In this document: positions 1 through 45,812 of the stretch, one piece after another
Layout: each line of letters opens with the position of its first letter
How positions within the stretch are numbered: the first letter of the stretch is position 1
From: Saprospiraceae bacterium
GTDB taxonomy: Bacteria > Bacteroidota > Bacteroidia > Chitinophagales > Saprospiraceae
Direction of reading: 5' to 3'
Length of the DNA stretch: 45,812 nt
NCBI GenBank assembly: GCA_027486765.1
Contig: JAIXOO010000020.1
Location: forward strand, 1-45,812
Translations under genes and position numbers: made by a program
Notes under the pieces: model-generated
What the model was told of the DNA's origin: nothing
Database searches by the model: none
What the model saw: the letters and a program-made list of their open reading frames with translations, nothing else

Positions 1-2024
1 AGCCAGCGTTTTTGCAAAAAAGAGGCGCTATAAGTCGTATCGGTAACCGACCTGACACCTTTTTTTTCTTGCCAACGGCGGATGACTTTTTGCAAACTAT
101 CCAGTTTTTGCATCAAGCCCAGCATGCTGCGATCCAACTGCGCGACCTTACTCGGGCTGGTGATTTTTTCACTTTCCAATTCCGCCAAGCGACCCAGCAA
201 GTTTTGTTCGAGTGTTGTCCAGTCTTTGGGGATCTTGGTTTGCGCATTGGATTGGCTTTGTTGGATCCCCTCTAGTAACTGGACTCCTTTGCTTTTTTCA
301 CTGAGTAAAAAAGCTTTTTCGAGGTAAGTATGCTGGCCACTTTTTTGCCAAATGCGAAAATACAAATCGGTGGCCTCGCGGTACAGCACATATTGTTGTT
401 GCAACCACAGTTGCCGGGCACCTGAACTGCTCAACTGGTGGCGTAAAAAGCCCATCAAACGTATGGCTTCGAGGTTGGCTTGGGCCGCCTTTTTTTGCCA
501 ATACAACACTGCTTTAGGCGACTTGCTGCTCAAGGCCACCGCTTTCCAGGTGCGGCCTTGTTGGGCCAATACCTTCATTACTTCCAGGGTGATTTCACTG
601 CCCCAAAGGGTTTCGCCAGGCTGATAGGCTAGCGCTACTAAGGCCTCTTGCAAAAGCTTGCTGCTTGCGTATATTTTACCTTGTTGCAAGAGGATTTCAG
701 CCCGGGTACGCAATACCTGGGCGTAACCCAAGCCCTGCATTTGCCCGATTTGTTGTAGAGCTTGAATGGCCAGAAGACTCTGTAGGCTGGCAGTATCCAA
801 AAAACCCTGTTGGATGTACCCAACGGCCATACTGTTGTGGATTTGTGCCAAATCGGGGTGCCCCTGAGGGAGGTTTTGATGCAGTTTGCTGGCGGCAATT
901 TTGAAATTGAGAATAGATTGGGCGTACTCCTGTTTTTGCAAATAACAAACTCCGATGTTGCTGTAAATCGTGGCGGCAAAGACCGGATCGTTGTACAAAG
1001 ATTCGATCGGCCCCAAGGCGTCGAGGTGATGATGCACGGCCAGATCGTAATCGCCCAATCGTTGGTGACAAAGACCAATTTTATGCCAGGCGGGTGCACT
1101 GGCGGGATCTTTGGGGCCGCCATAAAGAAAAACTGCTTGTTGCAGGTAAGGGATCGCAGCAGGATAATCCCCTTTTTCCAGCAGCACTTCACCAATGTTT
1201 TCGAAGGTAGGGGCCAAGGCAGGGTCTTTATCTCCGTATGCCTTTCGGCGAATGGTCAACACTTTTTCAAATAAGGCCTGAGCCTGATCCCATTGCCCCA
1301 GTTCGTGCAATATTTTACCAAGGTTATTCAGTGCAGGGGTAACCTTCAAATGATTCGTGCCAAAGGTTTTTTCCCGGATTTCCAACGCCGCGCGGTATTC
1401 ACGGGCCGCCTCCTGAAAATCACCGATGAAATAGGCGCAATTGCCCAGGTTATTGTGGCTCACTGCAATGTCGGCGTGATTGGGGGGCAGAATGGCCTGG
1501 CGGATGCGCAGGGCTTGTTGGTGCATGCGCCGGGCGCCCGCGTAATCGCCCAGTTTGAGCTGGCAATTGCCAATGTTGTTGTAGGAATCAGCCGTTTTTT
1601 CGTGTTTTTCGCCAAAGAGTGAAGTGCGGAGTTTGAGCGCGTTTTGGTGCCACTGAATGGCCTGGCCGAAATTGTCTAATTTGAGCTCGTATTCCCCCAG
1701 GTTATTCCAGGCTTGGGCGATGAGCGGGTGGCCTTGGTTTTGAAACGTTTGTAATTGTTGAAGACTGCGCAAAAAGAAGGCCTTGGCATTGGGAAAATCA
1801 GCTTGTTCAATGGCGATGTCGCCCAACAAAATCAGGGCTTGTGCTTTTATTTCGGGGCTCTTTTGGGTGCTTAAAATATCTTTGGCCAGGCTTGCAGCTT
1901 CCTGATAACGAAGGGAATCAAAAAATGTTTGGGCTGTTTGTAGCTTCACCAGGGCTTGATTTTGCCCCCAGCTCAGTCCAGCCCAGAGCAGAAAACCAGC
2001 CAACAAAATACAATGCTTCCTCAT
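1..2024 (-). CDS. Secreted TPR-repeat protein, probably TPR-CHAT (3' end beyond window)
   Basis: The minus strand is open from an ATG at 2024 to the left edge (about 674 codons, no stop). The first ~21 residues are a typical signal peptide (basic MRKH, then a hydrophobic stretch ending SWGQ). Residues ~60-430 are tandem TPR units of the kinesin-light-chain/NPHP3 type, for example YNNIGNCQLKLGDYAGAR and HQQALRIRQ. Around residues 565-585 the text YLEKAFLLSEKSKGVQLLE resembles the helix that precedes CHAT (caspase-like) protease domains in such proteins. The CHAT domain itself would lie outside the window, so that part is inference. The gene is divergent from an ECF-like sigma factor and shares an inverted-repeat promoter region with it. 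No CHAT catalytic His/Cys can be seen here. Confidence 0.85.
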   Translation of the reverse strand, partial: MRKHCILLAGFLLWAGLSWGQNQALVKLQTAQTFFDSLRYQEAASLAKDILSTQKSPEIKAQALILLGDIAIEQADFPNAKAFFLRSLQQLQTFQNQGHPLIAQAWNNLGEYELKLDNFGQAIQWHQNALKLRTSLFGEKHEKTADSYNNIGNCQLKLGDYAGARRMHQQALRIRQAILPPNHADIAVSHNNLGNCAYFIGDFQEAAREYRAALEIREKTFGTNHLKVTPALNNLGKILHELGQWDQAQALFEKVLTIRRKAYGDKDPALAPTFENIGEVLLEKGDYPAAIPYLQQAVFLYGGPKDPASAPAWHKIGLCHQRLGDYDLAVHHHLDALGPIESLYNDPVFAATIYSNIGVCYLQKQEYAQSILNFKIAASKLHQNLPQGHPDLAQIHNSMAVGYIQQGFLDTASLQSLLAIQALQQIGQMQGLGYAQVLRTRAEILLQQGKIYASSKLLQEALVALAYQPGETLWGSEITLEVMKVLAQQGRTWKAVALSSKSPKAVLYWQKKAAQANLEAIRLMGFLRHQLSSSGARQLWLQQQYVLYREATDLYFRIWQKSGQHTYLEKAFLLSEKSKGVQLLEGIQQSQSNAQTKIPKDWTTLEQNLLGRLAELESEKITSPSKVAQLDRSMLGLMQKLDSLQKVIRRWQEKKGVRSVTDTTYSASFLQKRW

Positions 2025-2132
2025 TTATCAACGTTTCTGAAGGTGTTTGTCCCTTGTTTATCCCTTGCACATGGGCAAAATAGTTATTTTCGCAAAAACA
2101 AACCCTATGGTCTGCATTCTTGGACACAGGGG

Positions 2133-2240
2133 CGATAAAAAAACAAGTGTTCATTTTGCCAAAGGATTAGATAAGTAAACGGTTCATTTCAAGTGTCTTG
2201 TCTAATCCTTTGGCTCAAGAAAAATGAATACTTATTTTTG
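2133..2240. promoter_or_regulatory. Mirrored divergent promoter region with inverted repeat
   Basis: The gap 2025-2361 separates the TPR gene from the sigma gene. Arms 2158-2175 and 2197-2214 are inverted copies (17 of 18 positions, 21-nt spacer; core CCAAAGGATTAG). The similarity continues outward at lower identity (2141-2157 against 2215-2240). On the plus strand the right arm supplies a Bacteroidota -33 TTTG (2209-2212), followed after 20 nt by TATTTTTG (2233-2240), a perfect TAnnTTTG -7 box for the sigma operon. The mirrored copy toward the TPR gene has a shorter spacer and an imperfect -7 box. A dimeric regulator, or the sigma factor itself, could use the symmetric arms; that is inference. 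The rest of the gap shows nothing else. Confidence 0.6.
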
Positions 2241-2361
2241 CCCCACTGCTAGGTGAAGGGGGTTGAATAAACTTCTTACGCCTTCAAAAAGAATAAATGG
2301 ACGATTTGCTAAAATTTATCGACAAACCTGGCACATTATTCTGCTTAAAAACACCTACTCC

Positions 2362-2964
2362 ATGAACGCCATCACCTACACGAACGAGTCATTAGTAGCG
2401 GCGATCAAAAATGGCGGCACCGTAAGACAAACGGCAATCCGCTGGTTGTACGACGACAAAGAATTGCAGCAGCGCGTCGTTTCATTCGTCAAAAACAATC
2501 GGGGCAACCAAGAAGATGGTACCGATATGTTTCACGAAGGAATCATTGTGCTGGACCGCAACATCCGGGAAGATAAATTCCGGGGTGAAGCACCCGTAAA
2601 AGGTTACCTGTATTCGATTTGTCGTTTTTTGTGGATGAACCAAATGCGCAAACAAGAACGTGTATCCCTGGTCGATCCCATTAAACCAGCGCAGGAAGAA
2701 CCCGATTTGGAAACTCCAGAGGTCACCTTCCGCACCGAAGAACGGAAAAACTTACTCAGCCACCTGCTTGATCAACTCGGCGAACAATGTCGCAAAGTGT
2801 TGGAGATGTGGAAATTGTCGTACTCAATGGCGGAAATTGCAGAAACCCTGCAACTCAGCAACGAGGCTAACGCCCGCAAAATTAAGTACCGCTGCCACCT
2901 GGCCTTGATGGAATTCCTGGAAAAAAATCCAGGCATGGTCGAACAACTTAAAGATGTGTTATGA
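2362..2964 (+). CDS. RNA polymerase sigma-70 family (ECF-like) sigma factor
   Basis: A 200-residue protein. The start is set at the ATG at 2362 because the upstream in-frame extension begins at TTG in the leader. Residues ~20-95 fit sigma region 2 (GYLYSICRFLWMNQMRKQ resembles the region 2.3/2.4 helix). Residues ~130-188 fit region 4 with a helix-turn-helix (CRKVLEMWKLSYSMAEIAE followed by KYRCHLALMEFL). The stop overlaps the start of the next gene as ATGA, so the two are translationally coupled. Such Bacteroidota sigma factors usually pair with a membrane-bound partner; the next gene has a transmembrane helix and is the natural candidate. The likely regulon includes the divergent TPR gene, by inference from the shared inverted repeat. 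Confidence 0.85.
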   Translation: MNAITYTNESLVAAIKNGGTVRQTAIRWLYDDKELQQRVVSFVKNNRGNQEDGTDMFHEGIIVLDRNIREDKFRGEAPVKGYLYSICRFLWMNQMRKQERVSLVDPIKPAQEEPDLETPEVTFRTEERKNLLSHLLDQLGEQCRKVLEMWKLSYSMAEIAETLQLSNEANARKIKYRCHLALMEFLEKNPGMVEQLKDVL

Positions 2965-3713
2965 AGCTTGAAAACTATTACGACCGAATCGACCAGTACC
3001 ATGCTGGGGAATTGTCGACAGGAGATCGTCAAAGCTTTGAACGGGAACTCGGCAGCAACGATGAGTTGCGCAAGGCCGAAGAGTTATACCGCCTAAGTTT
3101 GAGCGCACTGGATTACGGGGTAGAAGAAAGCCTGCGTAGTGACTTGAAAAAATGGGAAAAGGAAGGCAATCGTGCTGCTTCCGGTGGTCGGATTATTTCC
3201 CTGCGCCGGGCTATCTTTATCCTGAGTGCTGCTGCGGCAGTTTTGCTGCTGGTGCTTTTTGCCCGTCCATTTTTGATGCCTGCACCAAGTGGTGATGAGT
3301 TGTTTGCAAGCTATTACGAGGCGCCCACTGAGTCGAGTATGCGTGGTGGATCGGTGCCTCAAAATGCTTTAACTGCGGGTAAAACTGCTCTGGCGGAAGA
3401 AAGTTATGCGGATGCAGTAGAGGATTTTGCGCGGATTCCTGAAGGTGATGGCTTGTATGTGGAAGCTCAATACTACCTGGGGCACGCTTTAGTGGGTTTG
3501 AAGAACTATAGTGCTGCTAAAAAAGCTTTTGCCATAGCCGCAGATTCTAACGAATCCAAATTTAATGAAAAAGGCGAGTGGAATTATGTTCTGGCTAGCC
3601 TGAAATTAGGGCCGATGGACGCTGCAGTTGAATCAAAATTAAAAACCATCGCGCAGAATGAGAATAGTTCTTTCGTCAAGGAAGCGCGTGAATTGTTGAA
3701 GAAGATGAAGTAA
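2961..3713 (+). CDS. Membrane-anchored TPR protein, candidate anti-sigma factor
   Basis: 250 residues, starting in the ATGA overlap with the sigma gene. Residues 1-75 are a charged cytoplasmic segment (FERELGSNDELRKAEELYR), of the kind that holds a sigma-binding domain in such partners. A single transmembrane helix lies at ~83-105 (AIFILSAAAAVLLLVLFARP). The periplasmic part (~120-250) contains TPR-like helices (YVEAQYYLGHALVGLKNYSA, AAKKAFAIAADSNES). No zinc-finger anti-sigma motif (HxxxCxxC) is present. An anti-sigma or signal-transducing role is inferred from topology and coupling only. Confidence 0.7.
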   Translation: MKLENYYDRIDQYHAGELSTGDRQSFERELGSNDELRKAEELYRLSLSALDYGVEESLRSDLKKWEKEGNRAASGGRIISLRRAIFILSAAAAVLLLVLFARPFLMPAPSGDELFASYYEAPTESSMRGGSVPQNALTAGKTALAEESYADAVEDFARIPEGDGLYVEAQYYLGHALVGLKNYSAAKKAFAIAADSNESKFNEKGEWNYVLASLKLGPMDAAVESKLKTIAQNENSSFVKEARELLKKMK

Positions 3714-3737
3714 ATCTCTACACGTTATAATAAGGCT

Positions 3738-3805
3738 CCAGGGTTCGAAGTTCCAAAGTTCCAAGGTTCACTTAAACCCTGGAACTTTGGAACTTCGAAC
3801 CCTGG
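3738..3805. repeat. Long intergenic palindrome
   Basis: Arms 3738-3766 and 3778-3805 are near-perfect inverted copies of a sequence itself made of short near-repeats (GTTCGAAGTTCCAAAGTTCC). The loop is ~11 nt. It fills the gap between the sigma operon and the next gene. It has no strong T-run, so it could be a terminator-like RNA stem or a member of the palindromic repeats seen elsewhere in the window. Confidence 0.8.
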
Positions 3806-3818
3806 AACTTTTACAGAA

Positions 3819-5030
3819 ATGCAGACCCAGCAGATTTTAGACCAAATCACCCAAGCCAGTATCCAGCTCATCCTGCATGAGCCCTTCTACGGGCATGTGC
3901 TGACGGGATTGGTCAAAGAGCTCAATGCTGGGATTCCAAGTCTGTCGCTGGGGGTAAATTCCAATAAAACGCCTAAACTAGCCATCAATCCAACTTACTG
4001 GCAAGGGGAGCTGAGTACACCAGCACAAAGACTGGGTGCACTCAAACATGAAGTGTTACACCTGGTATTCGGTCACCTCCTGCGAGAACAGGATTTTGCC
4101 AACATACGCATCTTTCACCTGGCTGCCGATTTGGTCGTGAACCAATATTTGAGTCCCGAACAACTCAGCCCAGCTTCACTTACTCTGAGCCTCTTCCCTG
4201 AACTGGATTTGCAGCCCTTTCGCCCCGTCGATGTCTACTACGATGAACTGGCCAACGCCTGGAACAAAACCTTGCGCCGTGGGCAAATCATCAGTCCGAA
4301 GCTATCTAACTTGATGGCAGCAGGCACAGGCCCATTGGCCGGACATGATTTATGGCAAAATGAGGTAGCTACCCTAAGTGCAGCTGAAAAAAAAGTGCTC
4401 GCGAGCGGAGTGCAACAGATTGTACAAAATGCCATTCAGCGGGTTGGGCTTAAAGGCCAGGGCAGTCTCCCGGGGGCCTTACAAATACAGTTAAACCAAT
4501 TGGTTTTAAAGCAGGAACCCACGATAGATTGGCGGCGTTTTTTGCGTTTGTTTGTCGGTGCTGGCCAACGCACCTTTTTGCAAAATACACTGCGTAAAGT
4601 TTCCCGGCGCTATGGTACCAATCCAGGCTTGCGCATCCGTAACAAACACAAATTGCTGATTGCGGTGGATACTTCAGCGAGTATTGCCGATGCTGAATTA
4701 CAAGCCTTTTTTCAGGAGATCCAGCACATCTGGTGCCTGGGTACCGAAATTTTTATCCTGGAATGCGACACCCAGATCAACAATGCCTATATTTATCGGG
4801 GCACGATTCCGGCGGTCGTTGCTGGTCGAGGGGGTACCCATTTTGATGCAGCAATTGAGTACGCCAATCAACAATCTAATGCAGATGCGGTGGTGTACTT
4901 TACTGATGGATTGGGACCTGCACCGAGTTTGCCCTGCCGAAAACCACTGTTGTGGATGATCAGTGGTGGGAAACAGGGCGGGGATGAGCACAATTGGGAA
5001 CATTTGCCAGGAAGAAAAATAAGCATGTAA
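3819..5030 (+). CDS. Putative metallopeptidase with VWA-like domain (DUF2201-type)
   Basis: 403 residues. The N-terminal domain carries a zinc-protease-like HExxH at residues ~77-81 (KHEVLHLVFGHLLR), followed by a helix-rich region. The C-terminal part (~278-403) is VWA-like: LLIAVDTSASIADAELQAFF supplies a DxSxS metal site, and VVYFTDGLGPAPS follows. This architecture matches DUF2201-type proteins, which usually pair with a MoxR-type AAA+ ATPase, as here (gene 8 bp downstream). The pair probably forms a chaperone-like complex; the substrate is unknown. Whether the HExxH site is catalytic cannot be told from sequence. No signal peptide, so cytoplasmic. Confidence 0.8.
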   Translation: MQTQQILDQITQASIQLILHEPFYGHVLTGLVKELNAGIPSLSLGVNSNKTPKLAINPTYWQGELSTPAQRLGALKHEVLHLVFGHLLREQDFANIRIFHLAADLVVNQYLSPEQLSPASLTLSLFPELDLQPFRPVDVYYDELANAWNKTLRRGQIISPKLSNLMAAGTGPLAGHDLWQNEVATLSAAEKKVLASGVQQIVQNAIQRVGLKGQGSLPGALQIQLNQLVLKQEPTIDWRRFLRLFVGAGQRTFLQNTLRKVSRRYGTNPGLRIRNKHKLLIAVDTSASIADAELQAFFQEIQHIWCLGTEIFILECDTQINNAYIYRGTIPAVVAGRGGTHFDAAIEYANQQSNADAVVYFTDGLGPAPSLPCRKPLLWMISGGKQGGDEHNWEHLPGRKISM

Positions 5031-5037
5031 ATTAACA

Positions 5038-6138
5038 ATGCACAACTACCAATACTACGGAACCAAAGTAAATGCCGGGGAGCTTAAGGCTTTCATCCAC
5101 CACATCTTCCAAACCAATCAGGTGCTGGAAGGGGAGGGGAAACGCAAATCACCCATCTGCATCTGGGGCCGCCACGGCATTGGAAAAACCGAGATCATCG
5201 AGAATCTGGCCAAGCAAAATGGTTATCAATACGCCTACATCGCTCCCGCCCAATTTGAAGAAATGGGGGATTTGGTGGGTATGCCCGCCATTGAGGGTGA
5301 GCGCACCGTTTTTCGGGCACCGGCCTGGGTTCCTGATACTCCCGGCCCTGGTATTTTATTGATCGACGACGTCAACCGCGCGGATGAACGCATCCTGCGC
5401 GGCATCATGCAGTTGTTGCAAAACCACGAGCTGATCAGTTGGCAATTGCCGCCCCAGTGGCAAATCATCCTGACCGCCAACCCCGATGGTGGAGATTATT
5501 CGGTTACTCCTATGGACGACGCCATGCTGACCCGCATGCTGCACGTTACGCTGGAATTTGACCTCAAAACCTGGGTGCAATGGGCGGAGCAAAATGAGGT
5601 GGATGCACGAGGGATCAACTTTGTGCTACTTTATCCTGAAATCATTACGGGGCAGCGCACTACTCCGCGTACTTTGGTGCAGTTTTTTGAAGCCATTAAA
5701 TCAATCAAAGATTTGAGCGCCAACCTGGGCCTAGTGCGCATTTTGGCCGACTCCTGTTTGGACGAACAAAGCGCCACGGCTTTTATCTCTTTTGTCAACC
5801 ACAACCTGAGTGAGTTGATTACCCCAGAGCAGATATGTAATGCGCAGGATTTTGAAAAAGAGGTTTTTTTGCCTTTCCAAAAAATGGTACTCAAACAGCC
5901 GATTCGGGTGGACATCATCGCAGCCTTGTGTACCCGTCTGGCGAATTATTTGCTCCAGGATGCCAGGTCGCTGAGCCCAGCACAACTCAACAATCTGAAA
6001 GCTTTTTTAAAAATTGATTTTATTCCCAATGACATTCGTTTTACCTTGTTGAAGGATTTGACTTCGGGGGGGCAGGCGAGTTTGAAGGGTTTGCTGGGGG
6101 ATGTGGAGTTGGGGAAGTTGTTGTTGAAGCAGATGTAG
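5038..6138 (+). CDS. MoxR-type AAA+ ATPase
   Basis: 366 residues. Walker A is at ~43-52 (GRHGIGKTE) and Walker B at ~105-112 (ILLIDDVNRAD). A sensor-1 region (QIILTANPDGGDYSV) and an arginine-finger-type stretch (DDAMLTRMLHVTL) follow. It starts 8 bp after the metallopeptidase/VWA gene, and such ATPases act with VWA partners in folding or metal insertion. The C-terminal third (~210-366) is helical and less conserved. No cofactor genes are adjacent that would reveal the substrate. This is a second MoxR-VWA pair, separate from coxD-coxE at 21.9 kb. Confidence 0.85.
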   Translation: MHNYQYYGTKVNAGELKAFIHHIFQTNQVLEGEGKRKSPICIWGRHGIGKTEIIENLAKQNGYQYAYIAPAQFEEMGDLVGMPAIEGERTVFRAPAWVPDTPGPGILLIDDVNRADERILRGIMQLLQNHELISWQLPPQWQIILTANPDGGDYSVTPMDDAMLTRMLHVTLEFDLKTWVQWAEQNEVDARGINFVLLYPEIITGQRTTPRTLVQFFEAIKSIKDLSANLGLVRILADSCLDEQSATAFISFVNHNLSELITPEQICNAQDFEKEVFLPFQKMVLKQPIRVDIIAALCTRLANYLLQDARSLSPAQLNNLKAFLKIDFIPNDIRFTLLKDLTSGGQASLKGLLGDVELGKLLLKQM

Positions 6139-6408
6139 GGTAAGGAAAGGAATGTCTTCGCAGCAGCAGGGGTTCCCAAAGAAGACATTGTGCTAGCTTT
6201 TCATGCTCCTGCTAAGCGGCCTTATACCGGATTTGCTGTTGCTTGATGTTAAGCATAAAGTAAGCAATCACAATTCACTGCACATCTAAGGGTTTTCCGC
6301 TTTGCGAAGGCGGGGATTTTTAGTATTAAACTACATAAAATGCACAAAGCTTGAATTTAGTACTTCATTTTCGTAGAAGCACGAAACCCCGCTTTTGCAA
6401 AAAGGCTG
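6139..6408. other. AT-rich intergenic region with small hairpin
   Basis: 270 bp between two convergent genes. It holds a perfect 9-bp inverted repeat (6151-6159 and 6181-6189, AATGTCTTC) with a 21-nt loop, and a second weak stem around 6296-6320. Base composition falls sharply from here through ~7500, suggesting a boundary of acquired DNA. No gene is seen. Confidence 0.5.
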
Positions 6409-7440
6409 TTAGCTATAGTTTTTTATTTCGTGTCTTAAAATTTTCAAAATTTCAATATGATAGTAGAAGGTTTTCTTTAAATCGTCAGTCTCATATGCAA
6501 CATTTTCAAGCACAATTACACTTGTTTTCGTTTTTGGAAAATAAAAGCTCATTGAAATAAAACCTGGAGCAAAACCTGTCTGTCCAAATTGCAAAATATT
6601 TTCTTTTGTGTCAACAGTTATTCCGTATCCATATTCGGTAATTCCAAATATTGGGTGATCGCGAACAGCTCCGTCTTGTTTTGTCTCCACCATTTTCATT
6701 GTCTTACTTTTTAACAGTTTCTTGCTATAAAATTTTTTGTTCCAAATATTTAAATCTTCTGCTGTAGATATGAAAGAACCAGCAGCAACATAGTTTCGAA
6801 ATGTTTCAGTTTCAAATTCAATTATGCCATTTTCATTTTCCGTATATCCTTTAGTTAAATTATTATATAGTTTAATGTCTGGATGGAAGGTGTTTTTCAT
6901 TCCACATTCTTCAAATAAATTCTTTGAAAGTTCTGCAAATGATTTCCCTGAAATTCTTTCAATTATTTTAGCTAATAAATCGTAACCAATTTGTGAATAG
7001 GAATATTGTGTTCCAACTTTAAAAGTTGTCGGTTTATCTAATTGGGTAATGCCGTGCATATGTGTCAACAAATGATGTATTGTAACCGTATCTGACCAAC
7101 TTTGTGTCAATTCAGGTAAGTATTTTTGAATTGGTATAAATAAATCTACATTTCCTTTGTCAAATTCTCGAAGCACTAAAACAGCTGTGAATTGTTTACT
7201 GATTGAACCTATCACAAATTGGCTATTCAGTTTTAAAGGCTCTTTTTTATCCATGTCCGAATCGCCAAATATTGTTGAATACATAGTTTGTCCTTTTCGA
7301 GAAATAAGAATAATTCCATTAAAAGGCTTTGTAGTTTTAGTTGAAATTAAACTGTCAATTTGTTTGTCAATGAAATTTCGCTGTCCAAAGGTTAGGATTG
7401 TAGTTTTAAGGAAAATTAGTAAAAAAAATGTGTGTTTCAT
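6409..7440 (-). CDS. Serine hydrolase of the beta-lactamase/PBP-like (class C) fold
   Basis: 343 residues with an N-terminal signal peptide (MKHTFFLLIFLKTTILTFGQ). The nucleophile motif SxxK is S79-I-S-K82 (FVIGSISKQFTAV). The second motif is YSYSQIGYDLL, in the place of YxN, with Gln instead of Asn. The third motif region is FGQTGFAPGF, in place of HTG. Family members include peptidases, esterases and only some beta-lactamases, so resistance cannot be inferred. The gene is visibly AT-rich with A/T-ending codons, unlike its neighbours, consistent with horizontal transfer. It stands alone. Confidence 0.85.
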   Translation of the reverse strand: MKHTFFLLIFLKTTILTFGQRNFIDKQIDSLISTKTTKPFNGIILISRKGQTMYSTIFGDSDMDKKEPLKLNSQFVIGSISKQFTAVLVLREFDKGNVDLFIPIQKYLPELTQSWSDTVTIHHLLTHMHGITQLDKPTTFKVGTQYSYSQIGYDLLAKIIERISGKSFAELSKNLFEECGMKNTFHPDIKLYNNLTKGYTENENGIIEFETETFRNYVAAGSFISTAEDLNIWNKKFYSKKLLKSKTMKMVETKQDGAVRDHPIFGITEYGYGITVDTKENILQFGQTGFAPGFISMSFYFPKTKTSVIVLENVAYETDDLKKTFYYHIEILKILRHEIKNYS

Positions 7441-7619
7441 TGTTGTTCTTTATGTTTCTGTGTCTTTCTAAAATTATCGCTAGCACGGAAATATGCCCAC
7501 TTCTCGCGCCCGCCTAATAAAGATAAACCAATGACCCTAAATCTCCAAGTGTCTGCAATTTTTAGGATTATAGACCTGATTAATGAGCGGCAAAAAATAT
7601 CCAATGTGTGCGCTCGACT

Positions 7620-9167
7620 CTACTTCTTCAAATTATACAATACCAACAACTGCGGGAAACTACTCACACTATGCACCGCCAACTGCGCCACTTCCGCCGC
7701 CGTATGAAAATAAGATCCCAAAATAATATCCTGATCACCATCCCGATCAAAATCACCCGCCTCCATACACAACCATTTTCCAGCTGCTGCATCGGGAGTA
7801 GCTGTGGCGGTAAAGTTCAAGTTTCCATCATTGTTCAGATATACAAAACCATGCTCAGGCTGCTCCAGATTGGTGTAAAAGGCAATGGCGGCAATGTCCA
7901 AATCGCCATCCAGGTCAAAATCGCGGGCAAGGGCTTTGCTGGTGCCATAGAGTGGATAAAAGAATTTCTCGGAGAACTGGTTTTTGCCATCATTCAAAAA
8001 GATACGGATGCCGTGGTAAGGTTTTAGAATGGCGGACAAATCCCAATTGTCGCCATTGGTTACCAACAAATCCAGAAAACCGTCCTGGTTGAAGTCAGCC
8101 ATTTCCAGATAACTCAAGCCATACACGGGCGGAAACTGCAAGACCACTTTTTCCTCAAAACCCCCTTGCCCCTGATTGTAATAAATGCTGATTGCTTCGT
8201 AAGCCTGGGCACGCAGCACGATCAAGTCATTTTTTTGATCCCCATTCATATCCCGAATTTCTACTTGCCGGGTACCAGGTAAGGTGCTGAGGATGTGCTC
8301 TTTCGTAGGGTCGCCTTGGTCGTACCAGGCCAATTGGCCCCGGTGGTTGCCAAAGCTACAAAGCACCAGGTCTTCTTTTGCATCGCCATTCAGGTCACCA
8401 GCGGCAAATTGTACAGGACGTGCCAGTGGGCCGAGTTTTAGGCCATTCGGGTCCCCATCCAGCGAAAGCAGTTCACCTTGTTTTTGATCCGAAGGAACAA
8501 TGGAGCCGATGCTCAGTAGGCGAGGGGCCTTGTTGTGGGGAAAATCCATGTCTACCGCCGGGCTTTTGATTTGGGATTGATTGACCAGTTGAAATCGGGT
8601 GTTCATCAGGTACAAGTCATTTTGGGCATCACCAATAAAAAAGTGCCCTGAACGAGCGTCAAATTTGATCATGGTGGTTTGGGGAAATTGCCGATCGCCA
8701 AAACTGACGTATTGACCCAAAAAAGAACTGAGCTGCTGAGGCGCATTCGAGGTAGGCAAGGGCAGTTGATTGGGTGCTTCGTGTTCAAAATACTTTACAA
8801 TCAGGTTCCAATCCTTGAGCGACAACAAGGGTTGGTCGGGATAGACGTTCCATTCTTGCAGCGTTTTGGCATCCTCGGGGTTGAGGGAGGCTGTATTTGG
8901 GGTGTCCTTAGCTTTGATGCCCAAGCGTAGCCCCATATTGGGCAAGACGCTACTCACCCAGGTTTTTTTGTCCAAAAGGGCTGGTTCAGTAAAGAGGTGG
9001 CAACGCTGGCAGTGGATCAGGGCCAGTTTTTTCCCTTTGGCAATGGAGTCGGCTAGAGGTGTAACTGGATCAATAGCTGTCCATGCACGCTGACTCTTTT
9101 CGGTATTCGATAAAATCAAAGCCATCAAAGGGAAAACCAGAACTAAAAACAACTGACGCTTGCTCAT
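7620..9167 (-). CDS. Exported cytochrome c / FG-GAP (VCBS) repeat protein
   Basis: 515 residues with an N-terminal signal/anchor (SKRQLFLVLVFPLMALIL). A c-type haem motif, C53-Q-R-C56-H57, sits in a short cytochrome-like domain (~38-135). From ~165 on, at least five FG-GAP/VCBS-type blades carry Ca-binding loops: DLNGDAKEDLVL, DMNGDQKNDLIVL, DFNQDGFLDLLV, DFDLDGDLDIAAI and DFDRDGDQDIILG. The fold should be a haem domain followed by a beta-propeller, located in the periplasm or at the cell surface. Electron partner and ligand are unknown. It lies downstream of the susC/susD terminator and is probably a separate unit. Confidence 0.8.
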   Translation of the reverse strand: MSKRQLFLVLVFPLMALILSNTEKSQRAWTAIDPVTPLADSIAKGKKLALIHCQRCHLFTEPALLDKKTWVSSVLPNMGLRLGIKAKDTPNTASLNPEDAKTLQEWNVYPDQPLLSLKDWNLIVKYFEHEAPNQLPLPTSNAPQQLSSFLGQYVSFGDRQFPQTTMIKFDARSGHFFIGDAQNDLYLMNTRFQLVNQSQIKSPAVDMDFPHNKAPRLLSIGSIVPSDQKQGELLSLDGDPNGLKLGPLARPVQFAAGDLNGDAKEDLVLCSFGNHRGQLAWYDQGDPTKEHILSTLPGTRQVEIRDMNGDQKNDLIVLRAQAYEAISIYYNQGQGGFEEKVVLQFPPVYGLSYLEMADFNQDGFLDLLVTNGDNWDLSAILKPYHGIRIFLNDGKNQFSEKFFYPLYGTSKALARDFDLDGDLDIAAIAFYTNLEQPEHGFVYLNNDGNLNFTATATPDAAAGKWLCMEAGDFDRDGDQDIILGSYFHTAAEVAQLAVHSVSSFPQLLVLYNLKK

Positions 9168-9180
9168 GGTAAGGCTTATA

Positions 9181-9220
9181 TAAAAAAATAAACTGCTAAC
9201 GAGCAGAACTCATTAGCAGT
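9181..9220 (-). terminator. Intrinsic terminator of the susC/susD operon
   Basis: Arms 9192-9203 and 9209-9220 pair (11 of 12, ACTGCTAACGAG) around a 5-nt loop. On the minus strand they are followed by a T-run (9181-9190). It lies just after the SusD stop and before the FG-GAP gene. Confidence 0.75.
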
Positions 9221-9268
9221 CTATCAAAAATAAAAAAAGCTAGTTCAAATATCAATAATGTATGAAAC

Positions 9269-10843
9269 TCACTTTACGTCCCAGAAAACCTTGGTCGCCA
9301 AATTGTCCTTCCCACTTACACTGGTGTAGTTGGTTGGATTGTAAATGGACTCGCTGGTTGGGTAAAACCAACGTACCGGTGGTTGCTTCTGAGTATTGGC
9401 CGGGTCATCGCGGAAACTGAGCTTAGGCAAATCCAGGCGTCTGATTTCAGCCCAGAGATCTACAGGCTGTACCACGTTGAAGTGAATCCACTTCTGGGTA
9501 GCAATCAGGTTCAACTTGTCGGTGTTGGTTGCCCAGTTCACCGCAGCGCTGGTGATGTAATCATTGACCTCGGTATCATTGGTTGCCACTGGCGCAGGTG
9601 TAGTAGCGTCATTGCTCAATTTGCGCACGTTGTAGTAAAATTCCACCGACTGCTTGATGGCATTTTCGTAAGCTGCTTTGGCTTGTGCATCGTTGTTGGC
9701 CTTGAGGTAATATTCGGCCATGAGGAGGCTAACTTCAGCAGCATTGATTACCACACCGGGGAAGAACTGGTTGCGGCTCATGGTGGAGCGGTTGTACAAA
9801 GTCAAGGTACCACCAGCAACCAGTGCCGTTTGGGCAGATGCATCCGCAAGTGGATCCAGACCAATGTATTCACCCTTGGCATTGAGCCCTGGCTCAAACA
9901 TCACGCGCAGACGAGGGTCACCACTCGTTTTCATGTGGTCGATCATCTTTTTGCCCGCAACGTTGCCATCCCAATCTTCCAAACCAGAACGGAAGTTCTT
10001 GGAATGGATATCGGTATTCAAATCATGAACATTGATTTGGATGTTTTGAGCATTGCTGGTCACCACCGGATACTTGGCAGGATCAGCCAGGATGCTGCCG
10101 ATTTCACTGTTAGCCCTTGCTTGCAAGGAAGCTACTCCAGAAACCCGCGTCAACATCCGCAAACGCAAGGAGTTGCAATAACGTTTCCAGGCAGTAACAT
10201 CTCCTTTGTTGAGGAAATCCTGGGTTTTGAAACCGACCTGGATACCTGGAGAAACAGTAAGCGTATTCAGTTCATCCGCCAATGCTTTCAAATCGTCCAG
10301 CATTTTGGCATAAATGGCTTCTGCTCCATCGTATTTTGCGTAAGACTTTTCATAGTCACCACCGTTTGTGCTCAGCAAAGCAGCGGTAGAAAATGGAATG
10401 TCACCATGCAAGTCTACTACCCGTTGAGTGTGGTCATAGAGGTAAATGGTCGCAGCAATCATGTAAATGCGGCGATCTTTTTTATCGACTTCTTCGCCTC
10501 GCCCCATGACTTTTTCCAATTCGCGGTACTGTGCCAGGAAACCGTAGTAGTTGTTCCAACGGTCGCCCAAACCAGCTGATGGTGGAATGTATTGGTTGTC
10601 GGAATTCACCCAGCCTACTGCCTGATTCCAGCGTTGCAGGGAGGTGCGCAGTACTACAAAGTAATTCCAGTAGTCTGGCAAAACGTACCACTTGTTGGCG
10701 TTCAAAAAGCCAGTAAATTGTTTCTCAACGGTAGTGGCCGTGATTTTAGAAGGATCGGCATAGCTCGATGCGAAATCGGATTTTTCGCAAGCTACCGTAA
10801 GCATTACCAAAGCGAAAAACGCTATATAAATTTTTGATTTCAT
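9269..10843 (-). CDS. SusD/RagB-family nutrient-binding lipoprotein (SusD-like 2)
   Basis: 524 residues. The start is placed at the ATG at 10843; the longer frame begins at TTG. It has a lipoprotein signal with lipobox LTVAC and acidic/charged residues after the Cys. The body shows the helical SusD fold: an early NANKWYVLPDYWNYFVVLR, the region YDGAEAIYAKMLDDLKALADEL, and a C-terminal WFYPTSESIYNPTNY typical of SusD_RagB-like lipoproteins. SusD lids the SusC transporter at the outer membrane and captures the substrate. It is 36 bp downstream of the SusC gene. No glycan enzyme is adjacent, so the substrate (glycan or peptide) is unknown. Confidence 0.93.
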   Translation of the reverse strand: MKSKIYIAFFALVMLTVACEKSDFASSYADPSKITATTVEKQFTGFLNANKWYVLPDYWNYFVVLRTSLQRWNQAVGWVNSDNQYIPPSAGLGDRWNNYYGFLAQYRELEKVMGRGEEVDKKDRRIYMIAATIYLYDHTQRVVDLHGDIPFSTAALLSTNGGDYEKSYAKYDGAEAIYAKMLDDLKALADELNTLTVSPGIQVGFKTQDFLNKGDVTAWKRYCNSLRLRMLTRVSGVASLQARANSEIGSILADPAKYPVVTSNAQNIQINVHDLNTDIHSKNFRSGLEDWDGNVAGKKMIDHMKTSGDPRLRVMFEPGLNAKGEYIGLDPLADASAQTALVAGGTLTLYNRSTMSRNQFFPGVVINAAEVSLLMAEYYLKANNDAQAKAAYENAIKQSVEFYYNVRKLSNDATTPAPVATNDTEVNDYITSAAVNWATNTDKLNLIATQKWIHFNVVQPVDLWAEIRRLDLPKLSFRDDPANTQKQPPVRWFYPTSESIYNPTNYTSVSGKDNLATKVFWDVK

Positions 10844-10879
10844 TGTTGACAAATTTTCAAGGTTACCAGAAAATAAGGA

Positions 10880-13800
10880 TTAGAAGCTGGCTCTGATCAT
10901 CACACCCATGGTGCGAGAAGAGGGGTTGGTACCCGCGTTGTTAACCGTTTGAGTCCAGCGAGAACCCGAGGTCAACTGTTCAGCATCGATGTCCTTGATT
11001 GTCCGGTAGAAATAGAAGAGGTTGCGGCCAAATACGGACAGGTTCAGTTTGCTGAAGCCCAATTTGCTGATCATACTTTTTGGCAAGTTGTAGCCCAGAG
11101 TCAACTCCCGCATTTTGATGTAAGAGTTTTTCACAACGTACAACTCATACCGAGAAGAACTGTACTGAGGGCCGCCCCAGTTGTAGGTGTTCCAGTAGTA
11201 AAAAGCCTGCGAAATGACGTTGGTATTGGGTTCGCCGTTGGCCAATACGCCAGGGATCAACATCCCATCGTTGAACACTTTTTCGCCGTTTGGTCCTTTG
11301 TCACTAGTCGTTTGAACACCCTTTCCACCCGAAACATAGTAGCTCAAGCCACCACTTTCTTTATCCATGAACTTGGTACTTTCTTCCAACAAACCACGGC
11401 TGATCATCCAGTTGATACCAGTAGGCATGACGTGGCCACCAAAACGGAAATCGGCCATCGCGTCCAGGGTAATTCCTTTGAAAGTCAGGGTGCTGAAAAA
11501 TCCACCGACTGCTTTTGGCATCGCGTTACCTACCTTGATCCAGTTGCGGGAATCCAATTGATACAGACCGTTGGCATTGACGATTTGCTGACCGTTGGAG
11601 TTTGTAGCAACCGGAGGTACGTAGAAGTCACCCATTGGCTGACCAACTACTGAGCGCAACTGTGCTGCACTACCATCGTAATCGGCATGCAACAATTCAG
11701 TAGCACCGTTTGCCAGTTTTTCAACTACGTTTTTGTTGCTGGAATAGTTGACCCCAATTTCCCAGAAAAGATTGGTAGACTTGGCAACGGTACCACGCAG
11801 TGACAATTCAAGACCTTTGTTGCGGAGTGTACCAATGTTGGTCAGTACGGAAGTTGCACCAGAGGTTGAAGCCAAAGTCAAAGGCAAAATTTGATCTACG
11901 ATTTGGGCATTGTAGTAGGACGCTTCGAACGTAATGCGGTTTTTCAGGAAGCGGGTTTCCAAACCAAACTCAAACTCTTTCTTTTGCTCAGGACGAATCA
12001 CGTCGTTGCCAAAAGAAGAAGAAATGTTGGTGTACAGTACTGGAGAGCCGCCCACTGCCTGAACACCCAGGGTTCCCTGGTTGTAAGCGATGTTCGCCCG
12101 GTAGATGTCGGGATAGTTACCCACCACGCCATAAGAACCTCTGAGTTTACCAAAGGAAATGAACTCAGGCAGTTTGAAGGCTTCGCTGAAGATGAAACTG
12201 GTATTAACCGAAGGATAGATGAAGCTGTTGTTCTCAGGGTTCATGGTAGAAGTCCGGTCGCGGCGGATGGTACCTTCTACAAACAAGAATCCTTTGTAAT
12301 CGAGGTTAATGGTACCAATGTAGGCGTCTTTCACGAGGGCAGAACGGCTGGATCCACTGTTGGCTACGTTGATCGTTGCGGCAATGTCAAACAGGTTTTC
12401 GGTGCTCAAGCCACCATTCGTACCACGGCTTACAAAAGTAGCAACGTCTTTTGTTGCCATATAACCACCCATTACATTCAACTCAAAATTTGGGCTCAAA
12501 CGTTTGGTGTAAGTCAGCAAGGCGTCGCCGTAGAGGATGGAGTAGAGGTTGTTTTCTAAGCCAAAGTAGCCAGAGTTGCCAAAAGCCAGGGGTCTTTCGG
12601 TGTAATTTCTGGTTTCAATCCGATCGGAAGTAAAGTCAGTAGAAATTCTACCCCGGAACTTCAGATCAGGTAAAATCTGGTAGTGGTGCGTCATGCTGGC
12701 GATCACGCGGTTGCTGGTTTCATCCAGGAGGTTTTTGTTCACCCGCCAAACGTAGTCGGCGATGTCCCCTTTGAATCCATTGTAGATGATGTTTTCGCCA
12801 GGCGTCAAACTTTGACCAGTACCCGTAACGAAGCGGTAACCCCGGCTGGTTTGGTACTTGTTGAGATACCAATCGGCGTTGTCGAAACGGCCGATCATCC
12901 CTGTAAAGTTGTTGATCATCCGGTCGATGGAGTAGGGGCGGTTTTCGGTTTTTTGATTGATGTAGTTGACCATCAGATCGGTTGACCACTTTCTACCCAA
13001 GCGGAAGGTACTGTTGAGGTTGGCAATGTTTTTCTGGTTGCCTGCATTGAGACTCAAGCCTTGGTTGTCCTGGCGAGTCAAAGAGAAACGGATGTTGCTG
13101 TTTTCAGATGCTTGAGAAACGGCAACGTTAACGTTTGCTGTATGTCCTTGCTGGTACAAACCTCCGTAGTTGTCTTCCTGAGCTTCGTAAGGGCGTACAA
13201 TACCATCCCAGCCCATGATTGGCTTACCGTCAAATTTTGGCCCAAAGTTGATGGAATAGTTCAGAATTCCACGGGTTTCCTTCGTGCCATCACCGTTGGT
13301 GTCGTAATAGATGAACCCTTCGGCATCCTGGCCACCATTGTTCACGTGAATGGGTGCGCCCGCACCACGGATGTTCTGGTATCTAGGCAGGTAGGCCACG
13401 TTGTCCACACCATAGCTGGCGTTGAAATCTACGTTCATGCCTTTTTTGCCTTTTCCACTTTTGGTCGTGATCAGGACTACCCCGTTTACGGCTTCAGAGC
13501 CATACAAGGCCGCAGCAGAGGCACCTTTAAGGATCGAGATGTTGTCAATGTCTTCAGGGTTGATGTCCAAAAGACCGTTACCACGCAGGCGTTGGTCACT
13601 CCAGTAGTCGTTGTTGCGCACTTCACCGTCGCGGATGGGCACTCCATCCAATACGATGAGCGGTTGGCTGCGGCCGGTGATGGAGTTAACCCCACGGATG
13701 TTGATGTTGACCGCACTGGTGGCACCCCCTGGTGTTGCGGCAATGCGTACCCCGGGAGCTTTCCCGTACAGGGCTGTCGCCAGGTTGGGTGTACCCGCAT

Positions 13801-14188
13801 TGGTCAGGTCTTCTGCCTTGATGGTACTGGTGGCATAACCCACTGCCTTTTGGGCCTTGCTCATACCCAAAGCCGTAACGACCGCTTCGTCCAATTGAGC
13901 AGCAGCTTCCAACATGACCACGTCCACTACGTTACGGCCATTGATCGGTTCTTCCAAAGTCTGAAATCCCGTAAAGGAAAAAACGAGTGTATTCGTCAAT
14001 GCAGTAGTAAGTGAAAATTCACCTTTTTCATCGGTTACTGTACCCGTTGAAGTACCTTTTACAAGTACGTAAGCGCCGGGTAGTGGCTCCTTGTCGGCTC
14101 CGGTTACCTTACCAGATACCTTTTGAGCGAAAGCGCTGTAGCTCACCGTGCATAAGAACACAAGAAGCAGAAGTAGGCTTTTTTTCAT
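10880..14188 (-). CDS. SusC/RagA-family TonB-linked outer-membrane transporter
   Basis: 1102 residues from the ATG at 14188, with a signal peptide (KKSLLLLLVFLCTVSYSAFA). After it comes a carboxypeptidase-regulatory-like domain (GKVTGADKEPLPGAYVLVKG), then the TonB plug (~120-240, with VNINIRGVNSITGRSQPLIV and SILKGASAAALYGSEAVNGV, the SusC/RagA signature), then a beta-barrel ending in an aromatic residue (MGVMIRASF). It imports a bulky substrate using TonB energy and forms the SusCD complex with the downstream SusD. The ROK regulator lies 57 bp upstream on the same strand and probably controls the locus. Confidence 0.95.
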   Translation of the reverse strand: MKKSLLLLLVFLCTVSYSAFAQKVSGKVTGADKEPLPGAYVLVKGTSTGTVTDEKGEFSLTTALTNTLVFSFTGFQTLEEPINGRNVVDVVMLEAAAQLDEAVVTALGMSKAQKAVGYATSTIKAEDLTNAGTPNLATALYGKAPGVRIAATPGGATSAVNINIRGVNSITGRSQPLIVLDGVPIRDGEVRNNDYWSDQRLRGNGLLDINPEDIDNISILKGASAAALYGSEAVNGVVLITTKSGKGKKGMNVDFNASYGVDNVAYLPRYQNIRGAGAPIHVNNGGQDAEGFIYYDTNGDGTKETRGILNYSINFGPKFDGKPIMGWDGIVRPYEAQEDNYGGLYQQGHTANVNVAVSQASENSNIRFSLTRQDNQGLSLNAGNQKNIANLNSTFRLGRKWSTDLMVNYINQKTENRPYSIDRMINNFTGMIGRFDNADWYLNKYQTSRGYRFVTGTGQSLTPGENIIYNGFKGDIADYVWRVNKNLLDETSNRVIASMTHHYQILPDLKFRGRISTDFTSDRIETRNYTERPLAFGNSGYFGLENNLYSILYGDALLTYTKRLSPNFELNVMGGYMATKDVATFVSRGTNGGLSTENLFDIAATINVANSGSSRSALVKDAYIGTINLDYKGFLFVEGTIRRDRTSTMNPENNSFIYPSVNTSFIFSEAFKLPEFISFGKLRGSYGVVGNYPDIYRANIAYNQGTLGVQAVGGSPVLYTNISSSFGNDVIRPEQKKEFEFGLETRFLKNRITFEASYYNAQIVDQILPLTLASTSGATSVLTNIGTLRNKGLELSLRGTVAKSTNLFWEIGVNYSSNKNVVEKLANGATELLHADYDGSAAQLRSVVGQPMGDFYVPPVATNSNGQQIVNANGLYQLDSRNWIKVGNAMPKAVGGFFSTLTFKGITLDAMADFRFGGHVMPTGINWMISRGLLEESTKFMDKESGGLSYYVSGGKGVQTTSDKGPNGEKVFNDGMLIPGVLANGEPNTNVISQAFYYWNTYNWGGPQYSSSRYELYVVKNSYIKMRELTLGYNLPKSMISKLGFSKLNLSVFGRNLFYFYRTIKDIDAEQLTSGSRWTQTVNNAGTNPSSRTMGVMIRASF

Positions 14189-14245
14189 TGAGTGCAAATT
14201 TAAGATGGTAATAAGTTAGAAAAATAACAACTGTTGCGTTGGCCC

Positions 14246-15460
14246 TTACAAGACTTGCTCGTAATTGGGGATCTCTATTTTTGTGGGTTTAAGTCGCTCA
14301 ATGTTCTCCATAACCAGTGCGGCGGCACCAATCATTTCGGCCTGATGGCCTAGTTCCGATACCTTGATCTCAGTGTTGTGAACAAGCCGGGGAATGCAGT
14401 ATTCTGTCAGTGCCTGTTGAATGGGGGCTTTCCAGATCCTCCCAGCCATCGCCCCACGACCGCTCAATACGATCAATTTGGGGTTGAGCAAATGAATCAG
14501 AATCGCTACCCCGCGCCCTACGATCAGGCCGATGTCCGAAAGCAGTTCTATTGCAAATTGATCACCCTCAAGAGCAGCCTGAATGATCATCTTATTGGCT
14601 TCTTCAGGTGCTTCTAAAGACACATTTTGCAAGCAGGAGATGCGGCCTGCCTGTAATCCTTTTTTGGCATTTTCGACGAGCACCAAAAGAGAAGTTTCCG
14701 TTTCCAGGCAGCCCTGTTTGCCGCAGCTACAGAGTTTATTGTTGTTAAAAAGCGGGATGTGGCTGAATTCGCCGGCAAAACCAATTTCACCCCGGTAAAG
14801 CGCTCCATCCAGGATCATGCCCAGGCCAACCCCCCATCCCATGTTGATGACCATGACGTTTTTTTCGGCAACGGCTGCACCAAACCTCAGTTCTGCCAAG
14901 GCAATCAAGCTGGAATCATTGTCGATAAAAACGGGAAAATCTAGTGCTTTGGAGATGTAATGGGTAATGCTTCTATTCGTCTTTAAAAAGGAATAATTGA
15001 TCCCCTTTTGCGCATCTACAAACCCCGGCATGGCAATGCCGATGCCAATGATTTTATCCCTGGGAACCAGGCTGTTTTGAACAAATGTATCAATGGCCTG
15101 GGTCAAAATATTTAAGGCATCGTCGTTCCCTTTCAAAGGCAGATCTACTTTCATCATCTCGCCGACGAACTCGTTGTGCATATTCAACAAGGCAATACGG
15201 GTGATGAGCTGATCCATGGAAACTGCAACGATGTAGTTGACATCTTCTCGAATCGAATACATCACAGGTCTTCTTCCACCGGTAGAAGCCGCCAGGCCGC
15301 TCTCTACTATTTTGTCTTCTTCAATTAACTCATTGACTAACTTGGTGATCAAGGGTAAACTCTTGTCCATCTTGTCGCATAAATCGGCGCAAGACAACGT
15401 GCGGGAGAAATAAAGCTCCCGGATTAAACCACGTTTGTTTTTGTCTTTTTTTACGGACAT
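14246..15460 (-). CDS. ROK-family transcriptional regulator (NagC/Mlc-like)
   Basis: 404 residues from the ATG at 15460 (the upstream in-frame TTG is less likely). An N-terminal winged helix-turn-helix (RGLIRELYFSRTLSCADL, PLITKLVNELIEED) is followed by a two-lobed ROK domain. Sugar/phosphate-binding loops include IGIGIAMPGFVDAQKG and the zinc motif CSCGKQGCLE. ROK repressors sense a sugar or sugar phosphate. Being immediately upstream of susC/susD on the same strand, it is likely the local regulator and may be co-transcribed. The effector sugar is not indicated. Confidence 0.92.
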   Translation of the reverse strand: MSVKKDKNKRGLIRELYFSRTLSCADLCDKMDKSLPLITKLVNELIEEDKIVESGLAASTGGRRPVMYSIREDVNYIVAVSMDQLITRIALLNMHNEFVGEMMKVDLPLKGNDDALNILTQAIDTFVQNSLVPRDKIIGIGIAMPGFVDAQKGINYSFLKTNRSITHYISKALDFPVFIDNDSSLIALAELRFGAAVAEKNVMVINMGWGVGLGMILDGALYRGEIGFAGEFSHIPLFNNNKLCSCGKQGCLETETSLLVLVENAKKGLQAGRISCLQNVSLEAPEEANKMIIQAALEGDQFAIELLSDIGLIVGRGVAILIHLLNPKLIVLSGRGAMAGRIWKAPIQQALTEYCIPRLVHNTEIKVSELGHQAEMIGAAALVMENIERLKPTKIEIPNYEQVL

Positions 15461-15497
15461 ATCGAGAAAAGATGACAAACAATTAAAGTATATTTAA

Positions 15498-15505
15498 CAA
15501 ATCTA
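15498..15505 (-). promoter_or_regulatory. Putative -7 promoter box of the ROK gene
   Basis: On the minus strand this reads TAGATTTG, a perfect match to the Bacteroidota TAnnTTTG -7 element, 37 nt before the ROK ATG. No TTTG -33 box is seen at 19-21 nt. Instead, two direct copies of an A/T tract (about 15509-15530 and 15541-15562, GTTTTTTAATTTTTTT-like) lie upstream and could act as UP-element-like tracts. Confidence 0.4.
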
Positions 15506-15653
15506 GATAGTTTTTTAATTTTTTTATAAAAGCTCGAAAAGTTTTTTTAATTTTTTTAATAATGATCCTCGCAATGGTGATAAAAAACATTATTTGGCAA
15601 AGTTGACTACACGCCAACCTTGAATTGAAAGACCATCAAAAAGCTGAAACAGA

Positions 15654-15690
15654 ACAGGGGTAAAGCTGGCTATACCAACTTTACCCCTGT
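15654..15690. terminator. Perfect 12-bp stem-loop, likely terminator of the AraC-type operon
   Basis: Arms 15654-15665 and 15679-15690 (ACAGGGGTAAAG) pair perfectly around a 13-nt loop. It lies in the 304-bp gap between the ROK start and the membrane protein end, 75 bp beyond the stop of the minus-strand gene at 15765. It has no clear T-run on either side, so termination is probable but not certain. Confidence 0.5.
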
Positions 15691-15764
15691 AACAGAAAAA
15701 GCTACTGGAGCTGTGAATTACTTAAGGCCTGCTCCGCAAGATTGACTCTAATCGAAACCAAATT

Positions 15765-16355
15765 TTAAACCCTATCTCGCGCACTTTGCCACGCCGCCAC
15801 GCCCATCGCAATCCAGGGAAAACCCCACAAGCCAATCATTGCAGGAGGGCGAGCACCAGTAAGAATGACCAAAGGGAACATAAATACAAAAGGGAAGCAC
15901 CCCACAATCAGAGGGATGTAACGTTTCCAGCCCGTCCAAACTTTGGCTTTTATGCTGGCCAGTCCCACTATAATCATGCCTAAACCCGTCAGGAAAGCAC
16001 CCATAGGTGCAAAGGGCATGGGCATCCAAGTGCCTAAAAGATAAAAAACTGCCCCGCTCATGGGAAAATAAAATCTATTTCTACGCTCAAAACCAGTGGG
16101 TTCTGCAATTTTTCGCAAGGAGTACAAGCCGATGAACATTGCAGCAATGCTAATGAAGCCAATCCAAAAATTGAGTTCAGCCGGAAATAATTCATCGCGT
16201 AAAAAGAGAAAAGGGAGAATCACCTTTCCCTTAATCGGTTCATCTTGTGCGCCCAGGAACCAAAAGGGGAAACCAAAGGCCATATAGCCGAGGCCCGTAA
16301 TTGAAAATGCAATGCTAGCCCTGCGGAGTAGGGAGGTGTTTGAGTTCATAGTCAT
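15765..16355 (-). CDS. Multi-pass inner-membrane protein, function unknown
   Basis: About 196 residues from the ATG at 16355; further starts exist at 16349 and upstream at 16400, and the hydrophobic part begins just after the former. Five or six predicted transmembrane segments are visible, for example ASIAFSITGLGYMAFGFPFW, FWIGFISIAAMFIGLYSL, GAFLTGLGMIIVGLASI and YIPLIVGCFPFVFMFPLVIL. No catalytic motif or known family was recognised. It lies 85 bp downstream of the AraC-type regulator on the same strand and is probably in its operon. Confidence 0.65.
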   Translation of the reverse strand: MTMNSNTSLLRRASIAFSITGLGYMAFGFPFWFLGAQDEPIKGKVILPFLFLRDELFPAELNFWIGFISIAAMFIGLYSLRKIAEPTGFERRNRFYFPMSGAVFYLLGTWMPMPFAPMGAFLTGLGMIIVGLASIKAKVWTGWKRYIPLIVGCFPFVFMFPLVILTGARPPAMIGLWGFPWIAMGVAAWQSARDRV

Positions 16356-16440
16356 AAGTTTCAAGTTTGAATGATGGATCAAATCTACCCAAGCCAACAT
16401 TGATGGACTTATTAAAAAAACGACATTCGCAAATTTGTCC

Positions 16441-17238
16441 TCAATAAATCAAGGCCGTTTCAAATTCAAAATGGGAAGGTACACTGTCTGTGAATTGCTT
16501 AAAATCGCGCAACAAGTGCATGTGGTCATAGTAGCCACTTTGAAAAGCTATGTGCATCCAGCTAAGTTGAGGCTCTTTTTGCTTGATTTTCATAGCCATA
16601 TTGAAACGGATCAGGCGACTGTAAAACTTGGGCGATACTCCGATGCGAGGCAAGAAATTTCGTTCAAATTGGCGTGAACTCAAACAAGCCGCTTGAGCCA
16701 TTTGATCCAGCGTTTGAAGATGCCATTGACTGTGCTGAAAAACCTGATCGATGGGCTGTACCCCAATTTTTACCTGATTGACTTTTTTAAACAAATAATT
16801 TTCCGCAATGCCTACCATGGTTTTAAAATCTACAGCTTCTTCAATCCGTTCCTGGACTTCCTTGAAATCATTGCCCAAGACCACAGGGCCTTCTTCAGCA
16901 TTGCCCACAAACAGGGTCATCGGCGTACCAAACAATCGATAGAAGCCACCAGGTTGAAATAACACTTTGAACATCACGTAATCCTGCGGCAGAAAAAGTT
17001 TACTGCTAGCCGTACCTTGACCCATGACCATACTTGACTTGCCGTGCAGAATTTCACCCTGCGTAGTAAGGAGGTAGGGCTTTTCTCTTGGGTAGAAATA
17101 CAAACATTGCTCAGGTATGGGTGTAGCCGATAGAGGTGGAGGCTTTACCGTTTCCTTGTTTTGGAAGTGCAGAAACCAAAATGCTTTGACATAAGGTCGT
17201 AAGGCGGGGTGCGAGGGTACGATGGATAAGTGACTCAA
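16441..17238 (-). CDS. AraC-family transcriptional regulator
   Basis: 265 residues. The only start that keeps the conserved N-terminus (PSHPALRPYVKAFWFLHF) is a TTG at 17238; no in-frame ATG lies near it. The N-terminal ~150 residues form the cupin-like sensor seen in AraC proteins with DUF6597-type domains (MFKVLFQPGGFYRLFGTPM). The C-terminal AraC helix-turn-helix pair is at ~160-260 (LDQMAQAACLSSRQFERNF and WMHIAFQSGYYDHMHLLRDF). It is divergent from the cox operon across 302 bp and could regulate it, or only the membrane-protein gene downstream. Effector unknown. Confidence 0.88.
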   Translation of the reverse strand: MSHLSIVPSHPALRPYVKAFWFLHFQNKETVKPPPLSATPIPEQCLYFYPREKPYLLTTQGEILHGKSSMVMGQGTASSKLFLPQDYVMFKVLFQPGGFYRLFGTPMTLFVGNAEEGPVVLGNDFKEVQERIEEAVDFKTMVGIAENYLFKKVNQVKIGVQPIDQVFQHSQWHLQTLDQMAQAACLSSRQFERNFLPRIGVSPKFYSRLIRFNMAMKIKQKEPQLSWMHIAFQSGYYDHMHLLRDFKQFTDSVPSHFEFETALIY

Positions 17239-17540
17239 ATGAATAGGGATGTGTTAAATTTGAAAGCCATACAAAGGAAAATATTTCATTCTCTATGTTT
17301 GCGAATTTAGTTCTTTTTAGGCAAAAACCTATTTAAATGATGCATTTAAGACCCACTTGTTTGTTGCCCAAAACTGACTTTCCGTAATGTTCTGTGAAAA
17401 CACGCCAGAGCTTATTTAATTTTACCGTAACCTACCAAAAGGGATTTATTTTTGATTTTTTGAATCTTTTTCAAAACATTCATTCGAATTTTTAGTTACC
17501 TTTCGAAAGTACCATACCACCACCACCTAATATCAAAGCA
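17239..17540. promoter_or_regulatory. Divergent AraC / cox intergenic region
   Basis: 302 bp, AT-rich, without a gene. Toward the cox side TACCTTTC (17497-17504) matches the Bacteroidota -7 consensus in all but the last base, 36 nt before the first start codon. No well-spaced TTTG is seen. It is the only plausible promoter region for the ~7.8-kb cox unit. Confidence 0.35.
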
Positions 17541-17990
17541 ATGACGCCACTACTGACGACCAACGTCAAATCTTGTGGGTGCAAGCGGCAGGAAAAGCAG
17601 CGCAAACGGCAACGCATGTCCTTCGTTTTGACACTACTTGTGGCCATTCTTCCCAAGTGTCCATTCTGTGCTTTTGGCTATTCCAGCGTGGTGGTGATGT
17701 GTAGCGGAGCCAAAATCCACAATTACCAGGCCAATACAATAGGTTTCATTTCCATTCTCCTGGCTTTTGCAGTTTTGATTTCCCTGTTTTGGAACTACCG
17801 TGGCAAAAAAACGTGGCTAGCGGTGGGCATCGCCATTTTGGGGATCATTCCGCTCGTTTACGCCCAACTTATTTCTGGCAATCCCTTGCAATATTTCCTT
17901 GGAACGGGTTTGATCCTTTTGGCGGTCTTGCTCAATGGCCGCTGGTACCATCGATTCTTCAAATCGCAAACAAATACTATCACCTTATAA
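17541..17990 (+). CDS. Cys-rich four-helix membrane protein at head of cox operon
   Basis: 149 residues. A short cytoplasmic N-terminus carries CGC and many basic residues (KSCGCKRQEKQRKRQR). Four transmembrane helices follow (SFVLTLLVAILPKCPFCAFG, IGFISILLAFAVLISLFW, WLAVGIAILGIIPLVYAQL, YFLGTGLILLAVLL). The first helix contains a CxxC pair (PKCPFCA) and a further Cys lies shortly after. It ends 14 bp before coxM and is probably co-transcribed. Paired cysteines in small membrane proteins often serve metal handling (MerC/MerT-like); a role in copper supply to CO dehydrogenase is conceivable but only inferred. Confidence 0.7.
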   Translation: MTPLLTTNVKSCGCKRQEKQRKRQRMSFVLTLLVAILPKCPFCAFGYSSVVVMCSGAKIHNYQANTIGFISILLAFAVLISLFWNYRGKKTWLAVGIAILGIIPLVYAQLISGNPLQYFLGTGLILLAVLLNGRWYHRFFKSQTNTITL

Positions 17991-18004
17991 ACGCATACAC
18001 CTAC

Positions 18005-18874
18005 ATGATTCCGCAAGCATTTCATTACGAAGCGCCCACAAACCTGGAAGGAGCCATTGCTTTGTTGCAAAAGTATGGTTCCGATGCCAAGATCATGTCT
18101 GGAGGGCACAGTCTCATCCCCATGATGAAACTGCGCCTGGCCACTCCAGAACACGTGATTGACATCAGTGGTATCCAGGGTCTGGAGTACATCCAGGAAG
18201 AGGGTGGCACCCTTAAAATTGGAGCACTCACCAAAGAAGTGGCGCTCGAAGAATCTTCGTTGATTCTCGAAAAGTATCCACTCATCGCCGATGCCACCAA
18301 AATGATTGCCGATCCTTCAGTGCGCAATCTGGCCACTGTAGGTGGTAACCTCGCTCACGGTGACTCCGCCAACGACCACCCGGCAGTGATGCTCGCTCTG
18401 CGAGCCACTGTGGTAGCCGCTGGCCCCAATGGCGACCGCGAAATTCCCATCGACGATTTTTTCCTGGGCTTTTTTACCACTGCCTTGGAAGCCGATGAAA
18501 TCCTCACCGAAATCCGCATTCCCATCCCTCCTGCCCAGAGCGGCGGTGCCTATTTGAAAATGGAGCGCAAAGTGGGCGATTATGCCACCGCAGCGGCTGC
18601 CGTTCAACTCAGCCTGGACGCAGCAGGAAAATGTGCCCAGATTGGCATCGGCCTTACCAATGTTAGTGCAGCTCCTATGCGTGCTACCCGCTCCGAAGAC
18701 TTGCTGCGCGGTCAGGTGCTCACCGAAGAATTGATCCAAGAAGCAGCCAAGATGGCGGCGCAGGATTGTGACCCCAACCCGGATTTGCGCGGGTCAATCG
18801 CCTACAAGCGTTCGATTGTGAAAACCTATACCGCAAGGGCTATTCACAAGGCATTAGAACGCGCAGGAGCCTAG
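18005..18874 (+). CDS. coxM: Aerobic CO dehydrogenase, FAD-binding medium subunit
   Basis: 289 residues from the ATG at 18005; an in-frame extension upstream overlaps the membrane-protein gene and is spurious. It shows the two FAD motifs of the molybdenum hydroxylase medium subunit: [13 protein letters not shown] (~33-45) and [18 protein letters not shown] (~111-128). CoxM accepts electrons from the 2Fe-2S subunit and passes them to the respiratory chain. It is the first structural gene of a collinear M-S-L set. Assignment to CO dehydrogenase rather than another Mo hydroxylase rests on the CoxL motif two genes downstream. Confidence 0.93.
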
Positions 18875-18899
18875 TTTTTCATCCTTAACTATTATTCTA

Positions 18900-19391
18900 A
18901 TGGCAAATATTACTATTCATATCAATGGGGTGCCACAAACACTGGATGTGGAACCTCGGCTACTTTTGGTGCACCTCATTCGCGAAAACCTCAACCTGAC
19001 TGGTACGCACGTAGGTTGTGATACTTCCAGCTGTGGAGCCTGCACCGTACTCATGGATGGGCGTTCGGTCAAGTCCTGTACTGTTTATGCGGTGCAAGCC
19101 AATGGCAAAGAAATCATGACCATCGAGGGCCTGGCCCAGGGCGGCCTACACCCTTTGCAAGAGGGGTTCAAAGAAGAACACGGCCTGCAGTGTGGTTTTT
19201 GTACACCCGGCATGATTATGCGTTGTGTCGATTTATTGGAGCGCAACCCAAACCCTACTGAGGAAGAAATCCGTTGGGGCATTTCGGGTAATCTCTGCCG
19301 CTGCACGGGCTACAACAACATCGTGAAAGCGGTAGAATACGCGGCAAAAAAAATGCAGGGAGCAGAAGTTCCTGCTGAAACAGTGGCTTAA
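18900..19391 (+). CDS. coxS: Aerobic CO dehydrogenase, iron-sulfur small subunit
   Basis: 163 residues, the usual size. All eight cluster cysteines are visible: the plant-ferredoxin-type cluster C40, C45, C48, C60 ([10 protein letters not shown] ... SC) and the helical proximal cluster C98, C101, C133, C135 (QCGFC and NLCRC). Electrons move from the Mo-Cu site in CoxL through both clusters to FAD in CoxM. It lies 25 bp after coxM and 27 bp before coxL. Confidence 0.96.
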
Positions 19392-19418
19392 GTTTTTAAT
19401 CCTCTAAATCGACAATTC

Positions 19419-21788
19419 ATGTTTTGCAATACATCCAAAGAAATCGGCGGCATGGGCCACGGTCTTAAACGTAAGGAAGATGCCCGCTTCATTCAGGGCA
19501 AAGGCCATTACGTTGACGACGTCAAACTGCCCGGCATGTTGTACATGGACATTGTACGCAGCCCCTACGCCTACGCAAAAATCCTCAACATTGACGCAAC
19601 CAAAGCCCTGGAAATCCCTGGTGTGTTGGCCGTCATTACCGGTCGCGACCTGGAGAAATACAACCTGCATTGGATGCCTACTCTGATGTCGGATACCCAG
19701 ATGGTGTTGCCCACCGACACCGTTATGTATTACGCTCAGGAAGTATGTGCGGTCATCGCCACTGAGCGCTACATTGCTGCCGATGGGGTAGCGGCGGTAG
19801 AAGTGGAGTACGAGCCAATGAAACCAGTGATGGATCCACATAAGGCACTGGATCCGGGAATGCCCGTGTTGCGCCCTGACAAAGGCAAAACCGACAACCA
19901 CATCTGGCACTGGGAAGCTGGCGACCGCGAGGCGACTGACAATCTTTTTGCCAATGCAGAAGTGGTGGTCAAAGAGCAGGTGTACATCCCCCGCATCCAC
20001 GTAGCCTCGATTGAGACTTGTGGTTGTGTGGCCGATTTTGACCCCATTGAGACCCACCTCACGATGTACATGACTACGCAAGCGCCACACGCCATCCGTA
20101 CGGTGATTGCTCTGGTGGCAGGGCACGTAGGGCTTTCTGAAGAAAAAATTCGGGTCATTGCCTCGGATATAGGGGGTGGTTTTGGTGGTAAAGTGCCCGT
20201 TTATCCCGGTTACGTGATTGCCATTGCCGCTTCGGTATTGATCGGCAAACCGGTGAAGTGGATCGAAGACCGCATGGAAAACCTGCAGGCCGATTCTTTC
20301 GCCCGGGATTACGACATGACTTGCGAATTGGCGGCTACCAAAGACGGCAAAATCCAGGGCTTGCGCATCAAAACCCTGGCTGACCACGGCTATACCGACG
20401 CTGCGGCCAACCCGTCCAAATACCCCGCTGGGATGTTTTCCATCTGTACTGGGTCGTACGACTACGGCATCGCCTTTACGGAGATGGATGCAGTATATAC
20501 CAACAAGCCCCCCGGCGGCGTAGCTTACCGTTGCTCTTTCCGCGTAACTGAAGCCGTGCATGCCATCGAACGCATGGTAGACCGCCTGGCGCTGGAAATC
20601 GGCAAAGATTCGGCCCAATTGCGCATGGAAAACTTCATCAAAAAGGAGCAATTTCCTTACCACTCTCCATTGGGTTGGGAATACGACAGCGGTGATTATG
20701 GACCTGCCCTACAAAAGGCAATGGACATCGTTGATTACGATGCGTTGCGCAAAGAACAAGCTGAAAAGCGTAAAAATGGTCAATTGATGGGCATCGGCAT
20801 CTGTAGCTTTACCGAAGTGGTTGGGGCAGGACCGTCCAAAGACTTTGATATTCTGGGCATCAAAATGTTCGACTCTGCCGAGATTCGGGTACACCCAACT
20901 GGCAAAGCCATCGCACGTTTTGGTACCAAATCCCAAGGCCAGGGTCACGAAACGACTTACGCCCAAATCATCGCCCAGGAATTGGGCATCCCCGCCGAGC
21001 ACATCCATATCGAAGAAGGGGATACAGATACTGCACCCTACGGCCTGGGTACTTACGCCAGCCGCAGCACACCTACTGCTGGTGCCGCCGCTGCGGTAGC
21101 TGCCCGCAAACTCCGCGACAAGGCCCGCAAAATTGCGGCTTATCTGCTCGAAGTGAGTGAGGAAGACCTGGAGTGGGAAGTAGGCAAGTTTTACGTAAAA
21201 GGAGCACCTGAAAAGTCAAAAACCATTCAGGAACTCGTGTTTGCCGCCTATACCAACCACCCACAAGGCATGGAAGCAGGCTTTGAAGCCACCCATTATT
21301 ACGATCCGCCCAATTTGACCTTCCCCTTTGGTTCGTACATCTGCGTAGTGGACATCGACCCTGAAACGGGCAGCATCAAAATCCGCCGCTTTGTGGCCAT
21401 CGACGATTGTGGCAACATCATCAATCCAATGATTGTAGAAGGCCAGATTCACGGTGGGTTAACCCAGGGCCTGGCACCGGCCATGTTTGAAGAGTTGATC
21501 TACGATGAAGACGGCAACATGCTCAACGGTTCCTTCATGGATTACCTGGTTCCAACGGCGGTCGAATCACCCAGCTGGGAAACGGGCCATACGATTACGC
21601 CTTGCCCACACCATCCAATTGGGGCCAAAGGGGTAGGGGAGTCGCCTACAGTTGGTGCGCCACCAGCGATTGCCAACGCCATCATCGACGCTTTGTCACA
21701 CCTCGGGGTCACCCACATCGATATTCCAATTACGCCCCAAAAGGTGTGGAATATTCTGGTGGAAAAAGGAGTGATTGAAGCTGTTTAA
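19419..21788 (+). CDS. coxL: Form I aerobic CO dehydrogenase, Mo-Cu large subunit
   Basis: 789 residues, the length of form I CoxL. The active-site loop reads A369-Y-R-C372-S-F-R375, the AYxCSFR signature that separates true (form I) CO dehydrogenases from form II and other Mo hydroxylases, which have AYRGAGR-type loops. C372 is the expected ligand of the copper atom in the S-Mo-Cu centre. Other conserved parts are the cofactor loop DIGGGFGGK (~250-258) and the catalytic-base loop GAKGVGES, with E741. The enzyme oxidises CO to CO2 at the inner face of the membrane. The neighbours coxM, S, D, E, F and G complete the system. A large reading frame on the opposite strand is a shadow. Confidence 0.96.
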   Translation: MFCNTSKEIGGMGHGLKRKEDARFIQGKGHYVDDVKLPGMLYMDIVRSPYAYAKILNIDATKALEIPGVLAVITGRDLEKYNLHWMPTLMSDTQMVLPTDTVMYYAQEVCAVIATERYIAADGVAAVEVEYEPMKPVMDPHKALDPGMPVLRPDKGKTDNHIWHWEAGDREATDNLFANAEVVVKEQVYIPRIHVASIETCGCVADFDPIETHLTMYMTTQAPHAIRTVIALVAGHVGLSEEKIRVIASDIGGGFGGKVPVYPGYVIAIAASVLIGKPVKWIEDRMENLQADSFARDYDMTCELAATKDGKIQGLRIKTLADHGYTDAAANPSKYPAGMFSICTGSYDYGIAFTEMDAVYTNKPPGGVAYRCSFRVTEAVHAIERMVDRLALEIGKDSAQLRMENFIKKEQFPYHSPLGWEYDSGDYGPALQKAMDIVDYDALRKEQAEKRKNGQLMGIGICSFTEVVGAGPSKDFDILGIKMFDSAEIRVHPTGKAIARFGTKSQGQGHETTYAQIIAQELGIPAEHIHIEEGDTDTAPYGLGTYASRSTPTAGAAAAVAARKLRDKARKIAAYLLEVSEEDLEWEVGKFYVKGAPEKSKTIQELVFAAYTNHPQGMEAGFEATHYYDPPNLTFPFGSYICVVDIDPETGSIKIRRFVAIDDCGNIINPMIVEGQIHGGLTQGLAPAMFEELIYDEDGNMLNGSFMDYLVPTAVESPSWETGHTITPCPHHPIGAKGVGESPTVGAPPAIANAIIDALSHLGVTHIDIPITPQKVWNILVEKGVIEAV

Positions 21789-21792
21789 ATAT

Positions 21793-21888
21793 TTCGGATT
21801 GAGGATTTCGGATTTCGGATACACATGGTTTTCAAGCCTGGAAACCACCGAAATCCGAAATCCGGAAATCCGAAATCCCGCAATCCGA
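21793..21888. repeat. Palindrome between coxL and coxD
   Basis: The left arm (21793-21820) and right arm (21851-21888) are inverted copies built from repeats of GGATTTC/GAAATCC. An inner small stem, GGTTTTC/GGAAACC, lies at 21827-21846. It separates the structural genes coxMSL from the accessory genes coxDEFG and could act as a partial terminator or RNA-stability element (inference). Confidence 0.75.
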
Positions 21889-21899
21889 ATCAAGTAATA

Positions 21900-22781
21900 A
21901 TGCATTCACCGATCCAAGACATCACCTCCCTCATGGCCGGTTTCGACCGCCTGGGTTACGTCATTGAAGAAGAACTGGCTACGGTAGTTTATTTGTCGCT
22001 GAAATTGGGCAAACCCATCCTGGTGGAAGGCAATCCGGGAATCGGCAAAACCGAGCTGGCCAACATGCTGGCGCGTTTGCTGGACACCCAATTGATTCGT
22101 TTGCAGTGCTACGAAGGTTTGGATGTCAACTCGGCAGTGTACGAATGGAATTACCAAAAGCAGCTCCTGGGCATCAAAATCCAGGAACACAGCGCCCTCA
22201 ATGAAGCAGAGAAGGAAAAAAACATCTTCAGCGAGGATTACCTCCTGAAGCGGCCCTTGTTGCAATCCATTTCGGCCAAGGATAAATCTCCCGTTTTGCT
22301 CATTGACGAAATTGATCGCACCGATGAGGAGTTCGAGGCGTTTTTATTGGAGTTGTTGTCGGAGTTTCAGATCACCATCCCGGAGCTGGGTACCATCAAG
22401 GCGCAGCACATTCCCTACGTCATCCTTACCTCCAATCGGACCCGTGAATTGAGCGATGCCCTCAAACGGCGCTGTTTGTATCACTGGGTAGATTATCCTT
22501 CGATGGAAAAGGAATTGGCCATTGTGTACAAACGTTTTCCGGAGATTGAGCAAAGGCTGGCCACCCAATTGGTGCATTTCATTCAAGCTTTGCGCCAAAA
22601 GAAATTGCAAAAAACGCCTGGTGTTTCTGAAACGCTCGATTGGGCGCTCAGCCTGATGACCCTAGGCTATCAAACGCTGGATGAACAAGCGGTAGCGCGT
22701 ACTTATGGGTGCATCCTGAAATCGACGGACGATATTCGCAGGTTGCAGGAAGAAGGGGTTGAATCCCTACTAATGGCTTAA
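21900..22781 (+). CDS. coxD: MoxR-type AAA+ ATPase of the cox cluster
   Basis: 293 residues from the ATG at 21900; a longer in-frame reading runs back through the palindrome and is spurious. Walker A is EGNPGIGKTE (~43-52), Walker B VLLIDEIDRTDEEF (~130-143), and a sensor-1 region is YVILTSNRTRELSDALKRRC. In carboxidotrophs CoxD acts with CoxE as a chaperone needed to insert sulfur and copper into the Mo-Cu site of CoxL. Gene order after coxL supports the same role. The next gene begins 6 bp downstream. Confidence 0.93.
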   Translation: MHSPIQDITSLMAGFDRLGYVIEEELATVVYLSLKLGKPILVEGNPGIGKTELANMLARLLDTQLIRLQCYEGLDVNSAVYEWNYQKQLLGIKIQEHSALNEAEKEKNIFSEDYLLKRPLLQSISAKDKSPVLLIDEIDRTDEEFEAFLLELLSEFQITIPELGTIKAQHIPYVILTSNRTRELSDALKRRCLYHWVDYPSMEKELAIVYKRFPEIEQRLATQLVHFIQALRQKKLQKTPGVSETLDWALSLMTLGYQTLDEQAVARTYGCILKSTDDIRRLQEEGVESLLMA

Positions 22782-22787
22782 TGAGCT

Positions 22788-23918
22788 ATGAATCAAGCAA
22801 CTTTTACCCGAACCATCATTGGCTTTGCCCAATTTGCCCGCAGCCGGGGACTCAACGTGGGAGTGGAGGAAACCTTCTCCGCCTTGCGCGCGATGGAGCT
22901 GGGTTTGTTTGTGGAAAAAGCCACTTTTTATTACGCACTCAAGGCCCTGTTTTGCTGCAATAAAGACCAATTGTCGCTGTTTGACCGCCTGTTTGGAATT
23001 TATTGGGAAACCAAAAGTGATGACCCCAAACGACAACAATCCCGGCATAAAATCACGGGACCCCAACATTTGCCCAAACAACCCGGTGTGCTGAGCGCCT
23101 GGGGTTTTGGGGATGGAGATAAAAAACAGGAAGAAGACAGCAAAACGGTAACTGGGGGGAACGCCACGGTTCGCTTGCGCAAAACCGATTTTTCCAAAGT
23201 AGCGGAAATGGATGCCAGTATTTTGGAAGAAATTGCCGAAAAACTCTGGCGCGAAATGAGCAAACGCCTCAAGCGACGGATGAAAAGGCGGCATACCCGC
23301 GAAACCATCGATCTACGCCGCACCATACGGGCCAGTTTACCCCACGGCGGCGAAGCCATTGAGTTGCGTTACCGGGGAAAAAAACCACGCAAAATGCGTT
23401 TGATCATCCTGCTCGATGTCAGTGGCTCGATGGACAAGTACAGCTTCTTTTTGCTGCGTTTTGTATGGGCTTTGCAAGCGTATTTTGAACAAGTGGAATC
23501 TTTTGTATTCAGCACCCACTTACGGCGCATTACGGAGGTTTTGAAAACCAATGGTTTGGAAAAAACGTTGTCCATGCTGACCACCCAGGCTGACAACTGG
23601 TCGAGTGGTACCAAAATCGGGGAATGCCTACGCGATTTCAACGAGCGTTTTGCACCCCAGATTTTAACTCGCTCCTCCCTGGTCATTGTGCTCAGCGACG
23701 GATTAGATACGGGTGAAAAAGGTATCCTGGAATCCGAGATTCAAAAAATTCGCCGCAAAACCCGGCGTTTGATCTGGCTAAACCCCCTCAAAGGCATGCG
23801 CGATTACGAACCCAGCGCCCGCGGCATGAGCGAAGCGCTGCCGTACATCGATCATTTTCATGCTGCGCACAATCTAGAGAGTATCTTGGAATTGGAGGAC
23901 TTGTTGTGCAGCATTTAA
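22788..23918 (+). CDS. coxE: VWA-domain protein, CoxD partner
   Basis: 376 residues. A helical N-terminal half with basic linkers (KRLKRRMKRRHTRETIDLRR) is followed by a VWA domain with the metal site ILLDVSGSMDKYSFFLL (~207-223), a Thr-bearing loop (WSSGTKIGECL), and a third loop VIVLSDGLDTGEKG. CoxE-type VWA proteins work with the MoxR ATPase CoxD in maturing CO dehydrogenase. It is cytoplasmic, tightly spaced with coxD (6 bp) and with the XdhC-like gene (10 bp). Confidence 0.92.
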   Translation: MNQATFTRTIIGFAQFARSRGLNVGVEETFSALRAMELGLFVEKATFYYALKALFCCNKDQLSLFDRLFGIYWETKSDDPKRQQSRHKITGPQHLPKQPGVLSAWGFGDGDKKQEEDSKTVTGGNATVRLRKTDFSKVAEMDASILEEIAEKLWREMSKRLKRRMKRRHTRETIDLRRTIRASLPHGGEAIELRYRGKKPRKMRLIILLDVSGSMDKYSFFLLRFVWALQAYFEQVESFVFSTHLRRITEVLKTNGLEKTLSMLTTQADNWSSGTKIGECLRDFNERFAPQILTRSSLVIVLSDGLDTGEKGILESEIQKIRRKTRRLIWLNPLKGMRDYEPSARGMSEALPYIDHFHAAHNLESILELEDLLCSI

Positions 23919-23928
23919 AATTAAAAAA

Positions 23929-24936
23929 ATGAGCAACGAAATTTACGAAATGGCTTCCGACCTCATCACCCAAGGGGAACCCTTCGCAACGGTGACGGTA
24001 GTGCGCAACGAAGCGCCCAGTTCCGGCAAAACTGGTGATAAAGCCATCGTCAATAAAACCGGAGTACTAAAAGGTTGGGTAGGCGGTGGCTGTGTGTACT
24101 CCATTGTACTCAAGGAAGTCACCGAAGCCCTGGACGACGGCAAGCCTCGTCTCGTGCGCGTGAGCCCCTCGCCCCAAAGTGACCCACCCCGTGGCGTCAA
24201 GGAATACAAAATGACCTGCTACAGCGGGGGTGAAGTGGACTTGTACATCGAACCCGTGATGCCCAAACCACATTTGGTCATCATCGGCAAATCCATCATT
24301 GGCCGCGCCCTGATGAAGGCCGCCAAAGGCATCGACTTCCGCCTCACCGTGATCAATGAGGAGGCCAACGCCGAAGTATTTCCTGAAGCGGATCAGCACC
24401 AAAGTAATTTTGACCTGGGTGGAATTCCCTTCAACAAACACACCTTCATCGTAGTGGCCACCCAGGGTGACAACGACGAGCGGGGCCTCCAAACCGCACT
24501 GAGCGTAAAATGCCGTTACGTGGGTTTCATTTGTAGCCGCAAAAAAAAGGACGCCGTTTTTACCAATCTGCTAAACATGGGCGTTAGCCAAGCACAATTG
24601 GACGAAGTACACGCTCCAACGGGTACCGACATCAACGCCAAAACCCCGCAAGAAGTGGCGATCAGCATTTTGGCGGAAATTATTCAGGAATACCGCACCA
24701 AAGAGGTATCTTTCGAATCCTTTTCGGCACCTCTTGCGGCTGCTAAAACCGAAGCAACCGAGGACCCGAAAAGGCCCCAAATTGTCACGAACCCTGTTTG
24801 TGGAATGCCCATTTCTCTGGGCATGGCCAAATACATTGTGGAACAAAACGGCGCACCGATTTACTTTTGCTGCGATGGCTGCAAGGTTAAATTTGATGCG
24901 GAACCGGAAAAATATTCAAAACAACTTAGCTTATGA
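23929..24936 (+). CDS. coxF: XdhC/CoxF-like Mo-cofactor maturation protein fused to a YHS domain
   Basis: 335 residues. The N-terminal XdhC/CoxI domain (~1-75) contains RNEAPSSGKTGDKAIV and GWVGGGCVYS. A Rossmann-type XdhC C-domain follows (~105-245: HLVIIGKSIIGRALMKAAKG ... YVGFICSRKK). Residues ~286-333 form a YHS domain: NPVCGMPISLGMAKYIVEQNG, then YFCCDGCKVKF with a cysteine trio. YHS domains bind heavy metals, including copper. XdhC proteins protect and sulfurate the molybdenum cofactor. In a copper-dependent Mo enzyme cluster, the fusion suggests coupled Mo-cofactor and copper handling (inference). The symbol follows gene order (between coxE and coxG); coxI is the alternative. Its stop overlaps coxG (ATGA). 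Confidence 0.85.
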   Translation: MSNEIYEMASDLITQGEPFATVTVVRNEAPSSGKTGDKAIVNKTGVLKGWVGGGCVYSIVLKEVTEALDDGKPRLVRVSPSPQSDPPRGVKEYKMTCYSGGEVDLYIEPVMPKPHLVIIGKSIIGRALMKAAKGIDFRLTVINEEANAEVFPEADQHQSNFDLGGIPFNKHTFIVVATQGDNDERGLQTALSVKCRYVGFICSRKKKDAVFTNLLNMGVSQAQLDEVHAPTGTDINAKTPQEVAISILAEIIQEYRTKEVSFESFSAPLAAAKTEATEDPKRPQIVTNPVCGMPISLGMAKYIVEQNGAPIYFCCDGCKVKFDAEPEKYSKQLSL

Positions 24937-25373
24937 CACTCAGCGGAACCTACACCGTAAACGCTCCTGCCCAAACCATTTGGGACATGATGATGGATCC
25001 AGAAATCCTGGCGCGCATTACCCCTGCGATCACCAAGCTGGAAAAAATCGATGACGAAAACTTCAAAGCCATCGCCGAAGTGAAAATCGGTCCGGTCGGC
25101 GGATCTTTTTCGGGGAACCTCAAAATGGTGGATAAAGTCCAACCTGAGTCCTTCAAACTGATCATTCAGCAAAACAGTAAAATTGGCAATGCCGCCGCGG
25201 AAGTCAACATGAACCTGAAAGCCCTTTCTGATACCCAAACTGAAGTGAGTTTCACGGGTGATGTGAAACTTTCGGGTATGCTCGCCACCATGGGGGGCCG
25301 GGTGATCACGCCAGTGGCTAACATGTTGTCGAAGCAGTTTTTTGAAGCGCTGGAGAAGGAGGTGAATGGGTAA
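24933..25373 (+). CDS. coxG: CoxG-family SRPBCC protein
   Basis: 146 residues with a START/SRPBCC fold: GTYTVNAPAQTIWDMMMDPE at the start, IGPVGGSFSGNLKMVDKVQP, and SFTGDVKLSGMLATMGGRVI toward the end, closing with QFFEALEKEV. This is the CoxG signature. CoxG has been linked to membrane recruitment and quinone handling by CO dehydrogenase. The protein stops after the SRPBCC fold; the C-terminal extension and membrane anchor of longer CoxG proteins are absent. It starts in an ATGA overlap with the previous gene and is the last gene of the operon. Confidence 0.92.
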   Translation: MTLSGTYTVNAPAQTIWDMMMDPEILARITPAITKLEKIDDENFKAIAEVKIGPVGGSFSGNLKMVDKVQPESFKLIIQQNSKIGNAAAEVNMNLKALSDTQTEVSFTGDVKLSGMLATMGGRVITPVANMLSKQFFEALEKEVNG

Positions 25374-25397
25374 GGAGAAATCCTGAACATGCTTGAA

Positions 25398-25450
25398 AAA
25401 CAATCGAGCGATTGAATGCTGTGGTGTTCAATCGCTCGATTGTTTTATTG
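25398..25450 (+). terminator. Terminator of the cox operon
   Basis: A perfect 19-bp stem (25398-25416 with 25427-25445, core CAATCGAGCGATTGAA), a 10-nt loop, and a following TTTTATT tract. It lies 24 bp after the coxG stop. Confidence 0.8.
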
Positions 25451-25466
25451 GGATTTTGAGCGCTAC

Positions 25467-25730
25467 GTAAGCTCTAAAACCTGCGATCGTCGAGCCTGCT
25501 CGCGCAGCGAGCGTAAAAGGATCGACGAGTGCCCACGAAGTGGTGGGTAAAATGCTCGACCTTGCCGATGATAAAAAGCCCTTGCGCAGCAAGGCAATAT
25601 CTGATTCATCCCTGCTCAAAATAAGTGCCTCGCACTAAGTTGGACATCTTACCCACCACTCCGTGGGCGCTCGTCGATCCTAAAATGCTCGCTTGAGCAG
25701 GCTCGACGGTCGCAGTTTCCTAGAGCCTAC
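25467..25730. repeat. MITE-like inverted-repeat element, copy 1 (264 bp)
   Basis: Terminal inverted repeats begin GTAAGCTCT and end AGAGCCTAC. Subterminal blocks are inverted too: GATCGTCGAGCCTGCTCGCG on the left against GCAGGCTCGACGGTCGCAG on the right, and GTGGTGGGTAAAATGCTCGA against its mirror. A second copy lies at 33103-33453. It carries no ORF of its own. It fills most of the 469-bp gap between coxG and the first FGE gene. Confidence 0.8.
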
Positions 25731-25791
25731 CACTCATCCAATATTGTACCAAGGCCTTAAGCAAGGCAAGCATCTTGAGCCCAGCTCTTCC

Positions 25792-25842
25792 AAATTTTTA
25801 TTATTTTGCCTCCACACCTTAAAACTTTACAACACCAGCTCC
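25792..25842 (+). promoter_or_regulatory. Conserved leader of FGE-fold gene 1
   Basis: About 50 bp before the start is nearly identical to 26966-27016 before FGE gene 2 (CAAATTTTTATTATTTTGCC, then TCCACAC-TTAAAACTT). TTATTTTG at 25801-25808 matches the TAnnTTTG -7 consensus but for one base. No clear TTTG -33 box. Conservation between two otherwise diverged genes supports a promoter. Confidence 0.5.
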
Positions 25843-26703
25843 ATGACTACCACCATTACCCGCCGCCCAGTTACGCTCCCATCTGGCTTTACTTTTCACA
25901 TGCTGGAAGTAGCAGGAGGCCGCTTTATGATGATGAATAACGATAAAGTTCCCTTGGGCGATGAAACTATAATCCATGAGGTAAATGTGCCAAGTTTTTG
26001 GATGGCGGAATACCCCGCAACCCAGTCCTTGTGGTTAGACCTTATTGGCGGGGAAAATCCGTCCTATTTGGAGAGTGACTGTCGCCCGGTGGAACAGGTG
26101 AGTTGGTACGACGCAGCAGCTTTTTGTAATGCCTTGAATGTATTGTTTGGATACCCAGCGAAGTATTTTGTTGATGAAAAATGCAGCCAGGCCTTGGATA
26201 TCAAGCGTGCGCGCTCAGTTAAACATCTCGAAAGCATTTCCATATACGTTGCCACTATTCACTTTGGTTTTCGCCTGCCAAGCGAGGCGGAATGGGAATA
26301 CGCAGCACGAGGTGGAAAACGATCTGACGGACTACGTTATGCAGGCAGTAATGTATTGGATGAAGTAGGCTGGTATGCCGAAAATAGCCACGATCAAACC
26401 CAGCCCGTAGGGCTAAAAATGCCCAATGAATTGGGACTTTATGACCTGAGTGGAAATGTATTTGAATGGTGTGAGGATTATGCTTATACATTAATTGACA
26501 TCATTAAAAATGATGATGGTTCAACCCAAATCGAAGATGGAGATCCCTTTTGGCGTGTTCTTCGTGGTGGAAGTTATCTCAGTCCTGCGAATGTTCTTCT
26601 TTCCACTTACCATTATGGGTTCCCTATTTACACCCGGACACGTAATATGGGTTTTCGGGTGGTGCTGTTTACCCCTCACGGCAATTGGCCTGGTATCCAA
26701 TAA
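25843..26703 (+). CDS. FGE/SUMF1-fold (C-type-lectin-like) protein 1, no active variable region
   Basis: 286 residues from the ATG at 25843 (MTTTITRRPVTLPSGF, same start as paralogue 2). FGE-sulfatase fold motifs are clear: WMAEYPATQSLWLDLIGGENPS, EQVSWYDAAAFCNAL, RLPSEAEWEYAARGG (~144-158) and YDLSGNVFEWCED. The two catalytic cysteines of true formylglycine-generating enzymes are missing, so it is likely a binding protein. Its C-terminus (VLRGGSYLSPANVLLSTYHY ... RNMGFRVVLF) lacks the QxCRS scaffold shared by paralogues 2 and 3 and uses different codons. It therefore looks like a decayed or never-diversified member. No signal peptide. Confidence 0.85.
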   Translation: MTTTITRRPVTLPSGFTFHMLEVAGGRFMMMNNDKVPLGDETIIHEVNVPSFWMAEYPATQSLWLDLIGGENPSYLESDCRPVEQVSWYDAAAFCNALNVLFGYPAKYFVDEKCSQALDIKRARSVKHLESISIYVATIHFGFRLPSEAEWEYAARGGKRSDGLRYAGSNVLDEVGWYAENSHDQTQPVGLKMPNELGLYDLSGNVFEWCEDYAYTLIDIIKNDDGSTQIEDGDPFWRVLRGGSYLSPANVLLSTYHYGFPIYTRTRNMGFRVVLFTPHGNWPGIQ

Positions 26704-26708
26704 AGCCC

Positions 26709-26794
26709 GTGAGCAAAAAAAAGAAAAGAAAAGAAAGAAAAAGAGGAGGGGACAATGTGAGCCGCCCGCCGCCAGTCGTGCGAGGCACAAAATA
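26709..26794 (+). CDS. Small basic ORF 1 after FGE gene 1 (MSK...PPPVVRGT type)
   Basis: A GTG start 5 bp after the FGE stop gives about 28 residues: a Lys/Arg-rich run, then DNVSRPPPVVRGTK and a TAG. The same reading frame follows FGE genes 2 and 3, with the A/G-rich segment differing in length only by multiples of three (47, 23 and 44 nt from GAGC to CAATG). This suggests translation of a small basic, Pro-containing peptide. It may instead be a non-coding 3' repeat. No known family recognised. Confidence 0.4.
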
Positions 26795-27016
26795 GAGTGT
26801 GGGTGTGATCGTGTGGGTGTGTTGGAGTAACCCTGTGTGCTTGCTCTATGTTGAGCAACTTCAATATAAGCGGAAAACCTTACCTAGTGCCTCAACCGGT
26901 GAATAATATCTAGCGTTCGCTGAACATTGTAACAGGGAAAGCAAAGCGCTCAGGCCTACCAAAGCCAAATTTTTATTATTTTGCCTCCACACTTTAAAAC
27001 TTCCAACACCAGCAAC
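26795..27016. other. Gap between FGE genes 1 and 2
   Basis: 222 bp. The first ~40 bp (GAGTGTGGGTGTGATCG-like) is repeated after FGE gene 2 at 27959-27997. The last ~50 bp (26966-27016) is the conserved leader with TTATTTTGCC (-7-like box at 26974-26983), as before FGE gene 1. Nothing else recognised. Confidence 0.5.
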
Positions 27017-27883
27017 ATGACCAGCACTATCACTCGCCGCCCGGTAACGCTCCCTTCTGGCTTTACCTTTCATATGGTGGAGGTAGTAGGCGGCAGTTTT
27101 ATGATGGGGAATGATGACGAAGATGCTTATGACTTTGAAGAAATCATCCACGAAGTAAAGGTGCCTGACTTTTGGATGGCCGAATACCCTACTACCCAAG
27201 ACTTGTGGCTCGAAGTTATGGGTGGAGATAACCCTTCCCATTTCCAGGGCGCCCGTCGCCCGGTGGAACAGGTGAGCTGGTATGATACTGCAGCCTGTTG
27301 TAATACCTTGAATACATTATGTGGGTATAAGGCTAGATATTTTGTTGATGAAAAATGCAGCCATGCTTTGGATATCGAGCATGCTCATTTAGTTGATTAT
27401 CCCGAAAGTATTTCTATTCACGTCCCTACTAATCACTATGGATTTCGCTTGCCTAGCGAGGCTGAATGGGAATACGCCGCTTCGACTTCGCTAGGCGACC
27501 AGGCTTTGATTCCACTCAGCAAGTTGCTTTATGCTGGTGGCAATATCCTGGATGAACTAGGCTGGTACAAAGAAAACAGCCACGGCCAAACCCAGCCCGT
27601 TGGCTTAAAACTGCCCAATGAACGAGGACTCTACGATATGAGTGGCAATGTGTGGGAATGGTGCGAAGACCAATGGCACGATAGTTACGAAGGCGCTCCG
27701 GCGGATGGCTCGCCCTGGATAGATCAAGATGCGGGTGCTCTTCGGGTTATTCGCGGCGGTTGTTGGTACCGCATTGCACAGACCTGCCGCTCCTTGTCTC
27801 GTCTCTACTATCTACCAGCGAACCGCAACTACCACTACGGTTTTCGGTTGTTATTGTTTCCCCCTCCAGGCAGCTGGCCTTGA
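27017..27883 (+). CDS. FGE-fold (C-type-lectin-like) protein 2, candidate DGR variable protein
   Basis: 288 residues from the ATG at 27017. Fold motifs: WMAEYPTTQDLWLEVMGGDN, EQVSWYDTAACCNTL, RLPSEAEWEYAA (~145), NILDELGWYKENSHGQTQPV, YDMSGNVWEWCEDQW. The C-terminal block of codons 240-277 (27734-27847) runs LRVIRGGCWYRIAQTCRSLS through YHYGFRLLLF. Compared with gene 3, 17 codons in this block change the amino acid and only 3 change silently, while scaffold codons (CGC GGC GGT, TGG TAC, CAG, TGC CGC TCC, GGT TTT CGG) are identical. Outside the block the two genes differ freely at silent sites. This is the expected signature of DGR mutagenesis. Only one of the two formylglycine-enzyme cysteines aligns, so catalysis is unlikely. 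Confidence 0.88.
   Translation: MTSTITRRPVTLPSGFTFHMVEVVGGSFMMGNDDEDAYDFEEIIHEVKVPDFWMAEYPTTQDLWLEVMGGDNPSHFQGARRPVEQVSWYDTAACCNTLNTLCGYKARYFVDEKCSHALDIEHAHLVDYPESISIHVPTNHYGFRLPSEAEWEYAASTSLGDQALIPLSKLLYAGGNILDELGWYKENSHGQTQPVGLKLPNERGLYDMSGNVWEWCEDQWHDSYEGAPADGSPWIDQDAGALRVIRGGCWYRIAQTCRSLSRLYYLPANRNYHYGFRLLLFPPPGSWP
27734..27847 (+). repeat. Candidate DGR variable region (VR) of FGE-fold protein 2
   Basis: A 114-bp block aligned without gaps to 32197-32310, with 81 of 114 bases identical. The differences are concentrated in codon positions 1-2 of surface-loop codons; many variable codons end in C or T (ACC/TAC, AAC/TCC, AAC/GGC, TAC/AGC), as expected from AAC/AAT codons in an adenine-rich template. 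The 3' edge GGTTTTCGG continues with near-identical TTGTTTCC and would include the initiation of mutagenic homing site. No template repeat lies in the window. Confidence 0.7.
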
Positions 27884-27897
27884 ATTCAAATAAGCCC

Positions 27898-28062
27898 ATG
27901 AGCAAAAGAAAAAGAGACAATGGAAGCAGCCCGCCGCCAGTTGTGCGAAGTACAAAATTGAGTGTGGGTGATAGTATGGGTGTGTTGTGGAAACCCCAGG
28001 TAGATACCCTATACTATTTTCCCCCCAAGAACCATTGTTCATCGGTATCCATAAATATTTAA
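27898..28062 (+). CDS. Small basic ORF 2 after FGE gene 2
   Basis: ATG 14 bp after the FGE stop. It encodes MSKRKRDNGSSPPPVVRSTK, then a 34-residue extension that copies 1 and 3 do not share, 54 residues in all. The shared N-terminal part matches copies 1 and 3 with in-frame length changes. The extension (LSVGDSMGVLWKP...) may be accidental. The following gene starts 53 bp later. Confidence 0.4.
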   Translation: MSKRKRDNGSSPPPVVRSTKLSVGDSMGVLWKPQVDTLYYFPPKNHCSSVSINI

Positions 28063-28115
28063 CTTAGCAAATGCCAATAAGTAGCCAATTTTTTTAAACC
28101 TCAAGCCCAGCGCGA

Positions 28116-31034
28116 ATGCAAGAACTGACCGTAAACCTGCTGAACCAATTAGAACTAAAACCCCTCGACAACCCTGAAGCCGTACGCAGACAAGGCAATG
28201 CCTATGCACTCAATGGTGAGGGTAAACTTTGGGCGGTAAGTATGACGGGAAAGGACATTCCAGAACTCAACCTTGGAGAGGAATGTAAAGACCTTGAATA
28301 CCTCTACCTAGCTTATAATCAGTACCTAAGAGAGATTCAATTTGAGGTGGAGACACCTAAGCTGAAAAGCCTGTACCTGAACAATTGTGCCCTATTAATG
28401 CTGCATCTCCCCAGTAACCTTGAAGCGCTTAAACAGCTTTACGTTCAAAAAAATCAGTTGTTTGAAATAAATTTTAGGGGCGATTGCCCGGAGTTGGAGT
28501 TGTTGGACGTAAGCGAAAATAAACTTCAATTGTTTGAGTTGCCAGCAAGTTTTCCCAAATTGACTTATTTGTTTTTGCATAAAAACCAAATTGAAGACTT
28601 AAAAACCACCCAAGTTTTACCCAGCTTGAACATATTGGATTTGCGCTGGAATAAACTAGAGCAACTATCCTTACCATGGCTAGAATCCAGCACAGTAGAA
28701 AACTTATTCCTACACGAAAACCCATTGTCTAGCATCCCTCGTGAATTTATTGCCGAGGGGGAAGACGGCAATTCCCTTGACGGAGTACGCGGTTTTTTGT
28801 TGCAATTGCAAGAAGGCGACAACATCATCAACGACCGGGCTAAATTGATCATTGTGGGCAATGGCCGGGTGGGAAAAACCTCACTTTGGAAGCGACTCAA
28901 AGGAGAAGCATTTGACGATAAAGAAGAATACACCCACGGTATCCAAATTGGACAATTAGAGAAAAAAGATTTCCCTGATCTGGAGGCGGACAGTTTACAG
29001 CTCAAAGTCTGGGATTTTGGTGGACAGGATATTTTTTATGCCACCCACCAGTTTTTCCTCAGCGAAGAAGCCATCTATATTCTGGCCTGGACGAACTACG
29101 AAAACGTGCGGGCTTACCTCGAACAAAGTGACTTGCCGGACAATGAAAAATGGCGAGACAATGGCTATTGGTTGGATAACATTCGTTTGCATGGCAAAAC
29201 TAGCCCAATTGTGATGGTACAGACCCATAGCGATTTCAGAGACAATAAATTAATTCCAGACCAAGCTTTTCTCGAATCCCCTTATCAAGTAACTTGTTAC
29301 GAATTTAGTGCCAAAAAACAAAGGGGTTTTGGCCTTGAGGAATTAAAGGAGTGCATCTCCGAAAAACTAAAAACAGACATTCCATTTTTTGGTCAGCCCT
29401 TTCCCAAATCTTTTGAAACAGTCATTCGCCAAATGGAGAATGCTACGGAAATGATGATCCCCTTAAGTTCGTTTAACCAAATTTGTACTGAAGCAGGAGT
29501 ATTGGATGGGATTGAAAAAGAAGTATTGAAATCCTTACACAAATCCGGGGTAGTAGTCTATTTTGATCAGGAAGGATTGAATGATGTTGTTTTTACAAAT
29601 CCCAATTGGCTGACCGATCAAGTATACAAACTAATCAACAATCAACTCAAAGCCATAGGTGGGCGCATTGATGAAGAATACCTTTTGGAGGTTTTTCCCG
29701 AACCAGCGTACGGCGTTGAAGACCGCAACCGCTTTTTGGCATTACTGATCAAGTTCAAGCTGATCTTTAAAGCCACGGATGAAGAAAATGTGTACATCGC
29801 CCCGCAGTACCTGACTCCCAAGCTGAACTGGGAAGCCCAAAAAATGCTAGATATATTTAAAAAAGACTTGCAACTGGCTTTTGTTTTCCGCTATCAACGC
29901 TTCATGCCAGAGAATGTGATGATCAATTTCCTTAGTGCGTATGGGCCTTATTCTAATCAGGTCTATTGGCGAGACGGGATTTGTTTTGTTCGCCATCAAC
30001 AAAAATGTATTGTAGAACTAGATCCCGAGAACAAAGCCTTGAAAGTATATACTGCTAATCATTCAGCAGTGCACGATTTGCAGCGCGAGATTTGTGAGGC
30101 ATTTTTGGAATTGGGTCGAAGTACAGATGTAGCCATTTCTCTAGATGGGCAGGCATTTATACCCTGGGCTAAATTAAACGAACAATACAAGCTGTTTGTA
30201 CAAGAGCGGAACAAACCGAACAGTTTATTGGCAACTGATGGAGAAACGATTTTGCACTTCAAAGATTTCATTCATTTCTTTGGTCGTGAAGAAATATTAC
30301 TGGAGCATGAAAAAACTATCATCAAACTTAAAAATATCAAACCACAGATGACGCCTGATCAAATACTGGAATTAAAGGGGTTGCGAGAGACGCTTGATCT
30401 TTTAATTGAAAAGAAAAGTGCTTTGGAAAAAGCGAGAGTAACGGCGATAGACCCCAGTGCTCAATTTGGGCTAGACCAACAAATCAAAGCGCTGAATGAA
30501 GAAATTCAAATGAAACGGAATGCCATTCAGCAGATTGAACGTGGACAAAAGCCCGATGTGGAATCTATCGACCAAAATTCCATCGCCACCATACTCTTAC
30601 AATCGGATAAGATTTTAGCTGGAGTGAATCGGATAGAGCCTAGAATAGAATCCATCCTCACCCAACTCAGCGCTCAAGACCAACAACTATTGGCCATTCT
30701 CCAAATTTCCGAAGCAACCCGTAGTGAAGTAGCACAATGCTTTTTGGAACTGGATCAAAAGCCCACTGATCCTTACGAAATGGAGATCATGATTGGTCGC
30801 ATCAATTCCCTGATTGCCGAACAAATCGCCGATTTACCCGAGGCCATCACCCAGCGCTGGAAAGCCCTCAATGCCAAATCGCCAGAATACACGGATACGA
30901 AGGGGAAATTGAAGCTCAAAATCCCGATCATTCCAGCTATCCTGGAGTATGAAATGGAAGCAAGTTCGGATCTTAGAAGTATCGCCAAACAAATCTGGGC
31001 AGACCTCAAGGCTGGAAAAATATTTTTGAAATAG
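28116..31034 (+). CDS. LRR-Roc-COR (Roco) GTPase with C-terminal coiled coil
   Basis: 972 residues. Leucine-rich repeats are at ~40-215 (LEYLYLAYNQ, LKSLYLNNC, LKQLYVQKNQL, LNILDLRWNKL). The Roc GTPase domain (~240-415) has P-loop GNGRVGKTSL (~247-256), G3 DFGGQ (~299), G4 QTHSD and G5 SAK. A COR dimerisation domain spans ~425-700 (NPNWLTDQVYKLINNQL, YGPYSNQVYWRDGICF). A coiled coil at ~732-810 (LRETLDLLIEKKSALEKAR ... LDQQIKALNEEIQMKRNA) resembles the N-terminal coiled coil of the next gene's product. The C-terminal ~140 residues are helical and end KIPIIPAILEYEMEASSDL. Roco proteins are ligand-gated dimeric switches. Here it sits between diversifiable lectin-fold proteins and an effector-associated-domain protein. 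Confidence 0.93.
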   Translation: MQELTVNLLNQLELKPLDNPEAVRRQGNAYALNGEGKLWAVSMTGKDIPELNLGEECKDLEYLYLAYNQYLREIQFEVETPKLKSLYLNNCALLMLHLPSNLEALKQLYVQKNQLFEINFRGDCPELELLDVSENKLQLFELPASFPKLTYLFLHKNQIEDLKTTQVLPSLNILDLRWNKLEQLSLPWLESSTVENLFLHENPLSSIPREFIAEGEDGNSLDGVRGFLLQLQEGDNIINDRAKLIIVGNGRVGKTSLWKRLKGEAFDDKEEYTHGIQIGQLEKKDFPDLEADSLQLKVWDFGGQDIFYATHQFFLSEEAIYILAWTNYENVRAYLEQSDLPDNEKWRDNGYWLDNIRLHGKTSPIVMVQTHSDFRDNKLIPDQAFLESPYQVTCYEFSAKKQRGFGLEELKECISEKLKTDIPFFGQPFPKSFETVIRQMENATEMMIPLSSFNQICTEAGVLDGIEKEVLKSLHKSGVVVYFDQEGLNDVVFTNPNWLTDQVYKLINNQLKAIGGRIDEEYLLEVFPEPAYGVEDRNRFLALLIKFKLIFKATDEENVYIAPQYLTPKLNWEAQKMLDIFKKDLQLAFVFRYQRFMPENVMINFLSAYGPYSNQVYWRDGICFVRHQQKCIVELDPENKALKVYTANHSAVHDLQREICEAFLELGRSTDVAISLDGQAFIPWAKLNEQYKLFVQERNKPNSLLATDGETILHFKDFIHFFGREEILLEHEKTIIKLKNIKPQMTPDQILELKGLRETLDLLIEKKSALEKARVTAIDPSAQFGLDQQIKALNEEIQMKRNAIQQIERGQKPDVESIDQNSIATILLQSDKILAGVNRIEPRIESILTQLSAQDQQLLAILQISEATRSEVAQCFLELDQKPTDPYEMEIMIGRINSLIAEQIADLPEAITQRWKALNAKSPEYTDTKGKLKLKIPIIPAILEYEMEASSDLRSIAKQIWADLKAGKIFLK

Positions 31035-31050
31035 ATCAACAAGCCAAAAG

Positions 31051-31518
31051 ATGTACGGAAAAGAACAGGAAATTAGAACAATCAAGGCGCAACTGGATTT
31101 ACTGCTGGAAAAGAAAAGCCAGTTGAGTTTATCTGCCATTACCGCTTATGATGAAGAAAAGAAATTTGCCCTCAAGAAACAGATAAAAAGCCTGGAGGAG
31201 GATATTGCTACTTTGCGCCAACAGTTGCGGGAACTAGAGGAGTCTTCGTCTCAGTTGATCGCTACGTCCCAAGGCAATGAGGGGATAGATGCCATCCGTG
31301 CCCTCATAGCTACCGGGGAACTGAAAGCTGCGCTAGCCGCTTTGTTTGCGGCACTGAAAGGAGAAGACCGCAATACGATGCTACTATTGCAGTCCAGGAT
31401 CAATGCCCTGGAAAAAGAGATCAGCAATGACACCATTTCCAATAGTGACGCCAAACTCGAACGCGCCAAAATCACGAAAGCTGCATTGGATTTGTGCGAT
31501 CGCCTTAAAGAAGACTAG
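31051..31518 (+). CDS. Coiled-coil protein with EAD11-like (effector-associated) domain
   Basis: 155 residues, 16 bp after the Roco gene. Residues 1-70 form a coiled coil (IKAQLDLLLEKKSQLSLSAI, ALKKQIKSLEEDIATLRQQL) with clear similarity to the coiled coil of the Roco protein. Residues ~80-155 (IRALIATGELKAALAALFAA, then NTMLLLQSRINALEKEI and ITKAALDLCDRL) match the pattern of effector-associated domain 11, a small helical adaptor in bacterial conflict and signalling systems. It likely bridges the Roco switch to an effector or partner with a like domain. The EAD11 call is from memory of the motif. A DGR accessory (Avd) role was considered and not favoured. Confidence 0.65.
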   Translation: MYGKEQEIRTIKAQLDLLLEKKSQLSLSAITAYDEEKKFALKKQIKSLEEDIATLRQQLRELEESSSQLIATSQGNEGIDAIRALIATGELKAALAALFAALKGEDRNTMLLLQSRINALEKEISNDTISNSDAKLERAKITKAALDLCDRLKED

Positions 31519-31530
31519 AACCTTTAAGTT

Positions 31531-32334
31531 ATGCCAGCAGCCAGTCCTTACACGCAAAAATTGCCCAATGGTACATCCTTCGACCTCATCCCGGTCAAAG
31601 CAGGCCGCTTTTTTTGGGGCAATTCCGACCACGAAATCCACGTCCCCGATTTTTATATGGCCAAATACCCCGTCACCCAATCCCTCTGGCTGACAGTCAT
31701 GGGTGGCGAAAACCCTTCCTTTTTCAAAGGTACGAATCGGCCAATTGAACGGGTAAGTTGGTACGATGCCGCCGCTTTTTGCAATGCCTTAAATCGCTTG
31801 TGCAATTTCCCACCCCGCTATTTTTGCGATGCGAAATTTCAAAAGGTACTGGATTTTAGCATGACTGAGTCACTGGAATATGGCGACTCCCTTCCAATAT
31901 TTATCCATCCTGAAAACCCCGGCTATCGACTCCCTTCCGAGTCCGCCTGGGAATACGCCGTCATTGGTACCCAACAGCGTCCCCTGTACGACTATGCAGG
32001 AGGCAATACCCTGGACGAACTGGGCTGGTATGATGAAAACAGCCATGGACAAACTCAACCCACAGGATTAAAATTACCCAACGAACTGGGGCTGCACGAC
32101 CTGAGTGGCAATGTTTGGGAATGGTGTGAAGACCAGTATCAGACTGAAAGAAGCAAAATTCCATCGGATGGATCGGCTTGGCTACAGGGTGAACCGGGTG
32201 CTCTTCGGATGCTGCGCGGCGGTGGCTGGTACTATGATGCGCAGTACTGCCGCTCCTCGGCTCGGTTCGACGCTCGACCAGCTTCCCGCGGCAGCGATAT
32301 CGGTTTTCGGGTTTTGTTGTTTCCTACTCCATAG
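31531..32334 (+). CDS. FGE-fold (C-type-lectin-like) protein 3, candidate DGR variable protein
   Basis: 267 residues starting MPAASPYTQKLPNGTSFDLI, 12 bp after the EAD11-like gene, so part of the Roco operon. Fold motifs: YMAKYPVTQSLWLTVMGGEN, ERVSWYDAAAFCNAL, YRLPSESAWEYAV, NTLDELGWYDENSHGQTQPT, HDLSGNVWEWCEDQY. The C-terminal block, codons 223-260, reads LRMLRGGGWYYDAQYCRSSA to RGSDIGFRVLLF. It aligns with protein 2 as described there: identical scaffold codons, variable loop codons. The rest of the protein has diverged more from proteins 1 and 2 than they have from each other. No signal peptide; presumably a cytoplasmic binding protein. Confidence 0.88.
   Translation: MPAASPYTQKLPNGTSFDLIPVKAGRFFWGNSDHEIHVPDFYMAKYPVTQSLWLTVMGGENPSFFKGTNRPIERVSWYDAAAFCNALNRLCNFPPRYFCDAKFQKVLDFSMTESLEYGDSLPIFIHPENPGYRLPSESAWEYAVIGTQQRPLYDYAGGNTLDELGWYDENSHGQTQPTGLKLPNELGLHDLSGNVWEWCEDQYQTERSKIPSDGSAWLQGEPGALRMLRGGGWYYDAQYCRSSARFDARPASRGSDIGFRVLLFPTP
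32197..32310 (+). repeat. Candidate DGR variable region (VR) of FGE-fold protein 3
   Basis: The 114-bp counterpart of 27734-27847. Variable codons include GGC, TAT, GAT, TAC, TCG, GCT, TTC, GAC, GCT, CGA, TCC, GGC, AGC, GAT and ATC. The fixed frame is CGC GGC GGT, TGG TAC, CAG, TGC CGC TCC, CCA, CGC and GGT TTT CGG. Confidence 0.7.
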
Positions 32335-32377
32335 CCCATGAATTCATTCGTGGGTGGCCTGTAATCCAATAAAGCCC

Positions 32378-32644
32378 ATGAGCAAAATAAAAAAAGGAAA
32401 AAAGAAAAATAGAAGGGACAATGGGAGCGCCCCACCGCCAGTCGTGCGAGGCACGAGCCGACCGGCAGCGGGGCGCGATTGCTTGCAATTCCCACCTATT
32501 TATTATAACTTGCCTACAAAATCGGAAGATTATGTCCACTCAAATCCAGCGGCACTTGTTTACCATCGCAGACTACCACAAAATGGGAGCGGAGGGTATT
32601 TTGCCAGAACGTGGAATAGAATTGATCAACGGAGAAATCATTAA
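32378..32644 (+). CDS. Small basic ORF 3 after FGE gene 3 (3' part doubtful)
   Basis: ATG 43 bp after the FGE stop encodes MSKIKKGKKKNRRDNGS, then APPPVVRGTSRP, homologous to small ORFs 1 and 2. The frame then stays open to 32644 by overlapping the Uma2 gene, so only the first ~30 codons are supported by conservation. The nucleotide repeat runs from about 32361 to 32455. Confidence 0.35.
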   Translation: MSKIKKGKKKNRRDNGSAPPPVVRGTSRPAAGRDCLQFPPIYYNLPTKSEDYVHSNPAALVYHRRLPQNGSGGYFARTWNRIDQRRNH

Positions 32645-33083
32645 AATGAGCCCCATTGGAAGTAAACACAACGCGACCGTCAACAAACTCAACAGACTAT
32701 TGGCAAAAATACTGGATGAACAAATCCTTATCCAACCCCAAGGCCCCTTTGTTGCCAATGACCTATCCGAGCCCGAGCCAGACATCGCCCTGTTGAAATT
32801 CCGCGACGATTTTTATGAAAATGAACTGCCCCAGGGCACCGATATCCACCTGATCATCGAGGTGGCCGATACCACCTTTAGTTACGATACCAAAGTAAAA
32901 TTGCCTTTGTATGCCGAAAGTGGCATTCCCGAGTATTGGGTGATTGACTTGAATAAAAAACAGGTGCATGTGTATTGGGATGCGCTGGAGAATAGCTATC
33001 AACAAAGCCGGGTGTACCGCAGTGGAGAGCTGATTAAAGCGCAGGGGATTGAGCTGGAAATTGAAGTAGGGCAAATTGTATAA
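32532..33083 (+). CDS. Uma2 family PD-(D/E)xK nuclease-fold protein
   Basis: 183 residues from the ATG at 32532 (MSTQIQRHLFTIADYHKMGA). The Uma2/DUF820 core is visible: GIELINGEIIKMSPIGSKHN, SEPEPDIALLKF (first acidic residue), and DIHLIIEVADTTFSYDTKVK (E and K of the D-ExK site), then YAESGIPEYWVIDL. Uma2 proteins are widespread in Bacteroidota and cyanobacteria, and their biological role is unsettled. Its stop lies 20 bp before the second MITE-like copy, so it is the last gene of the bracketed island. A region TTATTATAACTTGCC (~32499-32513) resembles the FGE leaders and may be its promoter. Confidence 0.9.
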   Translation: MSTQIQRHLFTIADYHKMGAEGILPERGIELINGEIIKMSPIGSKHNATVNKLNRLLAKILDEQILIQPQGPFVANDLSEPEPDIALLKFRDDFYENELPQGTDIHLIIEVADTTFSYDTKVKLPLYAESGIPEYWVIDLNKKQVHVYWDALENSYQQSRVYRSGELIKAQGIELEIEVGQIV

Positions 33084-33102
33084 AGCAGTTGTTATGCTAG
33101 CG

Positions 33103-33453
33103 GTAGGCTCTGGTATGCGCGATCGTCGAGCCTGCTCGCGCAGCGAGCATTTTAGGATCGACGAGCGCCCACGGAGTGGTGGGTAAAATGCTCGACCTAG
33201 CCGATGCTCAAAAAACTTGCACTCATCCAGAAATCACGCCACAGGCGGGATCAAAATCCGCTTAAATCCGCCCCAATCCGTGTTATCCGCGCTGCTATTG
33301 TTGTCGCTTTGGCAAGTCTTGCGGAGCAACGAAAAAAATTGGTTCATCTCATCCGAAATAAGTGCCTCGCATTAAGTTGGACATCTTACCCACCACTACG
33401 TGGGCGCTCGTCGATCCTAAAATGCTCGCTTGGGTCGCACATACCAGAGCCAC
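33103..33453. repeat. MITE-like inverted-repeat element, copy 2 (351 bp)
   Basis: Terminal repeats GTAGGCTCTGGTATG and its mirror (ending AGAGCCAC). Shares with copy 1 the left block (GATCGTCGAGCCTGCTCGCG ... GTGGTGGGTAAAATGCTCGA) and the right block (AAATAAGTGCCTCGCA, CATCTTACCCACCACT, CGCTCGTCGATCCTAAAATG), in the same orientation. The centre is ~90 bp longer and contains the repeat-like AAATCCGC/CAATCCGTGTTATCCGCG. No ORF of its own. Confidence 0.8.
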
Positions 33454-33653
33454 TCCTCGCCCGAGATAGACCGGAATGCCAAAGGAAAGAAGCCTAGCCT
33501 TTTCCCCAAACTGAGGCATTCCTCCCCACCCCCTCCACATTTTCGACCAAAAATCCACAAAACCGCATTTTTTTGGAATGGGAATGCATTTTTCACTGTT
33601 ACAAGTGTGACGTTTTTACGTATAAATACACATACACCCATAAACATCATCCC
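33454..33653. other. Leader region of the lipocalin-like gene
   Basis: 200 bp following MITE copy 2. It has a weak inverted repeat (GGAATGCC near 33472 with GGCATTCC near 33513) and an AT-rich final 60 bp. No recognisable promoter box and no supported gene. Confidence 0.3.
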
Positions 33654-34217
33654 ATGCGTATCCTTATCCTACTTTCCACCCTTTTGGCGTCTGCGATTCA
33701 ACCCAATGGATCAGTAGAAAAAGAAGCCAAATCCGAAAATACCACACCAGCCACCATTGCGGTTGCTAAAGTTGATCCAGTGGAGGCCATCCAAATGCTA
33801 GACATCGACGCTGAGTACCTGATGAAAGGCAGTTGGAAAATCCTCACCATCACCGCCGACAAACCCTGCGACGTCAATGGTGACGGGTACGAAACCACCG
33901 ACATCATGACCGAAACACCCACCTGTGCCCTCGACGACGTGATGAAAATTTATCCCAATCATACCGTCAGTTTTGAGCGCCACCAGCGTTGTGTGTCTTC
34001 TGAGCGTCCCATTGAAACCTACAAGTGGAAGCTGGCTAAGGATGGCACCTTCACCATCGTTGACGGCACCATTGAAGCCAAAATGATTCTGAAATCAGCC
34101 AATGCTTCCCGCATGGTGATGCTGATCCCGATGGAAGAAGACGGGGAAATCTACCATTTTAAGGTGACCTACGGGCAAAAAAGCCAACAGATCCCTGGGA
34201 AGATTTTGAAAAATTAA
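33654..34217 (+). CDS. Secreted lipocalin-like protein
   Basis: 187 residues from the ATG at 33654; an upstream in-frame start would precede the signal peptide. The signal peptide is MRILILLSTLLASAIQ. The mature protein (~55-187) follows the Bacteroidota lipocalin-like pattern: LMKGSWKILTITADKPCDVN, DGYETTDIMTETPTCALDD, IYPNHTVSFERHQRC, YKWKLAKDGTFTIVDG, and the terminal MVMLIPMEEDGEIYHF strand. There are three cysteines in the conserved region. Ligand unknown. Stands alone. Confidence 0.7.
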   Translation: MRILILLSTLLASAIQPNGSVEKEAKSENTTPATIAVAKVDPVEAIQMLDIDAEYLMKGSWKILTITADKPCDVNGDGYETTDIMTETPTCALDDVMKIYPNHTVSFERHQRCVSSERPIETYKWKLAKDGTFTIVDGTIEAKMILKSANASRMVMLIPMEEDGEIYHFKVTYGQKSQQIPGKILKN

Positions 34218-34251
34218 ATACTGTATAGACGCACGGCTGTGCGGCTAATTC

Positions 34252-34291
34252 CGCAGTGTAGAGACGCAGGATCCTGCGTCTCTACACTGCG
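34252..34291. repeat. Perfect 40-bp palindrome
   Basis: A loopless perfect palindrome with centre CAGGATCCTG, flanked by GTAGAGACG and its mirror. It lies between two convergent genes and could serve as a bidirectional terminator. GTAGAGACG also flanks the palindrome at 39739-39795, so the two belong to one repeat class. A smaller stem (GCACGGCTGTGC) precedes it. Confidence 0.85.
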
Positions 34292-34306
34292 TGGCCCCAA
34301 ATGCAT

Positions 34307-35398
34307 TTAAAGGGGGCCTACATTGTACACAATCTCTTGCAACTCAAATTTTCCATACACAAATTCTCCATCGGGGTAATGCCATATGGTTTCGCCAAAG
34401 GACATTACATTAAAACCATGGAAGTTTTTGTAATCGGTGACCGGTGTAGAAAACCGATAGCGTTTCAAGTCGCTAACCGCATAGCGGTCGTCAGAAACAA
34501 AGTTGACCAATTGCCCGGTGGTATTAAAGTACAAAGTCGCCTGGATGCTTTGCCCCTCATTGGTAAAGGTCGCTCTTGAGGAAGTGTCATCAATGGCTTC
34601 CCAGCTGATGCGGGAATCGATCAAAGTTGCCGGAGCCAACAAACACATGTCGTTAAAAATGGTCACAGTTTCCGCCTTGAACAGCTCTTGGCCTTCTATA
34701 GAAACGATAGGAAACAAGCCGAATAATTGGATGCGCATCGCTGCATTTTTGTTTTGATAGGCGTGGTAACCCGGCACAGTCAGCCCAAACATTTTCGCTT
34801 TCATAAAAAACAGACGGGTATATTGCTCAAAGCCATTGTACTGCTCGCTCCGAAACGGGAACCAATCCTTCCCCTTTTCCCGCATCTGCCCTTTGAATAC
34901 AATGTGGACGTTTTTGACTTTGGGGTGATTGACAACCCCCACATAACGCAGGTACCGCTGCACAGGGGCGGGTAAATGTTGCAAGTCTTTTTCGGTTAAC
35001 ATTGTTTCAGCCGGAGCCTCATTTTTGAGCAAAAGCATTTTTACATCGCTGCGATAGCCCTGCTCAAACCACCAGGCAGTTCCAGCCAATAGGGCTACAA
35101 TCAAAACTATCGCATTGGGAATGCTGCCAAAACGGGCATCACCCCAGGAACTGAACAAGAGTATTTGGGACAAAAGCATGGCAAGGAGGCCCGGTATCCA
35201 CCACCAGTCTTTTTTCAAGAGCATCAAAACGGCCACCAAAATAAATAGAGCCGCTGCCAACAACCATAACCAACCCATCGGTTTGGAAATGTCTTTGCTG
35301 AGTTGAGGAACGGCCCCCAGGCGAAACGCCTTTACAAATCCAAGTACATGGATTGCACCATGTAGCAGCAGCATGAATAGGAAGAGAATACGTAACAT
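34307..35398 (-). CDS. DUF6544-like membrane protein
   Basis: 363 residues. Four N-terminal transmembrane helices (LFLFMLLLHGAIHVLGFVKA, WLWLLAAALFILVAVLMLL, WIPGLLAMLLSQILLFSSW, IVLIVALLAGTAWWF). A soluble C-terminal domain from ~135 begins with the characteristic LPAPVQRYLRYVGVV and contains FPFRSEQYN, VPGYHAYQ and DSRISWEAID. This matches the DUF6544 pattern as I remember it; function unknown. A palindrome lies on each side of the gene. Confidence 0.75.
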   Translation of the reverse strand: MLRILFLFMLLLHGAIHVLGFVKAFRLGAVPQLSKDISKPMGWLWLLAAALFILVAVLMLLKKDWWWIPGLLAMLLSQILLFSSWGDARFGSIPNAIVLIVALLAGTAWWFEQGYRSDVKMLLLKNEAPAETMLTEKDLQHLPAPVQRYLRYVGVVNHPKVKNVHIVFKGQMREKGKDWFPFRSEQYNGFEQYTRLFFMKAKMFGLTVPGYHAYQNKNAAMRIQLFGLFPIVSIEGQELFKAETVTIFNDMCLLAPATLIDSRISWEAIDDTSSRATFTNEGQSIQATLYFNTTGQLVNFVSDDRYAVSDLKRYRFSTPVTDYKNFHGFNVMSFGETIWHYPDGEFVYGKFELQEIVYNVGPL

Positions 35399-35572
35399 GT
35401 TTTTAGCATTTAGTTTTAGCAGTAGTCGGTGTCATCTTTTGATACGGCCTACATTTGTGCAAATCTGCTGAGTATTGGAACGTCGGGAAATGATGAAAGT
35501 CAGAGCTGAGTGTGAAGTTTAAACGGTTTAAATTGCTGAACTATATCGTGAAAATTTGAAAGGGTAGACCAT

Positions 35573-35671
35573 TCCTAAGGTGCTCTAAGGTGTCTAAGGT
35601 GGTTCAAATAAAACATGTTAATGTTGCTTAATTTATTTGAACCACCTTAGACACCTTAGAGCACCTTAGGA
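35573..35671. repeat. Long perfect inverted repeat (38-bp arms)
   Basis: Arms 35573-35610 and 35634-35671 are perfectly complementary with a 23-nt loop. The arm itself contains three near-repeats of CTAAGGTG (each ~10 nt). It ends 20 bp from the stop of the minus-strand gene at 35691, so it may terminate that gene. Confidence 0.85.
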
Positions 35672-35690
35672 AAGTCAGTGTTGATCAAAT

Positions 35691-36242
35691 CTAAATTGGC
35701 CCGGTCAAAACCTCCCAAATTCGCCCAATCCCCTCACTCACCTGCAAATGTTTAATCGGCGACAAGCCAATTGACTTCCGCAAGGCATTGACTTGTTCGG
35801 TTTCACAAGTTGGTGTTAGGTCATGCCGCAGCATCAGCATAGCCGTTTTGAGCGCCCCCGCTTTTACGCGAATGCAGTGCTGGGCATACCGTGCCGGATG
35901 GATGTGCACGTAACGCTCGGGATCATCACCCCGCAGCAAAGTCCAGGTCGAGCCATCGGAAATGCTAAAATTTTGATACCCATCGCTTTGGCTCAAAAAG
36001 GAAATAAAGTCAGACTCCGTTACAATTCCTCTGGCCGCTAATTCCCCCAAAATCTTCTGACCTATACTGTGCAAGCTGAGTTCCCCACAATACAAATCCA
36101 TTTGGGAAGCGCCGATGCGAGGTATGGCGGAATAAAATTCTTCCTCAGAGCTATGTTGGATAAAATACTGGAGGTAGCCCTGGTGATGTTTCAAGGGGTG
36201 AAAAAGGATGGGACTGGGAGAATACAAGGAATCATCGTTCAT
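35691..36242 (-). CDS. Conserved-looking protein of unknown function
   Basis: 183 residues from the ATG at 36242; an upstream TTG would add three residues. No signal peptide or membrane segment. Recognisable stretches are YLQYFIQHSSEEEFYSAIPR, ITESDFISFL-like text and HPARYAQHCIRVKAGALKTA, with a C-terminal LRKSIGLSPIKHLQVSEGIG. The HPARY/RVKAGALK segment has a histidine and basic residues but no motif I can name. Neighbouring genes give no hint. Confidence 0.6.
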   Translation of the reverse strand: MNDDSLYSPSPILFHPLKHHQGYLQYFIQHSSEEEFYSAIPRIGASQMDLYCGELSLHSIGQKILGELAARGIVTESDFISFLSQSDGYQNFSISDGSTWTLLRGDDPERYVHIHPARYAQHCIRVKAGALKTAMLMLRHDLTPTCETEQVNALRKSIGLSPIKHLQVSEGIGRIWEVLTGPI

Positions 36243-36531
36243 TTTGCACAAGTATAGACTTCAACTAAAAGTAGAGAGAAAACGTCGGCAATCCGCCAAA
36301 TGGTTCCCAGAAAACTCAGCTTCAACCATTGATGACGCCAATTTCCAAAGATAATTATGCTCAAAGGCTACACCTGTCATAAATCCCCCCTGTTTTTGAA
36401 CAATTTTCCCCCTATTATTCTGCTAGTGAGATCGGACTTTTGGGAGTGTACTTTGTGAGCGTACCAGCGTGTCGACGGACACTAATCAGATCACTGCAAA
36501 TACACTTACCAAATTGCTAATTCACTCACTT

Positions 36532-39500
36532 ATGAAGTTTTCTACATCTTTTCCAAGAATGATGAGGTGGATGATGGTTCCATTGGGACTCCTCTTCGCC
36601 ACCCTACTGAGTGCACAGATGCGGACAATCACCGGGAAGCTTAGTTCCTCGGCAGGAGAAGCGCTGATAGGGGCAACCGTACAAGTCCAAGCGGCCGCCG
36701 AGCGCGGAACTGTGACGGATGTCAACGGGAATTACTCCATTCAGGCTGCCAAAGGCGAAGTTTTGGTGTTTCAGTACCTGGGGCTCAGTCCCAAAACCCT
36801 GACTGTAGGGAACGAAACAGTTTTGAATGTGGACCTGGAACCCGACGCCACCCTTTTGGATGAAACGGTAGTGGTAGGGTATGGCACCGCCAAAAGAAGT
36901 GACCTGACTGGGGCCGTCGGCTCGGTTACTGGTGAACAAATCAAAAGTTCGGTGTTCACCAACTTTGACCAGGCGCTGCAAGGCCGGATTGCCGGGGTAC
37001 AAGTGACCCAAAACTCGGGTGCACCGGGTGGGGCAGCCTCGATCCGCATTCGGGGGGCCAACTCCATTACGGGTTCGAGCGAGCCACTTTACGTCATCGA
37101 CGGGATTCCTTTTCAGGGCGATGGCTCAGGCGTATCGGGCTTTGACTGGGCCGGTGGCGCCAATGGCCAAAACCGGGTTAACCCACTGGCCGCCATCAAC
37201 CCCAACGACATTGTCAGCATCGAAGTGTTGAAAGACGCCTCGGCCTCGGCCATTTACGGTGCTCGTGCGGCCAACGGGGTGATCCTGGTGACCACCAAAC
37301 GCGGCAAAAAGGGCGAATCCAAGGTTTCGTACAACGCCTACTACGCCCAACAAGAATTGCCACGCCGCATCGAGATGATGAACCTGCCGCAGTTTGCCGA
37401 TTATCAGGCACAGGTAACCGCCGATTTGGGCTTACAGTTGAACCAACGTTACCTCGATCCCAGCCTCTTGGGCCCAGGCACCGATTGGCAGGATGAAGTT
37501 TTCCGCCAGGCTGGCATGCATAGCCACCAACTTTCGGTTTCAGGCGGCGGCGATAAAATGACCTATGCCATTTCCGGGGGCTTGTTCCAGCAGGACGGCA
37601 TCATCATTGGTTCGGATTTTAACCGCTACACCACCCGCATAAACTTAGACAATCAAGTAAAAAGTTGGCTCAAAATCGGTGGTAGTTTTGCCTACGCCAA
37701 TACCAACGAAAAAATCACCCTTAACGACGGCGGCGATGGGGTCATCATCCAATCTTTGGTGATGGCACCCGATGTTCCCGTCAAGGACATCAATGGCGAC
37801 TACGCCGGGCCAGAAGCTCAGGCTGGTGCATCTTCCTTCAACCCCGTAGCGGCGGCGCTGCAACGCAACAACACCTTGCAACGCCAGCGCATCATGGCCA
37901 ACGTGTACGGCGATCTGACTTTGATGAAGGGCTTGACGTTCCGCTCTGAATTGAGCTTTGACGACAACAACTCCCTGAACAAAGCGTTCCAGCCTACCTA
38001 CAAATGGGGTGTGCTGGTCAACCGCGAAAACCAGTTGCGCCAGCGTGAAGAAAGCAGCTTCTTCTGGATTTTGAAAAACTACCTGACGTACAATTTTACC
38101 CTTGGCACCAAACACAAATTGACTGCCATGTTGGGTCAGGAAGCCCAAAAATCAACCTGGGAAGGCTCCGTGGTGACCAAGAAAAACTTTGCGTCCAACG
38201 ATATCCAGGTGCTCAGCGAGGGTGAAGACGTGACTTCCCGCACTTCGGGCTGGAAAGATGGCGCGGCGATCGAGTCCTATTTTGGCCGCTTCAACTACAA
38301 CTTTGGCGAACGTTACCTCTTTACTTTCACCATGCGGGCGGATGGTTCCTCCAAATTTGGCCCTGAAAACCGCTGGGGATATTTCCCTTCTGGCTCTTTT
38401 GCCTGGAGATTGGGTGAGGAAGAGTTCATGAAAGGCTTGAATACAGATATCAAACTGCGCGTCGGTTATGGCGAAGTGGGCAACCAGGCCATTGGCAACT
38501 ACCTCTTTGGTTCGGCGTTGCAAACCATTACCACTCCTTTTGGAACGGCTTACCGTTTGCAACAAATTGCCAACCCCAAACTCAAGTGGGAAGCGACCCA
38601 GCAATGGAACGTAGGGGTGGACTTGTCCTTGTTCAAAGGCCGTGCTGACCTGACCATTGACGTCTACCAAAAACGCACCAACGACATGTTGCTCCAGCTC
38701 TCCGTACCCAGCTACCTGGGCGGTTCGGGTTACAACGACATCCGTGCGCCTTACGCCAACGTAGGCCAGATGGAAAATAAGGGGATCGACATTGGCTTGA
38801 ATACCCGCAACATCAAAACCGATAATTTCAGCTGGAACACCGACTTCACCATGTCTTTGAACCGCAACAAAGTGTTAGCCCTCGATAACGACGCGCGCAT
38901 TTACTGGCGGAACTTGTACTGGTACAGCGAATTCCAGACGGCCACACGCACCGGAGTTGGTTTGCCATTGGGGCAGTTTTATGGCTACGTTACCGATGGT
39001 TTGTTTACCAGCCAGGAAGACATTCTGGGGCACGCAGTACAGATTCCCGATCCATCCAATGAAGGCAAAAACCTGGTGGACAAAAGAACCGGAGTATGGA
39101 TTGGCGACATCAAGTTCAAAGACCTGAATGGCGATGGCGTGGTGAATACCCAGGATCAAACCATCATCGGTAACCCCAACCCTGATTTCACCATGGGTTT
39201 GAACAACAGCTTTACCTACAAAAACTTAGACCTTACGGTGTACCTCACGGGCTCTTACGGTGCCGAAGTACTGAACTACTCTCGCGTATTAACAGAAGGT
39301 CAGGTTACCATTTTTGGCAATCAGGCCCAGACAGTGGACAATCGCGTACGTTACGCCCTGAAAAACCCAACTGGTTCCAGCCTAGATCCTGCCAACGTAG
39401 TGATTGCCAACCCAGGCGCTACTCTACCTCGGCCAACCACTACCGACAACAACCGAAACACCCGGATGTCGGATCGTTTCATCGAGAATGGTTCTTATAC

Positions 39501-39735
39501 ACGCATTCAGAACATCCGTTTGGGCTATACCTTCCCTACAACGCTGTTGCAGAAAATCCGGGTGCAGAAGTTGAGACTGTACGTGAACGCCCAAAACATC
39601 TACACCATCACCAATTACTCAGGTTACGATCCGGAAATCGGTGCCTTCAACCAGGATCCATTGTTGCAAAACGTGGACATGGGCCGGTACCCAACGCCTC
39701 GGGTAATCACTTTTGGTTTGGATGTGGATTTCTAA
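36532..39735 (+). CDS. SusC/RagA-family TonB-linked outer-membrane transporter 2
   Basis: 1067 residues from the ATG at 36532 (MKFSTSFPRMMRWMMVPLG); the 21-codon in-frame extension upstream is not a signal peptide. Signal peptide, then a carboxypeptidase-regulatory-like domain (ITGKLSSSAGEALIGATVQV), a TonB-box-like linker (LDETVVVGYGTAKRSDLTGA), a plug with ASIRIRGANSITGSSEPLYV and SIEVLKDASASAIYGARAAN, and a C-terminal barrel ending RVITFGLDVDF. It is the first gene of a four-gene glycan-uptake locus with SusD and two surface glycan-binding lipoproteins. The 289-bp leader (36243-36531) shows no clear promoter or regulator gene. Confidence 0.95.
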   Translation: MKFSTSFPRMMRWMMVPLGLLFATLLSAQMRTITGKLSSSAGEALIGATVQVQAAAERGTVTDVNGNYSIQAAKGEVLVFQYLGLSPKTLTVGNETVLNVDLEPDATLLDETVVVGYGTAKRSDLTGAVGSVTGEQIKSSVFTNFDQALQGRIAGVQVTQNSGAPGGAASIRIRGANSITGSSEPLYVIDGIPFQGDGSGVSGFDWAGGANGQNRVNPLAAINPNDIVSIEVLKDASASAIYGARAANGVILVTTKRGKKGESKVSYNAYYAQQELPRRIEMMNLPQFADYQAQVTADLGLQLNQRYLDPSLLGPGTDWQDEVFRQAGMHSHQLSVSGGGDKMTYAISGGLFQQDGIIIGSDFNRYTTRINLDNQVKSWLKIGGSFAYANTNEKITLNDGGDGVIIQSLVMAPDVPVKDINGDYAGPEAQAGASSFNPVAAALQRNNTLQRQRIMANVYGDLTLMKGLTFRSELSFDDNNSLNKAFQPTYKWGVLVNRENQLRQREESSFFWILKNYLTYNFTLGTKHKLTAMLGQEAQKSTWEGSVVTKKNFASNDIQVLSEGEDVTSRTSGWKDGAAIESYFGRFNYNFGERYLFTFTMRADGSSKFGPENRWGYFPSGSFAWRLGEEEFMKGLNTDIKLRVGYGEVGNQAIGNYLFGSALQTITTPFGTAYRLQQIANPKLKWEATQQWNVGVDLSLFKGRADLTIDVYQKRTNDMLLQLSVPSYLGGSGYNDIRAPYANVGQMENKGIDIGLNTRNIKTDNFSWNTDFTMSLNRNKVLALDNDARIYWRNLYWYSEFQTATRTGVGLPLGQFYGYVTDGLFTSQEDILGHAVQIPDPSNEGKNLVDKRTGVWIGDIKFKDLNGDGVVNTQDQTIIGNPNPDFTMGLNNSFTYKNLDLTVYLTGSYGAEVLNYSRVLTEGQVTIFGNQAQTVDNRVRYALKNPTGSSLDPANVVIANPGATLPRPTTTDNNRNTRMSDRFIENGSYTRIQNIRLGYTFPTTLLQKIRVQKLRLYVNAQNIYTITNYSGYDPEIGAFNQDPLLQNVDMGRYPTPRVITFGLDVDF

Positions 39736-39738
39736 CGG

Positions 39739-39795
39739 GTAGAGACGTAACATGTTACGTCTTGTTAGAGGAGACGTAACATGTTACGTCTCTAC
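39739..39795. repeat. Duplicated palindrome between susC and susD 2
   Basis: Two copies of the 18-bp perfect palindrome GACGTAACATGTTACGTC (39745-39762 and 39773-39790), flanked by GTAGAG and CTCTAC, so the whole forms a larger inverted repeat. It sits in the 90-bp susC-susD gap, unusual inside a co-transcribed pair. Confidence 0.85.
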
Positions 39796-39825
39796 AAACG
39801 GGCAACAATAATTAAAAATCAAGAC

Positions 39826-41484
39826 ATGAAACATCATTTCAAATACATCATTTCTTTTTGCGCAGTCCTGCTGGTCAGCTCTTGTGGCAAGGATTTTCTG
39901 GACATCACTCCGGTAGATCGCTTGACTGCCGACAATTTTTACCGCAACGAAACCGAAATCAAGGCGGCGACCGCTTCCTTGTACGGTTTTCCCTGGTATG
40001 ACTTCAATGACAAGTTTTTCTGGTGTGCGGGCGACGAGATGTCGGGGAACATTTACCATACCTGGGATCAGGAAGGGCAGTTTTTCTATTTTTCCTATAC
40101 AGAGGGTAATGCCCATATTTCTTCCGGTTGGAAGGGTTTGTTCCGGGTAATTTCCTACGCCAACTCCATCATCAACGACATGCCTTCCGCAGCCGCAGGT
40201 AAGGCAAGTGAATTGGCGATCAACCGGGCGCTGGGTGAGGCACGTTTTATCCGGGGTACGGCCTATTACATGCTGGCTGAATTTTGGGGCGATGTGCCAA
40301 TCGTAGAAAACTCTACCGAACTGGTCGCTGCCAATAACCTGATTTTGCCTAAAAATACCCGCGCTAGCGTCTATGAGTTCATCCGCCGGGACTTGGCATT
40401 TGCTGCTGAAAACCTGCCGGTTTCGGACAATCCTGGTCGGGCTACCCAATGGTCGGCTAAAGGTATGTTGGCCAAGTTGCACCTCACCATGGCTCAAAAC
40501 CTGAGTGATGCCAAGTCGGCTGAAAACTTTGCCAAAGCCAAAGCATTGGCTGCCGAAGTCATCGAAACCAGTGGCCTGTCCTTGATGAACAACTACGCTG
40601 ATTTGTTCAAAATCGCCAACAACAACAACCCTGAGTCCTTGTTTGCGATGCAATGGATGGAAGGTTCTTACGGTTTGGGCAATAGCCGCCAGGCCAACTG
40701 GGCGCGTAGTAGCGTCATCACTGGCAACAGTGAAGCCTGGGGTGGTGGCAAAGGGGTGACTTACGACTTCATCCAGGACGTTGAGCCTGGGGACAAACGG
40801 CAGACTTCGATTTACATGAAACCCGGCGACCATTATCCGGAAATCAGCAAAGACAATGGGGGTTACACCTTCAAGTTGGTCAACCGCGATCCCAGTGATC
40901 CGAATATCGCCTTGGAAAATGCGCCACCAGTACTCAACAGTTTGAAAAAGTACATCGTGGGTAGTGCGGAAGACAACGCAGGCAAAGTATCGACCGGGCA
41001 AGCTGTTGCCTTGAACCAATATGTGTTGCGTTTGGCCGATGTCTACCTGATTTATGCCGAAGCAACCCTGGGTGCGGCACCCTCCACTGCCGATGCCAAA
41101 GCGCTGCAGTATTTCAATGCCATCCGCACCCGTGCGGGATTAGCCTCCAAAACCAGCCTTACTTTTGCCGATATTTTGAAAGAACGTCGCATCGAATTTG
41201 GCTTGGAGAGCATCACCTGGTTCGACATCAAACGCTTTTTCTACCGCGACGCACCTGCATGTTTGGCCTATTTGAGTGCTCAGGAAAAAGAAACCACCTA
41301 TTTCCGCATCAACACGCCGAATGCACCCGATGAAAACACCGTAGCGGGTTACCAAATCAATCCTCCACCGAGTTTGATCAAGGTGGACGCCGCAAAAATG
41401 TTTTTACCCATCCCCGCCGCAGAGGTAGTTGCCAATGCGAAGTTGGCCCCCGGAGTGGCTGCGGAAGAATATAAGTTCAAGTAG
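39826..41484 (+). CDS. SusD/RagB-family lipoprotein 2
   Basis: 552 residues from the ATG at 39826; the longer frame reads through the palindrome. Lipoprotein signal with lipobox LLVSSC. N-terminal SusD domain: DFLDITPVDRLTADNFYRNE, SSGWKGLFRVISYANSII, ARFIRGTAYYMLAEFWGDVP. C-terminal SusD/RagB domain with LRLADVYLIYAEA, YFNAIRTRAGL and ILKERRIEFGLESITWFDIK. It lids the SusC transporter and binds the glycan. Confidence 0.96.
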   Translation: MKHHFKYIISFCAVLLVSSCGKDFLDITPVDRLTADNFYRNETEIKAATASLYGFPWYDFNDKFFWCAGDEMSGNIYHTWDQEGQFFYFSYTEGNAHISSGWKGLFRVISYANSIINDMPSAAAGKASELAINRALGEARFIRGTAYYMLAEFWGDVPIVENSTELVAANNLILPKNTRASVYEFIRRDLAFAAENLPVSDNPGRATQWSAKGMLAKLHLTMAQNLSDAKSAENFAKAKALAAEVIETSGLSLMNNYADLFKIANNNNPESLFAMQWMEGSYGLGNSRQANWARSSVITGNSEAWGGGKGVTYDFIQDVEPGDKRQTSIYMKPGDHYPEISKDNGGYTFKLVNRDPSDPNIALENAPPVLNSLKKYIVGSAEDNAGKVSTGQAVALNQYVLRLADVYLIYAEATLGAAPSTADAKALQYFNAIRTRAGLASKTSLTFADILKERRIEFGLESITWFDIKRFFYRDAPACLAYLSAQEKETTYFRINTPNAPDENTVAGYQINPPPSLIKVDAAKMFLPIPAAEVVANAKLAPGVAAEEYKFK

Positions 41485-41511
41485 TATTGTTAAACGACCA
41501 AATCAGACAAC

Positions 41512-42702
41512 ATGAAATCCTTTTTTTCATATAGTGCCTTATTTATCGTTTTGGCTATCAGCATTTTTTCCTGTAAAAAGGAGGACAATGACGACGTCAG
41601 TACGGGTACGCCAGTAATCAAATACGTGCGGATCACCGATCCGAAGGCAGCCGATTCATTGGTAGTGGGTGCCTTTATGGGCAGCCTGGTGGCCATTGTG
41701 GGGGAAAACCTGCAAAGCACCAAGGAATTGTGGTTCAACGACCAAAAAGCCACTTTGAGCCCCACTTACATCACCAACAAAGCCATTCTGGTGAACGTAC
41801 CGAGTACGGTGCCCAGTCAGGTGACCGACAAAATCCGTTTTGTCTTTACCGATGGCAGTGAACTGCTGTACGACTTCAAGGTCAATGTACCTGCGCCAGT
41901 AATCAGCAGCATCAAGTGTGAATACGTGCCCGATGGGGGAGTGGTTGAACTGGAAGGCGACTTCTTCTTTGAGCCCAAGGTGTTTTTTACCGATAACAAG
42001 GCTGCCGAGATTGTAAGCATTTCCAAAACTGCATTGTCGGTCAAAGTACCCGCTGGAGCCAAACCTGGGCCGATCACCATCCAAACCAACTTCGGCAAGG
42101 TAAAATCGCGCTTTTTGTTCCGCGACAACCGCAACATCCTGCTGGATTACGATGGTAAAAACCACGAAACATGGACTGCACCCATTACCGCAGCCAATGC
42201 CGATCCTACCATGCCCGGCTGCGATGGAAGTTACGTGTTGTTCAAGCACAATGCCAATGGTGCCTGGCAATGGACCAACGAGCTGACCATGCAATACTGG
42301 GCAACCCGTGGCCGTGGCCGTGTTCCAGTTGCAACGGGCTCTCTCAATGACCTGACCCTCAAGTTTGAATGCAATGTGCCGCAAGAATGGAAAGATGTAC
42401 GCATGGAAATGTTCTTTGGGCCGTATGCTGAAGACCACGGTCGTGATGCTGCGGGTACAGCTGTAGCGCGCTGGAAACCCTGGAAAAATGGCCCCTTCAA
42501 AACGAATGGCTGGGTCACCATTTCCATTCCATTGACTGAATTCAAATACGGCAAAGACGATTCTGATACCGATGAAATTGGCACCCGCAAAATCGAGAAC
42601 CTGTCCAATTTAACGAATGTAACCTTTATGCTCTTTGGCCCTGCCGCTGGCACCAACCCAATAAAAGTAGCTATTGACAACATTCGCATCGTTCAAAATT
42701 AA
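41512..42702 (+). CDS. IPT/TIG surface glycan-binding lipoprotein (SGBP-B-like) 1
   Basis: 396 residues. Lipobox region ISIFSC followed by KKEDND. Two IPT/TIG Ig-like domains (~30-115 and ~125-205; PVISSIKCEYVPDGGVVELEG, KALSVKVPAG-like strand). The C-terminal domain (~215-396) ends DNIRIVQN and contains ARWKPWKNGPFKTNGWVTIS, homologous to the C-terminus of the next gene, matching the glycan-binding domain of SGBP-B proteins. Located after SusD, it probably captures the glycan at the cell surface. 27 bp follow SusD. Confidence 0.88.
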   Translation: MKSFFSYSALFIVLAISIFSCKKEDNDDVSTGTPVIKYVRITDPKAADSLVVGAFMGSLVAIVGENLQSTKELWFNDQKATLSPTYITNKAILVNVPSTVPSQVTDKIRFVFTDGSELLYDFKVNVPAPVISSIKCEYVPDGGVVELEGDFFFEPKVFFTDNKAAEIVSISKTALSVKVPAGAKPGPITIQTNFGKVKSRFLFRDNRNILLDYDGKNHETWTAPITAANADPTMPGCDGSYVLFKHNANGAWQWTNELTMQYWATRGRGRVPVATGSLNDLTLKFECNVPQEWKDVRMEMFFGPYAEDHGRDAAGTAVARWKPWKNGPFKTNGWVTISIPLTEFKYGKDDSDTDEIGTRKIENLSNLTNVTFMLFGPAAGTNPIKVAIDNIRIVQN

Positions 42703-42720
42703 TGTTAAACCTAAGACACT

Positions 42721-44829
42721 ATGTTTCGCAAGCTATCCATAAAACCCGTCCTCTTGACCAGCTTGTTGTTGGCGGTGCTTTTTGTGCTCAACAACTGCAA
42801 AAAGGACGATGACATTGCCAGTGGGCTGGTTCAACTCAATAGTTTTGGCCCTTCGCCCGCATTGCGTGGTGGTGAATTGCACTTCATTGGGGTGAATTTG
42901 GACAAGGTAACAGCCATTGTACTGCCCAATAATGTGGAAGTGACTACTTTCAAAACCAAAACTTCCGAATCGATCGTCATCGATGTGCCTAAAGCAACGG
43001 TAGCTGGTAAAGTGACGCTCAAAACGCCAGGTGGCGACATCATTTCCAAGTCACTGTTGACCATTTCTGAACCGATCGCGATCACCAGCTTTAGCCCCGC
43101 CAAACTGCGGCCAGGCGCTACGCTGACCATCGAAGGGACTTATCTGAACCTGATCAAGGAAGTTATTTTTAGCAATAAAAAATCAGTGACGGCCTTTAAA
43201 AGCCAAACTGAAACCAAGCTGGAAGTGGTCGTACCTGCTGATGCTCAAACCGGAGCCTTCGTCATCTCGAATGGCTTGGCTGATCCGATCTTGATCGAGT
43301 CAGCTACTCCGCTGGACATTACCACTTCGGTGGTGAGCGGTATTGCGCCTAGCCCAGTGAAAGCGGGTGCAAGTTTGACCATCACCGGAACTGATCTGGA
43401 TTTGACCAAAGAAATTACTTTTCCAGGTGGAACCAAAGTCACTACTTTTGAAAGTATTGAGGCAGGCAAAATTGTGATAAAAGTGCCCGCCAATAGCCAG
43501 GACGGGGTCATTAAACTCGGCATGGCTTCCCTCGTAGAAGTGAGCAGCACGCCAACGGTGACCATGTTGTCGCCAACCGTCAGCAGCATTGCGCCCAATC
43601 CCGCCAAAACGGGTGGACTCATCACCGTGAAAGGTAAAGACCTGGATTTGGTGACTTCCGTAACTTTTGGTGGCAACAAACCGGGTACCATCCAATCGGA
43701 GCGCAGCGCCAGCGAAATGCAGGTACGTGTGCCTGCGGATGCAACGGCAAGCACCGTGAGTTTTGGTACGGCTGCCAACAAATCGGTGACTTCTTCGGAT
43801 GCACTGAGCTTGGTTAAACCCAGCATTTCGTCCATCACGCCTACCGATATTCAGGTCAGCAAAGAGCTGATTATCAATGGTGATGATCTGGACATTGTGG
43901 CGAAAGTGAAATTCAGCGGCGGCAAAGAAGTAGACGTAAAAAACGCTACAGCGAGCCAAATCAAGGTGATTGTACCCGTGGCAACTACTTCTGGTGCCAT
44001 CACACTGGTGGCCACCAATGGCGATGAAGTGGCGTCTACGCAGCAGCTCAACATACTAGCTTCAACCTCTTCGGTGATCACCAAAATGCCAACGAACGCC
44101 AAGCCGGGCCAAAAAATCCGCATTGAAGGGGAAAACCTGGATGAGATCAGCGAAGTGATTTTCCCTGGTGATATAGCGGCGACGATGTTTGGGGCCAAAT
44201 CCAATAGCATCATTGAAGTGGTCATACCCATCAAAGTGAAAAATGGGATTGGCAAAATCAAATTCATCACCACCAAAGGGGAAACCATCGAATCTCCTGA
44301 AATCAACATTCAGGGCATCGATCCGGTGGCTGATTTGAGCCTGGTGTTCTTCAACTTCGACGGTCTCGATCGTTGGTGGGGCGACGCTGGTGTAAATGAA
44401 AATGACCCCAACCTCAGTGTGGACGGTAGCAAATATTTCCGGGTCAACCAAAGTTGCAATGGCTGGACGGGCTTTTTCTGGCGCAACGGGGCGAATAATT
44501 TCCCCGGCAGCGTCATCGGAACTCAAATCAACAACTACGTCCTGAAGTTTGACGTGAATGTACTCACGCCCATCACGGGAGGGGAATTTGCCTGGCGCTT
44601 AAAAGGTTCCGAAGGGGACTTCTGGTACCGCTGGAAGCCTTGGGAGGCTAGCGGTTCTTATAAAACCGACGGTTGGATCACGGTGACGGTTCCAATTACG
44701 GCCTTCTCGGATGGCAGCAAGGGGATTGTGAACCTGGCTTCGATTACGGAAGACTTTGGGGTGGCGTTCAACTCGGGTGCCTCAGCGGTGAATGTGTGTA
44801 TTGACAATGTGAGATTTGAGAAGAAGTAA
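42721..44829 (+). CDS. Multi-IPT/TIG surface glycan-binding lipoprotein 2
   Basis: 702 residues. Lipoprotein signal with Cys in VLNNCKKDDD. Six IPT/TIG repeats, each opening with a pattern like S-I-x-P-x-x-x-K-x-G and -GxxLDxxxxVxFxGG- (~35-115, 118-195, 205-282, 287-360, 366-443, 447-530). The C-terminal domain (~538-702) contains WYRWKPWEASGSYKTDGWIT and ends VCIDNVRFEKK, homologous to SGBP 1. The TIG string would hold the glycan-binding tip away from the membrane. Last gene of the locus, closed by a terminator. Confidence 0.88.
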   Translation: MFRKLSIKPVLLTSLLLAVLFVLNNCKKDDDIASGLVQLNSFGPSPALRGGELHFIGVNLDKVTAIVLPNNVEVTTFKTKTSESIVIDVPKATVAGKVTLKTPGGDIISKSLLTISEPIAITSFSPAKLRPGATLTIEGTYLNLIKEVIFSNKKSVTAFKSQTETKLEVVVPADAQTGAFVISNGLADPILIESATPLDITTSVVSGIAPSPVKAGASLTITGTDLDLTKEITFPGGTKVTTFESIEAGKIVIKVPANSQDGVIKLGMASLVEVSSTPTVTMLSPTVSSIAPNPAKTGGLITVKGKDLDLVTSVTFGGNKPGTIQSERSASEMQVRVPADATASTVSFGTAANKSVTSSDALSLVKPSISSITPTDIQVSKELIINGDDLDIVAKVKFSGGKEVDVKNATASQIKVIVPVATTSGAITLVATNGDEVASTQQLNILASTSSVITKMPTNAKPGQKIRIEGENLDEISEVIFPGDIAATMFGAKSNSIIEVVIPIKVKNGIGKIKFITTKGETIESPEINIQGIDPVADLSLVFFNFDGLDRWWGDAGVNENDPNLSVDGSKYFRVNQSCNGWTGFFWRNGANNFPGSVIGTQINNYVLKFDVNVLTPITGGEFAWRLKGSEGDFWYRWKPWEASGSYKTDGWITVTVPITAFSDGSKGIVNLASITEDFGVAFNSGASAVNVCIDNVRFEKK

Positions 44830-44862
44830 AGATATCGAATAATATAGTGTTCTGTTATTGAG

Positions 44863-44896
44863 AGGCTGACTGATGGAAATCGGTCAGCCTTTTTTG
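44863..44896 (+). terminator. Intrinsic terminator of the second sus locus
   Basis: Stem AGGCTGAC (44863-44870) with GTCAGCCT (44883-44890), 12-nt loop, then a run of T (44890-44895). It lies 34 bp after the SGBP stop and before the convergent gene. Confidence 0.85.
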
Positions 44897-44954
44897 GTTC
44901 GCCGCTTGAAATGGGTTTTAAGGGTCTTTTTTTATCCATTAAAATGCTTTTCCT

Positions 44955-45812
44955 TCAGTTAACCATCATCTTGCCACTGCTCTTTCTCTGGCCTGAACTC
45001 AACCGATAAATGTAAACACCCTTGGGAAAACTCGCTTGTATTTGCGCTGATTTATTCATTTTTTGAGTAAACACCAAACTTCCTTTGATGTTAAAAATAT
45101 CAATCGTAAATGGTTCTGTAAGCGTTGATTCAACAGAAATCATACCATTTTGAGCAACCAGGTTCGGATATACTTTGAAAACTTCGCTTTTTTCTTCAAA
45201 ATTGGCCGTTGCTACGGTCACCGGAATAGTATTGAGTTCCAAGTCCCAAATACCTCGGCCATAAGTCCCAAACCGAATGATATTGCTGCCTATATTGTCT
45301 ACGGTGTTGTAATCGACGATCGGCGTTTCGGCACCCAATAGGCTATGCCAGATGCTGGTACTAAACACATAGACATAAGGACCTTCAGAAGTAGCCGCAA
45401 ACAAGAATTGCTCATTATCAGAAAGGGCAATTTCGTAAAAAGTAGCCTTGGGAATACTGCCACTTAGGGCCATAAATGTAGCACCACCGTTGTTGGACTG
45501 ATAAACACCGGTATTTGAGAATCCAGTACCACATACAAAAACTTTATCGGCATTGGTATTGGAGGTTTTAATGTCCCAGGGAATCATGGTGTTTGGAAGC
45601 CCTGCGCTGGTCTGTTTGTTCCAACTTATACCTTGATTCATAGACGAAAAAAACGTCGCATCTTGGGTAGAAACGTAGATGCGCTTATGATCTGATGGTG
45701 CAACACCAATGGCTTTGATGACAGATGTACCATTGTTGGAATTTGCCCTGAAATCATAGTTGAATTGAGTCGTACCAATGGCACCCGTCGAGACATTGGC
45801 TTCGGCAGTGAT
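44955..45812 (-). CDS. T9SS-exported protein with BNR/VPS10-like repeats (5' end beyond window)
   Basis: The minus-strand frame is open to the right edge: upstream of the internal Met at 45641 the same frame reads RIYVSTQDATFFSS. The visible 285 residues have sialidase/VPS10-like blades (VFVCGTGFSNTGVYQSNNGG, FLFAATSEGPYVYV) typical of beta-propellers. The C-terminal ~75 residues are a type A T9SS sorting domain: FKVYPNLVAQNGMISVES, IFNIKGSLVFTQ, PKGVYIYRLSSG, ending SSGKMMVN. It is therefore secreted or surface-anchored through type IX secretion. The catalytic or binding part lies outside the window. Confidence 0.85.
   Translation of the reverse strand: MTAEANVSTGAIGTTQFNYDFRANSNNGTSVIKAIGVAPSDHKRIYVSTQDATFFSSMNQGISWNKQTSAGLPNTMIPWDIKTSNTNADKVFVCGTGFSNTGVYQSNNGGATFMALSGSIPKATFYEIALSDNEQFLFAATSEGPYVYVFSTSIWHSLLGAETPIVDYNTVDNIGSNIIRFGTYGRGIWDLELNTIPVTVATANFEEKSEVFKVYPNLVAQNGMISVESTLTEPFTIDIFNIKGSLVFTQKMNKSAQIQASFPKGVYIYRLSSGQRKSSGKMMVN

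Follow-up and report, generated by a model that had tools for sequence, protein, structure and literature searches.

The window, that is, the whole 45,812-nucleotide stretch of Saprospiraceae DNA analysed in this study, carries an operon that, judged by its sequence, almost certainly encodes a form I CO dehydrogenase (CODH). As an explanation of the whole, we consider it fairly probable that this CODH is an energy enzyme with a dedicated copper-delivery route. The CODH operon itself is not new in Bacteroidota; the copper handling is the new part. Free copper is scarce in the cytosol, and the copper-supply parts, if correctly interpreted, would help to explain how CODH obtains its essential copper atom. 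We read positions 17541-25443 as one operon, with a small membrane-protein gene, coxM-S-L-D-E-F-G and then a long terminator-like hairpin:

17541..17990, + strand: small cysteine-rich membrane-protein gene, 149 aa, the first gene of the operon
18005..18874, + strand: coxM, FAD subunit, 289 aa (FAD_binding_5 and CO_deh_flav_C over cut-off)
18900..19391, + strand: coxS, iron-sulfur subunit, 163 aa (Fer2 and Fer2_2 over cut-off; nine Cys)
19419..21788, + strand: coxL, almost certainly the form I Mo-Cu catalytic subunit, 789 aa (TIGR02416, AYRCSFR/E741, tree)
21900..22781, + strand: coxD, AAA+ ATPase (AAA_5 and other AAA families)
22788..23918, + strand: coxE, VWA protein (VWA_CoxE, 201 bits)
23929..24936, + strand: coxF, XdhC protein with a C-terminal YHS domain (XdhC_CoxI, XdhC_C and YHS over cut-off)
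24933..25373, + strand: coxG, short SRPBCC protein, 146 aa (COXG, 91.7 bits)
25400..25443, + strand: terminator-like hairpin 3' of coxG, 20 pairs in the stem (hairpin scan)

The preliminary description had reported the seven cox genes in canonical order, and this holds: all are intact ORFs on the + strand, and the Pfam families listed for coxM, S, D, E, F and G are over their cut-offs. The order coxM-coxS-coxL together with coxD/E/F/G is that expected of form I CODH. Two features go beyond that description, the extra YHS domain in CoxF and the small membrane-protein gene before coxM. The start of coxD was set at ATG 21900 by homologue length; the mechanical ORF begins at ATG 21825. CoxD scored 273 bits against NCBIfam MadB_ATPase, under the cutoff of 475. 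The hairpin scan found 15 sites against 11.9 expected by chance, and 25400..25443 had the longest stem; the sigma-70 promoter scan found 6 sites against 8.4 expected by chance. With regard to coxB, C, H and K, Pfam found no MHYT domain among 28 window proteins; the cox cluster of Oligotropha is flanked by MHYT-domain genes. A divergent AraC-type gene (16441-17238) was considered as the operon regulator and rejected, with no homologue at E 1e-10 in related loci. It is missing even from the 98% identical locus L012, where approximately 1.9 kb is available before the small gene.

The CoxL loop A369-YRCSFR375 and E741 are exactly as first described and map on C388 and E763 of Oligotropha, and Q240 maps on Oligotropha Q221. 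The motif AYxCSFR was complete in 98 of 99 CoxL frames of more than 1000 bits and 700 aa, the remaining one having SYRCSFR. CoxL scored 1250.9 bits against the NCBIfam equivalog TIGR02416 (cutoff 991.15). Its best four PDB sequences were CO dehydrogenase large chains at 1061-1073 bits, and the next family reached 469. The proposed check by phylogeny, run with 48 form I and 8 form II rows, placed CoxL inside form I, with the form I/form II split at 100/100. Motif, TIGR02416, PDB matches and tree thus agree on form I. The same genome holds a second relative, 41% identical, with an AYRGAGR loop, which could suggest a different substrate for the enzyme, as is assumed for relatives of the form II type. 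We regard this as very improbable, given the AYRCSFR loop, the TIGR02416 score over the cutoff and the place in the form I clade at 100/100. All eight CoxS cysteines had been reported; nine were found (40, 45, 48, 60, 98, 101, 109, 133 and 135), presumably the usual eight plus C109. The FAD motifs reported for CoxM were located as GGHS at 33 and TVGGN at 111.

The closest known arrangement is that of Oligotropha (Afipia) carboxidovorans pHCG3, which shares the M-S-L-D-E-F-G order and the active-site residues, with CoxL 61% identical. Unlike the window CoxF, its CoxF has no YHS tail, and its CoxG (205 aa) has a C-terminal extension that is missing from the window CoxG (146 aa). No match to the gene upstream of coxM was found in the 22-kb Oligotropha locus. 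The form I CODH on the Thermomicrobium roseum megaplasmid has a CoxL 71% identical and a CoxF that is likewise YHS-tailed; in the 18-kb stretch there, neither the upstream gene nor D, E or G had a match.

The first reading had implied novelty for Bacteroidota, and this part does not stand, form I coxL being already in print for the phylum (PMC6794299). Bacteroidota are counted among the form I coxL phyla in the relevant passage of Cordero et al. 2019 (PMC6794299), and a marine survey of 2026 places them, in the part consulted, in two mixed Mo-CODH clades (PMC13240472). Among 80 close loci, 63 were titled as members of Bacteroidota, and three of these belong to Flavihumibacter strains (L024, L037 and L042), which have both the YHS-tailed CoxF and the upstream gene. 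For CODH, Saprospiraceae and coxL together, the open-licence literature listed soda-lake work.

The genome is in 514 contigs, and the GC content of the cox stretch is 0.51, compared with 0.46 on its left and 0.48 on its right. Both would suit a silent cluster or a contaminating contig. This is highly unlikely in our view: the frames are all intact, and a CoxL 97-98% identical is present in two more genomes of the genus, in one of them on a contig of 8,371,686 bases. Third-position GC does not stand out either, at 0.52-0.63 in the cox genes and 0.59-0.64 in two SusC/D genes. A foreign origin by composition was considered on the same values, which are not decisive, and was not adopted.

The RuBisCO family PF00016 had 0 matches in the genome itself (99.98% complete), and 5 of 14 control genomes were positive. 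RuBisCO in the genome would mark an autotrophic carboxydotroph; because none was found, a carboxydovore lifestyle is likely, and aerobic oxidation of CO to supplement the energy supply is likely too, as read from the genes. Cytosolic CoxLMS would oxidise CO to CO2. The electrons would travel by way of the FeS clusters and the FAD and enter the quinone pool, to which CoxG is the likely link; this path and the role of CoxG are general knowledge of the family. CO oxidation would thereby give a heterotroph extra respiratory energy. We know of no sequence marker for atmospheric CO uptake. A Mo cytidylyltransferase match of 134 bits (cutoff 186) was present in the genome, and this family was positive in 14/14 controls.

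CoxF ends in a YHS domain (PF04945, 46 bits against a gathering cut-off of 30.3) at residues 286-331, window 24784-24921. In the AF2 model, a low-confidence linker (260-282) lies ahead of it. C291, C314 and C318 were invariant in 36/36 rows of an alignment that holds YHS-tailed rows only. The ligand spacing N288-x2-C291...C314-x3-C318 keeps the D-x2-C...C-x3-C pattern suggested in PMC4626032. Among 60 preselected CoxF proteins (at least 190 bits and 300 aa, by which the tail-less alphaproteobacterial ones were excluded), the tail was YHS in 59 and HMA in 1. A pattern count of 75 CoxF, which takes in the alphaproteobacterial ones and omits frames under 200 aa, among them the two halves of the split L049 CoxF, gave 64 YHS, 3 HMA and 8 with neither. 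The 42 XdhC paralogues counted, 38 of them from form I and 4 from form II loci, all lacked both tails; L105 was left out. In an order-wide sample of 248 genomes, full-length XdhC-YHS was found in 9/9 form I genomes and 0/239 others. In one genome outside form I (G530), an XdhC match with three internal stops extended as far as profile position 299 and so covered part of the tail region. On plasmids, the matches that reach residue 329, among the 40 listed, fell in 6 records, all of them among the 19 with CoxL of at least 57% identity. The CoxF proteins of alphaproteobacteria (L092, L100, L101 and L104) have no tail, and the YHS tail is therefore not indispensable. The core tree of CoxF does not resolve the three HMA rows; independent origins of the HMA tail were thus not accepted, and these rows may share one.

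We believe that the YHS tail is probably a copper module, a reading drawn from these patterns. CODH from Oligotropha coxE and coxF mutants was described as lacking Cu (PMC4240915). The model presented there in 2014 made CoxF the copper donor with a merely suspected binding motif and called for study at the protein level. The presence of YHS in 9/9 form I genomes and the exchange for HMA in three CoxF give this donor model independent support. In a mycobacterial adenylyl cyclase, copper-specific activation was ascribed to the YHS domain (PMC4626032). That cyclase, from Mycobacterium phlei, likewise carries its YHS domain at the C-terminus of an enzyme with the Cys spacing of CoxF, but has an 8-residue linker and a sensor role (PMC4626032), whereas CoxF is a maturation protein with a low-confidence linker of approximately 23 residues. 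The same source calls its enzyme-borne YHS domain a probable copper sensor and notes that YHS/TRASH folds bind other metals too, such as Cd in L24e. The tail could accordingly act in the regulation of maturation, as a metal sensor or a structural metal site, and not donate copper. We think this rather unlikely, since the HMA domain that substitutes in three CoxF suits transfer better and the CODH of the Oligotropha coxF mutant was without Cu (PMC4240915). No paper pairing a YHS domain with XdhC was found in the open-licence literature searched, and for CO dehydrogenase with YHS only selenium reviews were listed.

The gene before coxM ends 14 bp upstream of it, and a homologue stands before coxM in 53/80 related loci. 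Among the loci whose upstream sequence covers at least 2.5 kb, it was missing from 6 of Bacteroidota and from 14/14 of other groups. In the order-wide sample, it was found at E <1e-40 in 7/9 form I genomes, in each before coxL on the same strand, and in 0/239 others (Fisher p 3.4e-12, with shared ancestry ignored). It was missing from 2/9 form I genomes of this sample and from 5/8 of a phylum sample. The genome searches scored at most 15, 9 or 8 first-look candidates per genome, and weak homologues can therefore be missed. The protein had no Pfam or NCBIfam match at E 0.01. Like MerC (PF03203), it is a small membrane protein with cysteines, but it scored 13.1 bits against a gathering cut-off of 27.6 and so falls outside that family; weak MerC matches occurred in 10/42 relatives (best E 2e-5). 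The family also differs from MerC in its conserved PKCPFC...C motif and its linkage to copper enzymes. The cysteines of the window protein are C12/C14 near the N-terminus, C40/C43 and C54, the last missing from aligned relatives. The fold model (pLDDT 75, pTM 0.57) gave nothing convincing against the PDB (best E 2.9), and a profile search of the PDB gave one match at E 0.57.

Tyrosinase is a copper enzyme, and outside cox loci a tyrosinase gene adjoins 8/11 relatives, one of the 8 being fused to SCO1/SenC. For the remaining 3/11, the 8.5-9.5 kb read contained no tyrosinase. L131 was set aside by eye as MerC-like; with it, the count is 8/12. We put the chance that the upstream protein is a copper-handling membrane protein at about even, and treat it as a candidate. 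The operon may instead be an ordinary form I operon in which this protein is a membrane dock or a thiol-redox protein and not a copper carrier, which we consider possible with a lesser probability. It could anchor CODH or the short CoxG, and another anchor would be useful because CoxG here is without the Oligotropha-type C-terminal extension. The protein occurs, however, together with a longer CoxG in most of the Bacteroidota loci listed, and its relatives have as neighbours tyrosinases, enzymes that require copper but would have no use for a quinone dock. In favour of redox chemistry, CPFC resembles a thioredoxin-type pair and, as does the N-terminal Cys pair, suits disulfide exchange; SCO1/SenC is itself a thioredoxin-fold family. 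A thiol-redox pair is an equally good reading of CPFC. For tyrosinase, copper chaperone and Bacteroidetes, the open-licence literature listed just unrelated reviews, and on MerC in connection with copper transport or CODH there was nothing relevant among the 10 papers listed of 2,239.

The proposed copper-delivery route is built on gene content, domain fusion, co-occurrence and linkage, all observed here. Copper would reach CODH by a dedicated route, with CoxD, CoxE and CoxF finishing the active site. The upstream protein would carry or hand over Cu(I) at the membrane via C54, C40/C43 and C12/C14. The YHS domain of CoxF, on its flexible linker, would take up this Cu(I), and the XdhC core would set the copper on the sulfurated Mo centre in CoxL. 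We infer the metal identity, the topology, the direction and the order of these steps. More tentatively, with the odds somewhat against it, the PKCPxC membrane family may be devoted to supplying copper to cytosolic copper enzymes of Bacteroidota, with one branch for form I CODH and another for tyrosinases. In the CODH branch it would act together with CoxF, whose swappable YHS/HMA tail would donate copper to the Mo-Cu site. With its links to both CODH and tyrosinase and its one fusion to SCO1, the family would be a candidate for the supply of copper to cytosolic enzymes.

The cox genes were arranged in the window as follows.

17541-17990, eighth gene, coding for a small membrane protein, with its end 14 bp 5' of coxM
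18005-25373, plus strand, seven intact genes in the order coxM-S-L-D-E-F-G
25400-25443, terminator-like hairpin with a long stem, 3' of coxG

Because the eighth gene lies only 14 bp before coxM and the hairpin follows coxG, 17541-25443 was read from the sequence as a putative single operon. The sequence observation of the preliminary description was right overall. Domain searches concurred with its gene names, and the A369-YRCSFR375 loop and E741 that it claimed for CoxL were both present. The usual eight cysteines that it counted in CoxS were also found, but C109 brings the total to nine. The coxL-coxD gap (21789-21899) is made up mostly of a ATTTCGGAT-type unit repeated in short copies, both direct and inverted. 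Among the Bacteroidota loci compared, coxG was located 3' of coxF only in the window and three others (L012, L014, and L078). Most of the other loci with coxG carried it between coxL and coxD, encoding a longer protein. The window CoxG has 146 aa and is without the extension seen in Oligotropha CoxG. Since short CoxG proteins (149-154 aa) were found too in Deinococcus, Aestuarium, and Rhizobium, this shortness is ordinary variation.

The window CoxL scored 1250.9 bits against TIGR02416 (cutoff 991). Its top four PDB sequences were CO dehydrogenase large chains (1061-1073 bits), and the next was quinoline 2-oxidoreductase (469 bits). In the alignment to Oligotropha CoxL (61% identity overall), C388 and E763 corresponded to the window motif cysteine and E741, and Q221 to the window Q240. 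In an IQ-TREE phylogeny of 56 rows, 48 form I rows, the window included, split from 8 form II rows with support of 100/100. Thus, the tree with form I references that had been suggested as a check placed the window CoxL inside form I, and the operon was filed as a form I CO dehydrogenase (CODH). The window CoxL belonged to a 23-row clade (97/90) whose members were all Bacteroidota except L013; L112, assigned by kinship to the same phylum, and L027, from Rhodothermaceae, are related rows that fell outside it. The 5.3-kb contig L013, whose title names Thermoanaerobaculia, encodes a CoxL sharing 89% identity with that of the window, has the small gene upstream, and is possibly mis-binned Saprospiraceae DNA. 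A second CoxL-like enzyme in the same genome (L111, C241:114573-116939) was 41% identical, with a form II-like AYRGAGR loop and adjoining S and M genes; no coxD, E, F, or G match was found in its 12-kb stretch. Two compared loci had genes broken into two frames, coxL in L083 (3786-6152) and coxF in L049 (14002-14857), by either sequencing error or real decay.

Form I CoxL was present in 3 of the 5 genomes of the genus (97-100% identity), in 9 of the 248 order-sample genomes (at least 81%), and in 8 of the 395 phylum-sample genomes (at least 78%). When the species-genome collection was scanned by pattern, 330 relatives were found, and the best 80 of these were, by title, 63 members of Bacteroidota, one Rhodothermaceae, and 16 from other groups. 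The novelty implied in the preliminary description is weak: the enzyme's presence in Bacteroidota is not new, because two papers reported form I coxL there in 2019 (PMC6794299) and again in 2026 in marine genomes (PMC13240472). No RuBisCO match was found in the own genome (99.98% complete); therefore, the host is probably a heterotroph, and CO may provide it with additional energy.

CoxF belongs to the XdhC proteins and carries a YHS domain (residues 286-331). In its AF2 model (pLDDT 85, pTM 0.68), tail strands and helices follow a low-confidence linker (260-282). Among 60 preselected CoxF proteins, 59 had a YHS tail and one an HMA tail. A wider pattern count (n = 75) gave 64 with YHS, 3 with HMA, and 8 with neither. 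HMA, an unrelated heavy-metal domain, occupies the tail position in L027 (6051-7079, called by Pfam), L112 (11922-13115, by motif), and L113 (13822-14844, by motif). Four of the eight without either tail were alphaproteobacteria, including Oligotropha (L092, L100, L101, and L104); L076 and L079 were second copies, L074 was cut by the contig end, and L106 had a degenerate YHS-like tail. Neither tail was found in 42 XdhC paralogues, of which 38 belong to form I loci and 4 lie next to three form II loci. Across the order sample, matches to XdhC ran to the profile end (322-324 of 326) in 9/9 form I genomes and 0/239 others. In 13 further genomes of that sample, 12 matches stopped at 258-275 and one at 299, the latter in G530 with three internal stops. 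For the plasmid collection, 40 rows were listed out of 215 records; in these rows, matches reached residue 329 in 6 records, all belonging to the 19 with CoxL identity of at least 57%.

PMC4240915 states that coxE or coxF mutants of Oligotropha make CODH without copper and proposes CoxF as the copper donor. For a mycobacterial adenylyl cyclase, PMC4626032 attributed copper activation to a YHS domain, six other tested ions being inactive, and suggested D-x2-C...C-x3-C as ligands. This spacing is the same as that of N288-x2-C291...C314-x3-C318 in the window CoxF. C291, C314, C315, and C318 were invariant in 36/36 YHS-tailed rows. The copper-ligand cysteine was missing from all seven form II-type loops compared, and the XdhC proteins at three of those loci were without a tail. 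These features, together with the HMA domain in the tail position of three CoxF proteins, suggest that the CoxF tail points to copper, and we infer a copper-donor role for CoxF.

The 149-aa upstream product had no family match in Pfam or NCBIfam. Across 42 sequences, K39, C40, C43, C54, and N132 were invariant, and the N-terminal pair C12 and C14 was at least 90% conserved. MerC weakly matched ten of these 42 relatives, and other families matched one or two each. The first hydrophobic segment is preceded by a basic stretch, which suggests a cytosolic N-terminus. The AF2 model (six helices, pLDDT 75, pTM 0.57) is compatible, with modest confidence, with about four membrane spans.

The upstream gene was present in 53 of 80 loci, within 250 bp of coxM in 39 and at 1.2-1.7 kb in 14. 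It was absent from 20 loci with at least 2.5 kb upstream (6 titled Bacteroidota and 14 of other groups), and 7 were truncated. In the order sample, it was found (E < 1e-40) in 7/9 form I genomes versus 0/239 others (Fisher p 3.4e-12, shared ancestry ignored), with weak matches (E 6e-11 to 7e-8) in three of the others. It was not found in the 16-kb stretches around coxL of the form I genomes G435 and G588. The phylum sample gave 3/8 versus 0/387 (E < 1e-37), again with three weak matches among the others. The five remaining form I genomes, which lacked it, were members of two other families; the two whose loci were read (L112 and L113) had an HMA-tailed CoxF, and the upstream gene was missing from both loci. 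In 3/3 loci read with the small gene 1.2-1.7 kb from coxM, a BNR-repeat propeller-like gene intervened (called by Pfam in L018, by eye in L032 and L063), and L032 also had a ThiS-family gene there. The intervening stretches were as follows.

L018, 6178-7272, propeller-like gene
L032, 5887-7372, propeller-like and ThiS-family genes

Both could possibly be further cox accessory genes.

The weak matches in the genome samples yielded 11 relatives outside cox loci; L131, MerC-like by eye and without a tyrosinase match, was left out. Tyrosinases are copper enzymes, and a tyrosinase gene lay beside 8/11 relatives. Seven were directly adjacent on the same strand (L125, L128, L130, L139, L140, L141, and L142); in L127, one gene intervened and the relative itself was fused to SCO1/SenC. 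Tyrosinase was absent within the 8.5-9.5 kb read at L126 and L132 (one genus) and L129. Relatives not used as search-profile seeds (G939, G021, G653, and G698) had an adjacent tyrosinase in 4/4 cases. The class sample contained a relative in 6/395 genomes, five of them with tyrosinase. By eye, the tyrosinases of L125, L128, L130, and L139 have an N-terminus without an export signal, as does CODH. Six aligned relatives kept PKCPxC and lost C54. From these sequences, the upstream protein and its relatives were read as a putative family serving copper enzymes, possibly a general copper-enzyme partner without a Pfam entry. The CoxF tail and the linked membrane family, both pointing to copper, are an additional finding worth following.

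Directly after the cox operon, 25693-32334 holds three FGE-sulfatase-like (SUMF1) genes, a gene for an LRR-Roc-COR GTPase, and a gene with effector-associated domain 11, and resembles a cluster for conflict or signalling. The stretch 36469-44829, with a SusC/SusD pair and two surface glycan-binding proteins with xyloglucan-binding domains, is a polysaccharide utilisation locus. At 3819-6138, a DUF2201 (VWA-like) gene is followed by an AAA ATPase gene, a pair that resembles CoxD/CoxE in another context.
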